A stretch of 64,000 bases of DNA, taken from the NCBI RefSeq assembly GCF_030253575.1, contig NC_080557.1, positions 42,298,501 to 42,362,500 of the forward strand. The letters are read 5' to 3'. The translations under genes and the position numbers were made by a program. The number at the start of each line of letters is the position of its first letter. The stretch's first letter is position 1. The notes beneath the pieces are model-generated. The model was not told the origin of the DNA. It did no database searches and saw nothing but the letters and a program-made list of their open reading frames with translations. The stretch is from Rhododendron vialii (taxonomy: Eukaryota; Streptophyta; Magnoliopsida; Ericales; Ericaceae). This document shows, piece by piece, positions 1-64,000 of this stretch.

Positions 1-2042
1 ACCCAAAACACTATTACTTGATTGAGTCTGAAGTTCCCATTGCCTATACACTGATTTGGTTGAGAACTTTTTGTCTACAGACCAAATCCATAGAAGGGAA
101 TCCGGTTTTGATGGATCTAAGGTCACTCCCTGCAGTCGTTGCTTCATCTCCTTCAGTTGTTGACTCGCCCTTAAGCACAACCTTCCCCTAAATTGCAAAT
201 CCCATTTGTTACTACCCCTTCCGATACAAACTTCGCTCAGAACAACATCTTTTTGAGTGGAACGCAAGTACAGTCGTGGAAAGTCCTCTTTCATAGCTGA
301 ATTACCCAACCTCACATGATCCCAGAACAGTGTATCACGGCCTAAGTTTACTTGCACTTGAAATCCCGCCCGGATGGAGAAACCAAGGTCCGAGTCATTA
401 TTTCCCACTGAACAAATATCCCTCCAAACATTTGAAGCTAGGCCATTGTTTTGTATGTACGGGAGCCAACTCCTTCGGTCTAGATTATATTTCCCTCTAA
501 TAACCTTTGCCCAGAGAGAGTCCTTCTCGTTACCGAACCGCCACCACCACTTAGCAAGTAGAGCCAGATTTTGTTGTATCAATCGCTTGACCCCTAAACC
601 CCCGTTTTCTTTCTTCTTGGAAATCCCCTCCTAACTAACCAGATGCATCTTCTTCTTGTCCGGTGTATCTCCCCAAAAAAACTGTCTCTGTATTTTCTCA
701 AGGGTCCTTGCTACTGCCGTTGGCATTTTGAATAATGACATGTAGTAAGTTGGCAGCGTACTGGAGTTGGAATTAACAAGAGTTAATCTGCCCCCTGTAG
801 AGATGGTTCTCGATCGCCAAATATTTAATCTCTTTTGAGTTTTTTCAATAATGGGCTCCCACGTTTTAATCCTCCTTGGGTTAGCTCCTAGAGGTAACCC
901 AAGGTATTTAATAGGCAAAGATTCCACTCTACAACCCATCGCCAAAGCTAGGGCTTCAATCTCCCCCTGTTGGACCTTAACTCCACATAGGGAACTCTTG
1001 GAATAGTTAATCTTCAAACCAGACATCAATTGAAAACATCTAAGTGGCCTCTTAATGTTCCCCATCTCCTCCAGATCGTTGTTGTAGAATAGGATTGTAT
1101 CATCCGCAAATTGAAGATGAGAAATTGTCACACCATTATTTCCCAACTTAACACCTTTAATGATGTTTTTCTCACGGGCTCGTTCTAGCATAATATTGAG
1201 TGTTTTGGCTACAATAGTAAATAGGAAGGGAGATAAAGGATTCCCTTGTCTCAACCCTTTTTGCGTTTGGAACTCTTGAGTGGCTGACCCGTTGATCAAG
1301 ACAGACATATAGACTGATGAGCAATATTCCTTAATCCACCCACACCACCTCTCCCCAAATCCCACCTTCTTAAGCATATCTAGCAAAAAACTCCAGTTTA
1401 CACAGTCGTAAGCTTTCTCAAAATCCAATTTAAGGATTAACCCCCCTTGAGATGAATGTTTCCAACTGTGAATGGCTTCGTTAGCAATAAGAACACCATC
1501 AAGAATTTGTTTACCCCCCACAAATGCCGCTTGAGACTCGCCAATAACAGAAGTAAGATGTTGCTTAAGCCTATTAGCAAGGACTTTAGAGAGAATTTTG
1601 TAGATACTCCCCACCATGCTAATAGGCCTAAAATCTTTAAAAGTAGTTGGGCAATCAACCTTAGGAATCAACTCAACAAAAGTAGAGTTACTACCTTTCA
1701 TAAGCTTTCCATTTGAGTGAAATTCTGAAAAGAATTGGAGAACTAAATCCGTCATGGACTCCCATCCTTTCTTGATGAATGAGAAGTTAAATCCATCCGG
1801 ACCCGGAGCCTTTAGACTGCTATACCCTTTCAGAGCAGCCCTAATTTCTCCTTCTTCGAACTGACTTTCCAGTTGTAGAGTTGCATCTTCGGACAATCGT
1901 CTCTGGAAATGTCCCCCAGAATTGGCCTGACCTTTCTTTCCTCGGTGAAGTTATTACGAAAATAGTTCACTGCAGCATCTCTGAAAGTTAAAGTCACATA
2001 AGATCTATATAGTAAGTAATTAGTATTCCGATGACTCGGCAA
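1..2042 (-). pseudogene. LINE (non-LTR retrotransposon) ORF2 fragment: reverse transcriptase and C-terminal region
   Basis: Read on the minus strand this is a plant L1-type LINE ORF2. The RT part (about 1896 to 634) contains the fingers motif KAPGPDGF, the region GLRQGNPLSPFLF, and the catalytic FADD box near 1095-1113. The same frame stays open to position 1 (GGLGVKRL, then the WDLQFRGRL region typical of the zf-RVT end), broken only by one TAG at 631-633 where the family has Trp. A single-base frameshift lies near 1905: the segment ILGD reads on into another frame, while GHFQRRLSEDA continues in the RT frame. The endonuclease half is missing, so the copy is 5'-truncated near 2042. Two lesions make it a dead copy. 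It lies antisense to the Myb-like gene on its right and ends about 75 bp before that gene's splice acceptor. Confidence 0.93.
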
Positions 2043-2116
2043 CCGGAAAAAGCGCGCACCAGCGCTTTGATAAATGGAAATATTTAAGCTAAAGGGGGTT
2101 AAGCTTTTACTTGCAG

Positions 2117-2338
2117 GATCCTCTCAAGACATGGTGCAGTTTGATCAAGAGGTGACGACTAGTTTCGGGGACTTGGCATACACAGTTTCGCCTCACCCTC
2201 TGTCAATGTACGTAAATGCGTTAAATTAGAATTGGCATTGGTTTCGGAGTCTTATTTATTTTCCTCAGAGCTAGGATATTGATGGTACATAACATGTCTG
2301 ATATGTTTTTCTCAAGTCTTCATTCAATACTAGTATAT

Positions 2339-2389
<51 letters not shown>

Positions 2390-5300
2390 TAATTCGTTCG
2401 AAAGTAGTAGGCCAGTGAAAATGACAAATTAACTTATCCCTCTTTGGCTCTTCCGCTTTGGGATTACTAATAATGAGAAAGTGAAGAGTACGGATGATTG
2501 TTATTTTGTATACTATATGAGCGTAAATTATATCCAGCTTAGGTGGACCATCAATTATGAGTCCTACCGTGCATATATTATATTAAATTTGGATTTCCAC
2601 CTAAGGTGGAGATAATTTTAACTCATAATATAAACATGCACAAGATTTTGAACTGATGATTTTTATACTATGAGATATGATGATATAATGATGCATGCAA
2701 GCAGTGGTGCAGGGATGGACATAGGCAACAATCCGCAAGGAACGACGTCCCATCAACTTGTGGTCGGACCATCTTCTTCTTCATCGGGACCCCAACGGTG
2801 CGAATCAGAAATTCCACGTCCCAGAGTGGAAGATCGGGCCTATAGGAGGTTCACCATTCAAGACGTTAAAAAACTAATTCAAGGAGTTGAGAAACATGGG
2901 AGACGGTACGTTTTAGATGAAGTTGCATGCCTCCTAGCTCAATCGGTAGAATATGTGGGCGATTCATCTGGTGAGGGTTCAAACCCCACCCAAACTTGCC
3001 TCTACCCTAGAATAGCATAGAGTAAGATTTTCTTTGACAAAAAAAAATACTCCCTCCGTCCCACTTTAAATATTCCTTACGAAAATTCAAGTATTTTCAA
3101 ATCTCAAAAAATATACTCCATCCGTCTCAATTTAAATGTCCTCTACAGTTTTTCATACATTTTCAAACCCTCCAAAAATATATTTTTACATATTATTTTT
3201 TTAATTTTCTTACACCAATTGAAGCATTCAATGAACACTTTAATTTGGTGTATAGTAACAAAATAAAAAATGCACAGAAAACCATAGGGGACATTTAAAT
3301 TGGGATGGAGGGAGTATATCTCTATATATTTTTTAATTTTTTTTACACCAAATTAGAGTACTAATTGAATACTTTAATTCCATGTAAAATAAATAAATAT
3401 ATAGATAAATACATTTTTTTGGGTTTAAAAATTGACGAATTCCAGTAAAAAAAATATTTAAAGTGTGACAAATGGAATATCTTTTATATGGCCGTCGTAC
3501 ATATAAACACACATGTATATAGAGGCGGCTTCACCATGTATTGAGGGGGTTCAAGTGAACTTCTTGGATTTTAGAAATGCTCTAAAAGACAAATAGGGGA
3601 TGAGTTTGATATCATCCAAGTTAATAAATTTACATCGATCAGACAATGAGATTAGTTTGATTTCATGGTATGGATTTGAAACTGTGCCAAAATGACCCCA
3701 AACCATAAATATGTGATCTGTGTGCGTTGCATGTATGCATGGGTGAATCTTCTTAATTAATTTAGCTATAGCATAGAGGGGGAGTTTTTCGATCGGAAAA
3801 TGATGGCCCAGGACGTGTTTTGATAGTTAATACCCTCCAAAGACATGCTAAAAACAATTGTTAATGCTGAAAACGTCCTTGGCGGATATTAATTATCAAA
3901 ACATGTCATTGTCCGTCATTTTCCCTTTTTCGATTTCATCAATTACCCTTGTTTAGTGGCATGTTTGATTTGTTTTCATTGGTATCCCAAATTCTGCAGA
4001 TGGAAACATATCAAGCTTGAATTTTTCGAGGATTCACCTCGAAAGAAAGACCAGTTGAAGGTAAACTTATCCTTTAATACTTGCCCTACACCATAAATAA
4101 GGTTTTCTTTATCAAAATGGTCTATTAGGAGTAAGTGCAAAACTTTTGTACCTCGTGATGGATATTTTTTTTATCAGCAAATTAAAGAAACTTTATTAAC
4201 CTTTGAAAACGAATTACAAAGATTAAAAGGGGTCAAGAAAACAAAACGGCATCACAACGGGCACATGCATTCCAACCATTTTTTTTTTTGAACGGCGAAA
4301 AAGGGATATTATATAAATAAAGAAGAACAAATACGAGAGCATGCTAATCAAGCTCTAATGATTGATAAGAAATCAATCCGAACTACGCCCAATAGGGCCA
4401 CCCCCAAAAGGACCTAACGAAACAGCACTAAAACCACAGGTAATACACCCACAAACAAAGCCCACCCTCCACTCAAGACAAGACACCTTCCCACCCAAAA
4501 ACCAAGACACATCCCACTAAGGCCCCAACTTGAAAAGCAAGCCAAAGAAACCAACCTGCAGTTGGCACCCACCACGAGCCTAGACAATCACACGCCACCT
4601 TGCGATGAATATTACTGTGGCATCAATATGTTATGCTTGAGGAATTATGTTCAAAACTATGGTCGGTCAGGGTCCCTTCTACATCGAATTTCTAATTCCC
4701 CCACTGATTATCGAGCAATATTTTTATGACCAAATACTTCTTTAGCAAAACATGTTATTTTCATTTATTTGAACGATGGTTGGTGTAATTTGTTGTGGAC
4801 AATGGGATGTGTGAGTGTGCAAAATATATAAGGAGAAAATGGTGTTCAAATTAATATGGTCACAAGGGTGGTCAAACCTGGTGGACTATGTTTTTTGATA
4901 AAATAAGTGGCTAAAAATACTCTTACGCTGAGAGAGAAAGAGAAAGAGAAAGAGCTAAAAACAATGTTAGATTCCTACTTTGTCACTCTTCCATGAACTG
5001 TGTTTTGTGACTAAAAAGGGTTTAATTAAAACATGACGAAAGGTATTGTAGGAAAAAGGGGTCATATTCATTTGGGAGAGACTGAAATAGTCAACAAAGC
5101 GAAGCACGAGGAAAATATTCATTTAGTATAAAATGACTAAGAGGAAATTATTCAACAAGTCTACGACCAAACCCAAATACACATCCAAACAAACACTTGG
5201 CTTCTTGGGGTTTTTTTTTCTTTGTTCAAATTGTCTTCACACTTGTTTGTTTAGCGTCAAACTTTTGTAGATTATTAATTCGTCTCGACGAGAGAAATCA

Positions 5301-8300
5301 AAAATGTAAAACATTAAGACTTTTACCCAAATATTTTTTAAAATGTTCAAGAAAAAAACCCAAAAAGTCTTGGATATTTGCAAAACAAATAGGGTAAAAG
5401 TCACAATTTTTTTTTACTTTTTCAATTTCTCCCGTTGAGTCAAACCAATAATACACAAAACTTTGACGCATGCAAAACTAACAAATGCAAAATAAATAAA
5501 AAATTGAATAAGAGAAAAATAAAAAGTCAAGTTGACTTTTGACTTGTTTTTTTTTTTTTTTTTAGAAAACTAGGCAGGCATTAAAAAACTTTAGGCATTT
5601 TGTATGGGGGAAAGCCTATATATCCAATACACCACCAATTTGTTGAAAAAGCTTTCCTCCTCCTTTTTTCATTTCCAGAATCACTGGGAGTAGAACGAAT
5701 CGGGGTTTTGGTAATTTTATCTATATTGTTATTGTTGAAAGTACATATTGAAATGTAATTCTTTATGGGTTGCAAACGCGTTTTCCGCTAGTTGGTATAA
5801 ATGAAATTCAAAAATAGCCTTGATATCTTGTCCTACATCTGTTTGCTTATTTGGATTCTAGACTTTTCGAAAAATGCTACTTCATTTGTCCTATAAAGTT
5901 GACCTCCTACAATTAAAATTACTTACAATATTTGAACTTAAAAAATATATGCTTGGTAAAATAATTTTTTACTTTTTTACACCGTTCAAATGATCATACC
6001 AATATCTATCAAATAAAATTCATACTGTACAAAAATTTCTTTTGATTAATACATTAGTTTTAAACTTAAAATTAGGGGTGTCAAATGGGCGGGTTTGGGC
6101 CAAATTGGGTAAGTTATAAGTGGGTTGGGTCTTTAATGGGTCATTGACCCATTTAGACCCAATTAGTTAAGAGCCTAATTATTCATACCCAACCCAACCC
6201 ATTTATTTGAAATCAAACCCGACCCGCTCATTAACTCAATTAAATTAAAAATGATTAAAATACTTATATACACTAAAATGACCATATCACCCTTGTACAT
6301 TTAAATGACCAAATTACCCTTGCATACTAAAATTACCATAATACCCCTATATACTAAAATAACCAAATTAACCCTGTATACTAAAATTACTGAACCAAAT
6401 GGAGATTCTGTTAAAAAAAGTGAAAGTCGTTTCCCATCTCTTTTCTTTCCCTGTTCTTTTTTTTTCCTTTAGCGTGGATTTGGATTGAAAAGTTAAGTAA
6501 CTTATTTTTTTGTCTTTATTTGAATTTTTTTTTGCATTTGTTTGTTTGGGTAAAACTTTTTTGACTTATTAATTCGGCTCAATGAGAGGAATCGGAAAAG
6601 TACAGAAACTCATAATTTTTTTGAATAAAGACAACCAGCATATTAACTAATCGATTACGATAAATTAGACCCGATTTTGCAGTACCTCGACGTGACATTA
6701 ACTAATCACCCGTATTGTTATCTTGTTACTCTATCCATCTCTCTCCATTTGTTACCCAAAAAACATTCCTCCAAATCCGAGCCAAACAAAGCAAAATATT
6801 GTAAATGCATGTATTCCTGTTTTTCGAATTTGAAACAATTTTTAGATTCCAGCGTTCATGTGAGATGATTGCAATTTTAACCTGGAATTTTTTATTTGGA
6901 AATGAATTCGTTAATGCTTCGGGTGGGGACTCATCTCATGTGGTAATTAATTATCTGAACCAGGAGTAGTCCTCGATCCCTCGAAAGCGAAAAAAATTTC
7001 AGTGCCGAGCGGGTACACGTGGTGCCCGCTCGCGCATCTGAACCGTCGATTGTGTGTTTGAATGGCTTAGTTGGAGAGAGGAAAAAGAGAGAGAAAGTGT
7101 TGGGATGAGAGGAGAGAGAAGATTTCAATCCGATCCGTTTAAAAATGTATTGGACGACTGAGATGTGCCAAGCGAATACCATGTGGGATATACTCGCTCC
7201 GCATTGAAAAATCCCTCCTCGAAAGCTACTTCGCGTTTGCCGTGGTTCATTGCCTTTGACAGAAAGCTTTGAAATGCAATTGGTCGATTATTTATTCTTT
7301 TACTTTATTGGTAGTTCTATTTTTTTGTTGGGTAATGTTCATAATCCATTGGGCATTTAAGTTGATCCAATTGAAACCCAATTAAGACCCAATAATAAAT
7401 GGGTTAGATGGGTTTGGACCCATTCTAACCCAACTAATAAATGGGTTGGGTTGGGTCTATTTTTTAATAGATGGGTTTGGGTTTCTTAATGAGTCTGGGT
7501 TTAATTTGCCACCCCTACTTAAAATTAGGGAATTGACTTCTACTCTCCCCTTTTTACCATATACATTCTATTTTTTGTCCTTATTCATGTGAATTTACCT
7601 TTTTACCATTTTCATAAGTTCACTTTTTTACACATTAAGAGACAATAGAGTAAATTCATACCAAAAAAAGACAAAAAAAAAAAGAATGTATGTGATAAAA
7701 CAAAGAATGTGAAAGTCAATTTCTTAAAATTACACGTAATTTCATAAGAAATCAACTTTAGGTATAAAATGGAATAGTACTGTTGGGAAAGACTTTTTTA
7801 TTGGAGACAGAAACTAGTAGCCGACAAAGCTAATCATGAGTTAAAAATCGCTTTAACCGTTTAGGAATGTCTGAGAACTTTCTCCTTCCCAAAAGAAGAT
7901 GTCCACATTGTCCATGCATCCAATTACATAAGTCAAATGATGTCCACACGACGGCGGCTCAATTAGATACTACTGTACTAGATTCTTTGGGGTGGTGGAA
8001 TCCATTTCGGAGATGGTGTATTTAATTATCAAAATTGCATATATGCTATGGGTACAACACTTTTGTGTATAACATTTGGATACCATCTTGCGTGAGACTA
8101 TTTTAAGATCTCATACAAACGATTTGAGCAATTCTTCAATTTGTTCAAAAAAAAATTTGAAGGGTTCTTATAAAAGAACAGTTCAGCCGGATATCGTATG
8201 GACAAAAAAAAACATATGTATTTGCTTACCTATATCTGCCTGAACTAATTTTGTACAGGAACCCTTCAAAAAATATTCTGAACAAATTAAATTAAAAGGC

Positions 8301-9033
8301 TTGAAACATTTGTTTAGGATCTCAAAATGGTCCCACACAAGGTACGTGGTGTACTAGTGTTATACATAAAAGTGTTGTACCCATAGCAGAGCTATTTAAT
8401 TATGTACACCTTCTATTGTACAAACAATTTTTTATTTTTTTTTGTTGGTAAACCAGGTGCACACAAGAGTCTTGAGTATGAAGATAACGCGTAGTTGTAA
8501 ATTAATTAATCTACAATTAAAAGTCCTGCTATCGAAAGCCTATTGAGTTTTCATTTAACTAAACGAAATAATGGAGAGAGAAAAAACACACAATTTTTAC
8601 ATTTTTCTATACACTTCCACCTATTTTAAAACTATTTTCACACCTTTCAATAATAACAAAAATCTACTGGACTATTTCTAGCATTTTCCAATTAATAAAA
8701 CTTAAAACACATTCATCGTAAGCCTAAAAAAGAGAATGGAGTCAAGATTTTAACTAGTTTTCAATTCGTTGTGTTCATAGACTTACTCTAGTATAATCCA
8801 TAAGCACATTCCTCACGTCGTATTAGGTAATTAACACATTCGATAAATTGTATCTTATTTTGTTTCCCACAGATAATATGGATACAACAATTGTATTTTG
8901 ACGACTTACTACTAATTAGGTGATGCAGGAAAAGTGGAGACATATGTTGAAATCTGCAAATACTCAGACAGATCCTATGCGGAAGGAGCTATACTCCTTG
9001 GCCAAGAATCTTGACGCTACTCTTCCAAAATGA
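2117..9033 (+). CDS. Myb/TRF-like (telomere-repeat-binding-type) protein, 5'-partial, four exons seen
   Basis: Four exons join in phase with GT-AG borders: 2117-2207, 2705-2905 (acceptor 2702 is also in frame), 4000-4060 and 8929-9033, ending in TGA. The joined protein has a Gly/Ser-rich stretch, then one Myb-like domain split over the last three exons: RRFTIQDVKKLIQGVEKHG (helix 1), RWKHIKLEFFEDSPRKKDQL (helix 2) and EKWRHMLKSA (helix 3), with a short tail ending ATLPK. Lack of a first-helix Trp and the RW...KW spacing resemble the plant TRP/TRFL telomere-binding Myb class rather than R2R3-MYB. DNA binding in the nucleus is inferred from the family. Upstream exons are off-window or lost behind the antisense LINE at 1-2042. 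The last intron is about 4.9 kb and filled with transposons. Exon reading is strong; the exact family is less sure. Confidence 0.75.
2341..2387. repeat. (CT)n microsatellite
   Basis: An uninterrupted CT run of about 47 bp in the first visible intron of the Myb-like gene. Confidence 0.97.
2926..3047 (+). mobile_element. tRNA-derived SINE-like element
   Basis: The sequence has a Pol III A-box-like TAGCTCAATCGG (about 2935) and a B-box-like GGTTCAAACCC (about 2978), then a tRNA-unrelated stretch ending TTTGAC and a run of A. Length of about 120 bp and the A-tail fit a short plant SINE. It sits in sense 20 bp after a splice donor of the Myb-like gene. The tRNA-like part does not fold as a clean tRNA, so it is not called as a functional tRNA. 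Confidence 0.65.
3050..3479. mobile_element. Stowaway-like (Tc1/mariner) MITE with a second one nested inside
   Basis: The left end CTCCCTCCGTCCCACTTTAA follows a TA. The degenerate right end near 3460-3479 (ATTTAAAGTGTGACAAATGG) is its inverted copy. A better preserved element at 3116-3314, with TIRs CTCCATCCGTCTCAATTTAA and ATTTAAATTGGGATGGAGGG and flanking TA on both sides, sits within it. TA target duplication and CTCCCTCCGT ends are the Stowaway hallmark. The outer element is older than the inner one. Confidence 0.8.
4165..4240 (-). mobile_element. LINE 3' tail, same family as the LINE at 9.4-10.9 kb
   Basis: A T-run followed by ATCAGCAAATTAAAG and AACGAATTACAAAGATTAAA is the reverse complement of the 3' end of the LINE at 10855-10915 (CCTTTTAATCTTTGTAATCT ... 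TTTGCTGTTC then A-run). This is a heavily 5'-truncated minus-strand insertion in the intron of the Myb-like gene. Confidence 0.75.
4279..4620 (-). mobile_element. 5'-truncated LINE 3' UTR (minus strand)
   Basis: It starts with an 11-T run and GAACGGCGAAAAAGGG. Read on the minus strand, this is a GT-rich untranslated stretch ending in CCGTTC plus poly(A), a common 3' end of plant LINEs. There is no coding sequence, and target duplications are not clear. Confidence 0.55.
5195..5520. mobile_element. Foldback MITE, family F1 (copy 1)
   Basis: The two arms are imperfect inverted repeats. The left arm has GCGTCAAACTTTTGTAGATT and CGTCTCGACGAGAGAAATC; the right arm, reversed, has GCGTCAAAGTTTTGTGTATT and GACTCAACGGGAGAAATT. 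Both continue outward through GCATTTGTTAG-like and T-rich ends. Related copies are at 44.67-45.00 and 55.01-55.50 kb and a half copy is at 6.48-6.66 kb. Confidence 0.7.
6475..6660. mobile_element. Single arm of an F1-family foldback MITE
   Basis: Shares GCATTTGTTTGTTTGGGTAA, TATTAATTCGGCTCAATGAG and AAACTCATAATTTTTTTGAA with the F1 arms at 5.2, 44.7 and 55.2 kb, but no opposite arm follows. It is nested inside the 6073-7517 hAT. Confidence 0.55.
6988..7213 (+). mobile_element. MITE family M, copy A
   Basis: It is bounded by TTTCAGTGCCGAGCGGGTA and its inverted form ACTCGCTCCGCATTGAAA. The interior (GTTGGAGAGAGGAAAAAGAG, AAAATGTATTGGACG) matches the reverse complement of 15881-16092 over the whole length, so this is a two-copy family in the window. 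It is nested within the hAT at 6073-7517. Confidence 0.7.
8044..8388. mobile_element. Foldback MITE with ~30-bp terminal inverted repeats
   Basis: The left end TGCTATGGGTACAACACTTT and right end AAAGTGTTGTACCCATAGCA are inverted copies. The arms continue inward with lower identity (TTTGAAGGGTTC / GAACCCTTCAAA). There is no ORF. It lies in the last intron of the Myb-like gene. Confidence 0.8.
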
Positions 9034-9374
9034 GAAGAGAATGTCCCCATGATTCCACCTATATATCTTTTTTAGAGCGGAATTATTTGATTCCGCCTTT
9101 AATTTGTGCATATGCATTTTCTTTTTATTTCCCCTTTTCTCTCTCTTTTTTTTCTTTTCAGCAGTTATTGGGTGTTTCAGCAAGATAAAGAAAATGTGCG
9201 CCTTGTCCATGGTAGAAAACGTATATATGTGCCCATTATCATGTTGTAAATTGTAATCCAACTTTATAAGTAAATATAAGATCCTTTTTTAGATAATAAA
9301 CTAAAAAAAATAAACAGGTATGTGGCCATTTTGGAATGGGGATGATCAAGAAATTAATTAACTGCATCGGCTTG

Positions 9375-10918
9375 ACACATGATCTGGTTCTTCAGAATTT
9401 TTAATCAAAATTAAATGCTCTCTCAGCATAATCTTGGAAGACTGAAAGGGAGAGTCGGTCTAATCCGAAGTGCCGTGGCAAAATTACACAAGTTAATCTC
9501 AATCAATGAGTTGAAGGTCCAGATGGCAGGGATAGGCTTTGACAATATTGATATTAAGGCATTGGGTGGAAGGTCTGTGATTTTAACTTGTTCTAGCAGA
9601 GACGAAATGGAGAAAATGGTTAAAGAAGGCGTGCGCTGAAAGATTTGTGTGGTTGTGTTGTTATGGGATTCCGCTCAATGTATGGAGTAATACTTCCTTC
9701 CAATCTATTGGGGAATTATGGGGTTCCTTCATATCTACAGACGAATCGACACTGAAGATGTCATCTTTTGCGGAGGCTAAGATTCTAATCACCACAAATA
9801 TTTTCAAGGAAATTGACGAGTGGATTACCGTTGATGTCGAAGGCAAGAGCTACAAAGTTAAGGTGATGGAAGATCCGTGTGACCAACCACATGAAACGGA
9901 GAAACAGATTCCAAGAGTTAGTCTAGATATTTCCTCAAATTCAGAGGACGAGGTGGGGGTTATTCCGGTGTCTATGAGTGAAACCAATGGGTCCTCTTCA
10001 TATGCGGAGCTGGACACTGTTCATGGAAGCGAATCCCATTGCAAGTCAGTAAGTGGTGGCATCGATACTAGATTCAATGAGGTCAATCTTGATGAGGATA
10101 ATATGCTTGTGGCTGACTCTGAACCTTTGGAGTCTTTTCAGGGTAGTGAGGATAGTGAAATAGCTGCAAAGGAAAAATCCCAAACCTTTTATGATGGAGC
10201 AATTGTTGCAGCGGATAATACTCCTTGTTCAGAAGATGGCGCAATGGTATATGACCCTGCTTCAGAGGTTGCGGAACCTAATGAAGGCTTTTGGAACCTA
10301 TCAGAAGTAGGCTTTTTAAATGACAAGGAAGTTGAGGGCATCCATCTTTTTGTTGACCTCAACCCAGTTGAGGAGGCTAAGAATTCAGGGAAAGAAAAAT
10401 GGGAACAAAAGTCAGTAGACAATATTTTGGGCATTCCAAAACCCAAGAAGAGGGGTGCAGGTAAGAATCACAAATCCAAGAAGACAGGCGGAAAAAAGAA
10501 GCAAAAAAGCTTTGTGTTTAGATCTGCGATTGCTGCTGCGGCTTTATCCGCTTTTTTCGGAGACACTAACAGGTTTCACCTTGATGATGCAAAGGCTGCT
10601 CGGTCTATCGACAAAATCTTGGCCGAAGATTATTTGGGTGATGATGAGGAAGTTTTAAGTAAACTCATGATTGATCATTAGTCATCTCAGGGGCAGGTGG
10701 TTGGGTCTTGGGTGTGTTTTGTCTCTTCTTTGGGTTTTTGGCCCGGGTTGGCTTCTTGCCATCCACGGATGGTTATTTTCCCTTCTGGTTTCTAGCGGCA
10801 TGGCATATGATTGTCAGAATTCTCTTTGCTCTATTTGATGCCTCGTGCTTCGGATCCTTTTAATCTTTGTAATCTGTTTTCAAAGATTAATAAATTTTCT
10901 TTGCTGTTCAAAAAAAAT
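9375..10918 (+). mobile_element. ORF1-only LINE derivative with 3' tail
   Basis: A LINE ORF1 remnant (9415-10681) is followed directly by a short 3' untranslated region ending CTTTGCTGTTC plus an A-run (10908-10918), with no ORF2. The tail is identical in type to the minus-strand tail at 4165-4240. The left boundary is uncertain; target duplications are not evident. Confidence 0.75.
9415..10681 (+). pseudogene. LINE ORF1 (DUF4283-type, nucleic-acid-binding) remnant
   Basis: Two adjacent frames make up the protein. 9415-9639 encodes SAVAKLHKLISINELKVQMA and LGGRSVILTC. After a stop and a frameshift/deletion, 9647-10681 continues with WLCCYGIPLNVWSNTSFQSI, which is the DUF4283 core of plant LINE ORF1. 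It is followed by an acidic low-complexity region and a Lys-rich patch near residues 275-295 of the second frame. The C-terminus FRSAIAAAALSAFFGD ... SIDKIL is the usual ORF1 end that precedes the endonuclease ORF. ORF1 products coat LINE RNA; this copy lacks its N-terminus and is broken. No cysteine knuckle is seen. Confidence 0.85.
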
Positions 10919-11207
10919 AAAGGCAGTGAAAAAATGAAGTTTGTCTATAGAAGACCTTTTTTGCTAATAAAAAATAATAAGCTAGCTAAAATGGGATTTT
11001 AAAAAAGAGTGAGGCTAAAACTACATTATTTAGCAAAGTCGTTCATATTAAACTTCATCTCTAACGAGAAGAGGAGACAAATATGATTATTGTAAATGTA
11101 ATACACTATAAAAATAAATATAAAAACTGATTTTTTTTTGTTTCATTTCATGCTAAGCCTATGATTTGAACAAACGGTGCAGGGAGAATTTTTTGACTAA
11201 ACATACA

Positions 11208-11384
11208 GACCCCATTCGTTTTGGGGTTTTGAATTTTGGATTGTAATCAGTATCCTATTTCTCATCAATTATTATTCTCATTTTTCTCTATATCTCTCTC
11301 CAATCATTACCCCTATTTTCAATCATTACTCTATTTCTTTCTACACTCATTACCTACAAATCTAATTCCAAAACGAACGGGGTC
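11208..11384. mobile_element. Short MITE
   Basis: The inverted ends GACCCCATTCGTTTTGG and CCAAAACGAACGGGGTC bound a 177-bp CT-rich interior without coding potential. The stretch 9034-11845 otherwise holds the LINE derivative and AT-rich sequence. Confidence 0.65.
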
Positions 11385-11845
11385 ACAAAACCTAAGAAAC
11401 AGCAAAAGCCCACAACGGCTCTCCCAAATTCTTTTAGTTAGACATTTCTATTACCTTTTCCAAACGTTTTAGCTGAAACCTTCTTCTTCTTTTTCCCTAC
11501 CTAACAAAAAACAAAATGAAAAAGTTCGATCCTAGCGACATAGGGTCGTAAACGGGGCATTTGATTTTGATCCATAGTTGTGTGGCTGTACATATGTGCA
11601 GTGCATGTGATTGTGAGTTCAATTTCTAAGGAGAGGAAGTCGACATCCCGGTCCTATTTTTCTAAGGAAATAAATATTTATTTTTTAAATAAGTACTTAT
11701 TTTTTAAATTAAATGTAATATATATTATAAAAGAATGACTTGTTTCGTAAAATAAAAAAATAAATACTTAAAAAATGCAAATAATCTTAGCTGAACGGGC
11801 CTAATAATTTGGAAAGGAATTTGGATCGTACTCTGGCTGTGCAAG

Positions 11846-12034
11846 ATAAGCGGAAAACTCCGGTCGCACTTGACAGGAATATCGGCCCAGCAAAGGAGGG
11901 GTGAGCCGGTGGCCCAAGAGTTTCTGGACCGGGTCCTGAATGCCCATGCTTATGAATGGGCCAAACAGAACAAGATTAGACTTCACCGTTTCCTCCCAAT
12001 AATAAAATATAATCTTCTAATCAATGCTTACTTA
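11846..12034 (+). pseudogene. Degenerate last exon of a TRP/TBP1-type telomeric DNA-binding protein
   Basis: After a possible acceptor (TGTGCAAG) the sequence reads DKRKT (family DKWKT, Trp lost by TGG to CGG), then with a one-base frameshift TGISAQQRRGEPVAQEFLDR and VLNAHAYEWAKQNK. This is the conserved C-terminal extension after the Myb helix 3 of plant TRP proteins (QQRRGEPVPQELLDRVL and AHAY are family hallmarks, from memory). The frame runs into the MITE starting at 12035, which supplies the stop. No upstream exons of this copy are visible within 2.8 kb. It is most likely a remnant of a duplicated TRP gene, possibly related to the Myb-like gene at 2117-9033. Confidence 0.7.
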
Positions 12035-12483
12035 GAGCATCCGCAATGGAAATAATCAAATTTAATAACCAAAATGTGTCACGTCAGCATTTGATTATCC
12101 ATTTAATTCATAATCAAACTTAATAAATTTTACCTTCACATTGGTTATTTTTGCATCTCTATAAAAAAAAATCTCCACAATACGCAATACACCTATGTCC
12201 AATTGCAAACGAATTTTAATCACGCACCCGACCACACCAAATTATTCGTCTCGATGAGACAATTCTAATGTGGGGTGTTTTTTAGTTTTGAGTTTGGTTA
12301 GTGAGTTTGATTATTGAGTTTTTGTTATTGGTAAAAGTTGTTAAGTTTGGTTATGGAATGGATGGAATTTGATTATTTGCTAAAAGACTTGTAACTTTGC
12401 TTATTACAATGTGAGGTGTTTTTTTAGCATTATTGTTAAATTTGCTTATCCATACCAATTTGCTTATTACAATGTGGATGCTC
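12035..12483. mobile_element. PIF/Harbinger (Tourist-like) MITE
   Basis: The ends GAGCATCCGCAATGG and ACAATGTGGATGCTC are inverted, and TTA flanks both sides (12032-12034, 12484-12486), as expected for Harbinger-type target duplication. The interior is AT-rich with no ORF. It truncates the TRP-like exon on its left. Confidence 0.8.
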
Positions 12484-12486
12484 TTA

Positions 12487-13198
12487 GAGCATCTATAGTG
12501 GTATAATCAAAATTAAAATATTATTAAGATTAGCAATATTTGCTCAAAAAGGAGCTCACGGTAGAATAATCAAACTTAGTAACCTCTTAGGAACTCATCA
12601 AATTTTAACCATTGGATAATCAAAACTAGCAACTTTTTGCCAATAATCAAAATTGAGTTGTTCTCACATTTCCTCAATCAAGTACACCATCAAACACAAA
12701 AACCTTCTCTCTCTTCCATTTTCAACATATTTCAAAGAAAAATACTTTTAAAAAACGTTTCTATTTTTTTGCAAAATCTTTTTTTTTATTAAAATTGTTT
12801 TTCCCAAAACTGTTTTTTTTTTTTTTTTTGCAAAAACAGTTTTTTCATTAATTTTTTTTTCAAAAACTGTTCTTTTAAAAAAAATTCAAAACTATTTTTT
12901 TTTTCGAAAACTTTTTTTTTTTACTTTTTCCTAAAAACTTTTTTTTTAAATCAAAGTTTTCAAAAAACTATTTTCTCTTTTTCTAATAACCTATTTTTAT
13001 TAGTTTGAAACCTATTTTTAAAAATTGTTTTCTATGTTCACAATTTTTAGATTTTTATAAATTGAAAATGTGATGTAGCAAAGTTATTCAAATTTGATTA
13101 TACTATTGTGGACCTCTTCATTATTAACTTTAGCAACCCCTGAAATGCATAACTAAAAGATGATATGGCAACTTTTGATTATTCCACTGTGGATGCTC
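12487..13198. mobile_element. Second Tourist-like MITE abutting the first
   Basis: The ends GAGCATCTATAGTGGTATAA and TTATTCCACTGTGGATGCTC-like sequence are inverted. The left end uses the same TTA (12484-12486) as the neighbour's right end; the right flank is TCA. The centre (about 12740-12990) is a degenerate array of T-runs spaced by AAAACTG. Confidence 0.72.
12740..12990. repeat. T-rich degenerate tandem repeat
   Basis: Poly(T) blocks of 8-20 bases alternate with CAAAAACTG/CAAAACTAT-like spacers, giving a roughly 25-35 bp period. Confidence 0.6.
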
Positions 13199-13545
13199 TC
13201 ATTTAGCTACTAATATAATTGTACGTCATGATTAATTTTGTGTTTTCCGATGCTCTGGACTAAGAATGAAGGAAGCATGAAAATGTGTACAGAAATTTAT
13301 TTGGGTTTCTAGGTTTCTAGGTTTGTCTTCTCTGATGCCTTTAGACTTAGAATTGGGGGCGCAATTCCGCAGCAAAATGTCTCTTTAGCTTCTTAGTTCT
13401 TGGAGGTATAGGAGGGCCACTGTTTCAAACTTTCAGTGATATTCTAAAACCAACCAAGTAATTGTGAATAACAAAAAAAAGGGTTAAAAGGAAGCGGAAA
13501 GGGAGGAGAAGAAGGCGGAAAGGGAGAGAGATAGAAGAGGGGAGC

Positions 13546-13578
13546 CCGGGGGAGGAGGGGCGGCGCCTCTCCCCCCGG
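13546..13578. other. GC-rich near-palindrome
   Basis: CCGGGGGAGGAGGGG and CTCTCCCCCCGG face each other around GGCGCC, a strong potential hairpin in an otherwise AT-rich stretch. No gene is seen in 13199-13640. Confidence 0.6.
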
Positions 13579-13979
13579 CATAGAAAACCCTAGAGAAGTC
13601 TCAAACCTTTTGAATTCTGGAGAGAGAAAGAGGAAACGAGAAGTCTAAACATTTAAAAATCTTTTAAAATTCACAATTCACAACTCACACGTATTTTTAG
13701 AATTCAACAATTATAGAAATGTTACTTTATATTACTATTTTAGACTTTATAATGCATATTAATTACTTTATCACTAATGTCCAAAGTGGTTAGTTTGAAT
13801 TCTACTTGACTTAGTTTCAAAACCTGACAGTTACAATAGCATTATTTTTTGAGGAAAAATATTTTAAAAGAAAAAGCTACCTAAAAGACTCGAACTCGAA
13901 TACTCCACAGACTAAAATCAAGTTACTTCTGAACTAGCAAAGCCATTTGTATTATAAAACGAACAAATAATATATATAC

Positions 13980-14073
13980 TAATTTACAAATAATATTGGA
14001 GTGCCCTTAAAATTTAAAAATTTTGGATGCCCGAGGCTTAGGCCTCTTGGGCCTTAGGTCTGGGCCGGCCCTG
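13980..14073 (-). mobile_element. Transposon terminus with CAGGGCCGGCCC end
   Basis: On the minus strand the sequence begins CAGGGCCGGCCCAGACC and continues AAGGCCCAAGAGGCCTAAGC, a terminus widespread in plant DNA transposons. The opposite end was not found. A tRNA-like stretch with TCGAACTCGAA lies just left (about 13870-13950). Confidence 0.4.
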
Positions 14074-15712
14074 TACACGCACGACTGTTGTGCAAAACTC
14101 TTTACACAACCAATTGATGAGCAACCAAGATTGTATAATCTTGGTGCTCTAGTTCCCTAATTTGTAGCATTTTGATTGCCTTAGATATCATTTGTATCTC
14201 ATTTTGCACGTAAGGTTTTGTTTTGGTTGTTTCAGATAATACGCGGTGCTAAGGCGGTTCTTAACGCCAAGAATCGTGGTCGGAAGTATCCAAGGGTTCG
14301 AGGCAGTGAAGCAATTTTCCACCAAGCCCCGTCGGGTGATTAATCTAGTGCAAAGAGAGTGTCGGGTCGCCGTCGGGCTGCTTGGGCCAAAGCGGAGCAA
14401 AAAATTGAAGTTCTACTTCCTATGAACCGGTACTGGGATTTGGCCAGTACCGGTTCATGCTGTCCAGAGTTTATATTTTCCAGCTTTTGAAGACCTATGA
14501 ACCGGTACTGGAATTTGGCCAGTACTGGTTCATGCTGCAGAATACAGCCACGTTTTTGCTGTTTTTTCTACTTTCTACTTTTGGGTTATTTTTCACTTTT
14601 GGCTACTTTTAGGATATTTTTTGAGATATTTTTTGAGAGAAAGACCACCTTATATAAATAGGGTCTCTCTCTCTCTCTTATGGGGACCCCTTGTCTTTAT
14701 TACTTTAAGTCTTTTTCATTTCTAGAACTCCATTAATGGCTTTCAAGTTTTTCTAGCTAATTTCTTCAAGAACTCCTCAAGGTATTTGTCATTTAATGTT
14801 TTCTCGTTTATTAATGTTGTAGCCGCGGACTAGATCCTTTATAAAATCAACTTTATTTTCATTTCTATTGGTTAAAATTCATGTCTTATTTTTATGCTTT
14901 GGTTTATGCTTTAAGTATGTGTGAGTAGTCATTTGGCCAAGTTTTGGGATAATCTTTCCTGAGGACTTAGGTGATTATTTGGTTCTCAAATATTAGGGCT
15001 TAAAGGCATGATTTACGGAATAGAGCTTAACTTGCATTTTTTGTCTAAGCAAGGGGTGTTAACTACTCGGTGAGGCGTTTGTCAAGCGGTCTTGGCAAAC
15101 GGCTCCCAGATGGCTCGTGGCCTCCTATATGTTCGATAAATTTGTCAAATAAGTTGGTTCGCCTCCGTTTAATTACATCTTTCATTAAACGTAGTCATTA
15201 AAGTTAAATTCTCCGGGCGAGAGCACGCGGTCGTGACTTTCGCCTGAGTTATTTTGAGAACCGGTAACCTCCTTGGTCAAGGGTTAGAAGATCCTTAGAC
15301 TTGCCTCTTTTAAGTCAATTAAGTTTTTTCCTAGTCTTTTGCCGGGGCGATTTTCACCGATTCTAAGCAAAACCTAGTTGGCCGTCTTGAACGCCGCAAT
15401 CTACCTTTTCAACCTACAATCCGTTTAAGCTATCTTACGAATTCCCTGTGGTACGATCCCGGTCTTGCCGGTTTATTATGCTACCGACGACCTAACCCTA
15501 CGCTTGGGGTGTTTCAACCTTATTTGGAGGCGAGGATCGGAGGCTAAGCACCAATCTCAGACCGTCCATCGTTGTAATTAATGGTCATGATTCATTTCAT
15601 TTATGACCAGTCACAATCGTTAATAAATTATTTCTAATCCAGACCGTTCAAACACATCTGGACTGATAGAACTAATTGCACAACCAATACAATAGTTGTG
15701 CGTATAGCATTT
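14074..15712. mobile_element. DNA transposon with TIRs, containing retroelement-like sequence
   Basis: The outer ends TACACGCACGACTGTTGTGC and CAATAGTTGTGCGTATAGCA are imperfect inverted repeats, with ACAACCAATT nearby in both. The interior 14200-15535 appears to be an LTR-retroelement-derived insertion. No ORF of note. Confidence 0.45.
14200..15535 (+). mobile_element. Non-coding LTR-retroelement-like block
   Basis: It contains a clear TATA box (TTATATAAATAGGG, about 14651-14664) upstream of a CT-rich leader, and two inverted-repeat hairpins built on ATGAACCGGTACTGG / CCAGTACCGGTTCAT (14422-14458 and 14495-14533). It ends with CCCTGTGGTACGATCCCGG ... CTACGCTTGGGG, a phrase resembling the leader region of plant Ty3/gypsy elements. 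A related phrase occurs in both arms of 37651-41026. No gag or pol is present. Confidence 0.45.
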
Positions 15713-15841
15713 TTGATTTATTTTTTGGTTGCGACTTTCGTTGTGGCGAGACTGAGGATTTTTTTTTTCCAACAATATATGAGCCTATGACCTGTGCGCA
15801 CTCCACGCTACATTGGGCCATCCGAAACGGTTATTGAAAAA

Positions 15842-15880
15842 GAACTCAATCCTTGGAAGGAGTGATCGAGGATTGAGTTC
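15842..15880. other. Inverted-repeat hairpin
   Basis: GAACTCAATCCT and AGGATTGAGTTC are separated by about 15 bases, a perfect 12-bp stem directly abutting MITE M copy B. Confidence 0.75.
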
Positions 15881-16092
15881 TTTTTCAGTACCAAGCATAT
15901 ATATTCTACGTGGTACATGTTCGGCGCATTTGAGACATCCAATACATTTTTGGATGACTCGGATTAAAACTCTCTCTCTCTCCTCTCACACCAACACTTT
16001 CTCTCTCCAACTCTGAGCAGTTCAAACACACAATGGACGGCTCGGATGCGTGAGCGGATACCACGTGATATTCGTTCGGCACTGAAATTTTT
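15881..16092 (-). mobile_element. MITE family M, copy B
   Basis: It is the reverse complement of the family at 6988-7213: ends TTTTTCAGTACCAAGC and TTCGTTCGGCACTGAAA, with a shared interior (CCAATACATTTTTGGATGAC, AACACTTTCTCTCTCCAACT). The 550 bp to the right (16093-16643) hold no gene I can recognise. Confidence 0.7.
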
Positions 16093-16659
16093 GGCAAATG
16101 TGAAGTTTTATTCAACTGTGAGGCGAAAGCCTACACAATAGAGATGAACCTCATGAGAAAAATGGGCGTCCACAGACTGAACAAACTATTAGCAAGGACA
16201 ATCAGGGCACAGTACGTGCAGCCCTATTTCAAACTCACTTAGTGAGATCAGATTCGCAGAAAATAAAATTGATACACATGATCAACAAACCACTTGACTA
16301 AATCCGGATAAGAATGAAATAAAACAAAAAATGCACTCCCTTCCGTCATTGAGCTGCCATTTTCTTGCAAAAAATAGAGATTGATTATTTGTTCCCCTAA
16401 TGTATTTGTTTAGTAATTTGTTCCCTTAATGAACTATCAATTGGGTTGAATAAGATTATGGACTTATGTTTTTATATAATTTGGGTATTTGTATTCATCT
16501 ACTACTTGTAATTACAATAATGATAATAAAAATAATAACACACTAACGATCTACGGGCCGAAAGTAGCGATAACATGAATGACTACAAAGATTACTAGAA
16601 ATTTCGTAGATAATAACAAAATTACAAGGATTCGCAGCCTCACAAAATGGGTAGAGGTG

Positions 16660-16995
16660 TCAAATGGGCCGTGCCGGCACGGGCACGGCACGGGCACGGG
16701 CACGGGGCGGCACGGCACGTCACAGGCACGGTCTTGGCCTGGCACGGCACAACACGGCACGGTTTTAGTGGGCTCGGGGCACGGCACGGGAACGAAAATG
16801 GACGGCATAGCACGGGCACGGCACGAAAGTTGGCCTAGCACGGCACGGCACGGCACGATCGTAGATGAGCACGGGCACGGGCACGGAAAGTGAACAAGAA
16901 CGGCACGGCACGGCACGGTTCTAGCAAGGCACGGGCACGGGCATGGGCACGGGCACGACATGGGCACGAAAGGGCACGGCACGAGGCACGGAAAA
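16660..16995 (+). repeat. Left subterminal GGCACGG repeat array
   Basis: Dozens of GGCACGG/GGGCACGG words fill this stretch, with an unusually high GC content for the window. In hAT elements such subterminal motifs are transposase-binding sites; the same word recurs in the right end at 30440-30830. Confidence 0.85.
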
Positions 16996-17592
16996 ACAAA
17001 AAAACAAAAAATAAATAAGCCAAATGGCTTTTTTTAATTTAAAAAAAATTAAACAATTTCTATTCGGTCAAAAATATTTGTTTACTTTTTTTTAAAGGTA
17101 AACAACTAAGATATTTAATTTTTTTTAAAAAATGATTTCTTAACAAAATCATGTTTTTAAAAAATCATTTTTTTACTTTTAAAAAATTATCAATTTTTAT
17201 TCGGTAAAAAATATTTGTTTTGTTTTTGTTAGTAAAATAAGCTTTGGACATTTGGTTTGTAAATTTAGCAATACAAGATAAAAAGTAAAATTAAAAAAGC
17301 TTATCAAAATATTTATGGTATGAAAGGAAATGTGCAAGAGTCATATATTATTTACCCCAAATCTAACGAGAAATAAGAAAAAAAAGTGTCAAACAAAACA
17401 TTTAAAAAAAACGTAGTTAAAATAAGAAAAATAAATAAATTAAAAGGTGTTGGCTAGACAAGGACTTAAACCCAAGTCCTTAGATTCTTTCATACACAAA
17501 CAAACCACTATGCCACAAATTAACTTGTGGCCTTGTGCTATAGATTTGAAAAATTAATATATAATATGTAGCTCTATTATATTAAAACGAGG

Positions 17593-18395
17593 CCATCAAG
17601 CAGTAGCCACACAATCACGATGATCAATACCATTCAATGCGTTCATTTTGTTATGCTTAGTGTTTTAATCATGGGATTCTATTTTTTTCTGCGTTGGATT
17701 TTGAAAGATCTTTCATCGGCATGCTAATTCATTATTTGATTGAATTTTGTTTACGTCCGATCAAGTATGTAATGATAAGCATTATACTTGATTATTGGCA
17801 TGAATGATCTAATCCCTCCCACGTAAAAGTTAGATGGTTCCAATTTTTAAAAAATAGCTTGGGCGGCCCTCAAGTAGTACATTATAAGACTTTAATGCCT
17901 CTGGAAGCACAGAATGTGTTCCGATGATGTGGTTTCCGACATTCGATTATCACATATTCAAGTGAGAATGATAAATTTGATAAGACGTTAAATCATAACG
18001 GTTTAGATCGAACATTCGGGAAAAAAAGTCTACAGCTACCTTTCAAATCCATACATTGAACTTGGTTGGTTATGAACCAAGGTATTCTGCTATAGTGTAA
18101 CGTATGTTAGCCACACGATCACAAAACAAATATGACAATCCATACCGTTAATTTTGTTATTCTCTGTGTTTTAATGACTCTCACCAATTTTTGGGTCTAT
18201 CGGATTTTTAAAGCTTCTTCATCGACACGCAGATTAATTAATAGGAAAATGAACGCTATAAACAATCAAGTATATAACGATAATCAATTTACTTAATTTT
18301 TAGCAGGAATGATATAATCTCTTCCACATAAAAGATAGACAGTTCCGATTTTCAAAAAATAGCTCGGACGGCCCTCGATACGACTCTACGAGAAT
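17593..18395 (+). repeat. Diverged direct duplication of ~290 bp
   Basis: 17593-17880 and 18098-18390 share order and sequence: TAGCCACACAATCACGATG / TAGCCACACGATCACAAAAC at the start, and AAAAAATAGCTTGGGCGGCC / AAAAAATAGCTCGGACGGCC at the end. It lies between the left end and the transposase leader of the 14.2-kb hAT. Confidence 0.65.
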
Positions 18396-18469
18396 TTTCG
18401 ATAAGTTGGTGCATATGGATTATGGTGTCTCGCATGTACCTGATCACACGGATCGTATAAAAAGAATGA

Positions 18470-18960
18470 GATGTCTGCTGCTAGGTCTCATTTTCCGATC
18501 TCTCTCGAACTCTCTCAATCTCAAACTCAGACTCTCTCTCTCTCACTCAACGTCTCTTTGACTCTGTTCTCTCTCTGGTCCTCTGACGAGCCTAACGTTC
18601 GGATTCTGAACTATAATCAACTCTCACTCTCTCTTTCTGACTCACTGGTCACACCTCTCTCTGTCTCGCTGCTCTCCTTTCTCTCTCTCTCTCTCTCTAA
18701 TCTCAAATGGTGACTCGGTGACTTGGTGCTACCGTGACTCGGTGACCATCACAACTGAACTACTGAAGGGATCAGATCTGAACTCAGTGACCATCATCAT
18801 CTCACTCTCTCAACGTCTCTGCCTATCCGACAGTCCGACTCTCTCATCACCTCAGGTCCTCAGCCGCTGCTCACCGACTCACAGACTAGTCACCGTATCT
18901 CTCTTTCTCTCACAGGTACCTCTATCACTTCCCTCTCCAATCTCCACTTATTGTTATCTA
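18470..18960 (+). promoter_or_regulatory. CT-rich probable leader of the hAT transposase transcript
   Basis: About 490 bp of pyrimidine-rich sequence (repeated CTCTCTCT, ACTCGGTGAC) with no conserved protein. An acceptor-like TTGTTTTCAG ends at 19920, 13 bp before the transposase ATG, suggesting a 5' UTR intron of about 1 kb. The interpretation is inference from position. Confidence 0.4.
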
Positions 18961-19933
18961 CTGACTACTGAAATTAGGGTTTTGGCTTGATTTTTGAAAT
19001 TAGGGTTATGAAATTAGGGCTTTTGTTAGTAATATCTGAAATTAGTAACAAGAAATTAGGGGTTTTCACTTTTGTTACTAATTTCAAAAATTAGGGTTAC
19101 GAAATGGCTTTTGATGATTTTGTACACACACCTACACTAAATGTTTGAAGCCTGCCTGTAGGCCCTGTACTGCCGCATGTTATTGATAAGAGGAAATAAA
19201 AAAATTGAAACAATTACTTGTTGGTGAGAAAGCGTGCACAATTCATGGGGCATGTTTGCATTTGGAATTGTTCCAGTAAAAAAACAAAGGACGGAATTGG
19301 AAACACGGAACCAAGTGTCAGTGTGTCACACTTTTATGGCCATTGTAATGATTTTGCCGAGAAGCATTGCTGAACTATTCATGGGAAATAGGGTTTTTTT
19401 TCCTTCAAAAGAGCACAACGATTTCAAGAAAATTAAGAAATGTGTCCAATACAAAGCTTGTTATCGGAGCAGAATTGTCAATCATGACTATTTTATTTTT
19501 GGTTAACATTTAAGTGCATGCATTTAGGCGATAATTAGTTTTGATGACAGATTGACAGTGGAAAAATTTTCAACTAGTTTTTCATTGATAACGTTAGTAT
19601 AAGTTATGAAAAGTACTGTGAGAGCTAAGAAAGAATACCATGTTGTCACTTGCTATAGTGGTAAAATCGGTAATTGGTACTTGCTATAGTGGTAGAATTG
19701 GTAGTTGCTACTTACTAAAGTTTTGAATACAATTAATTTTGGTATAGTTGCTACTTAGTACTTACTCTAGTTTAAAATTAGTAGTTGGTCAAATTTTGAA
19801 AACAGTTTTTATTTTGCTCTATTTGTACATTCTAGGTTTTCTGAACATGTAGGTTATTAACTTATTTAGATGTTATTAACTGATATTCTATTGTACTAAT
19901 TTTCTCTGTTTTGTTTTCAGTTTTTTATAGGAG

Positions 19934-22033
19934 ATGGATCCTAAAAACATTCATTTTGACGATGAGGGTTTAAACCCTGACTTGGATGATGATGGACCAA
20001 CTCCACCACTGGGAAGGGAGTCTGTAGGTGAAGCTGCTTCAAACATTGCAGCAGGTTCTACTCCTATAGGCGTAACAGGCTGTATCCAATCGGCCCAGTC
20101 TGGTGAAACAAGGCGTCGCTCTTGGGTATGGAATCATTCAACCATAGTTAAAAACTTTAAAAATGCAGAGGGAATCGATATAGGAGCTAGAGCTGTATGT
20201 AATTATTGTCCAAATAATTATACCTGCGTAAGTAAGGGCGGTGTAGGGCATCTTCAACGACATTTACAAAACAAACATAAAAAATTTAAACATACCATAG
20301 TTGGCCAAGTCAGTGGTGAATCTGGTGGTTTTCATTCCGTAGGTAGTACTTCGAATTTCGTATATTCTCAATCTAGTATGAGAGAGGGATTGGCCCGTTA
20401 TGTAGTTGCAGCAGAACAACCATTTACGTTTGGTGATGATATTAGATTTGAATATTTTGTCAAACATTATCTTAATCCTCTTTTTTCGAAAGTTTCTAGA
20501 AATACAACCATAAGTGATTCTTTGAAAGCTTTTGTTGAAGTTAGAAAATTTTTGATTAGTGAAATTGCGAAACTTGGTAGTTTAGTCTCTTTTACTTCTG
20601 ATTTGTGGAGTGGTCGAAATAATCTTGGTTACATTTCTGTGACAGCTCATTACATAGACTCCAATTGGATTTTGAATAAAAAAATTATTGCTTTCCGTTT
20701 AATGGAGTATCCTCATAATGCTATGAACATTTTTCAATGTATAATGGGTGTTTTTAGGGAGTTTGAAATTGTTGATAAAGTTTTCAGTATTACTTTTGAT
20801 AACCATTCTGCTAATACTAGTTCAATTGATTTGTTCAAACAAAATTTGACTACTCCTCATGCTGGACAATTTTTTCATGTGCGATGTGTATGCTATATCA
20901 TTAACTTAGTTGTGCAAGATGGTTTGAAACATATAGGACCACAAATAGAAAAAATAAGAGATGCTATTCTTTTTATTGCTACTTCCCCAGCTAGGCAACA
21001 AGAATTTGAAGGATTGTGTGTAAGTTATAACGTTAAACAAAAACAAATCAAAACTGGTGTGAAAACTCGTTGGAATTCAACATTTCTTATGTTAAAATCT
21101 TGTAGGAATCACATTGATGTAATTTCTGCTTATATTAATTCCAAGCATATGCGTACTGATGGTGGTTTAACTCGAGCTGATTGGAAGATTGCTTTTGAGT
21201 TTATGAATTTTTTGAAAAAATTTTATGCTGCTACCTTAGCTTGCTCAGGTGTTCGTTATCCTACTACTTGTCTTGTGCTTAATTACTTGTATAATATGAG
21301 TCACACTCTTAAAATTCATAGAACGAAACCAAATTTTGTAGCTGCTTGTAAGTCTATGGAAGATAAATTCAACAAATATTTCGAGAACATGCCAACAATA
21401 TTTATTGTAGCTTCTGTAATGGACCCAAGGATTAAGGTAAGGGGTGTTGAAAAGCTCTTAAAAGGGATTGGTGAGAATTTAGGGATTACATTACCTTCTA
21501 CTTCTACTGTCACTGCACAGTTGACTTCTATATATGCTTCATATGAGTCTAAATTTGCATGCACTACTACTGCTGCTACTGCTGCTCCATATTCTTCAAG
21601 TATTAATGACCCATGTTCTACAAGTAACAATGACAATGACCCATCTTGGTTTCTAATTTCAGGGCCAGGTAGTAGTGAAACTTGTTCACGATCTGAACTT
21701 ACTCAATATTTAGAGATAAATTTAGTTACAGTTGAGGACTTACAATCATTTGATATCTTAGCTTGGTGGAAAAAAACTGAAAAGACATTTCCCATTCTTT
21801 CTATCATGGCACGTGATTTACTAACACCACATGTGTCTTCAGTGGCTTCCGAATCTGCTTTTAGTGCAGGTAATAGAGTGTTGGATGAGAGGAGGAGCAG
21901 ACTAGCTCCCGACATATTGGACTGTCTTATATGCTTAAAAGATTGGGAGGATGCACGTCTTGGAATTCAAAAATGCCATCCTAGAGATGAATTCAGAGAT
22001 TATTTTTCGGACTCTGATATCGATGCTGATTAG
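19934..22033 (+). CDS. hAT-family transposase (Ac/Tam3 type), 699 aa, uninterrupted
   Basis: It cuts and pastes hAT elements. In order: an N-terminal BED zinc finger (Cys89, Cys92, His110, His115, preceded by the aromatic RRSWVWNHS); an RNase-H-like catalytic core with Asp223 in FTSDLWSG and Asp289 in ITFDNHSAN; the TRWNSTFLML block; a region matching the plant hAT-like DUF4413 segment (ASVMDPRIK); a Ser/Thr-rich insert; and the C-terminal dimerisation domain ILAWWKKTEKTFPILSIMAR ... SSVASESAFS ... RVLDERRSRL, with catalytic Glu640. Length is normal and the frame is open throughout. One oddity: the usual RCxxH motif reads RCVCY, with Tyr321 for His. The ATG follows a likely 3' splice site (19920). 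It lies inside matching TIRs and TSDs, so it is probably the element's own enzyme. Confidence 0.92.
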   Translation: MDPKNIHFDDEGLNPDLDDDGPTPPLGRESVGEAASNIAAGSTPIGVTGCIQSAQSGETRRRSWVWNHSTIVKNFKNAEGIDIGARAVCNYCPNNYTCVSKGGVGHLQRHLQNKHKKFKHTIVGQVSGESGGFHSVGSTSNFVYSQSSMREGLARYVVAAEQPFTFGDDIRFEYFVKHYLNPLFSKVSRNTTISDSLKAFVEVRKFLISEIAKLGSLVSFTSDLWSGRNNLGYISVTAHYIDSNWILNKKIIAFRLMEYPHNAMNIFQCIMGVFREFEIVDKVFSITFDNHSANTSSIDLFKQNLTTPHAGQFFHVRCVCYIINLVVQDGLKHIGPQIEKIRDAILFIATSPARQQEFEGLCVSYNVKQKQIKTGVKTRWNSTFLMLKSCRNHIDVISAYINSKHMRTDGGLTRADWKIAFEFMNFLKKFYAATLACSGVRYPTTCLVLNYLYNMSHTLKIHRTKPNFVAACKSMEDKFNKYFENMPTIFIVASVMDPRIKVRGVEKLLKGIGENLGITLPSTSTVTAQLTSIYASYESKFACTTTAATAAPYSSSINDPCSTSNNDNDPSWFLISGPGSSETCSRSELTQYLEINLVTVEDLQSFDILAWWKKTEKTFPILSIMARDLLTPHVSSVASESAFSAGNRVLDERRSRLAPDILDCLICLKDWEDARLGIQKCHPRDEFRDYFSDSDIDAD

Positions 22034-22132
22034 GGGGAGATGCATTGCTGATGCTGGTAACTTATGAAGGCCTTAAATGGCAACTTAATGTTGCCGCATC
22101 CAGGTGTTATTCTTTCTATATCTAAGTGTGTG

Positions 22133-22292
22133 CTATGATGATATAATCTGAGCGTAATTTGTATTTAGTGTGGCTATGATGATATAATCTGAGCCTAATA
22201 GGTGTTTAGTGTGGCTATGATGATATAATCTGAGCCTAATAGGTGTTTAGTATGGCTGTGATGATTCATGATATAATCTAAGCCTAAACTGC
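22133..22292 (+). repeat. ~41-bp tandem repeat behind the transposase
   Basis: Four degenerate units start with GCTATGATGATATAATCTGA and end TTTAGTGTG. It lies about 100 bp after the transposase stop, probably in its 3' UTR. The stretch to 23058 has no gene. Confidence 0.8.
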
Positions 22293-23777
22293 AGAAAATA
22301 GCACGCCAACCAGCAAGTTTCATAGGTTTTGGTGTTTGGTGGTATGAAAAAAGTATGAACATGGGTGTTATCTTATTTGTGGGCAATGATGAATTAAAAT
22401 TCAATTTATAATTAAGGTGGATACATTGGCACCTTGGCGGGGTATCATTAAATGCAGCCATGAGTATCATTCTAATTTTCAAAATATATTTTTTCTGAGC
22501 CCAATCATGTTTTCATTACTACCTTGATGCCATGCCTCTGTTTGGTTTAGCATGTTGTTCTTCTGCAGTTTTGATGCTGTTATCTGGGCCAAAAGGCCTA
22601 TATTTGAGGCTGCCCTGTGTGTGAAAAAAGCTGTCATGTGTGTAGCAGGTTTTACTCCAGTTTTCACCTGTTATTTGGAGTTTGAGAATAATGTGTATGA
22701 GTGTGTGCACTGGCATATATGTGTGAAACTACTGTTGTTGCTACTGCTGCTGTGAGTGTGGCAACAGGTGTGGTTTTGGGCAGTTTTCAACTAGTTTGGT
22801 AGGTTTGGTTTCTGTTTTTGGGACAATTTTTAGGATTTGCATGCTATTCTGAGTTCTCTGGCTATGATGCTTAAAAATCTGAGCCAAAAAGCATATTTAC
22901 AGTACAGCTGAGAGGTATCAGGTATGCTCTCTCTCTCTCTCTCTCTGTGTGCGCAAACATGTGTACAATGGATTAATGGTGACATGCTAGTTTAATAGGA
23001 ACCTTTTTTCTTAGGGACTGCTCTAGAACCTTTTTTCTCTTTGATACTTGTTTCATATCTCTTTAAGCAAAACTTCTGTGGTGCTCCCAAGTGGTATGGG
23101 AGCATCATACTCCAAATGAATTATAGCCTTTAGATTGAAAATAGATAAATCACAGCCGTTGGATGAAAACAAGTAGAGTGGTTTTGGTAAATATGAGGTG
23201 GTTTTGACCAAAAAAACGGAAGATAACTTACCACAAAAACAGGAAATACTTACTATTGATAAGAGAATACTTACCATTCTATAAGGTAAAACTTACCATA
23301 CAAACAGGCATACTTACTACAACTGGTTGGACAGGTAACAAGTTACCAATGAAGTTACAAAAAAAAAAAAAAAAGGAGTAACTTTTTTTTTGACGGGAAA
23401 ATTTGGAGATTTTAGGGATTTATATATTAGAAGAATTATCTAAAAATATGTGTTCATTTATAAATCTAGTTTAAAATTTTAATTGGTTATAAAAATACAA
23501 TTAGAAGAATTATCTAAAATAAATTTAAAAAATATTTTTCATAATTTCCGAAGGACATTATAAATGTATTTAATTAATTAATTTTCAAATAGTCATTTAT
23601 TATAGATATATTTAAGTAACTTAGTTTTAAATATTATGGAAAAAATAATATATTTATTTAATAATTTGATAGCTTACAAATTTAATGAATATGTATTATA
23701 AAATAATGCTACAAGTTGATTGTTACAACAAAATTGAACAATAAATATATTTTGTTTAATAGCTATTGAATAATTTT

Positions 23778-23927
23778 GTAGGATTCTTAATTAAATTTAT
23801 GGTAGTATTTAATGAAATTAGGCTATTCAATTTCATTAATATAGTTTATAGTGTAGGATTCTTAATTAAATTTATGGTAGTATTTAATGAAATTAGGCTA
23901 TTCAATTTCATTAATATAGTTTATAGT
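23778..23927 (+). repeat. Perfect 75-bp tandem duplication
   Basis: Two adjacent identical copies (23778-23852, 23853-23927) start with GTAGGATTCTTAATTAAATT. Lack of divergence suggests a recent event or gene conversion. Confidence 0.93.
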
Positions 23928-25084
23928 GATCAATATGATATATTTTGCAAATCTAACAACTAATAATGTTGATACTAATATACTTGGCAGCAATCAATCA
24001 ATGAATATTGATTCATTTGTAATTGATTAATCTGGTTATATGTTCAACCAATTGATCAAACGATTTGAATCGATTAAGATTATAATTGGCAGATATGGTA
24101 GTTAACAATGATGTTGATTAATAGTGATTAGTAAAAATTAATATAATTGGCTAAAGTAAGCTAACTAATTTGTTTAATTGCTCAACTACAGACTTATCTA
24201 TTTCAATTCTTCAAGTTACACAATTAGCAAATTTCAAAAATGGTTATTGATGGTTAACATTGACCACTTAGCAAATGAATGAGTAATAGTCTTTGAGGTT
24301 AACATTGATCACTTAGCTAATGTAGGAGTAACCACTAGTGAACCAGTAAATTGAAATATCTCATTTATTTGATCCTTTTTTAAAAGTAATTTTATTAATA
24401 TAAATGCTTTTATTTCATTTATCATAAAAGTAATAAAATAGATCCAAATAAAATTTAATGTAGTAGGTAATATGATATTAATGATGATGTACATAAATGT
24501 ATACCTACACGTCATTAATGTCATACTTACTATAGAATAAAAACTTACTTACCAAAGTACAAGGCCAGAGATACCACAAAAACTGAATTTTTACGATGGA
24601 CTAATATTCATTGATAATACTTACTACATGGTTGGCAATACTTACCACGAAATAAGGAAAAAATGACTATACGCTTAAACCATTTTTACCACACAAACTT
24701 ATCACGTTTTGCCAATTGCCTTGTTTACCTACCACCAATTATGACATTAATTTGGTAAGCCTTTTATTATCTAGTTAGTTGATAGACTATAATTTATTTG
24801 TCCATTTACTAATTTTCAAACTTGAATTTTGTAGACTGCTAACTGGTTAAGAAATTTCGAGAGTGTGCAAGCTCAGTTCCATGGCAGCAACGTTGGAGGA
24901 TGGAAAGATGATTTCGGACAAGATTTGTGAAGGATAAATGTAACGTTTATTTGTAGTAAGGCATTGAGTAGGGACAAGAAGTTTATTGTAATATTTTAAT
25001 TTAGTAAAATTAAGGCAATGATCTGGACAAGAACTTATCTGTAGTTATGTAAGGCAGTGAGTACGATTATTTAAATAGTAACAA

Positions 25085-26115
25085 TGCCAAGATTTTAGCA
25101 AGCATACCCAACCTATATGGTAAGTATTGCTTTGACAATGAGAAAAATGTCCAGATTTCTGTAAGTTATTGAGTTGGTAAGAATCCACAGATTTTAGTAA
25201 GCGCACCCTGTATAAATGGTAAATAATGCCCAGATTTTTGTAAGTACGGTTATTGAAATTGAAATGGTAAGAACTTCTTGATTTTAGTAACCACAACCTG
25301 TATAAATGATAAGTAATACCCTGAAAATGAGAAGCATGCCCAGATTTTATTGAAATTGGAATGGTAAGAACTTTCAGATTTTAGTAAGCACACCCTGTAT
25401 AAATGGTAAGTAATGCCCTGAAAATTTGAAGCACGCCCAGATTTTTGTAAGTACGGTTATTGAAATTGAAATGTAAGAATTTTCAGATTTTAATAAGCAA
25501 ACCCTGTATAAATGGTAAGTAATGCTCTGAAAATGAGAAACACGCCCAGATTTTTGTAAGTACGGTTATTGAAATTGAAATGGTAAGAATTTCCAGATTT
25601 CAGTAAGCACACCCTGTATAAATGGTAAGTAATGCGCTGAAAATAAGAAGCATGCCCAGAATTTGTAAGTACGGTTATTGAAATTGAAATGGTAAGAATT
25701 TCCAGATTATAGTAAGCTCACCCTGTATAAATGGTAAGTAATGCACTGAAAATGAGAAGCACGCCCAGATTTTTGTAAGTACGGTTATTGAAATTGAAAT
25801 GGTAAGAATTTCTAGATTTTAGTAAGCACACCCTGTATAAATGGTAAGTAATGCTCTGAAAATGAAAAGCACGCCCAGATTTTTGTAAGTACGGTTATTG
25901 AAATTGAAATGGTAAGAATTTTCAAATTTTAGTAAGAACACCCTGTATAAATGGTAAGTAATGCTCTGAAAATGAGAAGCATGCCCAGATTTTTGTAAGT
26001 ATGGTTATTGAAATTGAAATGGTAAGAATTTTCAGATTTTAGTAAGCACACCCTGTATAAATGGTAAGTAATGCAGTGAAAATGATAAGCACGCCCAGAT
26101 TTTTGTAAGTTCGAT
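25085..26115 (+). repeat. ~110-bp tandem repeat array, about nine units
   Basis: Anchors GTACGGTTATTGAAATTGAA recur at 25451, 25560, 25669, 25779, 25889 and (variant) 25999, a spacing of 109-110 bp; the first units are more diverged. Each unit also has ACACCCTGTATAAATGGTAA and GCACGCCCAGATTTTTG. TAAG occurs repeatedly in each unit. The units are not separated by unique spacers, so this is a satellite-like array. Confidence 0.93.
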
Positions 26116-27003
26116 TTTTAAGAGCTTAACAATCTGGTACAAAAGTGACGTGGGTACCAGACATAATCGAATACATAGCTTAAACCAAAGCTTATACAAA
26201 GCAGCCAGCAGCAGTTCAATAGCAAACAACAGTCATAACAGAACAGAAGGCAGCCTTAGGAGCATAGCAGCCAGCAGTCAGCAGCACAACACCTAGACAG
26301 CAGCAGAGGGGAGAGAGATAGAGGCGTTTAGAGCTGCGGAGGTGGAGGCGTCCGGCTGTGGAGGTAGAGGACGATTGACGAGAGGAGGAGGCGAGGAGAG
26401 AGAGGCGACTGTGAATTAGGGCTCAAAATTTTTAACTGTGATGCAACTTTTTTTTTCTTTTACCTGGTCGTGATGCAATTGGAACAGGACGTAGTGAGAG
26501 AATGAGAGGAGAGAGAAAAATTACATTCAGGGGATTTGATGAATGGCCAGGATTAAAAGAATCACATCCTACGGTTCAGATTTGATGGGAGTACCATGCT
26601 CCCAAAACCAGCGGTTTTTGATGGGAGCATCATAGCCAGACGCCTCTTTAAGGCATATATGCATGCAGCATGCTAGTTAAGTGCCGCAGCTTTGGTACAT
26701 TTCAGTTCATCAAATCAAATGTAGCTTCCGTATTGAGTTTTCTTCCTGAATGTTGCCTTTTCTTTTGATACCATTACTTTGGTATCTCTGCATTTTGCAG
26801 TGGCTTTCCATTAAGATTTAATTATAGTTGCCATCTGATGCACTTGTCCTCTCTGTGGAGTAATTACCACACTCTGATTTCCGACAATTGTTTTGGAATT
26901 AGATAAACTAAACTTACTTGATATTAGTTTAAGCCAAATGTTCATTAAGTGACTTTTATGACTAAGAGGACATTAGCTGCAAGTATGGGAGATGAGTTTT
27001 GTG

Positions 27004-27004
<1 letters not shown>

Positions 27005-27044
<40 letters not shown>
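27005..27044. repeat. (CT)n microsatellite
   Basis: An uninterrupted CT run inside the 14.2-kb hAT, between the nested element and the RPN1 fragments. Confidence 0.95.
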
Positions 27045-27047
<3 letters not shown>

Positions 27048-27332
27048 AGATACTTACCTTCCTGCTGGTGTTTTAATGTCAATGCCTTGCAGATACCTAC
27101 CTGGACATTAGCTGCAAGTATGATATGTTATGTATCGTACATTAACATTTGTATGTGCATTCATGTATAGAGAAATTAATAACTTTTCTTTGTATGATAC
27201 TATTAGGTTAAGTCAAAGTTGTTTGTTATACAAAGAAGCAGGATTTGTATGTGCATTCATGATTTATGTTCCACTACTTTGTGCAATTTGTTTAGTTCCA
27301 ATAGAAGCTGACTAATGTACATTATTTGTCAG

Positions 27333-28303
27333 ATCTGTAGTAAATTGATTCCCATCCTTGGAGATAGCAAAGCATCTCTTGATGTGATTGCATTTACTGC
27401 CATATCATTGGGCTTAGTATATGTTGGTTCCTGGTACAGGGAATGTGCTCAAGGTGCTTACTCTTAAGCCCTTCAATTCCACCTGGAGTTCTCTGTTCTG
27501 CAGATGAAATAGCTAACTTTGTATTTTCACACAGGTCCAACACCTTCTGGGTCAGTGCACCCAACATCTTGAGAAGGGAGAAAGCCACCAGGGACCAGCT
27601 GTACTTGGGATTGCTATGGTAGCAATGGCTGAAGAATTGGGTATTGAAATGGCTATTCGCTCGTTAGAGCATCTTTTACAGTATGGGGAGCAGAATATCA
27701 GAAGGGCAGTTCCTTTGGCTCTTGGTCTCCTCTGTATATCGAACCCTAAGGTAATCTATCCAGTGATATCTTGCAAGCTGAGCACTCTTGAAGTGGCGTT
27801 TAGAGTGCAGTTGATATATTGCTAAGAAAATCTGTGATTGGATGTTGTGATCGAGGTCAATGTTATGGACACATTAAGCAGACTTAGTCATGACACTGAT
27901 ACTGAAGTAGCAATGGTATTCTAACTGTTGTTTAATTGAGAATTAGTGTTAGTACTATCTAATTCTTGTTATATTTCAAATATTGTACATTTCTGGATTC
28001 TACAGGCTGCTGTCATCTCCTTGGGGTTGATTGGTGCCGGAACCAACAATGCTAGAATAGCTGGCATGCTTCGCAACCTGTCAAGTTACTACTATAAAGA
28101 AGCTAGCCTCCTTTTCTGTGTAAGCTTTTTCTTGTAGTTTGTTTCATACAATGGCTTCTATACTTTCCTCTGATTTTTAAAGGGATCTGCTTGTTTTGAA
28201 ATGGGCTACTTACGCAGGTTCGAATCACTCAAGGTCTTGTACATATGGGGAAAGGCTTGATGACTCTTGGACCATACCATTCGGAGCGCTTCTTGCTATC
28301 CCC
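27333..28303 (+). pseudogene. RPN1: Captured exons of proteasome regulatory subunit RPN1 (PSMD2)
   Basis: Five segments with GT-AG borders encode consecutive parts of RPN1, the 19S base scaffold subunit: 27333-27453 (LIPILGDSKASLDVIAFTA; then GTGNVLK), 27535-27750 ([37 protein letters not shown]), 27856-27915 (VNVMDTLSRLSHDTDTEVAM), 28006-28119 (AAVISLGLIGAGTNNARIAG) and 28218-28303 ([20 protein letters not shown]). In the first segment roughly 60 family residues between VYVGS and GTGNVLK are deleted, which shifts the frame. The N- and C-terminal parts of the ~890-aa protein are absent. Retained introns show capture at DNA level, not retroposition. It lies within the 14.2-kb hAT in the transposase's orientation, so read-through transcripts could splice these exons. 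Confidence 0.93.
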
Positions 28304-28525
28304 GTAAGTGTGTTTATTATGAGAAATTGGGCTCTCCATAGGAACTTTTTAATTCTAGGACTAGAAAAATTCACAATCAAGCGCAAGATAAATTGGTTTC
28401 ATTGATTGATTTCGTAAAAAAAGGGGAAGCTTTCGCTACTGGAATGACATCAGGTCTAATTGACTTTTACTTCAACCTACCATTCCAAGTGATAGAGTCC
28501 ACTTTTGAATTTAGCTATGACTAGG

Positions 28526-28760
28526 GTTGGGAATTCCGGACACGACCCGTTAACACAACACGAAGTTTTGGGTCAATCACTTTTTGACATGAACACGAAT
28601 ATGACATGACCCGCCAACACAAAAATTAAATGGGTTGAACACAAATTTGACTCGTGTAACTCGATATGGACATGGATAACTGTTTAATTTTTCATGTCGA
28701 CACATTAACTGAAACGAGACTACATGACATGACACGATTAGTTTTGATTCTTTGAATTTC
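28526..28760 (+). mobile_element. hAT-like terminus fragment
   Basis: It begins TAGGGTTGGGAATTCCGGAC and continues with ACACGACCCG, GACATGACCCG and CATGACACGATTAG words typical of hAT subterminal sequence. No matching right end was found, so it may be a truncated nested copy. The following 28761-29600 holds no recognisable protein. Confidence 0.45.
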
Positions 28761-29776
28761 CTACTTTTTTAGGAGATCTGATTTTCTGCTTGGTTAACTT
28801 GCGATTTTCTGTCTCGTGGTATGTGAAATAAATTTTGGGTACTTGGTCTAACAGATTCTGTTGTTATGGTGCCAATTGCCAAATGAGCATCTTTATACGG
28901 GCGAGATTGGGTTGTATAAGCAGCTGACTGTTGGAAAGAGGATTCAGTCAACTGTTCAAATGATTTCTATTTGGTCAAGGACGTTGTCAAATGCTTCGTG
29001 TTTTCACTTATTTAACGGGCTGAATCATTAACTGGAGCTAAAGGAATATAAGTTCTGCAAGGGCTGCAAAGCTTTCTTGGCCGTGTAAAAGGAATCCTGA
29101 CCCTTGTGGCATTGCCTATTAAAATGTAGTTAATTTTGTCGCTATCAGTTGAACGGTTTTGTTGCTGCTGTTTGTTTGCTACTCAAAGATGGTACTAGTC
29201 TGCTGCTGTTTGTGTGCAGACGTGCAGTCCGTGAGGTGCAGCTCCAGGAAACCATGGGGGGCTGTACCTGGGTGCTTTTGGCCTTCCAAGTAGACTATCC
29301 GAGATCATTCCACCATTTTCTAATGTCGTGGAGTTTAGTTTGAGGCATTCCGAAATTCAAGCATTCGGAGGCATTCGGCCTTGTTGGTTCAAATGAATTC
29401 TTTTTTAGCTTTTGATTTATTTTCAAGGTTGTTTTGGTTTTCTGCTAGACTGCTATGAAATTTGTTGTTTTCAGTAGGTGTGAGCTTCAATTGTAACAAC
29501 TTCTAGTGGTGCCCTACTGCCCTTTGAAGGCCCTTAAAGTCATGTCTTGACATCCAAATACATCCTTAGTGGAGTAAACTCAGTGTGCTTTGTCCATTTT
29601 TTTCACTAAGTACCCGCAACATGGCGCATTTTTATTGGACAGTCATTTTTGGGTACAAACACCATCACAAAATATTCAACCTTCCTCACAAGATGAAGCA
29701 TTATGGTTCATATACACATTATTACTTTTCTCTCCAGTACATCAAAACTAGCTAAACCTATTTCAAACGACATATT

Positions 29777-30165
29777 TTACTGCTCGACAACGATCTTTCC
29801 CGTAGCATGACCGTCGATGCTCTTGGCCCAGGCATCTTCAGCCTTGCTAAGAGGGTACTTCGAGTCGACAACCGTCTTAAGCTTCCCTTCCTTCACCAAC
29901 TTAACTAGATACTCAAGATTCTCACCTTTGGGAGAGTAAAGCAGTGGCACAATCCGCTTCTTAGAGCAGGTGAATATCTTCAGTGCAAAAGTCATCATGG
30001 TACTAACACTAGGAGTCAAATCTATTACCTTACCATTTCCACTCAAACTGGGCTCAAAAATAGACCACGGAATCCCGATGTTACAATGGATCACAGCATC
30101 GTACTTCCCAAATGGGCTCCTCAATGCGGCCCCATCGGGCGTTTTGTAATCGAGCACGGATCAAC
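29777..30165 (-). pseudogene. Captured C-terminal part of a CEQORH-like quinone oxidoreductase
   Basis: A 126-codon open frame (30157 to 29777) reads LDYKTPDGAALRSP, IPWSIFEPSLSGNGKVIDLT, ENLEYLVKLVKEGKLKTVVD and AEDAWAKSIDGHATGKIVVE. This is the C-terminal third of the plant chloroplast-envelope quinone oxidoreductase homologue (zinc-less MDR family). The stop codon is at the native position; the N-terminal GroES-like part and the Rossmann glycine motif are missing. It sits antisense to the transposase inside the 14.2-kb hAT, next to its right subterminal repeats. With no start region it is called a gene fragment, though the frame is intact. Confidence 0.9.
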
Positions 30166-30439
30166 GGAGCGTAATAACCAACCAAGCTCCCATAGCAAAG
30201 TTTAACAAAGTTTCCAATTTACATAAATAAATGCATATGACAAAAGTTATTATAAAATCCAAGAATATGGAAAAGAATAACCATAAGATAAAAAAGAACA
30301 AATATCTTGGCTAGAAAATTAGTTAAATATCTTGGCAAGAATATCTTGGCTAGAATATCTTGACCTGTTTTCAAATAAATTCCAAGACAAGGACTAAACA
30401 AAATTCGTATCCATCATTGAACTGATTGAAGGAATTTAT

Positions 30440-30830
30440 TTAAAACAGCACGGTCCGACCCGACCCGACCCGACTAAGTAAACGGGTCGGCACATCTTCA
30501 CAAGATTGAAAATAGCACGGCACGACACGATTTAAGAAAATGGGCCGACACGACACGACACGATTGAAAACGGCACGGCCCGACACGATTTAAGAAAAAG
30601 GGCCGGCACGACACGACACGATTTAAGAAAACGGGCCGGCACGACACGACACGATTGGCAAATGGGCCAGCACGACACGACACGATTTAAGAAAATGGGC
30701 CGGCACGGCACGACACGATTGACAAACGGCACGGCACGGCACGAAACGATTTGAGTAAAATACTGTAAATGGGCCGGCACGGCACGACACGAAGCACGGT
30801 TAGCACGGAGTTAAATGGGCCATGCCGTGC
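30440..30830 (+). repeat. Right subterminal repeat array of the 14.2-kb hAT
   Basis: Repeats of CACGACACGATT(TAAGAAAA)GGGCCGGCACG, about 30-50 bp apart and mixed with GGCACGGCACG words, precede the right TIR. They match in vocabulary the left array at 16660-16995. Confidence 0.85.
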
Positions 30831-30899
30831 CATTTGACACCTCTAAAAATGGGGGTAAGCTCCTCGTCATACTCTAATCCTCCATACTCGTCTAAACTT

Positions 30900-33560
30900 T
30901 TAAATTAGCCCTTATTCTGGATAACCAACAGTGATCTGACCCATTCATCTCATAGCCTCATAGATAATGTCTTCTGAAGCGTAGAATTATCGATACAAAA
31001 CACAAATATAATATTCAAAAGATTACGATGTAATTTGCTCGTCATGCCCTCAATTTTTAACATAAATAACAATACCATTTTAAATACAAATTCTCACAAT
31101 AGTACATACAGTACCCCAAATTACAATACAGTTTCTGAATTTCACAAATCTGTCAATTGATACAGTATTCTAAAATAGAGAAAATAGTACAATGTAATTT
31201 AATTTTCGATGAAAGACAAGTACTTCAGAAAATAACTTTAGTTTGTGATGTCTGCGTGCACTTCACACCCTCCAAGACTGTGTCCCTGTAGTGTACCTGA
31301 AAATGATAAGCTGAGCTACACTAGCCCATTAAAGAAATCTATACTCAAGCTATATGAAAATGCGACGAAGTATGTACAAAGAGTGAAAGAATTCGATAAG
31401 TGAACATCAGAAACACAAGTTTATCACAACGGAAGACAGACTACGGCCAAAGAGTTCCAAACAACTTGTAAGTATTCCTAACTGTTCACATGTCATGTAG
31501 AAACATTATTAAAATCACATCAATCAAACGTACTCACAATAGGTTCGCAACCACTTCGACATTTCTCATAATCTCAACCACTCTCTATTTTCACCCCTTG
31601 CGTTGCAGTCTACATTTCCACCCCTTGCGTTGCAGTCAACGTCACCCATTATTTAGGTCTCTGTATTACCACCTTTTGCATTGTAGTCTGCATTTTCAAC
31701 ACTTGCGTTGCAGTCACTTCCACATTCCAATTCTTAATTACAGCCACTCAAATTCCAATAATCATAAAAATGCATTCAATAAACACTTCTCTAATCTCAA
31801 GACACAATAAAGCACATTAATCAAACTGACATATAGGTCAAACACGCATCGACAATCACATTTCAATGTAGTCTAAACGATCAATCATAACAGAACATAG
31901 ACTGATAAATTAGTACACGCCTTTTTTCTTAGTACATCACAATATCTTACTGACTCTATAGCGACTCTACAACATACTACTCGCTAATATTGATACTTAG
32001 ATCTCATGGAACGAGCGCCAAAGAGTTTAAAGGATAAGTGAATCTTGCAGACACGCATTACTATGCTACCACTCAGATCACTAGAAAAGCTCACGTCTAC
32101 TAACTATACTTTCCACAACGTCTCACTTAGCCTTTGGTACTCCTAAACAACCTTACATCACATATTCCATTTACAACGACACTAAAATTACGATTAATGG
32201 GTATCAAAGGAATTTGAATGCTCATTAACTCATTAGAACTCGAGTAATCAAGCTTAGGGATGGTTTAATGATGTTTAAAATGTGTTAGAAGTGATCGGAA
32301 GTCAAAATAGACGAACGAGAATCAACAGACCAAAACTGTTCCAGAGAGTAGTCAGTGTTCGACAATTCATTAAAAATTCCATACTCAATATTTTTCAATG
32401 ATTCTAATGCCAAAAGTTCACCAACTTACCAATCTTTAAAACCCATAAGGACCCATAACCAATAGCGTCGTTTAACCATAGCAAACGATGAAAAACGCAG
32501 CTCTGTACACTGCCCAAATTTCCAAATTTCAGTTCAATCTTCTAAAAATCACTATAAATCGAGTTCTTACTACTTTTGAACGATTCCAGTCCCAAAAGTT
32601 GCGCGATTGAACGAAGCTTATAAGGTATGAAGGACCCTAGTCAAATCTGCACTCCAAGGATGGTTAAACGGGCATTTACCGAAGCAATACGAATCTGTCG
32701 CGCATCAACGTGACAAATTGACACACCTCCACTCAAATGATCATAACTTTCGGTGTACTAAGAGTTTTAAGGCGATTCCAGTGACAATACAAAGCTGACT
32801 TCAAGACCTCGAAATCAATATAAAGTTTACATGATCGGACATCAGACGAGAAAGTTGTAGCCATTTAAAGTTGGGCGCAAACCCAGAAAACGAGCAGAAA
32901 CAGCAGAACATGAGACAGATTCGTGATCTGATTTGTAAAATCAGCCATTAATTCAATTCTCAATGGTTTTGGGTGATTCCAGCGGCATTAGAACGGGCTC
33001 TAAGTCTACTCTATTTCATATGAAGAAACCAAAATTAAGTTCTAAGTTTAAGAAGGCGTAAAACCCCAAAAACGAAGACCCTGTTCTGCAGATTCTTGAA
33101 AATGGAAGAAACAACCTCAAACAATGAAACAATGCACGATCTAGGTACATAAACACCGTATAAACACATAACAAGAGTAAGAAATCCCTACATGGGTTTT
33201 GAGCAAAACCCGACCCTTTGACCAAGTCAACCGAGCTCCCACGCGGTCCGATCAAGATTTTTCTTGGATATTCGGAAAACCCGTGCTCCGTATAGCAACT
33301 TTAATTCTTGGATTTCGTCCGAAATCACTCTCTAAAGTATTGAGATCGAAGAGAGAAGGGGGGAGAGAGTTTCGGAGGAGAGGAGCAGAGAGTTTGGCCG
33401 AGAGAGCGAGAAAAAGAGAGAAATGGAAGAAAGTAGACTCCTGAGGAAATTATTGGCATGGGGAGTAATCCCATGCTCCCACCACTTACACAAGTGCACC
33501 TCTTGCACAATTACCCTTATATCCTTCCACAAAAATGTCACACCGAATATTCGTACCGTT
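30900..33560. mobile_element. Probable LTR-retroelement-derived non-coding sequence
   Basis: No protein-coding sequence. Features: a short degenerate repeat CCCTTGCGTTGCAGTC (31597, 31623 and two weaker copies up to 31720), CAGAACAGCAGAAC-like words, and a purine-rich GAGAGAAGGGGGGAGAGAG block near 33350. The texture resembles non-coding parts of large plant LTR elements, but no LTR pair, PBS or pol was found, so this assignment is tentative. 33560-34090 shows nothing recognisable. Confidence 0.3.
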
Positions 33561-34101
33561 TATCTTAACGGGCCGTACATTAACAAAAGAAAAAAAAATA
33601 CAGCCTAAAAAAAATACGGGTCTCTATACTCTATAACCTTGATTTAATACTTTTAGATTTCATCTCACATCGCTCACCTAAATTATCCAAATTTGGTTAG
33701 TATAGTCTAGAAGTTACTCCACCTACTGTCAATTAGTTTTAATTAAGTTAGAACTCTCCAAGAAATTTAAGAAATACAAATGAAAGTAACAACTAGAAGT
33801 AGAATACGGAAAGAAACAAAGACTTGGGAAATCATAAGTTTGCTCTTTTTATTTTTTCCTTATCAACATAACCAAAACACAATTAAACCAGGAGCATATC
33901 TTCTTGCCCTGTCCATGTTCCACATCAGAGCACTATGTATGTAAACACACAAAAACGTACATAGTAGTATAATGAATGGACTGAAATACTAAAGCCTACA
34001 ATATTTACCTGCACCAGTCAGGTAAATGTATCTCTTGCAACATTGCTAATGCCCTGTGGGTAGGGTTTTTGGACAATTAATTTGTGGCCACACCAAATTG
34101 A

Positions 34102-34485
34102 TCAACCGTGTGTTGTGGGTAAACTGGAGGTGGCAATGGCATCGCCTGACCGGGAAAGCCTTTTTGGGCCAAGGGTGCTGGAGGGGATGTGGGTGTCGGG
34201 ACTTGGATGTGAGGTCATAGGAGCCCTTTGCATGGCAAAGCCTTCCTGGCCAAGGGTGCTGGTGGGGATGTGGGTGTCGGGACTATGATGCGAGGGGTCC
34301 ACAGGGGTATGAGCCAGTGACTGTAAAAGCAAACTCTCACTCTCCGTCAACTCCTCCTCCTCTTTTTCTTCTTCTTCTTCTTTTTCTTCTTCTTCATGCA
34401 AGATTCTAGCTGTTTCATGTGGTTTGAATATGGTTAGAAGAAAAAGTAAAGCTAAAATGGCCAAGGCAACTTTTATAGTTTTCAT
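34102..34485 (-). CDS. Small secreted-peptide precursor with a duplicated motif, 127 aa
   Basis: The ATG at 34485 opens MKTIKVALAILALLFLLTIF, a classic signal peptide, followed by ARILHEEEE and a Glu/Lys run (residues 31-45), then SLLLQSL and two copies of SPDTHIP(T/S)STLG at residues 68-79 and 95-106. The copies arise from an 81-bp direct DNA repeat. This layout (signal peptide, acidic spacer, LLLQSL, short conserved C-terminal motif) resembles plant phytocytokine precursors; HTPVDPS...DTHIP faintly recalls the CTNIP/SCREW family, but the cysteines of that family are absent. A TATA box lies 86 bp upstream. The secreted-peptide class is fairly likely; the family is a guess. Receptor and function are unknown. 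Confidence 0.65.
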   Translation of the reverse strand: MKTIKVALAILALLFLLTIFKPHETARILHEEEEKEEEEEKEEEELTESESLLLQSLAHTPVDPSHHSPDTHIPTSTLGQEGFAMQRAPMTSHPSPDTHIPSSTLGPKRLSRSGDAIATSSLPTTHG

Positions 34486-34570
34486 TTTGCTATAGTAATT
34501 AATGGGAGAAAGCAATTAAAGAGCTAGCTGATGTTGGTAGATTATGAAGAATGCCAGGAGGGAGTTGGGG

Positions 34571-34580
34571 GTATTTATAT
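34571..34580 (-). promoter_or_regulatory. TATA box of the peptide gene
   Basis: On the minus strand CATATAAATACCCC lies 86 bp before the ATG at 34485, implying a 5' UTR of about 55-60 bp. A TATA box at this distance supports the start choice. Confidence 0.6.
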
Positions 34581-35160
34581 GCAAGTAAGTTGAGAAGTTA
34601 TCGTGGTGTCCATTTTGAAGGGATTTTGACTCTTAATAACGTGGTGATTGGGTGTTTAGTAAGGAGTTTAGAAAAGGGAAATTCTACGGACAGTCCATTG
34701 GGCGTACATATGTGATCCTCACGCGCTAACTTTTTGTCCTCTGCGATGGGATGTCAAATTCCAATGTCTGAATGTGTGTGAATACTCCAACTACAAACCA
34801 AAAAGACAAGTTTAACCCTATTTTATCTTTCTCTGTAGTACAGTACTAGTATTCTCTAGTAGAAAGAAACTAGTCCCAAAGTTTTAAAGGACGAAAAACC
34901 CAATCCCAATTTGTTTCCTTTGCCACATGTTAAAATCATGTAGGCGTTCACATAACTCAAATACTTCCTCCGTTCTTCCATACGTAATTCGTGAATTTTC
35001 AAACCCTAGAAAAATATCGGTATATATTTGTCATTTCAAAACGCCCAATAGGCGGTAAATAGCAGGACCCTTTAGAAAATTCAATGGGTCATTCATGAAG
35101 AAATTTTTACGGTAATTTAATTTGGAAACATTCAATTTTCAAGCTTTGTGAACACAGCAG

Positions 35161-35554
35161 GACTATGGTCACCACATGCAATTTGTGGTGACCGTCCACC
35201 GAACGTCTATTGGGACCCACTCCGGATCCCAAAAAAATACAGAAAAATATTCATAAATTTTAAAATAATATTTTATGGGACCCTGTAAAGAATCAGCCTC
35301 AATGGATATCGGTAGATATGTTTTTTGAATTTATAGGGACAAAACTGCAAAACTAAACAGTTTCGTTCTTACGAATTCCGAAAAACATACCTACCGATAT
35401 CCGTCGGAGCTGATTTTTTACAGGGTCCCATGAAATATTATTTTAAAATTTATGAATATTTTTTTATATTTTTTTAAAATTCAAAATGAATCCAAAAGGC
35501 GTGCGGTAGACCGGTCACGGTGACCCCTAGACTAATGCGGTGACCCCTAGACTT
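35161..35554. mobile_element. Foldback MITE, family F2 (copy 1)
   Basis: The long arms mirror each other around about 35345: GGATATCGGTAGATATG / CATACCTACCGATATCC, and ATATTTTATGGGACCCTGTA / TACAGGGTCCCATGAAATAT, with GGTGACC-type outer ends. It shares its arm sequence with the element at 35769-36123. Confidence 0.78.
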
Positions 35555-35768
35555 TCTGTTGTGAACACGTCCTTCCTTGAACATTACGCATGCAAGCGTA
35601 CATGTGAAGCAGGAGACAAAAGATGTACGGAGCAAGAATCTTTTTTTTAGTTCGACAGTCAGAGTTGTTCGACCCACTCACTTCTACTAACGCCCTCTTC
35701 CATCCAGTTAAAGACATGCCATCTATGTCGGGATTAAAGGAGAGGATTAAAAAAAGAGAGATGTTATA

Positions 35769-36123
35769 TACACTACACCAAACTACTACATTTTTTGTGA
35801 AGCCCATTCAAAATTTCAAAAAAATACAAAAAAATATCCAAAACTTTTAAAATAATATTTTATAAGGCCCTGTAAAAAATTAGCTCCAAAGGATATCGGT
35901 AAATATTATTTCTGGGTACGTATGTCCGAAACTGCATAGTTGAGCATTTTCGCTCGTACAAACCTAGAAATAATACCTACATATATCCGTTAGAGCTGAA
36001 TTTTTACAGGGCCCCCTAAAATATTATTTTAAAATTTATGAATATTTTTCTGTATTTTTTGTGAAACCCGAAATGAGCCCCATAAAAAATGTAGTGGATG
36101 ATGTAGTGCTCTAGTGTAGTGTA
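35769..36123. mobile_element. Foldback MITE, family F2 (copy 2)
   Basis: The ends TACACTACACCAAACTACTA and, reversed, TACACTACACTAGAGCACTA; the arms share GGATATCGGTAAATATTAT and TATAAGGCCCTGTAAAAAAT with copy 1, 200 bp to the left. The 1.5 kb that follows (36124-37640) shows only a CT microsatellite (36697-36720) and no gene. Confidence 0.78.
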
Positions 36124-37650
36124 CCTAGACTTATTGTTAAAAAAAATGTAAGCATCTCTCTCAAATGAAAATTTGAGAAAGTAAAAGGGCTATAGGTCAA
36201 AGGTTTCTATTTGATTCCAATTTCAAAATTCAAACCGCAAGTGATATTCAAAAGAGAATAACTTATTCACGGAGAAACAGTCTCGTCCGTCCGTCTTGTC
36301 AATCAATAGTTGAGATATGTTTTTAAACTTTGACTGATAATAAATATCTTTGACCAGTAATAGTTTATTTCTAATCCGGATCGGCCAAAACACTTTTGGA
36401 CGCCCGAAATTGAGCTCTATAAAATTTATTCACAGCTTCTTTATGAATAAATTATTCTTTATTTAAAAGCTACTGTAGAAAATTACTGCCTGAAATTAAA
36501 TTCGCTTGGATGACGGAGCATGAAAATTTCTTATACGCGAATCTACAAAATATGGGAGAATGGATTCACAATCTTATGTCTTACATAAATCTTAACTATT
36601 AATTTGCCCCATAAATTTTACGGCTCTCCCTCTCCCTCTCTCAAACAGTGGTAATTGTACAATATCCACTAATAAGATCTTACGTTCAAAATTGATCTCT
36701 CTCTCTCTCTCTCTCTCTCATTTATTTACATTATAGTCCTCTGTGATTTCCTCCCTCCCCTCAAATAAAAATAAATAAATAAAATATCAACCTTCCATAT
36801 TCTCTGTGCTAGTTTTAATTTAACGGTTATTTGTAACATCTCTCATATGGGGTGGGACATACATATACATGGAATTCACTCCATATGAGATGGAGTTAAA
36901 AACAACCATTGAATTCAAAAAAATTCAAAAAAGTGATTTTTTTTTAATCCAAAAACAACCAATGTTTGATACTTCATTTAGATTGTGTTTAGAAAGCGTT
37001 GCGCTGTGCCTTCAGGCACGGGCATACACTAGTTTATTTATACAACATGAGGCTTCATAAAAATCTGATAACCGGATAGAGGCTACCTTACGTGCACCTC
37101 GACTAATAAATTTCGAGACTCTGATTATGTAACTTTTTAACGAAACTATTTTCCTAGTATTACTTTTACAAAGGTTTTTCAAAAGTAGGAATGAGACCTA
37201 CGAGTTGAGTCTCGTTGGAGGATTTGAATTTTGCTCTCTATCTCCCATTCTCATTTTTTTGGGACTTTGAATGCTTGAGGACGATTTGTTTGGTCACAGT
37301 TTGTGCGTGCCAGTAAGGTTTTACGCGGCCGTCTATCCAAAGTAAGGAATTCAATTCCAAAGTTAAGGAATTCAATTCCACGCAATACAATTGTAACAGA
37401 ACCCATGTATTGACCTCATGTAGTTTTTGTGCCGAAAACGAAATTGAGAATATAACAAATCAACAAGCAATAAACAAGAATACGAAGATATATGTGGTTC
37501 CGCTTAAGTACAAAACAAAAAAGTACTCCACGGAGAAAAGAGCAAGAAGATTCGCTATAAATCGGGAGATAAAGAAAGAGTTGGCTATATCCGTAACTCT
37601 CAATGAAGCACCAAACAGATATCTAGGGACAAATCTCTGGTAAAACTGCT

Positions 37651-40600
37651 TGACGAATTCCTAGTTCTAAAATAATGGATTGCCCCAAGCGTAGGGCTGA
37701 AACCGACATAGCACAATATCTGGTAAGACCGGATTCGAATCCACAAAGATGGTGATGTATGCTGACTTAAAAACTCGGGTTGTTATAATTTAAACGGGCT
37801 CTTAGGCAGCTACCCCTCGTAGTTTGATGCTGAGATTAACTAGAACCTAGGAAATAATTTATTTCTTTTTTCAGATAATTAAAAAGGAGGCACGGTCGTA
37901 AGGTTCTTAGCACTTACAACCAGTCCTGAACTTATCTACTCCAATAGGTGTTCTTAAAATGTTTGACTTTAGAGAGAGAAAGCTACCCCGGAAGATGCAA
38001 ACTTTTATGTTTGCCGTTTACCCATGCATAATGGAGAATGAGTTTTGGATCTCCATTTTCCCGTTCACAGGGGCACCGACGATGCCCGAGTTCGTCTAAC
38101 GAATGTACTTTATTAACCTAAAATTACTTTTTCATTATTATTTCGAAATAGGAGCAGATTATGGCCACGGTATGTTAATCACCTCGTGAATCTACCTATA
38201 CGACTACTCACTTATTATTAAGCAAGAAATAAAAGAAACTTTAGTTTGAAACATACTTCTATTACGCGAGATGAAAAACAAACAAGAAATATCAACTAAT
38301 CAAATACCAGCGAATAACTTTTATTAAGAACAAAAATTAAAATCAGTTTCTGAAGTGCAAGTGATTCAACAAAACTTCAAATAAAATTTGAAAGAAAAAG
38401 GGCTCGGAAGAAAACTATCCAATATTCAGAAAAAGAATCGTTATCTGGGCAATTAACCCCGTTCTTCCGCTTTTTCTTTCGTTCCAGAAGTCCTCTGTCG
38501 GCAGCCCTGTTTGTTTTTTTCTCCCATAAAAAGTGCTGATGTTGAACCAAACCCTTGCTCCTTCTTTATACTCCTTCGCCGTTGTAAAACTTGGGCCCAC
38601 AAGCCAAATTTTAATTCTCCTCTTTAGCCCATAACTACTCTTTGACTCTATGGCCAGTTTTAATTCTTCTCCTCTTTAGCCCATAACCACTCTTTGACTC
38701 TATGGCCAATTTTAATTATCCTCTTTAGCCTAACCACTCTTTTACTCTACGGCCACCTTTTAGTCAATAAGCTTTGGGTCCACGCAAAAATATCAGAAAT
38801 GATATTGGTACCGACCTCCCCGATACCGAAATCGTACCGACGGCCGCCGGTGGGCCGTCTCCGGCCACCGGACGGCCGATCCGAGCCGTCCAAAAATTCT
38901 AAAAAAAAAAAACGAGGGGACTTTCGCAAATGTAAAATAAAAAATTAAAAAATTAAAAAAAAACGAGGGGACTTTCGATGAAATCTTTTATACGATGCAA
39001 AAAAAATTAAAAAATTATTTTTCATTTTCTTTATTTTTGAGTTTGAAAATGTAAAATAAGCTGCTTATTTTTTAAGAAGTTTCTGGAACGGGGAACAAAT
39101 GAACAATCGTCTACATCAAGCTATACCCAGACATATACAAACAGGGTAATAGCAAAACCAACGTTACAAATGAGCGAAGAAATCATTCACGTAAAAATGA
39201 CTGCAATCAGAGACGAACAGTGATGCCGCCTTCTTATTCTGCCGTGGACTTCTGGTGTCTGTTAAATCCACTGCATGTACATGGTTCATCACTCCCCGTC
39301 CAATGAGACGAAACCGACCGATAAATCATCAACGGCACGCAAGACTTGAAGGTGGGAATTACGCTTTCAACTCTTTACGTACCAAAAAAAAAAGAGACTT
39401 GAAGGTGAGGATGTTGGAAAAATGTGTTTACTATTTGTGACGAAACCAATTATATGAGTACAATAAAATCGGAACTCAAAACCTAAAAATTGATGGAAAC
39501 AAATTGGTGATCAAGGCGAGTGTTTGTGCGTGACACTCTGTACTTAAGACAGATTACGCCCTCGCTACGGTGCTCACGGTTTGCATTGGACGACTGTCTC
39601 CCAACACTACTTGATTGGAATCCTTCCAAAGTAGCACTTCAATTGGAGGGTCTGGCGAACCATCTTGTGTTTGTAACTCTCTCGTAAATGGACTTGAATG
39701 AAGGAAAAAAAAAAAAACATTTTCAAATGAATGTGGGAAATGATATTTACAAGCCAACTCATAACTCTACGAAAAGCCACCAAGAAAAGAGGCACATCTG
39801 TTCGTGAGGGATACGTGATAGGTGCGTAAATACGCCTATTAAACACCCCTTAACTTAGGCTTGTTATGTTCATTTAGCGCATTACATGGGGTTTGATAAT
39901 TAATTGTGTTTCAGGACTCTCAGAGTACATGAATAACATTTGGAGCTAAAGTGCAAAATAATATTACACAAAGTCGATGCCAATCCAACTGATTCAGAGA
40001 CGAAACCAAACTCGTACTGGATGACGAGAAGCACCCAATCAAATTCCAACATTACGGAATTCGGAGCAATAGAATTGTTTAAAATCAAGAAGTATATGAA
40101 GAGACATGGGCCAGCCATTAAACCTTTTGGTTTGCACGTTAAATATGAGGCCCAGTAGTTTGACAAGTGAGGCCCCTCTTTATCTCATGGGCTTTCGGCA
40201 CTTATTAAAGAGAACAGAAGGGTTTTGGGGGGAAATTACTTCAGGACGGTAGAAACGAAGAACGGGACTGCCGACTGCCAAGTTATTGTTAAGTTTTCGA
40301 GTTTTGTTTAATTACTTGCACTTTGGTAATTCTTTTTAATTTTTGTTTTAAATTAAAGTTGTTCGTTGGTATTCAATTAGTTGATATTTTTTATTTGTTT
40401 TTCATCTCGCGTAATAAAAGCATATTTCAAATTAAGGTTTCTTTTGTTTCTTTCTTAATAATGAGTAAGTAGTCGTATGAGTAGGGTCGCGGGGTGATTA
40501 GCACATCGTGGCCAGTCCGAACACTGCTCCTATTTTCAAACAATAAAGAAAAGGTAATTTTAGGTTACTAAAGAACATTTGTTGGATGAACCTGGGCATC

Positions 40601-41026
40601 GTCAGAACCCATGTAAACGGAAGAATGGGGGTCCAAAACTTATTCTCCACTGCACATAGGTAAACGGCGACCATAAAGGTTCGCATCTCTCGGGGTATCT
40701 TTTTCTTTCTAAAATCGAACGTTTTTAAGAACACTGAATGCAGTAGGTTAATCCGGACTGGGTGCGCGTGCTAAAAACCCTACAGTCGTACCTTTCTTTT
40801 AATTTTTTTAAAAGTACAATCAATTTCTAAGTTTTAGTTAATTTCAATCAATCGACAATGGGTGGCTACCTAAGAACCCATTTAAATTATAACAACCCGA
40901 GTTTTTAAGTCAGTACACATCACCGTCTCTGTGGATTCGATTTCGGTCTTACCGGATAATGTGCTACGTCGGTTTCAACCCTACACTTGGGGCGACCTAT
41001 TAATTTAGAACTAAGAAATCGTCAAA
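37651..41026. mobile_element. 3.4-kb structure with ~0.8-kb inverted arms
   Basis: 37651-38480 and 40220-41026 are diverged inverted copies. Matching pairs include CCCCAAGCGTAGGGCTGAAA / TTTCAACCCTACACTTGGGG, TAAAAACTCGGGTTGTTATA / TATAACAACCCGAGTTTTTA, and TGCAAACTTTTATGTTTGCC / GGCGACCATAAAGGTTCGCA. Part of each arm resembles 15400-15530. The 1.7-kb centre has a 3-unit ~58-bp tandem repeat (38606-38760, CTCTTTAGCCCATAACCACT) and no conserved protein. It could be a long-TIR element or two retroelement ends inserted head to head. Confidence 0.65.
38606..38760 (+). repeat. ~58-bp tandem repeat, three units
   Basis: Units carry TTTTAATTCTCCTCTTTAGC, CCATAACTACTCTTTGACTC and TATGGCCA; the third is shortened. 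Confidence 0.75.
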
Positions 41027-41492
41027 TAATGCGTCCGTCCACGGCGAACAACTGCCAATGAAAAGATGCAATTCCAAAATAAATCAATTTTCATTCACAC
41101 TTAAAATAAAAATATCATATCCTATAATATTTTCCAACAATCCCCCACATGAATGAAATTGACTCGATAACCAATGCAAAACAACGTGAACGACAGAGAG
41201 AGTACAAATGGAAATTTCCTGCATAGGATAGACAGTTTTTGGTTTTGAACCTTTCCTTGTGAAAGACTATCGGATTTACTTGCTAACCAGTGGACGCAAT
41301 TGCCTTGAACTATTCAGTTCCCCTTAGAAGCTTTATATTCAACTCATGAAAAGCTTAAACATAATGTTAGAGCGGGATTCATTTCATCTCATATTTTAAA
41401 ATTCACAATTTACAACTCACACGCGATGATGATAGACCAACGAAAAATAAAAAACAAAAAAATTGCACAATAATAAGAAAAAGAGAGGTGCT

Positions 41493-43002
41493 ATTCACAC
41501 AGACAAAGGGGGCACAGATCGTGCACAGATCTTGATGTGGGTAGGGATGGCAAAGTGAACCGAACCGATGGGTACCCGAACCGTAACCGAAAATTTTCCC
41601 CGAACCATAACCGAAAAATTCCCCGTGGGTATGGGTATGGTTGAGGCCCTGGATAACCGAACGGGTATTGGTGCGGGTATGGTTTAGCAGATCCCCGAAC
41701 CGATCCCCGAACCGAACCGAACCAAAACCATAATATATATTTATTTATACATATATGTACATATATACATACACATATATGTATAAATATGTATAATAAA
41801 AGTGACCAAGGGTGGAAGTGCAAACTTCCAAAAATTTTAGGGACCAACTTGTTGCATGTGTTAAGGTCTAAGGACCTAGATTGTTATAACCATTTATTTA
41901 CAAAAATACCCCAATATATATGCACTTATATGTTAGGGTTATCTTCGTTTCCCCACATCAGGTTACAGCAGACGCCGAGCGCGGCGATCTCTCTCTCTCT
42001 CTCTCATCTTGATTACCTCCGTATCCTCTCTTCACCAACGCCAGGTCCTCCCCCCACTTGCTTCACCGCCGTCCACCTCCGACCACCTTCCATACTCGAT
42101 CCCCTATCCGGATCCTCTCTCTCCACCTTCCCCCCTCTCTCTCTCTCTCCCTCTCCACACATTTCTCTCTCTAAAATATCCCCAAATCGTAAACATCAAA
42201 CCCACCGACACCCTCCGTCGCCGAGGCAAAAAGCTCGAGGCCTTGAATTCAACGCACCAATGGTAAATCACTAATCCCAGGTTAAAATAATAGGAACTAC
42301 AAATTAGGAGATTTGTTAAACAATCCTTGGAACTTGGGTTTTGTTCCGGGGACGGTGGTGACTTCTCTCAAAACCACCAAAAAGATTTTTATTTTTACCG
42401 AAACTTTGACTTCTGTGTGTGTGTTCGTCTCTAGTTCTCTGAGATCTATGTTCGAAAATGACTGAATGTTGAGTTTTTTTTTTCTCTTTTTTTGATCTGG
42501 TTCGGTTACCCATTCGGTTCGGGGATTACCCGAAAACCGAATGGTTCGGTTATGGTTTCCTTTTTCCCTCCCCGTTCGGTTATCGGGGCGGATATGGGTG
42601 GTATATCGGTTTCGGGGATCGGGGGCGGAAACCCCAATATCCGCCCCGAATGTACCGAATGCCATCCCTAGATGTGGGGTCAACTATGGGTCCCACACAA
42701 ATAATCCGAATCGTTCATTAAATTTGAAACATTTTTTCAAGGGTCCCTACAAAAAATCAGATCAATCCGATACTTATAAATACTTGATCTAATCATCTAA
42801 CTTTTCATTCAACTTTGAACTGAATGAAAACTTATATGATTAGATCGAGTACTTATAGATATCGAATCAAAATGATTTTTCACGGGAGCCTTTGAAAAAA
42901 TGTTTTAAATCTAATGAACGGCTAGGATTTTTTGTGTGGGACCCGTAATGGACCCCCACATTGAAATCTGTGCACAATCTGTGCACGCTTTGTCTGTGTC
43001 AA
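41493..43002. mobile_element. Foldback/MULE-like element interrupted by a hAT
   Basis: The outer ends TTCACACAGACAAAG and CTTTGTCTGTGTCAA are inverted, followed by GTGCACAGATCTTGATGTGG and its inverted partner CCCACATTGAAATCTGTGCAC. Its inner arms (42690-42960: GGGTCCCTACAAAAAATCAG and TGATTTTTCACGGGAGCC) also mirror. Without the nested hAT it is about 380 bp. Confidence 0.7.
41542..42670. mobile_element. Nested non-autonomous hAT, 1.13 kb
   Basis: The TIR TAGGGATGGCA is found at both ends, and GATGTGGG is duplicated at 41534-41541 and 42671-42678. Subterminal parts are rich in CCGAACCG / CGGTTCGG. The middle (about 41930-42270) holds GTTAGGGTTATCTTCG followed by a CT-rich leader-like tract and proline-rich shadow frames, possibly a captured promoter and 5' UTR. 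It contains no transposase. Confidence 0.85.
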
Positions 43003-43076
43003 CAGACTACAGTTAAGAAAACAAAAATGCTACTGCTGTACAAGTAGCACTACTCTTAAGAAAAACAGAAATGATT

Positions 43077-43463
43077 CGTGCACAGACTGCTGTGCACAGC
43101 AATCTTTTTCTCCCGCCTCGGGTCGCACAAAGATGATCGGAGCCGCTCATTTTGTTCAAAATATATCGTTTAAGGTCTCTGTAAAATATGAGCTTCGTTC
43201 GATATCGTTTGAAGCATTAACAAAACACCCAAAATCACTTCAGAATTTAGCACCCAAAATCACTTCAGAATTTAAGCCTAAATTCTGAAGTGATTTTGGG
43301 TATTTTGTTAACGGCTCAACGATATCGAACGAAGCTCATTTTTTACAGAGACCTTAAACGATATATTTTGAACAAAATGAGCGGCTCCGATCATCTTTGT
43401 GCGACCCGAGGCGGAAGAAAAAAGCTGCTGTGCACAGCAGCTGTGCACAGCAGTCTGTGCACG
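43077..43463. mobile_element. Near-perfect foldback element (~190-bp arms)
   Basis: Left arm 43077-43265 and right arm 43270-43463 are almost identical inverted copies: GTCGCACAAAGATGATCGGA / TCCGATCATCTTTGTGCGAC, CGTTTAAGGTCTCTGTAAAA / TTTTACAGAGACCTTAAACG. Outer ends are CGTGCACAGACTGCTGTGC. A 23-bp motif (ACCCAAAATCACTTCAGAAT...) is duplicated near the apex on the left. A transcript would form a long, well-paired hairpin. Confidence 0.85.
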
Positions 43464-43584
43464 TAGCACAACTCTAAGAAAAATGCTAGAACTCAAAACG
43501 TGGCTACAGGGATCGTCTGTCCCTGCTTTCTGTCCCCATCTTCCTTGTTTTGCCACCTGTCCTTGTTAAAATATCCAGAAATGA

Positions 43585-43810
43585 TATGAGTACAGCAGAA
43601 GCTGTACAAACAGCTTGCATAGATCCATTTTGGGCCTGATTCGGGTCCCAAAAAGATGATCAAAACCGTTTATTTTGTTCAAAATTTGTTTTTAAGGGTC
43701 TCTGTAAAAAATCATCTCAATCCAATATCCATAAGAATGTTTATGAATCATCTAATTTTGCTTTAGAATTTAGCCTAACTTTGCTTCAGAATCATCCTTG
43801 TGCTGTACCT
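43585..43810. mobile_element. Diverged relative of the 43.1-kb foldback
   Basis: It contains AAAGATGATCAAAACCGTTTATTTTGTTCAAAA-like sequence, TTTAAGGGTCTCTGTAAAAA and GCTGTAC ends, matching the arm plan of 43077-43463 at lower identity. Confidence 0.5.
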
Positions 43811-43888
43811 CAAGGACGAGAAATGCTAAATGCGCAAAGATATATACAAACAAATGTATTCAATATTGTCCGATGCACACGAATATCC

Positions 43889-44010
43889 TATTATTGAGCG
43901 GGTTCATGTATTGCAAACGATTCCGATCCATTTATTGATCTTATCTACTATTATTATTGAGCGGGTTCATGTATTTCAAACGATTGCGACCCATTTATTG
44001 ATCTTATCTA
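43889..44010 (+). repeat. Tandem direct duplication (~70-bp unit)
   Basis: ATTATTGAGCGGGTTCATGT, CAAACGATT and CCATTTATTGATCTTATCTA occur twice in tandem with a few substitutions. Confidence 0.85.
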
Positions 44011-44013
44011 CTA

Positions 44014-44228
44014 CTCCCTTCATCCTAAATTCTTTATCCGGTCCGCAAAAAGAAATGTTAAAAATAGTGCAATTTTTTTAAGAAAAAATTCAAACTTTTT
44101 TCACAAATTAAAAATACTCATTGATATTTAGTAAGTTGTTGAAATACTTTTAATTTTTTCTTGCAAAAATTAGATTATTTTTAACACTCTGTTTCGCAGA
44201 CCGGATAAAAAATTTGGGACGGAGGGAG
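44014..44228. mobile_element. Stowaway-like MITE
   Basis: The ends CTCCCTTCATCCTAAATTCT and ATTTGGGACGGAGGGAG flanked by TA, with TTATCCGGTCCGC / GACCGGATAA in both arms, make a 215-bp Tc1/mariner-type MITE. Confidence 0.82.
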
Positions 44229-44673
44229 TAGTATTTTTATCTGTGCGTAGACTTCCCGGTCAATTGCGCATTTGGGGCGGCGCTTGGGCAGCAAGCCATC
44301 CAGACCTTACCACCGGCGACAAGAGGTCATCCCGGTGATATATCCAAAGGCGGCTTTCTAGCTTTCATCATTTTCTTTTTGTATAATGGCAGTTGGTAGT
44401 CAAAAAATACAAAGAAAAAGTTGGAATGGAATGGAACTAAAAGGGGGAGCAATTTTGCCCACCTTCAAGGGACGATAAATTTACACACGTTTGGTGAGAT
44501 AGGTTGCGAGTTCTATTTCGGTAATCAAAGTCGCTCATTTGTATGAATTGATCAGTTAAGAAAAAAATGCACAAATTCAGTTTAATCGAACATCCGTATG
44601 TATGTACGTACTTGATAAAAAAACTCCAATTTTGCACTATCAAGATCCAAGATAATCCATGATGGATTATTTA

Positions 44674-45002
44674 GTAGGGAGTGGCATTTTTTTTGTTTTT
44701 TTTGCATTTGTTGATTTTGCGTCAACCTTTTATGATTTATTGGTTAGTCTCGACGAGAGTAACCGAAAAAGTAAAAAAAAATTGATTGAAACTCATAATT
44801 TTTTTTAAAAAGACAAAAATAAGTCAAATAACAACTTTTTAACTAATTTTTTTTGTCTTTTTCAAAAACATTATGTGTTCCAATAAAAAAATTATACTTT
44901 TTTGATTCCTTTTATCGAGACGAACCAATAAGTCACAAAAATTTGACGCTTAACTAACAAATGCAAAAAAAAATAAAAACCACAAAACAATCACTCCCTA
45001 CT
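44674..45002. mobile_element. Foldback MITE, family F1 (copy 2)
   Basis: The arms share GCATTTGTTGATTTTGCGTC and GTCTCGACGAGAGTAACCGA (left) with GCATTTGTTAGTTAAGCGTC and GTCTCGATAAAAGGAATC (right, reversed). It sits in GGGAGTG / CACTCCC flanks. 45003-45950 is AT-rich upstream sequence of the first GRAS gene with no gene seen. Confidence 0.75.
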
Positions 45003-45956
45003 TTTAATCCAAACCCACCTTTAGATTTTTTGATCAACTACTTATCGATACTCTATTGAGTTGACTTTTTGCATGATCTCCGAACAAATCAATTACTATA
45101 AGACGAGATTTCTTATTTGGAAAAGAGCTAAACGAAGTTAAGTTGGTCTTCTCTCGTCTCTTAATTGGATGTTTTTTTTATTAGATCTCTTAAGATATTT
45201 CGAAAATGCGGTTATTGCACTGAAATAATTTTTTTTTTAAATTAACGGTTTCGATCATCAAATTAAGACTCAGAACACTGTTCAACGAATGTAAGTAAAG
45301 TTATCCTCGTCCAAGGTGGAGGTGAAATAAATTGCCCTCGATCGAGTTAAAAGTTTTACATGATGTTATTGTAGAAAGATGCCAATTATTTCAGATACGA
45401 CAAAAGGAAAATTGGCACAAAAGCGTTCCGCTGGACAACAAAGACATTTGAAAATGAACAGACATCGATTAAATGTAAGAAATTATTATGTCTTGTTCTT
45501 TTCTGTTCTCAAAAAGAATTTTTCAAAAAATTCCTTCTAGATTCTTCCTAAATTTCCTCTACTTCTGCTATTTGTCTTTCTATCTCTCTCAACTTATTAC
45601 TTCTACCATTTTTCAAAAAAAATTTCAAAACACAATCCAAACAGAGCATTAAGTTTCACTCATATTGACTATACTAGAAATTTATCACAAGATTCTTTTA
45701 ATTAAAAATTGAATGCGCTAATCATCCAACAAAAAAGTCATACCACACACACTTATTTTGGCATAATAATTCTCGAGAATTTTTTGTCTTTATTTTCCTA
45801 TTTTTTTTTTATTTTGCATTAAGTTTTTTTTTTTAAATATCAAAACGAACAATATTAGAAATATCTGTTTTCTTTCTCTGCACGCTCATGACTTTTATCG
45901 CATCGTTCCGAAGACTTTTCGTCTTCCATACATTCTCTGCGCCATAGATAGTAGCA

Positions 45957-46637
45957 GTATATAGTAGTGTTTTTTTTTTCCTGCTTCCGAGAACCTTCAA
46001 AACCCTTCTTCTTTTTCCCCCTCAAAATTCATACTAAACCTAATTAACGATAATCCCCTTTTACGGCACACAAATTTCCAGACCTCTCTCTCTCGCTCCC
46101 TCTGCACTACACTCTCACTCTATCTATCTTCCTCTGAGGTACGCAAAAATACGGTTCACTTTCATTCCCTTCGTTATTGATTGTTCTCTGCCTTTAATTC
46201 ACGCTTGATTTCTAGGGTTTCTGAAATTGAACTTCTATAATACGATTGTTTGATTATAAGTTGATGTTATGTGTCATATAACAGCATGAGTGACTAGCAA
46301 ACATGTATGAGAAATTCTGGCTGCTTTTTCTTTGTTCCTCATCTCTTACTCCTAGCTATAAATTTGTGTTTTTTTTAAAATTAAATATGCATGATTCACT
46401 CTGAATCACTTGTTTTTAAGCAATACCCGTGATTCCCAAGATTCAGTCTTTTAGCTACTTCTATGAGGTACAAATTTTTGTTTACTTATACTCTTTTATT
46501 TGCCGACTACCCGTTTTTGTGCCCATAACTTGGTCTGTTTGTTAGGTTTCAAATCCAGAAATAAACCTAGAAATTCCATTACTTGCTGGAAATTTAATTA
46601 GGTGAGAGTTATTGATGGTAAGTTTTGATTTTGATAG
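45957..46637 (+). promoter_or_regulatory. Putative core promoter, leader exon and 5' UTR intron of the first GRAS gene
   Basis: A TATATAG lies at about 45958, a CT-rich leader at 46082-46110 ends at CCTCTGAG|GTACGC (donor 46139), and the acceptor TTTTGATAG is at 46637, 17 bp before the ATG. A long leader intron of about 0.5 kb is typical for GRAS LISCL genes. The TATA assignment is weak; the splice sites are better supported. Confidence 0.5.
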
Positions 46638-46654
46638 GGATTTTGGGATCGCCG

Positions 46655-48910
46655 ATGGTCATGGATCCACGTTTCACTGAATTCTCCGATTCTATAAATG
46701 GTTTCAAATTCGAGGATGATACTTCCAATCTGTTTGAAAATATTTCAAATACATTCAAGTTTGAAGACGACTCTGTAGATCTCAACTTCATGGGCCTTCC
46801 TTCACTCCCCCCTGATCCCAACCCCGGTTATGTCGCTCCTAACTCTAAAATAAGCTCAGATGGGGACTCTCCCGATGACAGTGATGTCTCTGAAGATGTT
46901 CTCAAGTACATAAACTCAATACTCATGGAAGAAAACATAGAGCAGAGACCCAGTATGTTCCATGATCCTTTGGCCCTACAGGCTACTGAGAAATCCTTAT
47001 ACAATGTCATCGGTGAGAGGTATCCCGCTTCCCCCATCCCACACTACCTCTATTCCAATCAAAATTTTGAAAGCCGAGATGAATATACATTCAGTAGTTC
47101 CATTGACCAGAGTAGTAGCAGCAATACTAGCGGTGGCAACTCCATTGATTCTCAATGGATATGCGATCCTGGAGAGAGTAAAACATCTGTCCAAAGTTAT
47201 CCTTTGGGGTACCCGTTTCAATCGGGGTTGGAGACCACTTCGCTTTTGTCATTTGGCTCTATGAAGAGTTTCGGTGACAATGCTAATGGACCATTTAACC
47301 CTTCTGTGGGTAGCAACCTGGTTTCAAGCATATATAGTGACACCCAGTCAATCTTGCAGTTCAATAGAGGGGTAGAGGAAGGTAGCAAGTTCCTTCATGG
47401 TAGTAATCAGTTATGTATTGATTTGGAGAACTATGAATCGCATCTGCAGCCAAAGGAAGGGGAAGGGGCTTCTGGGGTTGTAGTCAAGGTAGAGAAAGAT
47501 GTGATGGCAAGTCCACCTAATAGCTCAAGGGGTAGGAAGAATCATCACAGGGAGGACACTAGTTTAGAAGAGGAGAGGGATAACAAGCAGTTTGCAGTTT
47601 ATGTGGAAGAAGAGGCTGAGTTGTCTGAGATGTTTGATGAGGTTTTGCTTTTTAAAAATGTCAAAGGGGAGTCTAAATGGTGTGATGAAGAAGCGCAAAG
47701 TGAAGCAACCAAGAACTTGAAGCAGAATGGGAAGCCACGTGCTAAGAAGCAGGGAAATAACATGGAAGTGGTGGATTTGCCAACTCTTTTAATTAGCTGC
47801 GCGCAATCAGTTGCTGCTGATGATTGCAGGACTGCAAATGAACAGCTAAAGCGAATTAGGCAACACTCTACTCCGTTTGGGGATGGGTCTCAGAGGTTGG
47901 CCCACATATTTGCTAACGGTCTCGATGCGCGCTTAGCTGGCACTGGATCCCAGATTTATCAATCCCTGGTTTCCAAGAGAATTTCAGCAGCTGAAAAGTT
48001 GAAAGCTTACCAGGTGTATCTTAAAGCTTCTCCATTCAAGAAGGTGATGATACTCTTCACAGTCAAAACGATTGCGCATTTAGCTATGAAATCAACCAAG
48101 AAAAAGCTCCATATCATCGATTTCGGTATCCAGTATGGTTTCCAGTGGCCCATCCTTATCCAATTCCTCTCAAACCTACCTGGTGGGGTCCCTGAACTTC
48201 GAATAACCGGAATAGAGTTTCCACGGCCTGGCTTCCGTCCTGCAGAATTTGTTGAGGAGACGGGGCGACGCTTGGCAAAATATTGCGAGCGCTTTAATGT
48301 TCCATTTCAATACCATGGCATAGCAGCACAGAAATGGGAAACTATCAAAATTGGGGACCTCAATATAAGCAGTGATGAATTGGTTGCTGTGAATTGTCTC
48401 TTCCGGTTAGAGCACCTACTTGATGAGACAGTGGTGGTGGACAGTCCAAGGGATGCTGTTCTAAAGCTAATTAGAAAAATGAATCCTGATATTTTTGTGC
48501 ATTCTGTTGTTAACGGCTCCTACAGTTCACCCTTCTTTGTCACTAGGTTTCGCGAGGCACTCTTCCACTACTCTTCATTGTTTGATATGTTTGACACTAA
48601 CTTAGACCGTGAAGATGAGGGGAGGATGAATTTTGAGCAAGAGTTCTATGGGCGCGAGGTAATGAATATAATTGCGTGTGAGGGTTTGCAAAGGTTTGAG
48701 AGGCCTGAGACATACAAGCAGTGGCAGGTTCGCAATATGAGGGCTGGTTTCAGGATGCGTCCATTGGAGCAAGAGCTAATGAAGAAACTAAGGGGCATTG
48801 TGAAGGCAGGGTATCACAAAGATTTTGTGATCGATGAAAATGGCCAATGGATGTTGCTAGGATGGAAGGGTAGGATTGTCTGTGCTAGCTCCTGTTGGAT
48901 ACCCGCATAG
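46655..48910 (+). CDS. GRAS transcriptional regulator, LISCL (SCL14/SCL33-like) subfamily, 751 aa
   Basis: GRAS LISCL proteins are nuclear co-regulators; Arabidopsis SCL14 works with TGA factors in detoxification responses. Translation is taken from ATG 46655 (MVMDPRF), just after the leader acceptor. The N-terminus has the LISCL acidic motifs (FKFEDD twice near residues 18-45, SEDVLKYINSILMEE, ATEKSLYNVIGERYP). The GRAS domain spans about 372-751: leucine repeat I (LPTLLISCAQSVAADD), VHIID core as LHIIDFGIQYGFQWP at 485-499, leucine repeat II, PFYRE (NPDIFVHSVVNGSYSSPFFV, RFREALFHYSSLFDM) and SAW ending GWKGRIVCASSCWIPA. The coding region is intronless, full length and undamaged. A paralogue lies 3 kb downstream in the same direction. 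Confidence 0.95.
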   Translation: MVMDPRFTEFSDSINGFKFEDDTSNLFENISNTFKFEDDSVDLNFMGLPSLPPDPNPGYVAPNSKISSDGDSPDDSDVSEDVLKYINSILMEENIEQRPSMFHDPLALQATEKSLYNVIGERYPASPIPHYLYSNQNFESRDEYTFSSSIDQSSSSNTSGGNSIDSQWICDPGESKTSVQSYPLGYPFQSGLETTSLLSFGSMKSFGDNANGPFNPSVGSNLVSSIYSDTQSILQFNRGVEEGSKFLHGSNQLCIDLENYESHLQPKEGEGASGVVVKVEKDVMASPPNSSRGRKNHHREDTSLEEERDNKQFAVYVEEEAELSEMFDEVLLFKNVKGESKWCDEEAQSEATKNLKQNGKPRAKKQGNNMEVVDLPTLLISCAQSVAADDCRTANEQLKRIRQHSTPFGDGSQRLAHIFANGLDARLAGTGSQIYQSLVSKRISAAEKLKAYQVYLKASPFKKVMILFTVKTIAHLAMKSTKKKLHIIDFGIQYGFQWPILIQFLSNLPGGVPELRITGIEFPRPGFRPAEFVEETGRRLAKYCERFNVPFQYHGIAAQKWETIKIGDLNISSDELVAVNCLFRLEHLLDETVVVDSPRDAVLKLIRKMNPDIFVHSVVNGSYSSPFFVTRFREALFHYSSLFDMFDTNLDREDEGRMNFEQEFYGREVMNIIACEGLQRFERPETYKQWQVRNMRAGFRMRPLEQELMKKLRGIVKAGYHKDFVIDENGQWMLLGWKGRIVCASSCWIPA

Positions 48911-50460
48911 AACTCTGTAAGGCGTGAATTTTATTACTCTGGGGGGAGGGAGGGGCTAGGATGTTTTGGAATGCAGGCAAAGGTACCTATTCTTTCTCAA
49001 GTTTCGTTCACTCATCTCTCTCTTCTTACTTATTTCTCTCTACTCAGGCTTATGCAGTTATGTGATGAATATCTGTATGCACATAGCTGTGTATGTATAC
49101 TGAAATTGCATTTAGTCTAAATTCTGCACTCAGAGATACACACACGGATTAGATGCTTTTCTCAGGTGTTATAAGTTTGATCATCGTTGGTAATTAATTC
49201 ACCTTTTTCAAGGGCATCTGCAGATCTCTAGACATAGTCCTAGCTAAAATCAGCTTTGATGTTAGGATTAGGTGCTATTTATTTGCTTCTTTTACATGTA
49301 ATTCCCATAACCATAGCATATTTCAAATATGGAATATTTCCCCTAAGATTTTTTTCTTTGTTTGGTTCGGCTAGTCTCTTAGTCTCTTCTAAAAAGGAGG
49401 GTATGCCTTCCTAGAAGCAAATTTTTTTTTTTGGTGAACGGTACTTTCATTGAAAAACCCCAAACACGGATACAAAAAACTAATCCAAGAACCTGGAAGC
49501 ATGTTTGTTATGCTCTTTCAATAAATCTCTAATTTACCCAAAAAAAATTAATGCAATTTTCCTCAGGGACTGAAAAAAAGAAGCTGACATTTCTTCCTTC
49601 TTGTTTTCAGATTACCAGTAGTACCTGGGTTTTAACAGAAGCCGCTTGCGGGTTATGAGGGTGACATATCGTGCACCCTTGTCATGGTTGTAAAGAAGCA
49701 TCATCTTGACATGGTTTACAATTATGGAACTAAAGTTGCTCAGGCTGAGAAGAGATTTGTTACTTATAAAGGACTTAAGTTGTTGAAGCTGCTGTTGTTA
49801 TGCTATCTCGTGCTGTTTTCTTATCAGGATATTTGACAAGCGAATCACATTTTTTCTTTTCTTCACTTTTTCTCATTGGTGGCGGAGTTTAACTTTTTAG
49901 ACTACTTGTACTTCGTGCATGTGAGTTCCTCATGAGCTTGTAGTTGTATGTTTGTTTGGTCAGGGTACATATGGAAGTAGAACTTTGTTAAGTTGCTGCT
50001 TGAAATTCTTCATTTAGGTACGTATTGGAGTTCATTTTGTTGTGTACTAGTTTGTGTGTTTCGCATTTGAACTTCGTGTGTGCCACCCATTTGAATCAAT
50101 TGCTTCTTAACTTTGAATGGTAACTTAAAGCTGCGGTGAAGCGAAAGTTGCTGATACTGGAAGTAAAAAAATGGTAGAATAACAAAATTCTTGCTCCAGT
50201 GATAGCAGTTTTTGTGCACGATCTATTTCTGTCGTCCGTTATTTGTACATGGACTGGCTAACTGTTAGCAAAAACTGTTTCAATTGAATCCGTTTGCCTA
50301 TCAACCTATTAGTTAGCCAAAACTGTTTCAATTGAATCCTTTTGCCTATCAACCTATTATAATAGATCGCTTTGTTTAGGAGTTGAACTTGTAGATTCGC
50401 TTAGATATTGTCTCCAAGCTTGCAGTGTTTAAATAGACCTTCTTGATTTGCTGGAAACAT
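48911..50460 (+). other. 3' flank of GRAS gene 1; retroelement tail and short duplication
   Basis: No further gene. An acceptor-like TTGTTTTCAG at 49610 could start a 3' UTR exon. At 49418-49520 a T-run followed by GGTGAACGGTACTTTCATTG looks like a LINE/SINE tail on the minus strand. 50267-50314 and 50315-50360 are a 48-bp direct duplication (AAAACTGTTTCAATTGAATC). Confidence 0.4.
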
Positions 50461-50838
50461 TGTAACACCTCGTCACACATTGGAAGTCTACATGGATGAT
50501 CTTGGGCATATAACAAATCTTGTGGGCTGCTGCTAGTACCTTTGGCTTAAGCTTTTGGGTCATGTGTGACTTGTGGATCAAAATCAAGGTATTAGATCTG
50601 TGGTCTGTTTGGGGCGTTACACGTGGTATCAGAGCCATCTATGTACACAACCATGTGGGCTCATGCCAGAGAAAAGACCCGGGTAAAGCCGTGGTGACTC
50701 TAGTGCTCAACCTCGCGAGGACGCAAGGGAATAAAGGTGGGGAGATTATAATACCTTGTCTCATATTGGAAGTCTTAAGCGTATGGGCTATGTGGTGTGG
50801 CTTGTGGATCAAAATCAAGGTATGCTTGGGGTGTTACA
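50461..50838 (+). mobile_element. TRIM-like miniature LTR retrotransposon
   Basis: 5' LTR 50461-50621 (TGTAACACC ... GGGCGTTACA) is followed by the primer-binding site TGGTATCAGAGCC (50624-50636), complementary to the 3' end of initiator tRNA-Met. About 110 bp of interior, a purine tract AAAGGTGGGGAGA, and a shortened 3' LTR follow (50747-50838, ATACCTTGTCTCATATTGGA ... GGGGTGTTACA). The 3' LTR lacks an internal part of the 5' LTR. There is no coding capacity and no clear target duplication, so it is an old copy. Confidence 0.75.
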
Positions 50839-51803
50839 ACTATGACCTATTTGTTGGTAAGTTTTGCCATTCCATGGATTTCAAAAACCAGCTATTGGTC
50901 TGTGCCTTCTATTGTATAGTAGAACTGGGATTCCAGTAGTTGATTAATCTCGGCTTCGTAATTTGGATGCCATGTATTCATTATAACAGAGGTCCCATAA
51001 GGAGGATGCTGAAAAATACCCATCTGGAATTTGCTTCTTTCATTCGGTGTAAATGGGTATTCTGTTAGTAATCAGGTTCATATTCACGCTGTTTAGGGAT
51101 CGTATGGTAGCAACCATGTTAGAGACACACACAAACACTTATACACACACTCATACTTGGAAGGGTCCCGCGTACACGGCAGTGTTGGGCATGTAACTAG
51201 ACTTTTCGCGGATAGCAGATGTGATAAGAAGTGGAATCATCGATGCGTAAGACTTAAGGTTTAGTCCCTTTTCTAAGCTTTATTGGTAGATAAGGCTTGT
51301 ATTCAACACCATCCACTGGATTTCCTTTACCATGTACAAAACTTTACGTGGCAGCCAACTTATTTTGACTTTTCTCCTCTTGTTTGATTCTTTGAACCCT
51401 TCTGTCGTATGAATGAGAAATTTCATCAAGTGGGTCCAGCACCTTGACGGTGACTGTTGACTCTGACAAAGGCAAATGGAATTTGATAACCTTGAGCTAT
51501 ATTTCTCTAGTAAAAATGGAATTTGCTCTTTGGAACATCAACACTCAACAGGGTTACTCTTCTGAAAAGGGAAGCTTTAATGATTTCATTCTGTCGGTAA
51601 AGTTGAAATCATTAAGTGAGTGTGGGGTCAGGATTCCTGTAATCAAATTATGATTTCAACCATGGTGCGAAATCACTTAGGAGAAGGGAAGTCAGAGATC
51701 ACCCAGGCAACCACCGGCATCTATGATTGGAAATGACAGGTTTTAGTCGCTAAATAGCTGATGATCCATTTTAGTCCGATCCATTGACCATTCTTTGTTG
51801 CAG
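50839..51803. other. Intergenic stretch upstream of GRAS gene 2
   Basis: No conserved protein seen. It contains a short CA-rich stretch near 51125 (ACACACACAAACAC) and probable promoter and leader sequence of the next gene. Confidence 0.4.
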
Positions 51804-51937
51804 AGGAGCTATGCAGCCTAAATCTTCTTGGGTTTTATCTGAGGTATGTGTTTGACGGTTCTTCAAATTAATCTCTCTGTCAATCAAAATATTTGGTTAT
51901 GAGCTTAGGTTACTATTTGGGTATCAATTGCCTGCAG
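51804..51937 (+). promoter_or_regulatory. 5' UTR exon with a short uORF and a 94-bp leader intron
   Basis: Exon 51804-51843 follows TTTGTTGCAG and ends TCTGAG|GTATGT; the acceptor CCTGCAG is at 51937. The exon carries ATGCAGCC; after splicing it reads MQPKSSWVLSEFLSH and stops before the main ATG at 51955, so a 15-codon upstream ORF may damp translation of the GRAS protein. Confidence 0.5.
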
Positions 51938-51954
51938 TTTTTGAGTCATTGAAT

Positions 51955-53937
51955 ATGGATTTTTCGTCCAATTTCTCCACCCGAAAGACGCTCATGGATT
52001 CGTTTACGGGGTCATTTTCTGGTTCCACGATTGCATCTGATTGCTATCACGAGTCTGTTTCAGCCTATTCAGATCTTGATTTTGTCGATGGATTTAGATT
52101 CGAAGACAACTCTCTACTTTATGATGGCGTGGATCTCCGAGCAACTTCAAATAGTCAATACCCCATAATTTCCAACAGACTGGAGTCAGTGGACACAGAT
52201 TCTGCAGAAGAAAAAGACGTCTCTGATGCGGTTCTTAGGTACATAGATCAAGTACTAATGGAAGATCATTCGGACAATGAGGCCTTCACTATTCAGGACT
52301 CCACTCTTGATGCTGCTGAGAAATCCTTATATGAAATACTTCATAAAGACCCTTCTTGTTCCTCATCCTCACCCGATTCGACTTCGGAGACTCAAACCAG
52401 TTGGCAATTCGGTGATACAATAGAGGAAACTATAAATGCCCTACCATGTAGAAACTTGGAAACTTCTGTCTATGGGTGCAACGGATTAACCCCTTCAGTA
52501 CCCAAGGAAAAGGTGTTGACCATAAATCCCAACCCAGAAAAGGAGGAAGGGAAATTGCTAGATAGAACACCAAGGAGAAGAAAAAGTCTTCACCGAGAGG
52601 AGAGTGATTTAGAAGAAGGGAGAAACAAGAAGCATTATACGCTCTGTGCTGAAGAGGCAATTTTACATGAGATGTTTGATAGGGTAGTGTCCCTATACCG
52701 CGATGCCTTGCCAAATGGGGTCAGTGTGGAATTCCTTCAAAAGCGGGGAGTAAAAGGGTCTGATGACGAATTGGCATACTCTAGAAAAGGGATTAGCAAA
52801 AGGGAAGCAATCGATATGAGGAATCTCCTAATGCAATGCATGCAGTCTGTTGCAAGCAACGATCATGGGAGCGCAAGAACTTTACTGAAGCAGATAAGAT
52901 TGCGTTCTTCTCCTCTCGGCGATGGATCCCAGAGGTTGGCGCACTACTTTGCTAATGGCCTTGAGGCACGCTTAACCGGTTATGGGAATATGGAATACAA
53001 ATCCCTCGCATCCAAGATGTCTGACGCTGGTGCCCTAAAAGCTTATAAGTTGTACCTTTCGGCATTCCCTTTCATGGAGACCACATATTTTTTTGCAAAC
53101 CAAGTGATCTTGGAACTCGCCAACAAAGCGACCACTCTTCACATTATAAGTGGTATCACGTTTGGCTTTCAGTGGCCCTACCTCATTCAGCACCTCTCAG
53201 CAAGACCTGGTGGACCCCCCAAGCTTCGCATCACAGGAATCGAGTTCCCCAAAGAAGGTTTGCGGTTGGCTTCAAGGGTTAAGGAAACAGTAGCAAATTG
53301 TTGTGAGAAGTATAATGTTCCATTCGAGTACAATGGCATTGCACAAAAATGGGAAACAATTTGTATTGAGGATCTCAAGATTCAGAAAGATGAGGTGATT
53401 GTTGTCAATTGTTTGTACCTATCTATGTACATACTTGATGATTTGACTACGGATGTTAGTCCTCGGGATGCTTTTTTGAAGTTAATCAAGATGATTAGTC
53501 CCGATATTTTTATACATGCAACAGTTAATGGGAATTATAACTCCCCATTCTTCGTATCGCGGTTCCGCGAGGCTCTCTTCCACTTCTCCTCATTGTTTGA
53601 TATGGTTGAGGCTATTTTGACCCGGGAAGATCAGGATAGGATAGTATTTGAGAGGGACATATTGGGGAATGCTTTTCTCAATGTGATAGCATGTGAAGGA
53701 GTAGGGAGGATTGTGAGGCCGGAGACATACAAGCAGTGGCAGATTAGGACTGTGAGAGCTGGGTTCAGGCAGCTTCCTTTGAAGCAGGAGATCATTAAGG
53801 AAGTAAAGGCCAAGGTGAAATTATGTTACCACAAGGGCTTCTTCGTAAAAGAGGACAGCGGATGGATGTTAACCGGGTGGAAAGGGCGAGTCATCTTTGC
53901 TTTCTCCTGTTGGAAGCCTGCGTATGAGAGCGGATGA
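51955..53937 (+). CDS. GRAS regulator, LISCL subfamily, 660 aa, with altered VHIID core
   Basis: A paralogue of the upstream GRAS gene. ATG 51955 (MDFSSNF) follows a leader intron. The N-terminal acidic motifs are conserved (FVDGFRFEDN, SDAVLRYIDQVLMED, AAEKSLYEILHKDP), as is the NLS-like RTPRRRKSLHRE. The GRAS domain from about residue 290 has RNLLMQCMQSVASND, IAQKWETICIEDL, PDIFIHATVNGNYNSPFFVS, RFREALFHFSSLFDM, PETYKQWQIRTVRAGFRQLP, and SAW GWKGRVIFAFSCWKPA. The VHIID signature reads LHIISGITFGFQWP at 395-408, one residue shorter than its neighbour and without the Asp. The region just before it (SKMSDAGALKAYKLY) also lacks one residue. The frame is intact and the rest well kept, so it is probably expressed but functionally diverged. 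Confidence 0.93.
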   Translation: MDFSSNFSTRKTLMDSFTGSFSGSTIASDCYHESVSAYSDLDFVDGFRFEDNSLLYDGVDLRATSNSQYPIISNRLESVDTDSAEEKDVSDAVLRYIDQVLMEDHSDNEAFTIQDSTLDAAEKSLYEILHKDPSCSSSSPDSTSETQTSWQFGDTIEETINALPCRNLETSVYGCNGLTPSVPKEKVLTINPNPEKEEGKLLDRTPRRRKSLHREESDLEEGRNKKHYTLCAEEAILHEMFDRVVSLYRDALPNGVSVEFLQKRGVKGSDDELAYSRKGISKREAIDMRNLLMQCMQSVASNDHGSARTLLKQIRLRSSPLGDGSQRLAHYFANGLEARLTGYGNMEYKSLASKMSDAGALKAYKLYLSAFPFMETTYFFANQVILELANKATTLHIISGITFGFQWPYLIQHLSARPGGPPKLRITGIEFPKEGLRLASRVKETVANCCEKYNVPFEYNGIAQKWETICIEDLKIQKDEVIVVNCLYLSMYILDDLTTDVSPRDAFLKLIKMISPDIFIHATVNGNYNSPFFVSRFREALFHFSSLFDMVEAILTREDQDRIVFERDILGNAFLNVIACEGVGRIVRPETYKQWQIRTVRAGFRQLPLKQEIIKEVKAKVKLCYHKGFFVKEDSGWMLTGWKGRVIFAFSCWKPAYESG

Positions 53938-54734
53938 TAGACAGGAAGTTATTCACTTCCGTGTTTCTCCCCCCCCCCCCAACTTTTTCAGTACTTTTCG
54001 ATTCTACGTATATATTGTTTGCTAGTTTCAGGTTCTATATATTAGTATATTTTACAACCTGAGCAAAATTCTGCACTCCAAGCCAAGTTTTCACGCTTTG
54101 GTTGCTGGGAGAACTTCTACTGATATTTGGTGATGATGCTTGATCAGCTTGAGCATTTTCCCGAGTGTTTATTTGGATCTAGTGTTTCAGAAACTACTTC
54201 AGCTTGCTTCCTTCCTTTTAACTTATCCATTTCCTTTAGTTGCTTGAAATAGTAGTAGTACTTTTGAGTTTTCTTATACATGCTGTGTGGTCGTTTTCTC
54301 TGTAATACTACCGAAAAGACACAAGATTCAGACGAGTTGATTACAGTTTGAATCGCTTGGATATGTTTGGTTCGTGCGAATCACACGTGTGTGGGTCGGA
54401 ATGTTTTTGGGTCCAAATAAAATCATTCAGGAGACTGAATGGAGTAGATATATGCGGTGTGAATGAAGTTCGACAACAGCGGCTGGAAGCAAATCGGCGT
54501 GCATCTCTACTAGCAGAACTGTCGTTTAAATTAAGCCATTTCCGTTGTGTATTTATTTATCGTACCTCGTTCATATGTCTCGAAAGAATTAGTTGATGAT
54601 ATTGCAAGAGTCAAATACCCCAGATATATATTGTTTGGGTTGGTTCCAAGACATCTAAAAAAACACCTCAAATCTCAATCTTATAGTATCCGATCAAATT
54701 TTTATGATCCGAATCGTTCAATATGTGCAGAAAT
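53938..54734. other. 3' flank of GRAS gene 2
   Basis: A poly(C) run near 53970 and AT-rich sequence; no gene recognised. Confidence 0.4.
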
Positions 54735-55009
54735 GTGATTACTGTCGACACCAAGCTTCTTCAGCAACACTAAGATCATTGAAATTCAAGAGGCACAGTC
54801 TTCCATACTCGAGCAAAATAGGATCCCCAGGGAACTGAGCACATCTATACTGAACACTACTAAGCTCCTCCCTAGCAATCAACACCCTTTTTCTGAATAT
54901 CACTATAAAACTCCTCATTAAAATTCTTCAGACAAGGTTTTAATCTTCTCAGCCCTTCATAAAGGATAAACATAGGAGAACCTACTTTATCCACTTTGCC
55001 AGACCAGGA

Positions 55010-55500
55010 GGGACCGTTCGGCTAAATAAGCCACTTGGCTTATTTTTTTGTACTTGTTCAAATTTTTTTGAGAAATGATATTGGCACTCTAAAAATTAAT
55101 GCAGGCACTCCAAAAAATAAAAGAAAGTGGCTTTGGAGTTACACTGATTTTGGAGTGCCTGCATCAATTTTTTGAGTGCCAATATCATTTCCCTTTTTTT
55201 TCGCATTTGTTAGTTTTTTGTCAATTTTTTTGGGGATTATTGATTCTTCATGACAAGAGGAATCTAAAAAGTAAAAAATTACGATCGAAATTCATTTTTT
55301 TTAATAAAGACAAAAAAAATTGACTTATTGACTTATTTTTGTCTTTATTCAAAAAAATTAAGTTTCGATCGTAATTTTTTACTTTTTAGATTCCTTTCGT
55401 AATGACGAAGCAATAATCCTCAAAAAATTGACGAAAAACTAGCAAATGCGAAAAAAATTTGAATAAGGACCAAAAAATAAGCCACTAATCGAACGGCCCC
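55010..55500. mobile_element. Foldback MITE, family F1 (copy 3), with a small foldback nested inside
   Basis: The ends GGGACCGTTCG and CGAACGGCCCC are inverted. The arms carry GGCTTATTTTTTTG / CAAAAAATAAGCC and TACGATCGAAATTC / AAGTTTCGATCGTA. A 120-bp element at 55072-55191, bounded by GAAATGATATTGGCACTC and its exact inverse, is inserted in the left arm. Confidence 0.82.
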
Positions 55501-55824
55501 TTAAATAAGGAGAGGAGAAAATTTCTTATGATTCATCTAGAAATTAAAGAATTTAAAATGTGTTCTCCCTCCCTTGCAGCGAAATACTGACACTATAAGT
55601 GGGCAGTGATCAGATACACTAGGAGCAAGAGCTACTACTTGTGATTCAGTAAACTCAGTCTGCCACTGAGAATTAACAAGGGCTCTGTCCAACCCTACAA
55701 CTGCAGTCACCAGCACCAATTTGCTTATTTGACCAAGTAAACCACAGTCCTTTTGAATTTATAATTCCTCCATTTCAATGTCCTCTGTGCAGGTATTAAA
55801 CTCACCACTAGCAGTAGCATCAAA

Positions 55825-56225
55825 ATGACCAGAGGCGGGGGGCTGCTGTCTCCTCGGGGCAATAGCGCGCTGCTGTGCCCGAATTCTGGGTCCACTTCGG
55901 TCTCGCTTCGATGATCGGAACTGTTCATTTCGTAGAACTCGTCGAGTAGAACAACTATGCTAAGAATCAGTTTAATTGGATATCATTAAGTACCTGATTG
56001 GAACCTTTTTATCTTGAAAAGAATGGATCCAAAACACTGAATCAAATCCACTGTAACCCATGGACCGAGAGTTATATGGGTTCCGATCAGGCACTTAATA
56101 ATATCCAATTAAGCTTATTTTTTGCATAATTGTTTTATTCGACGAGCTCTACAAAGTGAACGGTTCTGATCATCGGAGCGAGACCGAAGTCGACTCAGAA
56201 TTCGAACACAGCAGCCCCCCGCCTC
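55825..56225. mobile_element. Mutator-like foldback MITE with 9-bp target duplication
   Basis: CAAAATGAC occurs at both borders, where the LINE codons for GHF are duplicated. The ends GAGGCGGGGGGCTGCTGT and ACAGCAGCCCCCCGCCTC are inverted, and the arms continue through ATGATCGGAACTGTTCATTT / AAGTGAACGGTTCTGATCAT and AATTGGATATCATTAAGTAC / GCACTTAATAATATCCAATT. The arms span nearly the whole element. The short centre near 56020 is unpaired. Confidence 0.85.
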
Positions 56226-56740
56226 CCAAAATGACTAGAGCTGGACTTCTCATTTTGCCATCTAACTGCATTGAAGTCACCAATAACAATCCAAGGTTGA
56301 GCTCCGACAAAACCACAACTATTCCAGAGGTCATCCCAAAGCAGCCTTCTAGAACTAGGTTGATTAAAACCATAGACAACATAAAGAAAAAAATATTTTC
56401 GTATCCACCATAACAGAGGGGAGCATCATTTGATCAGTGTAAACAAGCACTCTAACCTTTAGGCTTTGAGTGTCCCAAGTCACAATTATCCGCCTGTCCC
56501 AATATTATGAGCATAATCCCAACCAGCAGGTAGACATTTCTTCATAGCAACTACCATATTCTCCCGTCTAATTTTTGACTCCGCAATACCCATCAAGGAC
56601 AATCTATTGGTATGAATGAACTTCCGAACCTCCCCTTGTTTAATGGGGTTGTTGAGGCCCCTTATATTCCAGGAAGAGAACTTGATCATCGATTCTTAGG
56701 TTTCCTTCCCTTTTTTGCTGTCCCAGGTCGAGCCCCGTAT

Positions 56741-59231
56741 ATTGTTATATGCTTTATATGATATCTCCAGGATTATTTCTATTTCTATACGATACTCCTA
56801 TCTCGGGTTTTCCAAAAAAAGAAAAAACTTTTTTCTCAATAAAATATTCATATCTTTGTATTTCTTCTTTACTTTTTTAAGTTTTTACTCAAATTTTCTG
56901 TTCTTTCAAAATTCAAACCAACCACCCAATTGAACCCTAGCCAAACACTCGAAATGCCATTCTGGCTCCACCCTAAATCAAGACCTCTATCCCCAAATTC
57001 TCTAATCAGACCCACCCCAATCAACCGCCTTCTCCAAATTAACCACATCCTCTCTCTCTCCACACACACACACAACTTTCTCTCTCCTAAAAATTGGGCA
57101 CTAGTGATAGTGTCTTTGTGTGCTATTGTGGCTGAGTTTTGTTGCCGGCCATGGGGCCACGCTCGTGTGCTATTGTTGCTGGGGTTGTTAGTTGTTCCGA
57201 GTGCGTCAACAAAGGTATGGGTCTTAGTTCGGTCTTGACTTTTCAGGAGTTTAAAATGAAAATTAAAAATAGGGTTTCTTTTGTTGGACTATAAATAAGA
57301 GATAAAACAGTAGAAGGGCCCTTACAATTCAGAATTTTTTGGAGGTTTAATGCGGCCGCAACACTCGATTTAGGTCAAGGCTGACTCTGGGACTCTCAGA
57401 CAATATAGTTGAGAGGAGCAATAAAATATTCTAGTTTAAGAGCCTGTACACCAGCCTAGCAAAATTGGAGCCAAAATACCTATTCAAAAGTCAATTTTCT
57501 AATTTAGCTAGTTACTTTTTTAACACAGACTCTACAGCCTCCCTATTTTACCTCTACTCCATTTAAAATAGTAGTACTCTTTTTCATCATTTCTTTATTC
57601 CAAACATTATACTCCTAGTTTAAGTATACGGTGCTGGACACAGACCGAACCCACAAAAATAAAAATATGATCTGAACTGCTCATATCGTTGGTGTCGTTG
57701 AGAATATTATTCAAAAAAATCATCTTCATCGGATGTTGATAAGTATCAACCAACATCACGTTTTAAAAAATAATTTTATTGTTTAAATACCTATAGATGT
57801 TCGATGAACATAAATTTTTTCATAAATAAACTCAACAAGCTTTACAAACTAAACGGTTTAGACTTTTCGATTATGAGGTGGACGTATGCGTAAAAATATT
57901 TTTTCCCCAAAAAAAGTTAGAAATATATAAAGTTTGCCTCATTCTGCATGGCTGAAAGGCGTAAAGCTCGTGAACAATTCCTTGCCAGAGAAAGCGAGCT
58001 TTTGAGCATCCTCATCAGCCTCAACAAATTTTGAACTAAAAAATCAATTTTCCACTTTAGCTACTCACTTTTTTAAAAGCATGCTACATCAGGCTCTCTA
58101 TTCTAACTTTACTGTATTAAGGCTCTATTCCATTAAGGTTGTTATTTTTTAAATACTTATTTTTTACTTAGAACACAAGTCATTCTCTCACAATGCATCA
58201 CCTTTAATTAATTAATAAGTACTTATTTGAATTTCTCTTAGCAGAACATGACCTAAACTATTCTTTCTTTCTACTTCTACTTTTCTATTAACGGCTATAT
58301 TTCAACGGTCGTATTCTCTCATTGAATATATAGAGGAACGCATTTTCAACTATAATCAGACCTCGTCAAGCACAAACTACATAGCCAATTGCAGGGCGTC
58401 ATTACAATTCTAAATTGTGTTGTTTAGTTTTCATTGTGGTCATATTAAATTTCATGTGTGCCTGTAATTTTGAAATGTTTCATGTTTTAGTATTTGGGTG
58501 ATTATAATTAGTATTTCTGTTCACAGACATATAGAAGTCCTTTTCTGAAAAATGAAAATAAAAAAGAATAAAATTAAAACAAAAAGCCATGGAATACAAT
58601 CTTTATACTAGTATATATATAATAAATGACGTAACTATGATGCTTTATTTGGGTCACTAAAGTCTCATCCTAGTCTGTTCAAAAAGAGTCTCATCCTAGT
58701 GACATTATTCGAACACCAATTGCTATAGAAATGGGAAAAAAAATATCACCGGTCCTAAATTAATCCGGCTGAGTGGTAGGTTTGCTTTCCACATTATTCA
58801 TCAGGGTTTGATTCTTGGGGTTAAGCCTCAAGAAAGTAATTTTGTGTGAATTCTCTAGGCCCGATATGAATAACTTGCCTTTGACCGAACTGATTAGAAG
58901 ATTAGTTGATATGCGCATAAATTGGTTCGGACACCGAAAAAAAATTACTAGAAAAAGTAGATTGGTAATGATTCTACAGGGACATACCCTTTCGCATTTT
59001 TCAAACGATGAAAGGTAAATTTGGTGATATCACTGATATGTCTGCAGGTGCATTAGATTAAGCGAGTAGCTCAAAAGTCGCAGCTTTTCCGCTTTTGCGT
59101 TTGAAAAACACACCCTCTCTCCCCGGTCCCTGCGCCTTCTTTCTCCCAATAAAGGAGTACCCAAATTGTCTTGTCTGCTCAGCTAACCTTAAACAGATAG
59201 TAGTACTATGTCTTCCTGATCCAGACGTGAA
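56741..59231. other. Intergenic region upstream of the LRR kinase gene
   Basis: No convincing gene. 56930-57240 has CA/CT-rich sequence with a non-conserved frame. 57635-57895 looks like a decayed foldback (GATGTTGATAAGTATCAACC; paired TTTAAAAAATAATTTT arms). 58756-58830 has SINE-like A- and B-box words (CGGCTGAGTGGTAGG, GGGTTTGATTCTTGGGG). The promoter of the kinase gene must lie at the right end but no clear TATA is seen. Confidence 0.35.
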
Positions 59232-62200
59232 ATGGGTGTCGTCTATTGTGCCTCGTGCATATTTCTTCTTGCTGCCCTTTGCGGCGTACCAGCTGCATAC
59301 GGGAACGCGGAGCTGAGAGCTCTCATGGAGATAAAGCTGTCTCTGGACCCACATGACAACCACTTGTCCTCCTGGACTGACGGTGGCGACCCTTGCAGCA
59401 GTGGAACGTTCGAGGGGGTGGCTTGTAACGAGCACCGTAAAGTGTCCAACATTTCGTTGCAGGGGAAGGGTCTGGACGGGAAGGTTTCGCCAGCGGTGGC
59501 GGAGTTGAAGTGCTTGTCGGGTCTCTACTTGCACTACAACTCTCTGACCGGAGAGATACCGAAGGAGATTGCGAATCTCACCGAGCTGACTGATCTGTAT
59601 CTCGATGTCAATAATCTCACCGGGACAATACCTCCTGAGATTGGAGACATGCCAAGTCTTCAAGGTTAGTTTTTTAGCAGCTTGGCAAAACAATTCTCTT
59701 CTTTATCCATGTTTTAGATTAGGATTCATGTAACGGAAGTTTGTTTTTCGAATGTGGCTTTGTCGGAATTCTCTGCTCGTCTTCCATTTATTCTGTTTTT
59801 TGGGTTCAAGCATTACGTGTTTAAAAAATTCGAGGGGCTGAGGGGTAGGTTAAGTTATGCGAGTTGCAGCACTAGGAGAGTATTTTACTCTTCGAAGCTC
59901 TCTCGATGCAATTGTGTTGTTTACTATAATGATCTCATGTTTTATCTTTATGATGTTGAGATTTTCTTTGCCGTTCAAATACAAAAGGGTACTCGAAATT
60001 TCCTTTCAGATTTATCGAGCGGTTCAATTTGATATATGTTATTTGGGGGAAATCTTTAGGTTTACTTGGTTTGGGGGAGAACTTTTATTGGGTTACTACT
60101 TGAATTGAGATCTGCTTAGCAGAATTTGATCACCCTTCCGTTATGAAATTTGGGTTCTTCTCCAATTTGAAATGGAACCAAAACAATGAGTATAAGCCGT
60201 GGGAGTACTACAGCTCTAGAATTTCTTGCTATATGTGTGTTTTCCACTTCCTGTTTCAAATTTAGCTTATACGTATCTGTATTTTTTTGTTTGCTAGTTC
60301 TGCAGCTTTGTTGTAATCAGCTGACTGGAGGCATACCTCCAAACATGGGGTCACTAAAGAAGTTAAGCGTTCTTGCTCTGCAACATAATAGACTGAATGG
60401 TACTATCCCTTCGAGATTAGGGGATTCTAGGATGCTAAAAAGACTTGATTTGAGTTTTAACCATCTATCGGGTTCAATCCCAGCAAGTTTAGCTAACATT
60501 ACCCAGTTGGAAGTTCTAGATGTTCAAAACAATTCTCTCTCTGGTGTTGTTCCTCCTGGTAAGTTTTTTTCCCTCCCTCGTCCAAATCTAGTTGTTGTCA
60601 TCGGTTAAATTTTATCACTTCCATTTACTTTGGATTCTGGTTGCATATCTAAACTGACAGTAACTTTTTGGTGGGTTCACTCAAGCTTTGAAAGGACTGA
60701 ATGGAGGATTCAACTGCAGTAATAATCCAGGTTTGTGTGGTGTTGGGTTTCCATCATTGAAATTCTGCACTGGTTGGGACCAGGCGAATATCATTCAAGT
60801 TGACCCTTCTACAAATATACCGAAGAACACGACTAATAACGCTTCAGTAAATAGCCCCATATCGTCTAATTTCCATGCACACTGCAACCAAGCCCATTGC
60901 TCAAGTTCATCGAAATTCATGCAGTTCGCTTTTGTATCCGGGGTTATTACAGCCACTGTCGTGTTAACAATCGGAGGATTTCTGATTTTCATCTGTTGTC
61001 GGAGGAGAAAACAAAAGGTTGGGAATACTTTTGATACTTCTGATGGTCAACTTAGCACTCCGCAGGCCAAAGAGTTTTCTAGAAGAATTGCTTCTCCCTT
61101 GTTAAATCTAGAGTATCATAATGGATGGGATGCTTTTGCCAATGCCTATGATAGGAATGGAGGCTTCCAGGAATTTCCACTTGGCTTTAATTACCATTTG
61201 GAAGATGTTGGATCAGCTACTCAGTACTTCTCAAAGGTAAATCTACTGGGGAAATCCAAATTTTCTGCTGTCTACAAAGGAATCCTAAAAGATGGATCGG
61301 TTGTAGCCGTAAAGAGCATTAACGTGACTTACTGTAAGTCTGAGGAAGCTGAGTTCGTGAAAGGGTTGAACTTGTTAACCTCTTTGAGACATGAAAACCT
61401 TGTTAAGCTGAGAGGTTTCTGCTATTCGAAGGAGAGGGGTGAATTTTTTCTCGTATACAATTTTGCTCCTAACGGCAACCTGTCACAGTATCTTGATGTG
61501 CAAGACGGAAGCAGCCATATTCTTGACTGGACCACTAGGGTTACTATCATCAATGGCATTGCAAAAGGTCAGTTTCAAGCTTCCTAGTAATTTATAATCA
61601 GCAATAAATTTTGCAACAGGGTTATATTTTCCCATTTGGGTAGTGAAAACGAACTTAACTAAAAGCTTAATTTCCTGCATGAAAGGGCAAGATGTGCTCT
61701 TATATCTAGTTTAAAGCATGAATGGTTGATGTCTTTCTTTTGAACAAGAGACATGACACAGTTACATTTATTGCTTTTTTAGGTAACTCATTGTCTATGG
61801 TCGACAGTTCGAGTCATAGTTGCCGTCTCTTTTCATGGATTAGTCGGAGTAAGATGCTAGCTGAGCTAACATAACATCAAGGAACACGATACTTGTCATT
61901 GTGATTTTTTCTCATCCAGCATATGCCAAAAGGTCTTGAGCTACAATGTAGGCAAATATTCAATATGTCAAACAGAGAATTTCCCAATCTGTTGAGGTTT
62001 TTCTCATTAGAAATTCTTCTTACTAAAGTATATGAAATTATGTCACTTAACCACACTAGACATGCGTAGCTGAGTCCCGTATCATACGTCTATGTTATTG
62101 ATCTTTGCCATATGCTAAAGCACTCTTTTTCTGGCATGCATTGGGCTATCCCACGATGTGGACATTAACATGCTCCGTTTTCCTATTGATTTTTCTTCTA

Positions 62201-62878
62201 TCAATCTGGTATAAATCATTATATCACCATATTGGACAAAAGTGAGAGAGGCTTTTTGGAACCTTAAAGCTGCTTTAAACCCTGTTCCATTCATAGCTCT
62301 TTATCTAAATGGGCATTATGATGCTTAGACACCTTGAAATAATGTAGAATCATTACTTCTGTTCTAACTTTCCCTGTTCTCTTTGTTTTTTCCTGCAATC
62401 AGGTATTCTGTACTTACACAGCAACCAACCAAGCAAACCTAGCATCGTTCACCAAAACATTTCCATAAAGAAAGTTCTCATGGACGAAAACCTTGAGCCA
62501 TTAATATCGGATTCTGGTCTCCTCAAGCTCTTAGCTGATGATGTCGTCTTCTCAGCTCTCAAGTTCAGTGCTGCCCTAGGCTACATGGCTCCCGAGTACA
62601 TCACGACTGGCCGTTTCACAGAGAAGAGTGATGTGTATGCATTTGGAGTGATCATCCTCCAAATCCTTTCCGGTAGAAGTAAACTCTCCCACCTGATGCG
62701 ACTGGCGGCTGAAACTTGCAGATTGGAAGATTTCATTGACCCATATCTGAGGGGAAAGTTCTTTGACTCTGAGGCAGCTAAGCTTACAGAAATCGCATTG
62801 GCCTGTACCCATGAGCTTCCGGACCTTAGGCCAACTATGGAAGCAGTGGTCGAGGAACTAAAAGCGTGTGATTCTTAG
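59232..62878 (+). CDS. LRR receptor-like kinase (probable pseudokinase), four exons, 683 aa
   Basis: Exons 59232-59664, 60298-60558, 60686-61567 and 62403-62878 join in phase with GT-AG borders. The protein has a signal peptide (MGVVYCASCIFLLAALCG), an LRRNT-like N-cap (LSSWTDGGDPCSSGTFEGVA), about five plant LRRs (LTGEIPKEIANLTELTDLYL, LSGSIPASLANITQLEVLDV), a Cys-containing juxtamembrane stretch, a transmembrane segment at about 313-337 (ITATVVLTIGGFLIFICC) followed by CRRRKQK, and a kinase-like domain. The VAVK Lys441 is kept, but the catalytic HRD is HQN (542-544) and DFG is DSG (562-564), so phosphotransfer is doubtful. This pattern and LRR count resemble the LRR-IV group (At5g51560-like, from memory). 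It is a plasma-membrane receptor by inference; the ligand is unknown. Confidence 0.93.
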
Positions 62879-64000
62879 GTACTGTCTTTACTTGAGAAGC
62901 TTGCTGAAGATTGTGATGAGGTATTAGGCCTTCTGAAGTGCTTGCTCATTGCTAAAACTGCTCTTACCTATCTTGTCGTGAAATCGTCTAAAGGCCAAGC
63001 ACAAAATGTAGATCAGAAGGTTGATTAAGACCGGTTATTTATACTGGGAAACAGATACCCCTTGTATTCTATAGTGGAGGCTGGGGGCAACCCCTTCTGA
63101 CGTTGAAGCTGCAAGGAGTGGGGAAAAAGCTTATTACAACTTGCTTCATTAGAGTTTTCCATCTCTCTTTACCATGCCCAAAATTTTTAGCAATCAAATT
63201 CTGAGTATCTGCGAATTTTTACGAGATTCTACCCGTGGAAAAGCGAGCCGAAGAAAGAGAATGTTTTATGGTTATTCATGCATTTTTTGCCGTCGGCTTC
63301 GCGATCAGTGTTCGTAGAACCATAGATGCATAGTAGTTCAACATCGACGCAGAAAATGTATCCTGTATCAATCTAATAAGCAAGCCCTAAGATAGTTTCA
63401 TCACTTGCATATTCTTAGCCAACCCTGCTCAACCATGAGACTTCCGTCCATGCATTCCACTAGATTAATCACCGTCCGTTTGGCAATCCAATAGTCCAAA
63501 TTTTATCTCAATAATGAACAGCTTTGATGCTCGGAGATGGACCGTTGGATTGCCAAACGAACGGCTCAGATGTACATAGCACCATCCCCCGGTTCCAAAA
63601 AAAGTCATCCAAATTATAAGTGTCTATAAGACAGTTCAGTTGGATGCTATGGGTGAATAGAACTTCCAATAAAAGATGCTACAGCGTAAGAATGATTTGT
63701 TTAATTGGAAAACAATTTTATCAGCTCGTTCTACAAAAGTTATGTCACTTCATCTTTGTTTTCTTGGGACAAAAATCTTGCTTCTTCTTCCTCTGGTTCT
63801 TTCTTTTCTAACATTTTGCTTAGGCGCCATATGGAACTGTGATGGTTATTTCTTTCGGTTCTCCCTTCACCACTGTTATTCATTCGAGAAATGCTACACT
63901 TACAACATTTTTCTACAACATGTTTACAACATGGTGACGTGGTCAGGAGACCCACTCACTTTACCCAGCCAAAAAAAAAAAAAAAAACAGGACCGAAGAA
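62879..64000. other. 3' flank of the LRR kinase gene with a small foldback and a poly(A) run
   Basis: Mostly 3' UTR and intergenic sequence. 63472-63564 is a 93-bp inverted repeat (CCGTCCGTTTGGCAATCCAA / TTGGATTGCCAAACGAACGG). Near 63890-63940 ACAACATTTTTCTACAACAT resembles a transposon end, and an A-run lies at 63971-63988. No gene seen. Confidence 0.5.

What the first reader, a model, noticed from the sequence alone, without database searches (positions are those of the whole stretch)
16652..30845. A 14.2-kb hAT transposon with intact transposase and two captured host-gene fragments
A perfect 16-bp TIR (TAGAGGTGTCAAATGG) and an identical 8-bp flank AAAATGGG lie 14 kb apart. They enclose a 699-aa open transposase, subterminal repeats at both ends, multi-exon RPN1 sequence, a quinone-oxidoreductase fragment and another nested transposon. 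Transduplication is well known for Pack-MULEs and Helitrons; large gene-carrying autonomous hATs are less documented. If real, this element can mobilise host exons together with its own transposase.
Basis: partly seen in the sequence, partly recalled or inferred. Interest (0 to 1): 0.9.

Follow-up and report, generated by a model that had tools for sequence, protein, structure and literature searches.

The report
Rhododendron hAT transposon carrying gene fragments
A 14-kb plant DNA transposon in a rhododendron chromosome carries broken pieces of two host genes next to its own transposase gene; it is a clear example of a kind already described in other plants, and its transposase probably no longer works.

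Summary
A hAT-type insertion of 14,194 bp lies at 16652-30845 with a perfect 16-bp terminal inverted repeat and 8-bp target duplication AAAATGGG; no inner copy of that repeat exists at 4 or fewer of 16 mismatches. It holds a 699-aa hAT transposase frame, an intron-bearing RPN1 fragment, the 3' end of a chloroplast quinone-oxidoreductase gene and a nested, probably Mutator-like, insertion. One Rhododendron vialii gene model matches the RPN1 mosaic at 168/168 residues; another, on a different scaffold, shares its deletion junction at 164/168. Two parts of the interpretation weaken. 'Intact transposase' is doubtful: H321Y and D375G break nearly invariant catalytic-core positions, and the matching His is needed in Hermes. 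Gene-carrying hATs are in print: grapevine Hatvine-6, maize Ds2/Ds-l4, Pack-hATs, Ac macrotransposons, though one of these papers calls capture rare in hATs. Empty-site and genome-wide tests could not be run. New member of a known kind.

The parts
16644..16651 (.). left copy of 8-bp target-site duplication AAAATGGG
16652..16667 (+). left terminal inverted repeat TAGAGGTGTCAAATGG
16668..17002 (.). left subterminal array, 30 GGCACG in 16652-17002
17604..18376 (.). diverged direct duplication (17604-17871 and 18108-18376, 71%) upstream of the transposase frame
19934..22033 (+). 699-aa hAT transposase frame; D223, D289, E640 kept; H321Y and D375G at nearly invariant sites
23059..23067 (.). left 9-bp duplication CTCTTTAAG of the nested insertion
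23068..26643 (.). nested insertion, probably Mutator-like; no reading frame of 100 aa or more inside; ends align imperfectly; 110-bp x 7 tandem array at 25347-26110
   Evidence: class by 9-bp duplication and inverted ends is inference
26644..26652 (.). right 9-bp duplication CTCTTTAAG
27333..28303 (+). RPN1 (26S proteasome non-ATPase subunit 2) genomic fragment, exon pieces with introns; internal deletion near 27433-27438 joins what lines up with about residues 537 and 610 of chain 8amz_Z
28522..28537 (+). hAT-end-like TAGGGTTGGGAATTCC followed by CACGAC-type repeats; 9/16 identical to the outer TIR; no convincing partner or TSD
   Evidence: reading as a hAT end is recall and inference
29777..30157 (-). 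3' end of a chloroplast quinone-oxidoreductase-like gene, 126 aa
30420..30829 (.). right subterminal array, 11 CACGACACGA and 11 GGCACG on + strand in 30420-30845
30830..30845 (-). right terminal inverted repeat CCATTTGACACCTCTA
30846..30853 (.). right copy of 8-bp target-site duplication AAAATGGG

Best explanation
The 16652-30845 interval is one hAT (Ac-type) cut-and-paste insertion in a Rhododendron chromosome, almost certainly R. vialii (shown: TIR, TSD, transposase; species inferred from perfect protein matches). It is a mosaic that picked up genomic DNA, introns included, from an RPN1 gene and from a quinone-oxidoreductase gene, and was later hit by a probably Mutator-like element. The RPN1 mosaic is very probably present on a second chromosome too. 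The likeliest route of capture is fusion of two neighbouring hATs: a left one with the transposase and a right one ending at 30845, moved as one unit from their outer ends after the inner ends were lost (inferred, from the unlike subterminal arrays and the hAT-end-like sequence at 28522). Template switching during gap repair after excision is the alternative. This copy's own transposase is probably catalytically dead or weak (H321Y, D375G), so further movement would need transposase from an intact relative.
For: Perfect 16-bp TIR and 8-bp TSD, next-best pairing 5/8; no inner TIR at 4 or fewer mismatches, nearest 5 of 16. Pfam Dimer_Tnp_hAT 3.5e-25, hAT-like_RNase-H 2.1e-10; 88% identity over 100% to R. 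griersonianum P0001. RPN1 exon pieces have kept splice borders and match chain 8amz_Z 507-546 and 608-775. P0107, on a 49,061,468-bp contig, equals the window at 168/168, plus 24/24 of a peptide outside RPN1 exons at 27093-27164; its first seven residues can be read at 26001 inside the nested insertion. That length is the R. vialii haplotype A maximum scaffold (PMC10338486 passages). P0109, on a 39,472,952-bp contig, has 164/168, the same junction, and window segments 28411-28494, 28852-28956 and 29149-29340. H321: 84 of 90 homologs with a letter there have His; D375: 92 of 97 have Asp; these are the only two departures from columns 90% or more conserved with 60 or more letters, out of 106 homologs aligned.
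Against: No empty site or second copy sharing both TIR ends was seen (own-genome search did not complete). P0109 shows a copy of the 27.4-29.3 kb part only; nothing ties it to hAT ends, so another agent could have copied it, and I could not rule out that its scaffold is the other-haplotype homologue of the 49-Mb one, in which case it would be an allele. P0107 could be this locus or an identical copy. The two subterminal arrays differ in motif and both lie in the same + strand orientation, odd for a single simple element. AAAATGGG occurs 8 times in the window. Tyr at the CXXH position also occurs in 3 of 90 homologs (P0027, P0062, P0063), and the papers tested alanine, not tyrosine. The fusion route is inference.
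Confidence: 0.82

Rival explanations
1. The RPN1-quinone reductase mosaic was captured or copied by another agent (Helitron, Mutator-like element or segmental duplication) and merely sits inside, or was nested into, an ordinary hAT.
For: A probably Mutator-like insertion lies directly upstream; P0109 shows the RPN1 mosaic on another scaffold with no evidence of hAT ends there.
Against: The nested insertion is closed by its 9-bp duplication at 26644-26652, before RPN1 begins at 27333. I made no systematic search for another bounded element or for Helitron ends around 27333-30157, so this rival is only weakly tested.
Confidence: 0.15
2. A fully autonomous, currently mobile hAT that carries host exons with its own working transposase.
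For: Open 699-aa frame, D223, D289 and E640 kept, perfect TIR and TSD.
Against: H321Y and D375G in the catalytic core; passages report that alanine at the equivalent Hermes His abolishes transposition (PMC5225508) and that a Kat1 double mutant of both CXXH residues nicks but makes no hairpins (PMC4763223).
Confidence: 0.08
3. Two unrelated neighbouring hAT ends that only look like one element.
For: Unlike subterminal arrays at the two ends; AAAATGGG is not a rare octamer here.
Against: Identical 16-bp TIRs and 8/8 flanks; no inner partner TIR at 4 or fewer mismatches. 16 in 200,000 random flank pairs match.
Confidence: 0.03

Closest known systems
Hatvine-6 hAT family of grapevine (PMC2528002; outline, abstract and passages incl. 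Table 2 seen)
   Same: hAT elements with similar transposase and TIRs whose remaining sequence often matches genic exons and introns
Ds2 and Ds-l4 elements of maize with gene fragments (PMC3260210; abstract and passages seen)
   Same: hAT ends, captured gene fragments with introns, foreign insertions inside
   Different: those are non-autonomous; the window element keeps a full-length transposase frame
Pack-hAT / Pack-TYPE elements (PMC8903248; passages and section 9 read)
   Same: hAT TIR, 8-bp TSD, captured coding DNA; fusion-of-neighbours model offered there
   Different: defined there as non-autonomous, without a transposase match
Ac macrotransposons of maize (PMC9910405 passages; Ds-plus-Ac example moving about 100 kb mentioned in PMC3260210)
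   Same: large DNA between outer hAT ends moving as one unit with 8-bp TSDs
   Different: whole Ac/Ds elements stand at the ends there; no inner ends were recognised here

Membership tests
hAT superfamily | 8-bp target-site duplication | tested here: met
   AAAATGGG both sides
hAT superfamily | short terminal inverted repeats | tested here: met
   16 of 16 bp
hAT superfamily | hAT transposase with C-terminal dimerisation domain | tested here: met
   PF05699 E 3.5e-25, PF14372 2.1e-10; Hermes chains, best E 3.2e-14
hAT superfamily | DDE catalytic triad | tested here: met
   D223, D289, E640 in conserved columns
hAT superfamily | CXXH motif histidine (expected of active copies) | tested here: not met
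   Tyr321 in place of His; 84 of 90 homologs with a letter have His; functional need from passages of PMC4763223 and PMC5225508. Bears on activity, not on hAT origin
autonomous element | transposase able to cut the element's ends | not testable with these tools
   two core substitutions argue against
Pack-TYPE (Pack-hAT) | captured coding DNA between hAT ends | tested here: met
   RPN1 and quinone oxidoreductase
Pack-TYPE (Pack-hAT) | no transposase match (packFinder rule) | tested here: not met
   full-length transposase frame; rule seen
Ac-type macrotransposon | recognisable element ends on the inner side as well | tested here: not met
   no inner TIR at 4 or fewer mismatches; only a 9/16 hAT-end-like site at 28522
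Hatvine-6-like transduplicating hAT | several copies sharing transposase and TIRs with different captured regions | not tested
   own-genome search unanswered (13 tries, last)

The most novel reading that the evidence does not exclude
A composite hAT in Rhododendron, built by fusion of a transposase-bearing element and a gene-carrying neighbour, has multiplied as a transposase-plus-host-exon unit, and its RPN1 mosaic is now annotated as a chimeric gene whose first exon comes from a transposon nested inside the transposon.
Probability: 0.3. Interest if true: 0.45.

Novelty: new member of a known kind. Interest (0 to 1): 0.3.

Why it matters
It is a cleanly bounded, large gene-carrying hAT that keeps a full-length transposase frame, with a related mosaic on another scaffold and a published two-haplotype assembly (PMC10338486) in which the empty site can be sought. 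It gives a test case for how cut-and-paste elements acquire exons, and a caution that a database 'RPN1-like' gene model can be transposon debris.

Tried and rejected
Own-genome search for the TIR: the same request made 13 times, never answered. In-window empty site: no match spans the join; the joined flanks matched themselves plus partial repeats, the longest 223 bp at 75% to 6992-7211. Partner for the hAT-end-like site at 28522: in 26001-31000 six sites match CCAACCCTA with 1-2 mismatches (the one-mismatch site, 27740, lies upstream inside an RPN1 exon); its flanking octamer is found again only at 29452, 7 of 8 and not next to such an end. Chance pairing of the ends: rejected. Processed-transcript origin of RPN1: rejected, introns kept. 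Co-location of P0107 and P0227 on contigs of one length as proof of a linked pair: set aside, because P0227 differs from the window quinone-reductase piece (95%, other upstream sequence). Collections of viral, bacterial, phage, plasmid and E. coli DNA were not scanned, as they should not hold this plant. Helitron ends were not looked for.
Full report
Observation. The window holds TAGAGGTGTCAAATGG at 16652-16667 and its exact reverse complement at 30830-30845, flanked by AAAATGGG at 16644-16651 and 30846-30853. The unit is 14,194 bp. Among 30 pairings of TIR-core-like sites in the window, 2 have 8/8 identical flanks: this pair and a second, independent hAT of 1,445 bp at 6073-7517 with CTTAAAAT, which serves as an internal positive control; the next best has 5/8. 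Random 8-mer pairs match in 16 of 200,000 draws. Against this, AAAATGGG stands at 8 places in the window, so it is not a rare octamer. Inside the unit no further copy of the TIR is found in either orientation at 4 or fewer of 16 mismatches; the nearest have 5.

Transposase. The frame 19934-22033 (699 aa) matches Dimer_Tnp_hAT (3.5e-25), hAT-like_RNase-H (2.1e-10) and, just above the cut-off, zf-BED (21 against 20.6 bits), and Hermes transposase chains in the PDB (best 3.2e-14). Its best relatives are Rhododendron proteins; P0001 of R. griersonianum is 88% identical over the whole length. The DDE residues D223, D289 and E640 are in place. But in an alignment with all 106 homologs the window protein departs from columns 90% or more conserved (60 or more letters) at exactly two sites: H321Y (His in 84 of 90, Tyr in 3, Asn in 2, Asp in 1) and D375G (Asp in 92 of 97). 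Against 18 chosen Rhododendron relatives it also has G58E and P369Q as private changes. H321 lines up with the CXXH histidine of Hermes and D375 with a Glu just before the RW motif. Passages of PMC5225508 say that alanine at Hermes H268 completely abolished transposition; passages of PMC4763223 call it a severe defect and report that the Kat1 CXXH double mutant nicks but makes no hairpins. All this makes 'intact' unlikely in the functional sense. It is inference: tyrosine at this place was not tested in those passages.

Captured DNA. RPN1 exon pieces lie at 27333-28303; exon starts are preceded by AG and exon ends followed by GT, except at the internal deletion near 27433-27438, where an early exon is joined to a later one. 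Against chain 8amz_Z (895 aa, a 26S proteasome subunit 2 homolog; that it is spinach is recalled) the pieces cover 507-546 and 608-775 as printed. The piece is therefore genomic, truncated and not a working gene. The minus-strand frame 29777-30157 matches residues 203-328 of 5a3j, a putative chloroplast quinone-oxidoreductase homolog, and PF13602.

Nested insertion. CTCTTTAAG stands at 23059 and 26644; between them 3,576 bp have imperfectly inverted ends and a 110-bp tandem array at 25347-26110, and no reading frame of 100 aa or more. A 9-bp duplication and inverted ends point to a Mutator-like element (inference). Without it the hAT would be about 10.6 kb.

Other copies. Of the 120 RPN1 rows shown (609 hits), two carry the deletion junction, both R. 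vialii proteins. P0107 is identical to the window over 168 of 168 residues; it also has 24 of 24 residues of a stretch outside the RPN1 exons, 27093-27164, and its first seven residues can be read at 26001, inside the nested insertion. It lies on a 49,061,468-bp contig, the maximum scaffold length of R. vialii haplotype A in Table 1 of PMC10338486 (passages). I infer that the window is R. vialii and P0107 this locus, or a near-identical copy. P0109 lies on a 39,472,952-bp contig, has 164 of 168 with N64K, R142Q, T144A and P159L, and continues into window sequence at 28411-28494, 28852-28956 and 29149-29340. At position 144 P0109 has the Ala found in 8amz_Z, so it is unlikely to descend from the window copy: both seem to come from one captured ancestor. 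That the two contigs are different chromosomes, not homologues of two haplotypes, was not checked. This shows that the mosaic exists in a second version; it does not show that hAT ends moved it.

How it may have formed. The left array is GGCACGG-rich and the right one CACGACACGA-rich, both in the same + strand orientation. Together with a hAT-end-like sequence at 28522 (9/16 identical to the TIR, no convincing partner) this fits the fusion-of-neighbours model of PMC8903248 section 9 (read) and the Ac macrotransposon behaviour in PMC9910405 (passages). Gap-repair capture, named in PMC3260210 (passages), is the alternative. I favour fusion weakly.

Comparison. PMC2528002 (passages) describes Hatvine-6, a grapevine hAT family with similar transposase and TIRs and variable regions matching genic exons and introns. 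PMC3260210 reports 2 Ds2 and 9 Ds-l4 elements with gene fragments and calls this rare in hATs. PMC8903248 reports Pack-hATs. PMC8277862 assigns 208 Pack-TIRs of its metazoan set to hATs (passage; the set is 370 by its abstract). So the kind is known; size and a retained full-length transposase frame are the notable points here. Literature was searched only, in an open-licence library.

Limits. The own-genome search did not complete, so no empty site, copy number or second set of ends was seen. The structure prediction did not finish.

Noticed in passing
6073-7517: A separate 1,445-bp hAT with TAGGGGTGTCAAATGG / TAGGGGTGGCAAATTA ends and perfect 8-bp duplication CTTAAAAT.
   Followed up: partly
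28522: A hAT-end-like start TAGGGTTGGGAATTCC followed by CACGAC-type repeats, with no convincing partner; may be an inner end of a fused element.
   Followed up: partly
26001-26021: The first seven residues of the R. vialii model P0107 can be read in the tandem array of the nested insertion, so an annotated RPN1-like gene seems to start inside transposon DNA.
   Followed up: partly
R. vialii P0227, contig of the same 49,061,468-bp length as P0107's: A 195-aa quinone-oxidoreductase protein, 95% identical to the window's piece but with other upstream sequence; position on the contig unknown.
   Followed up: no
46625-48910 and 51928-53937: Two GRAS-domain reading frames (PF03514) in the same orientation.
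   Followed up: no
631-1896: Minus-strand reverse-transcriptase frame (PF00078) of 421 aa.
   Followed up: no
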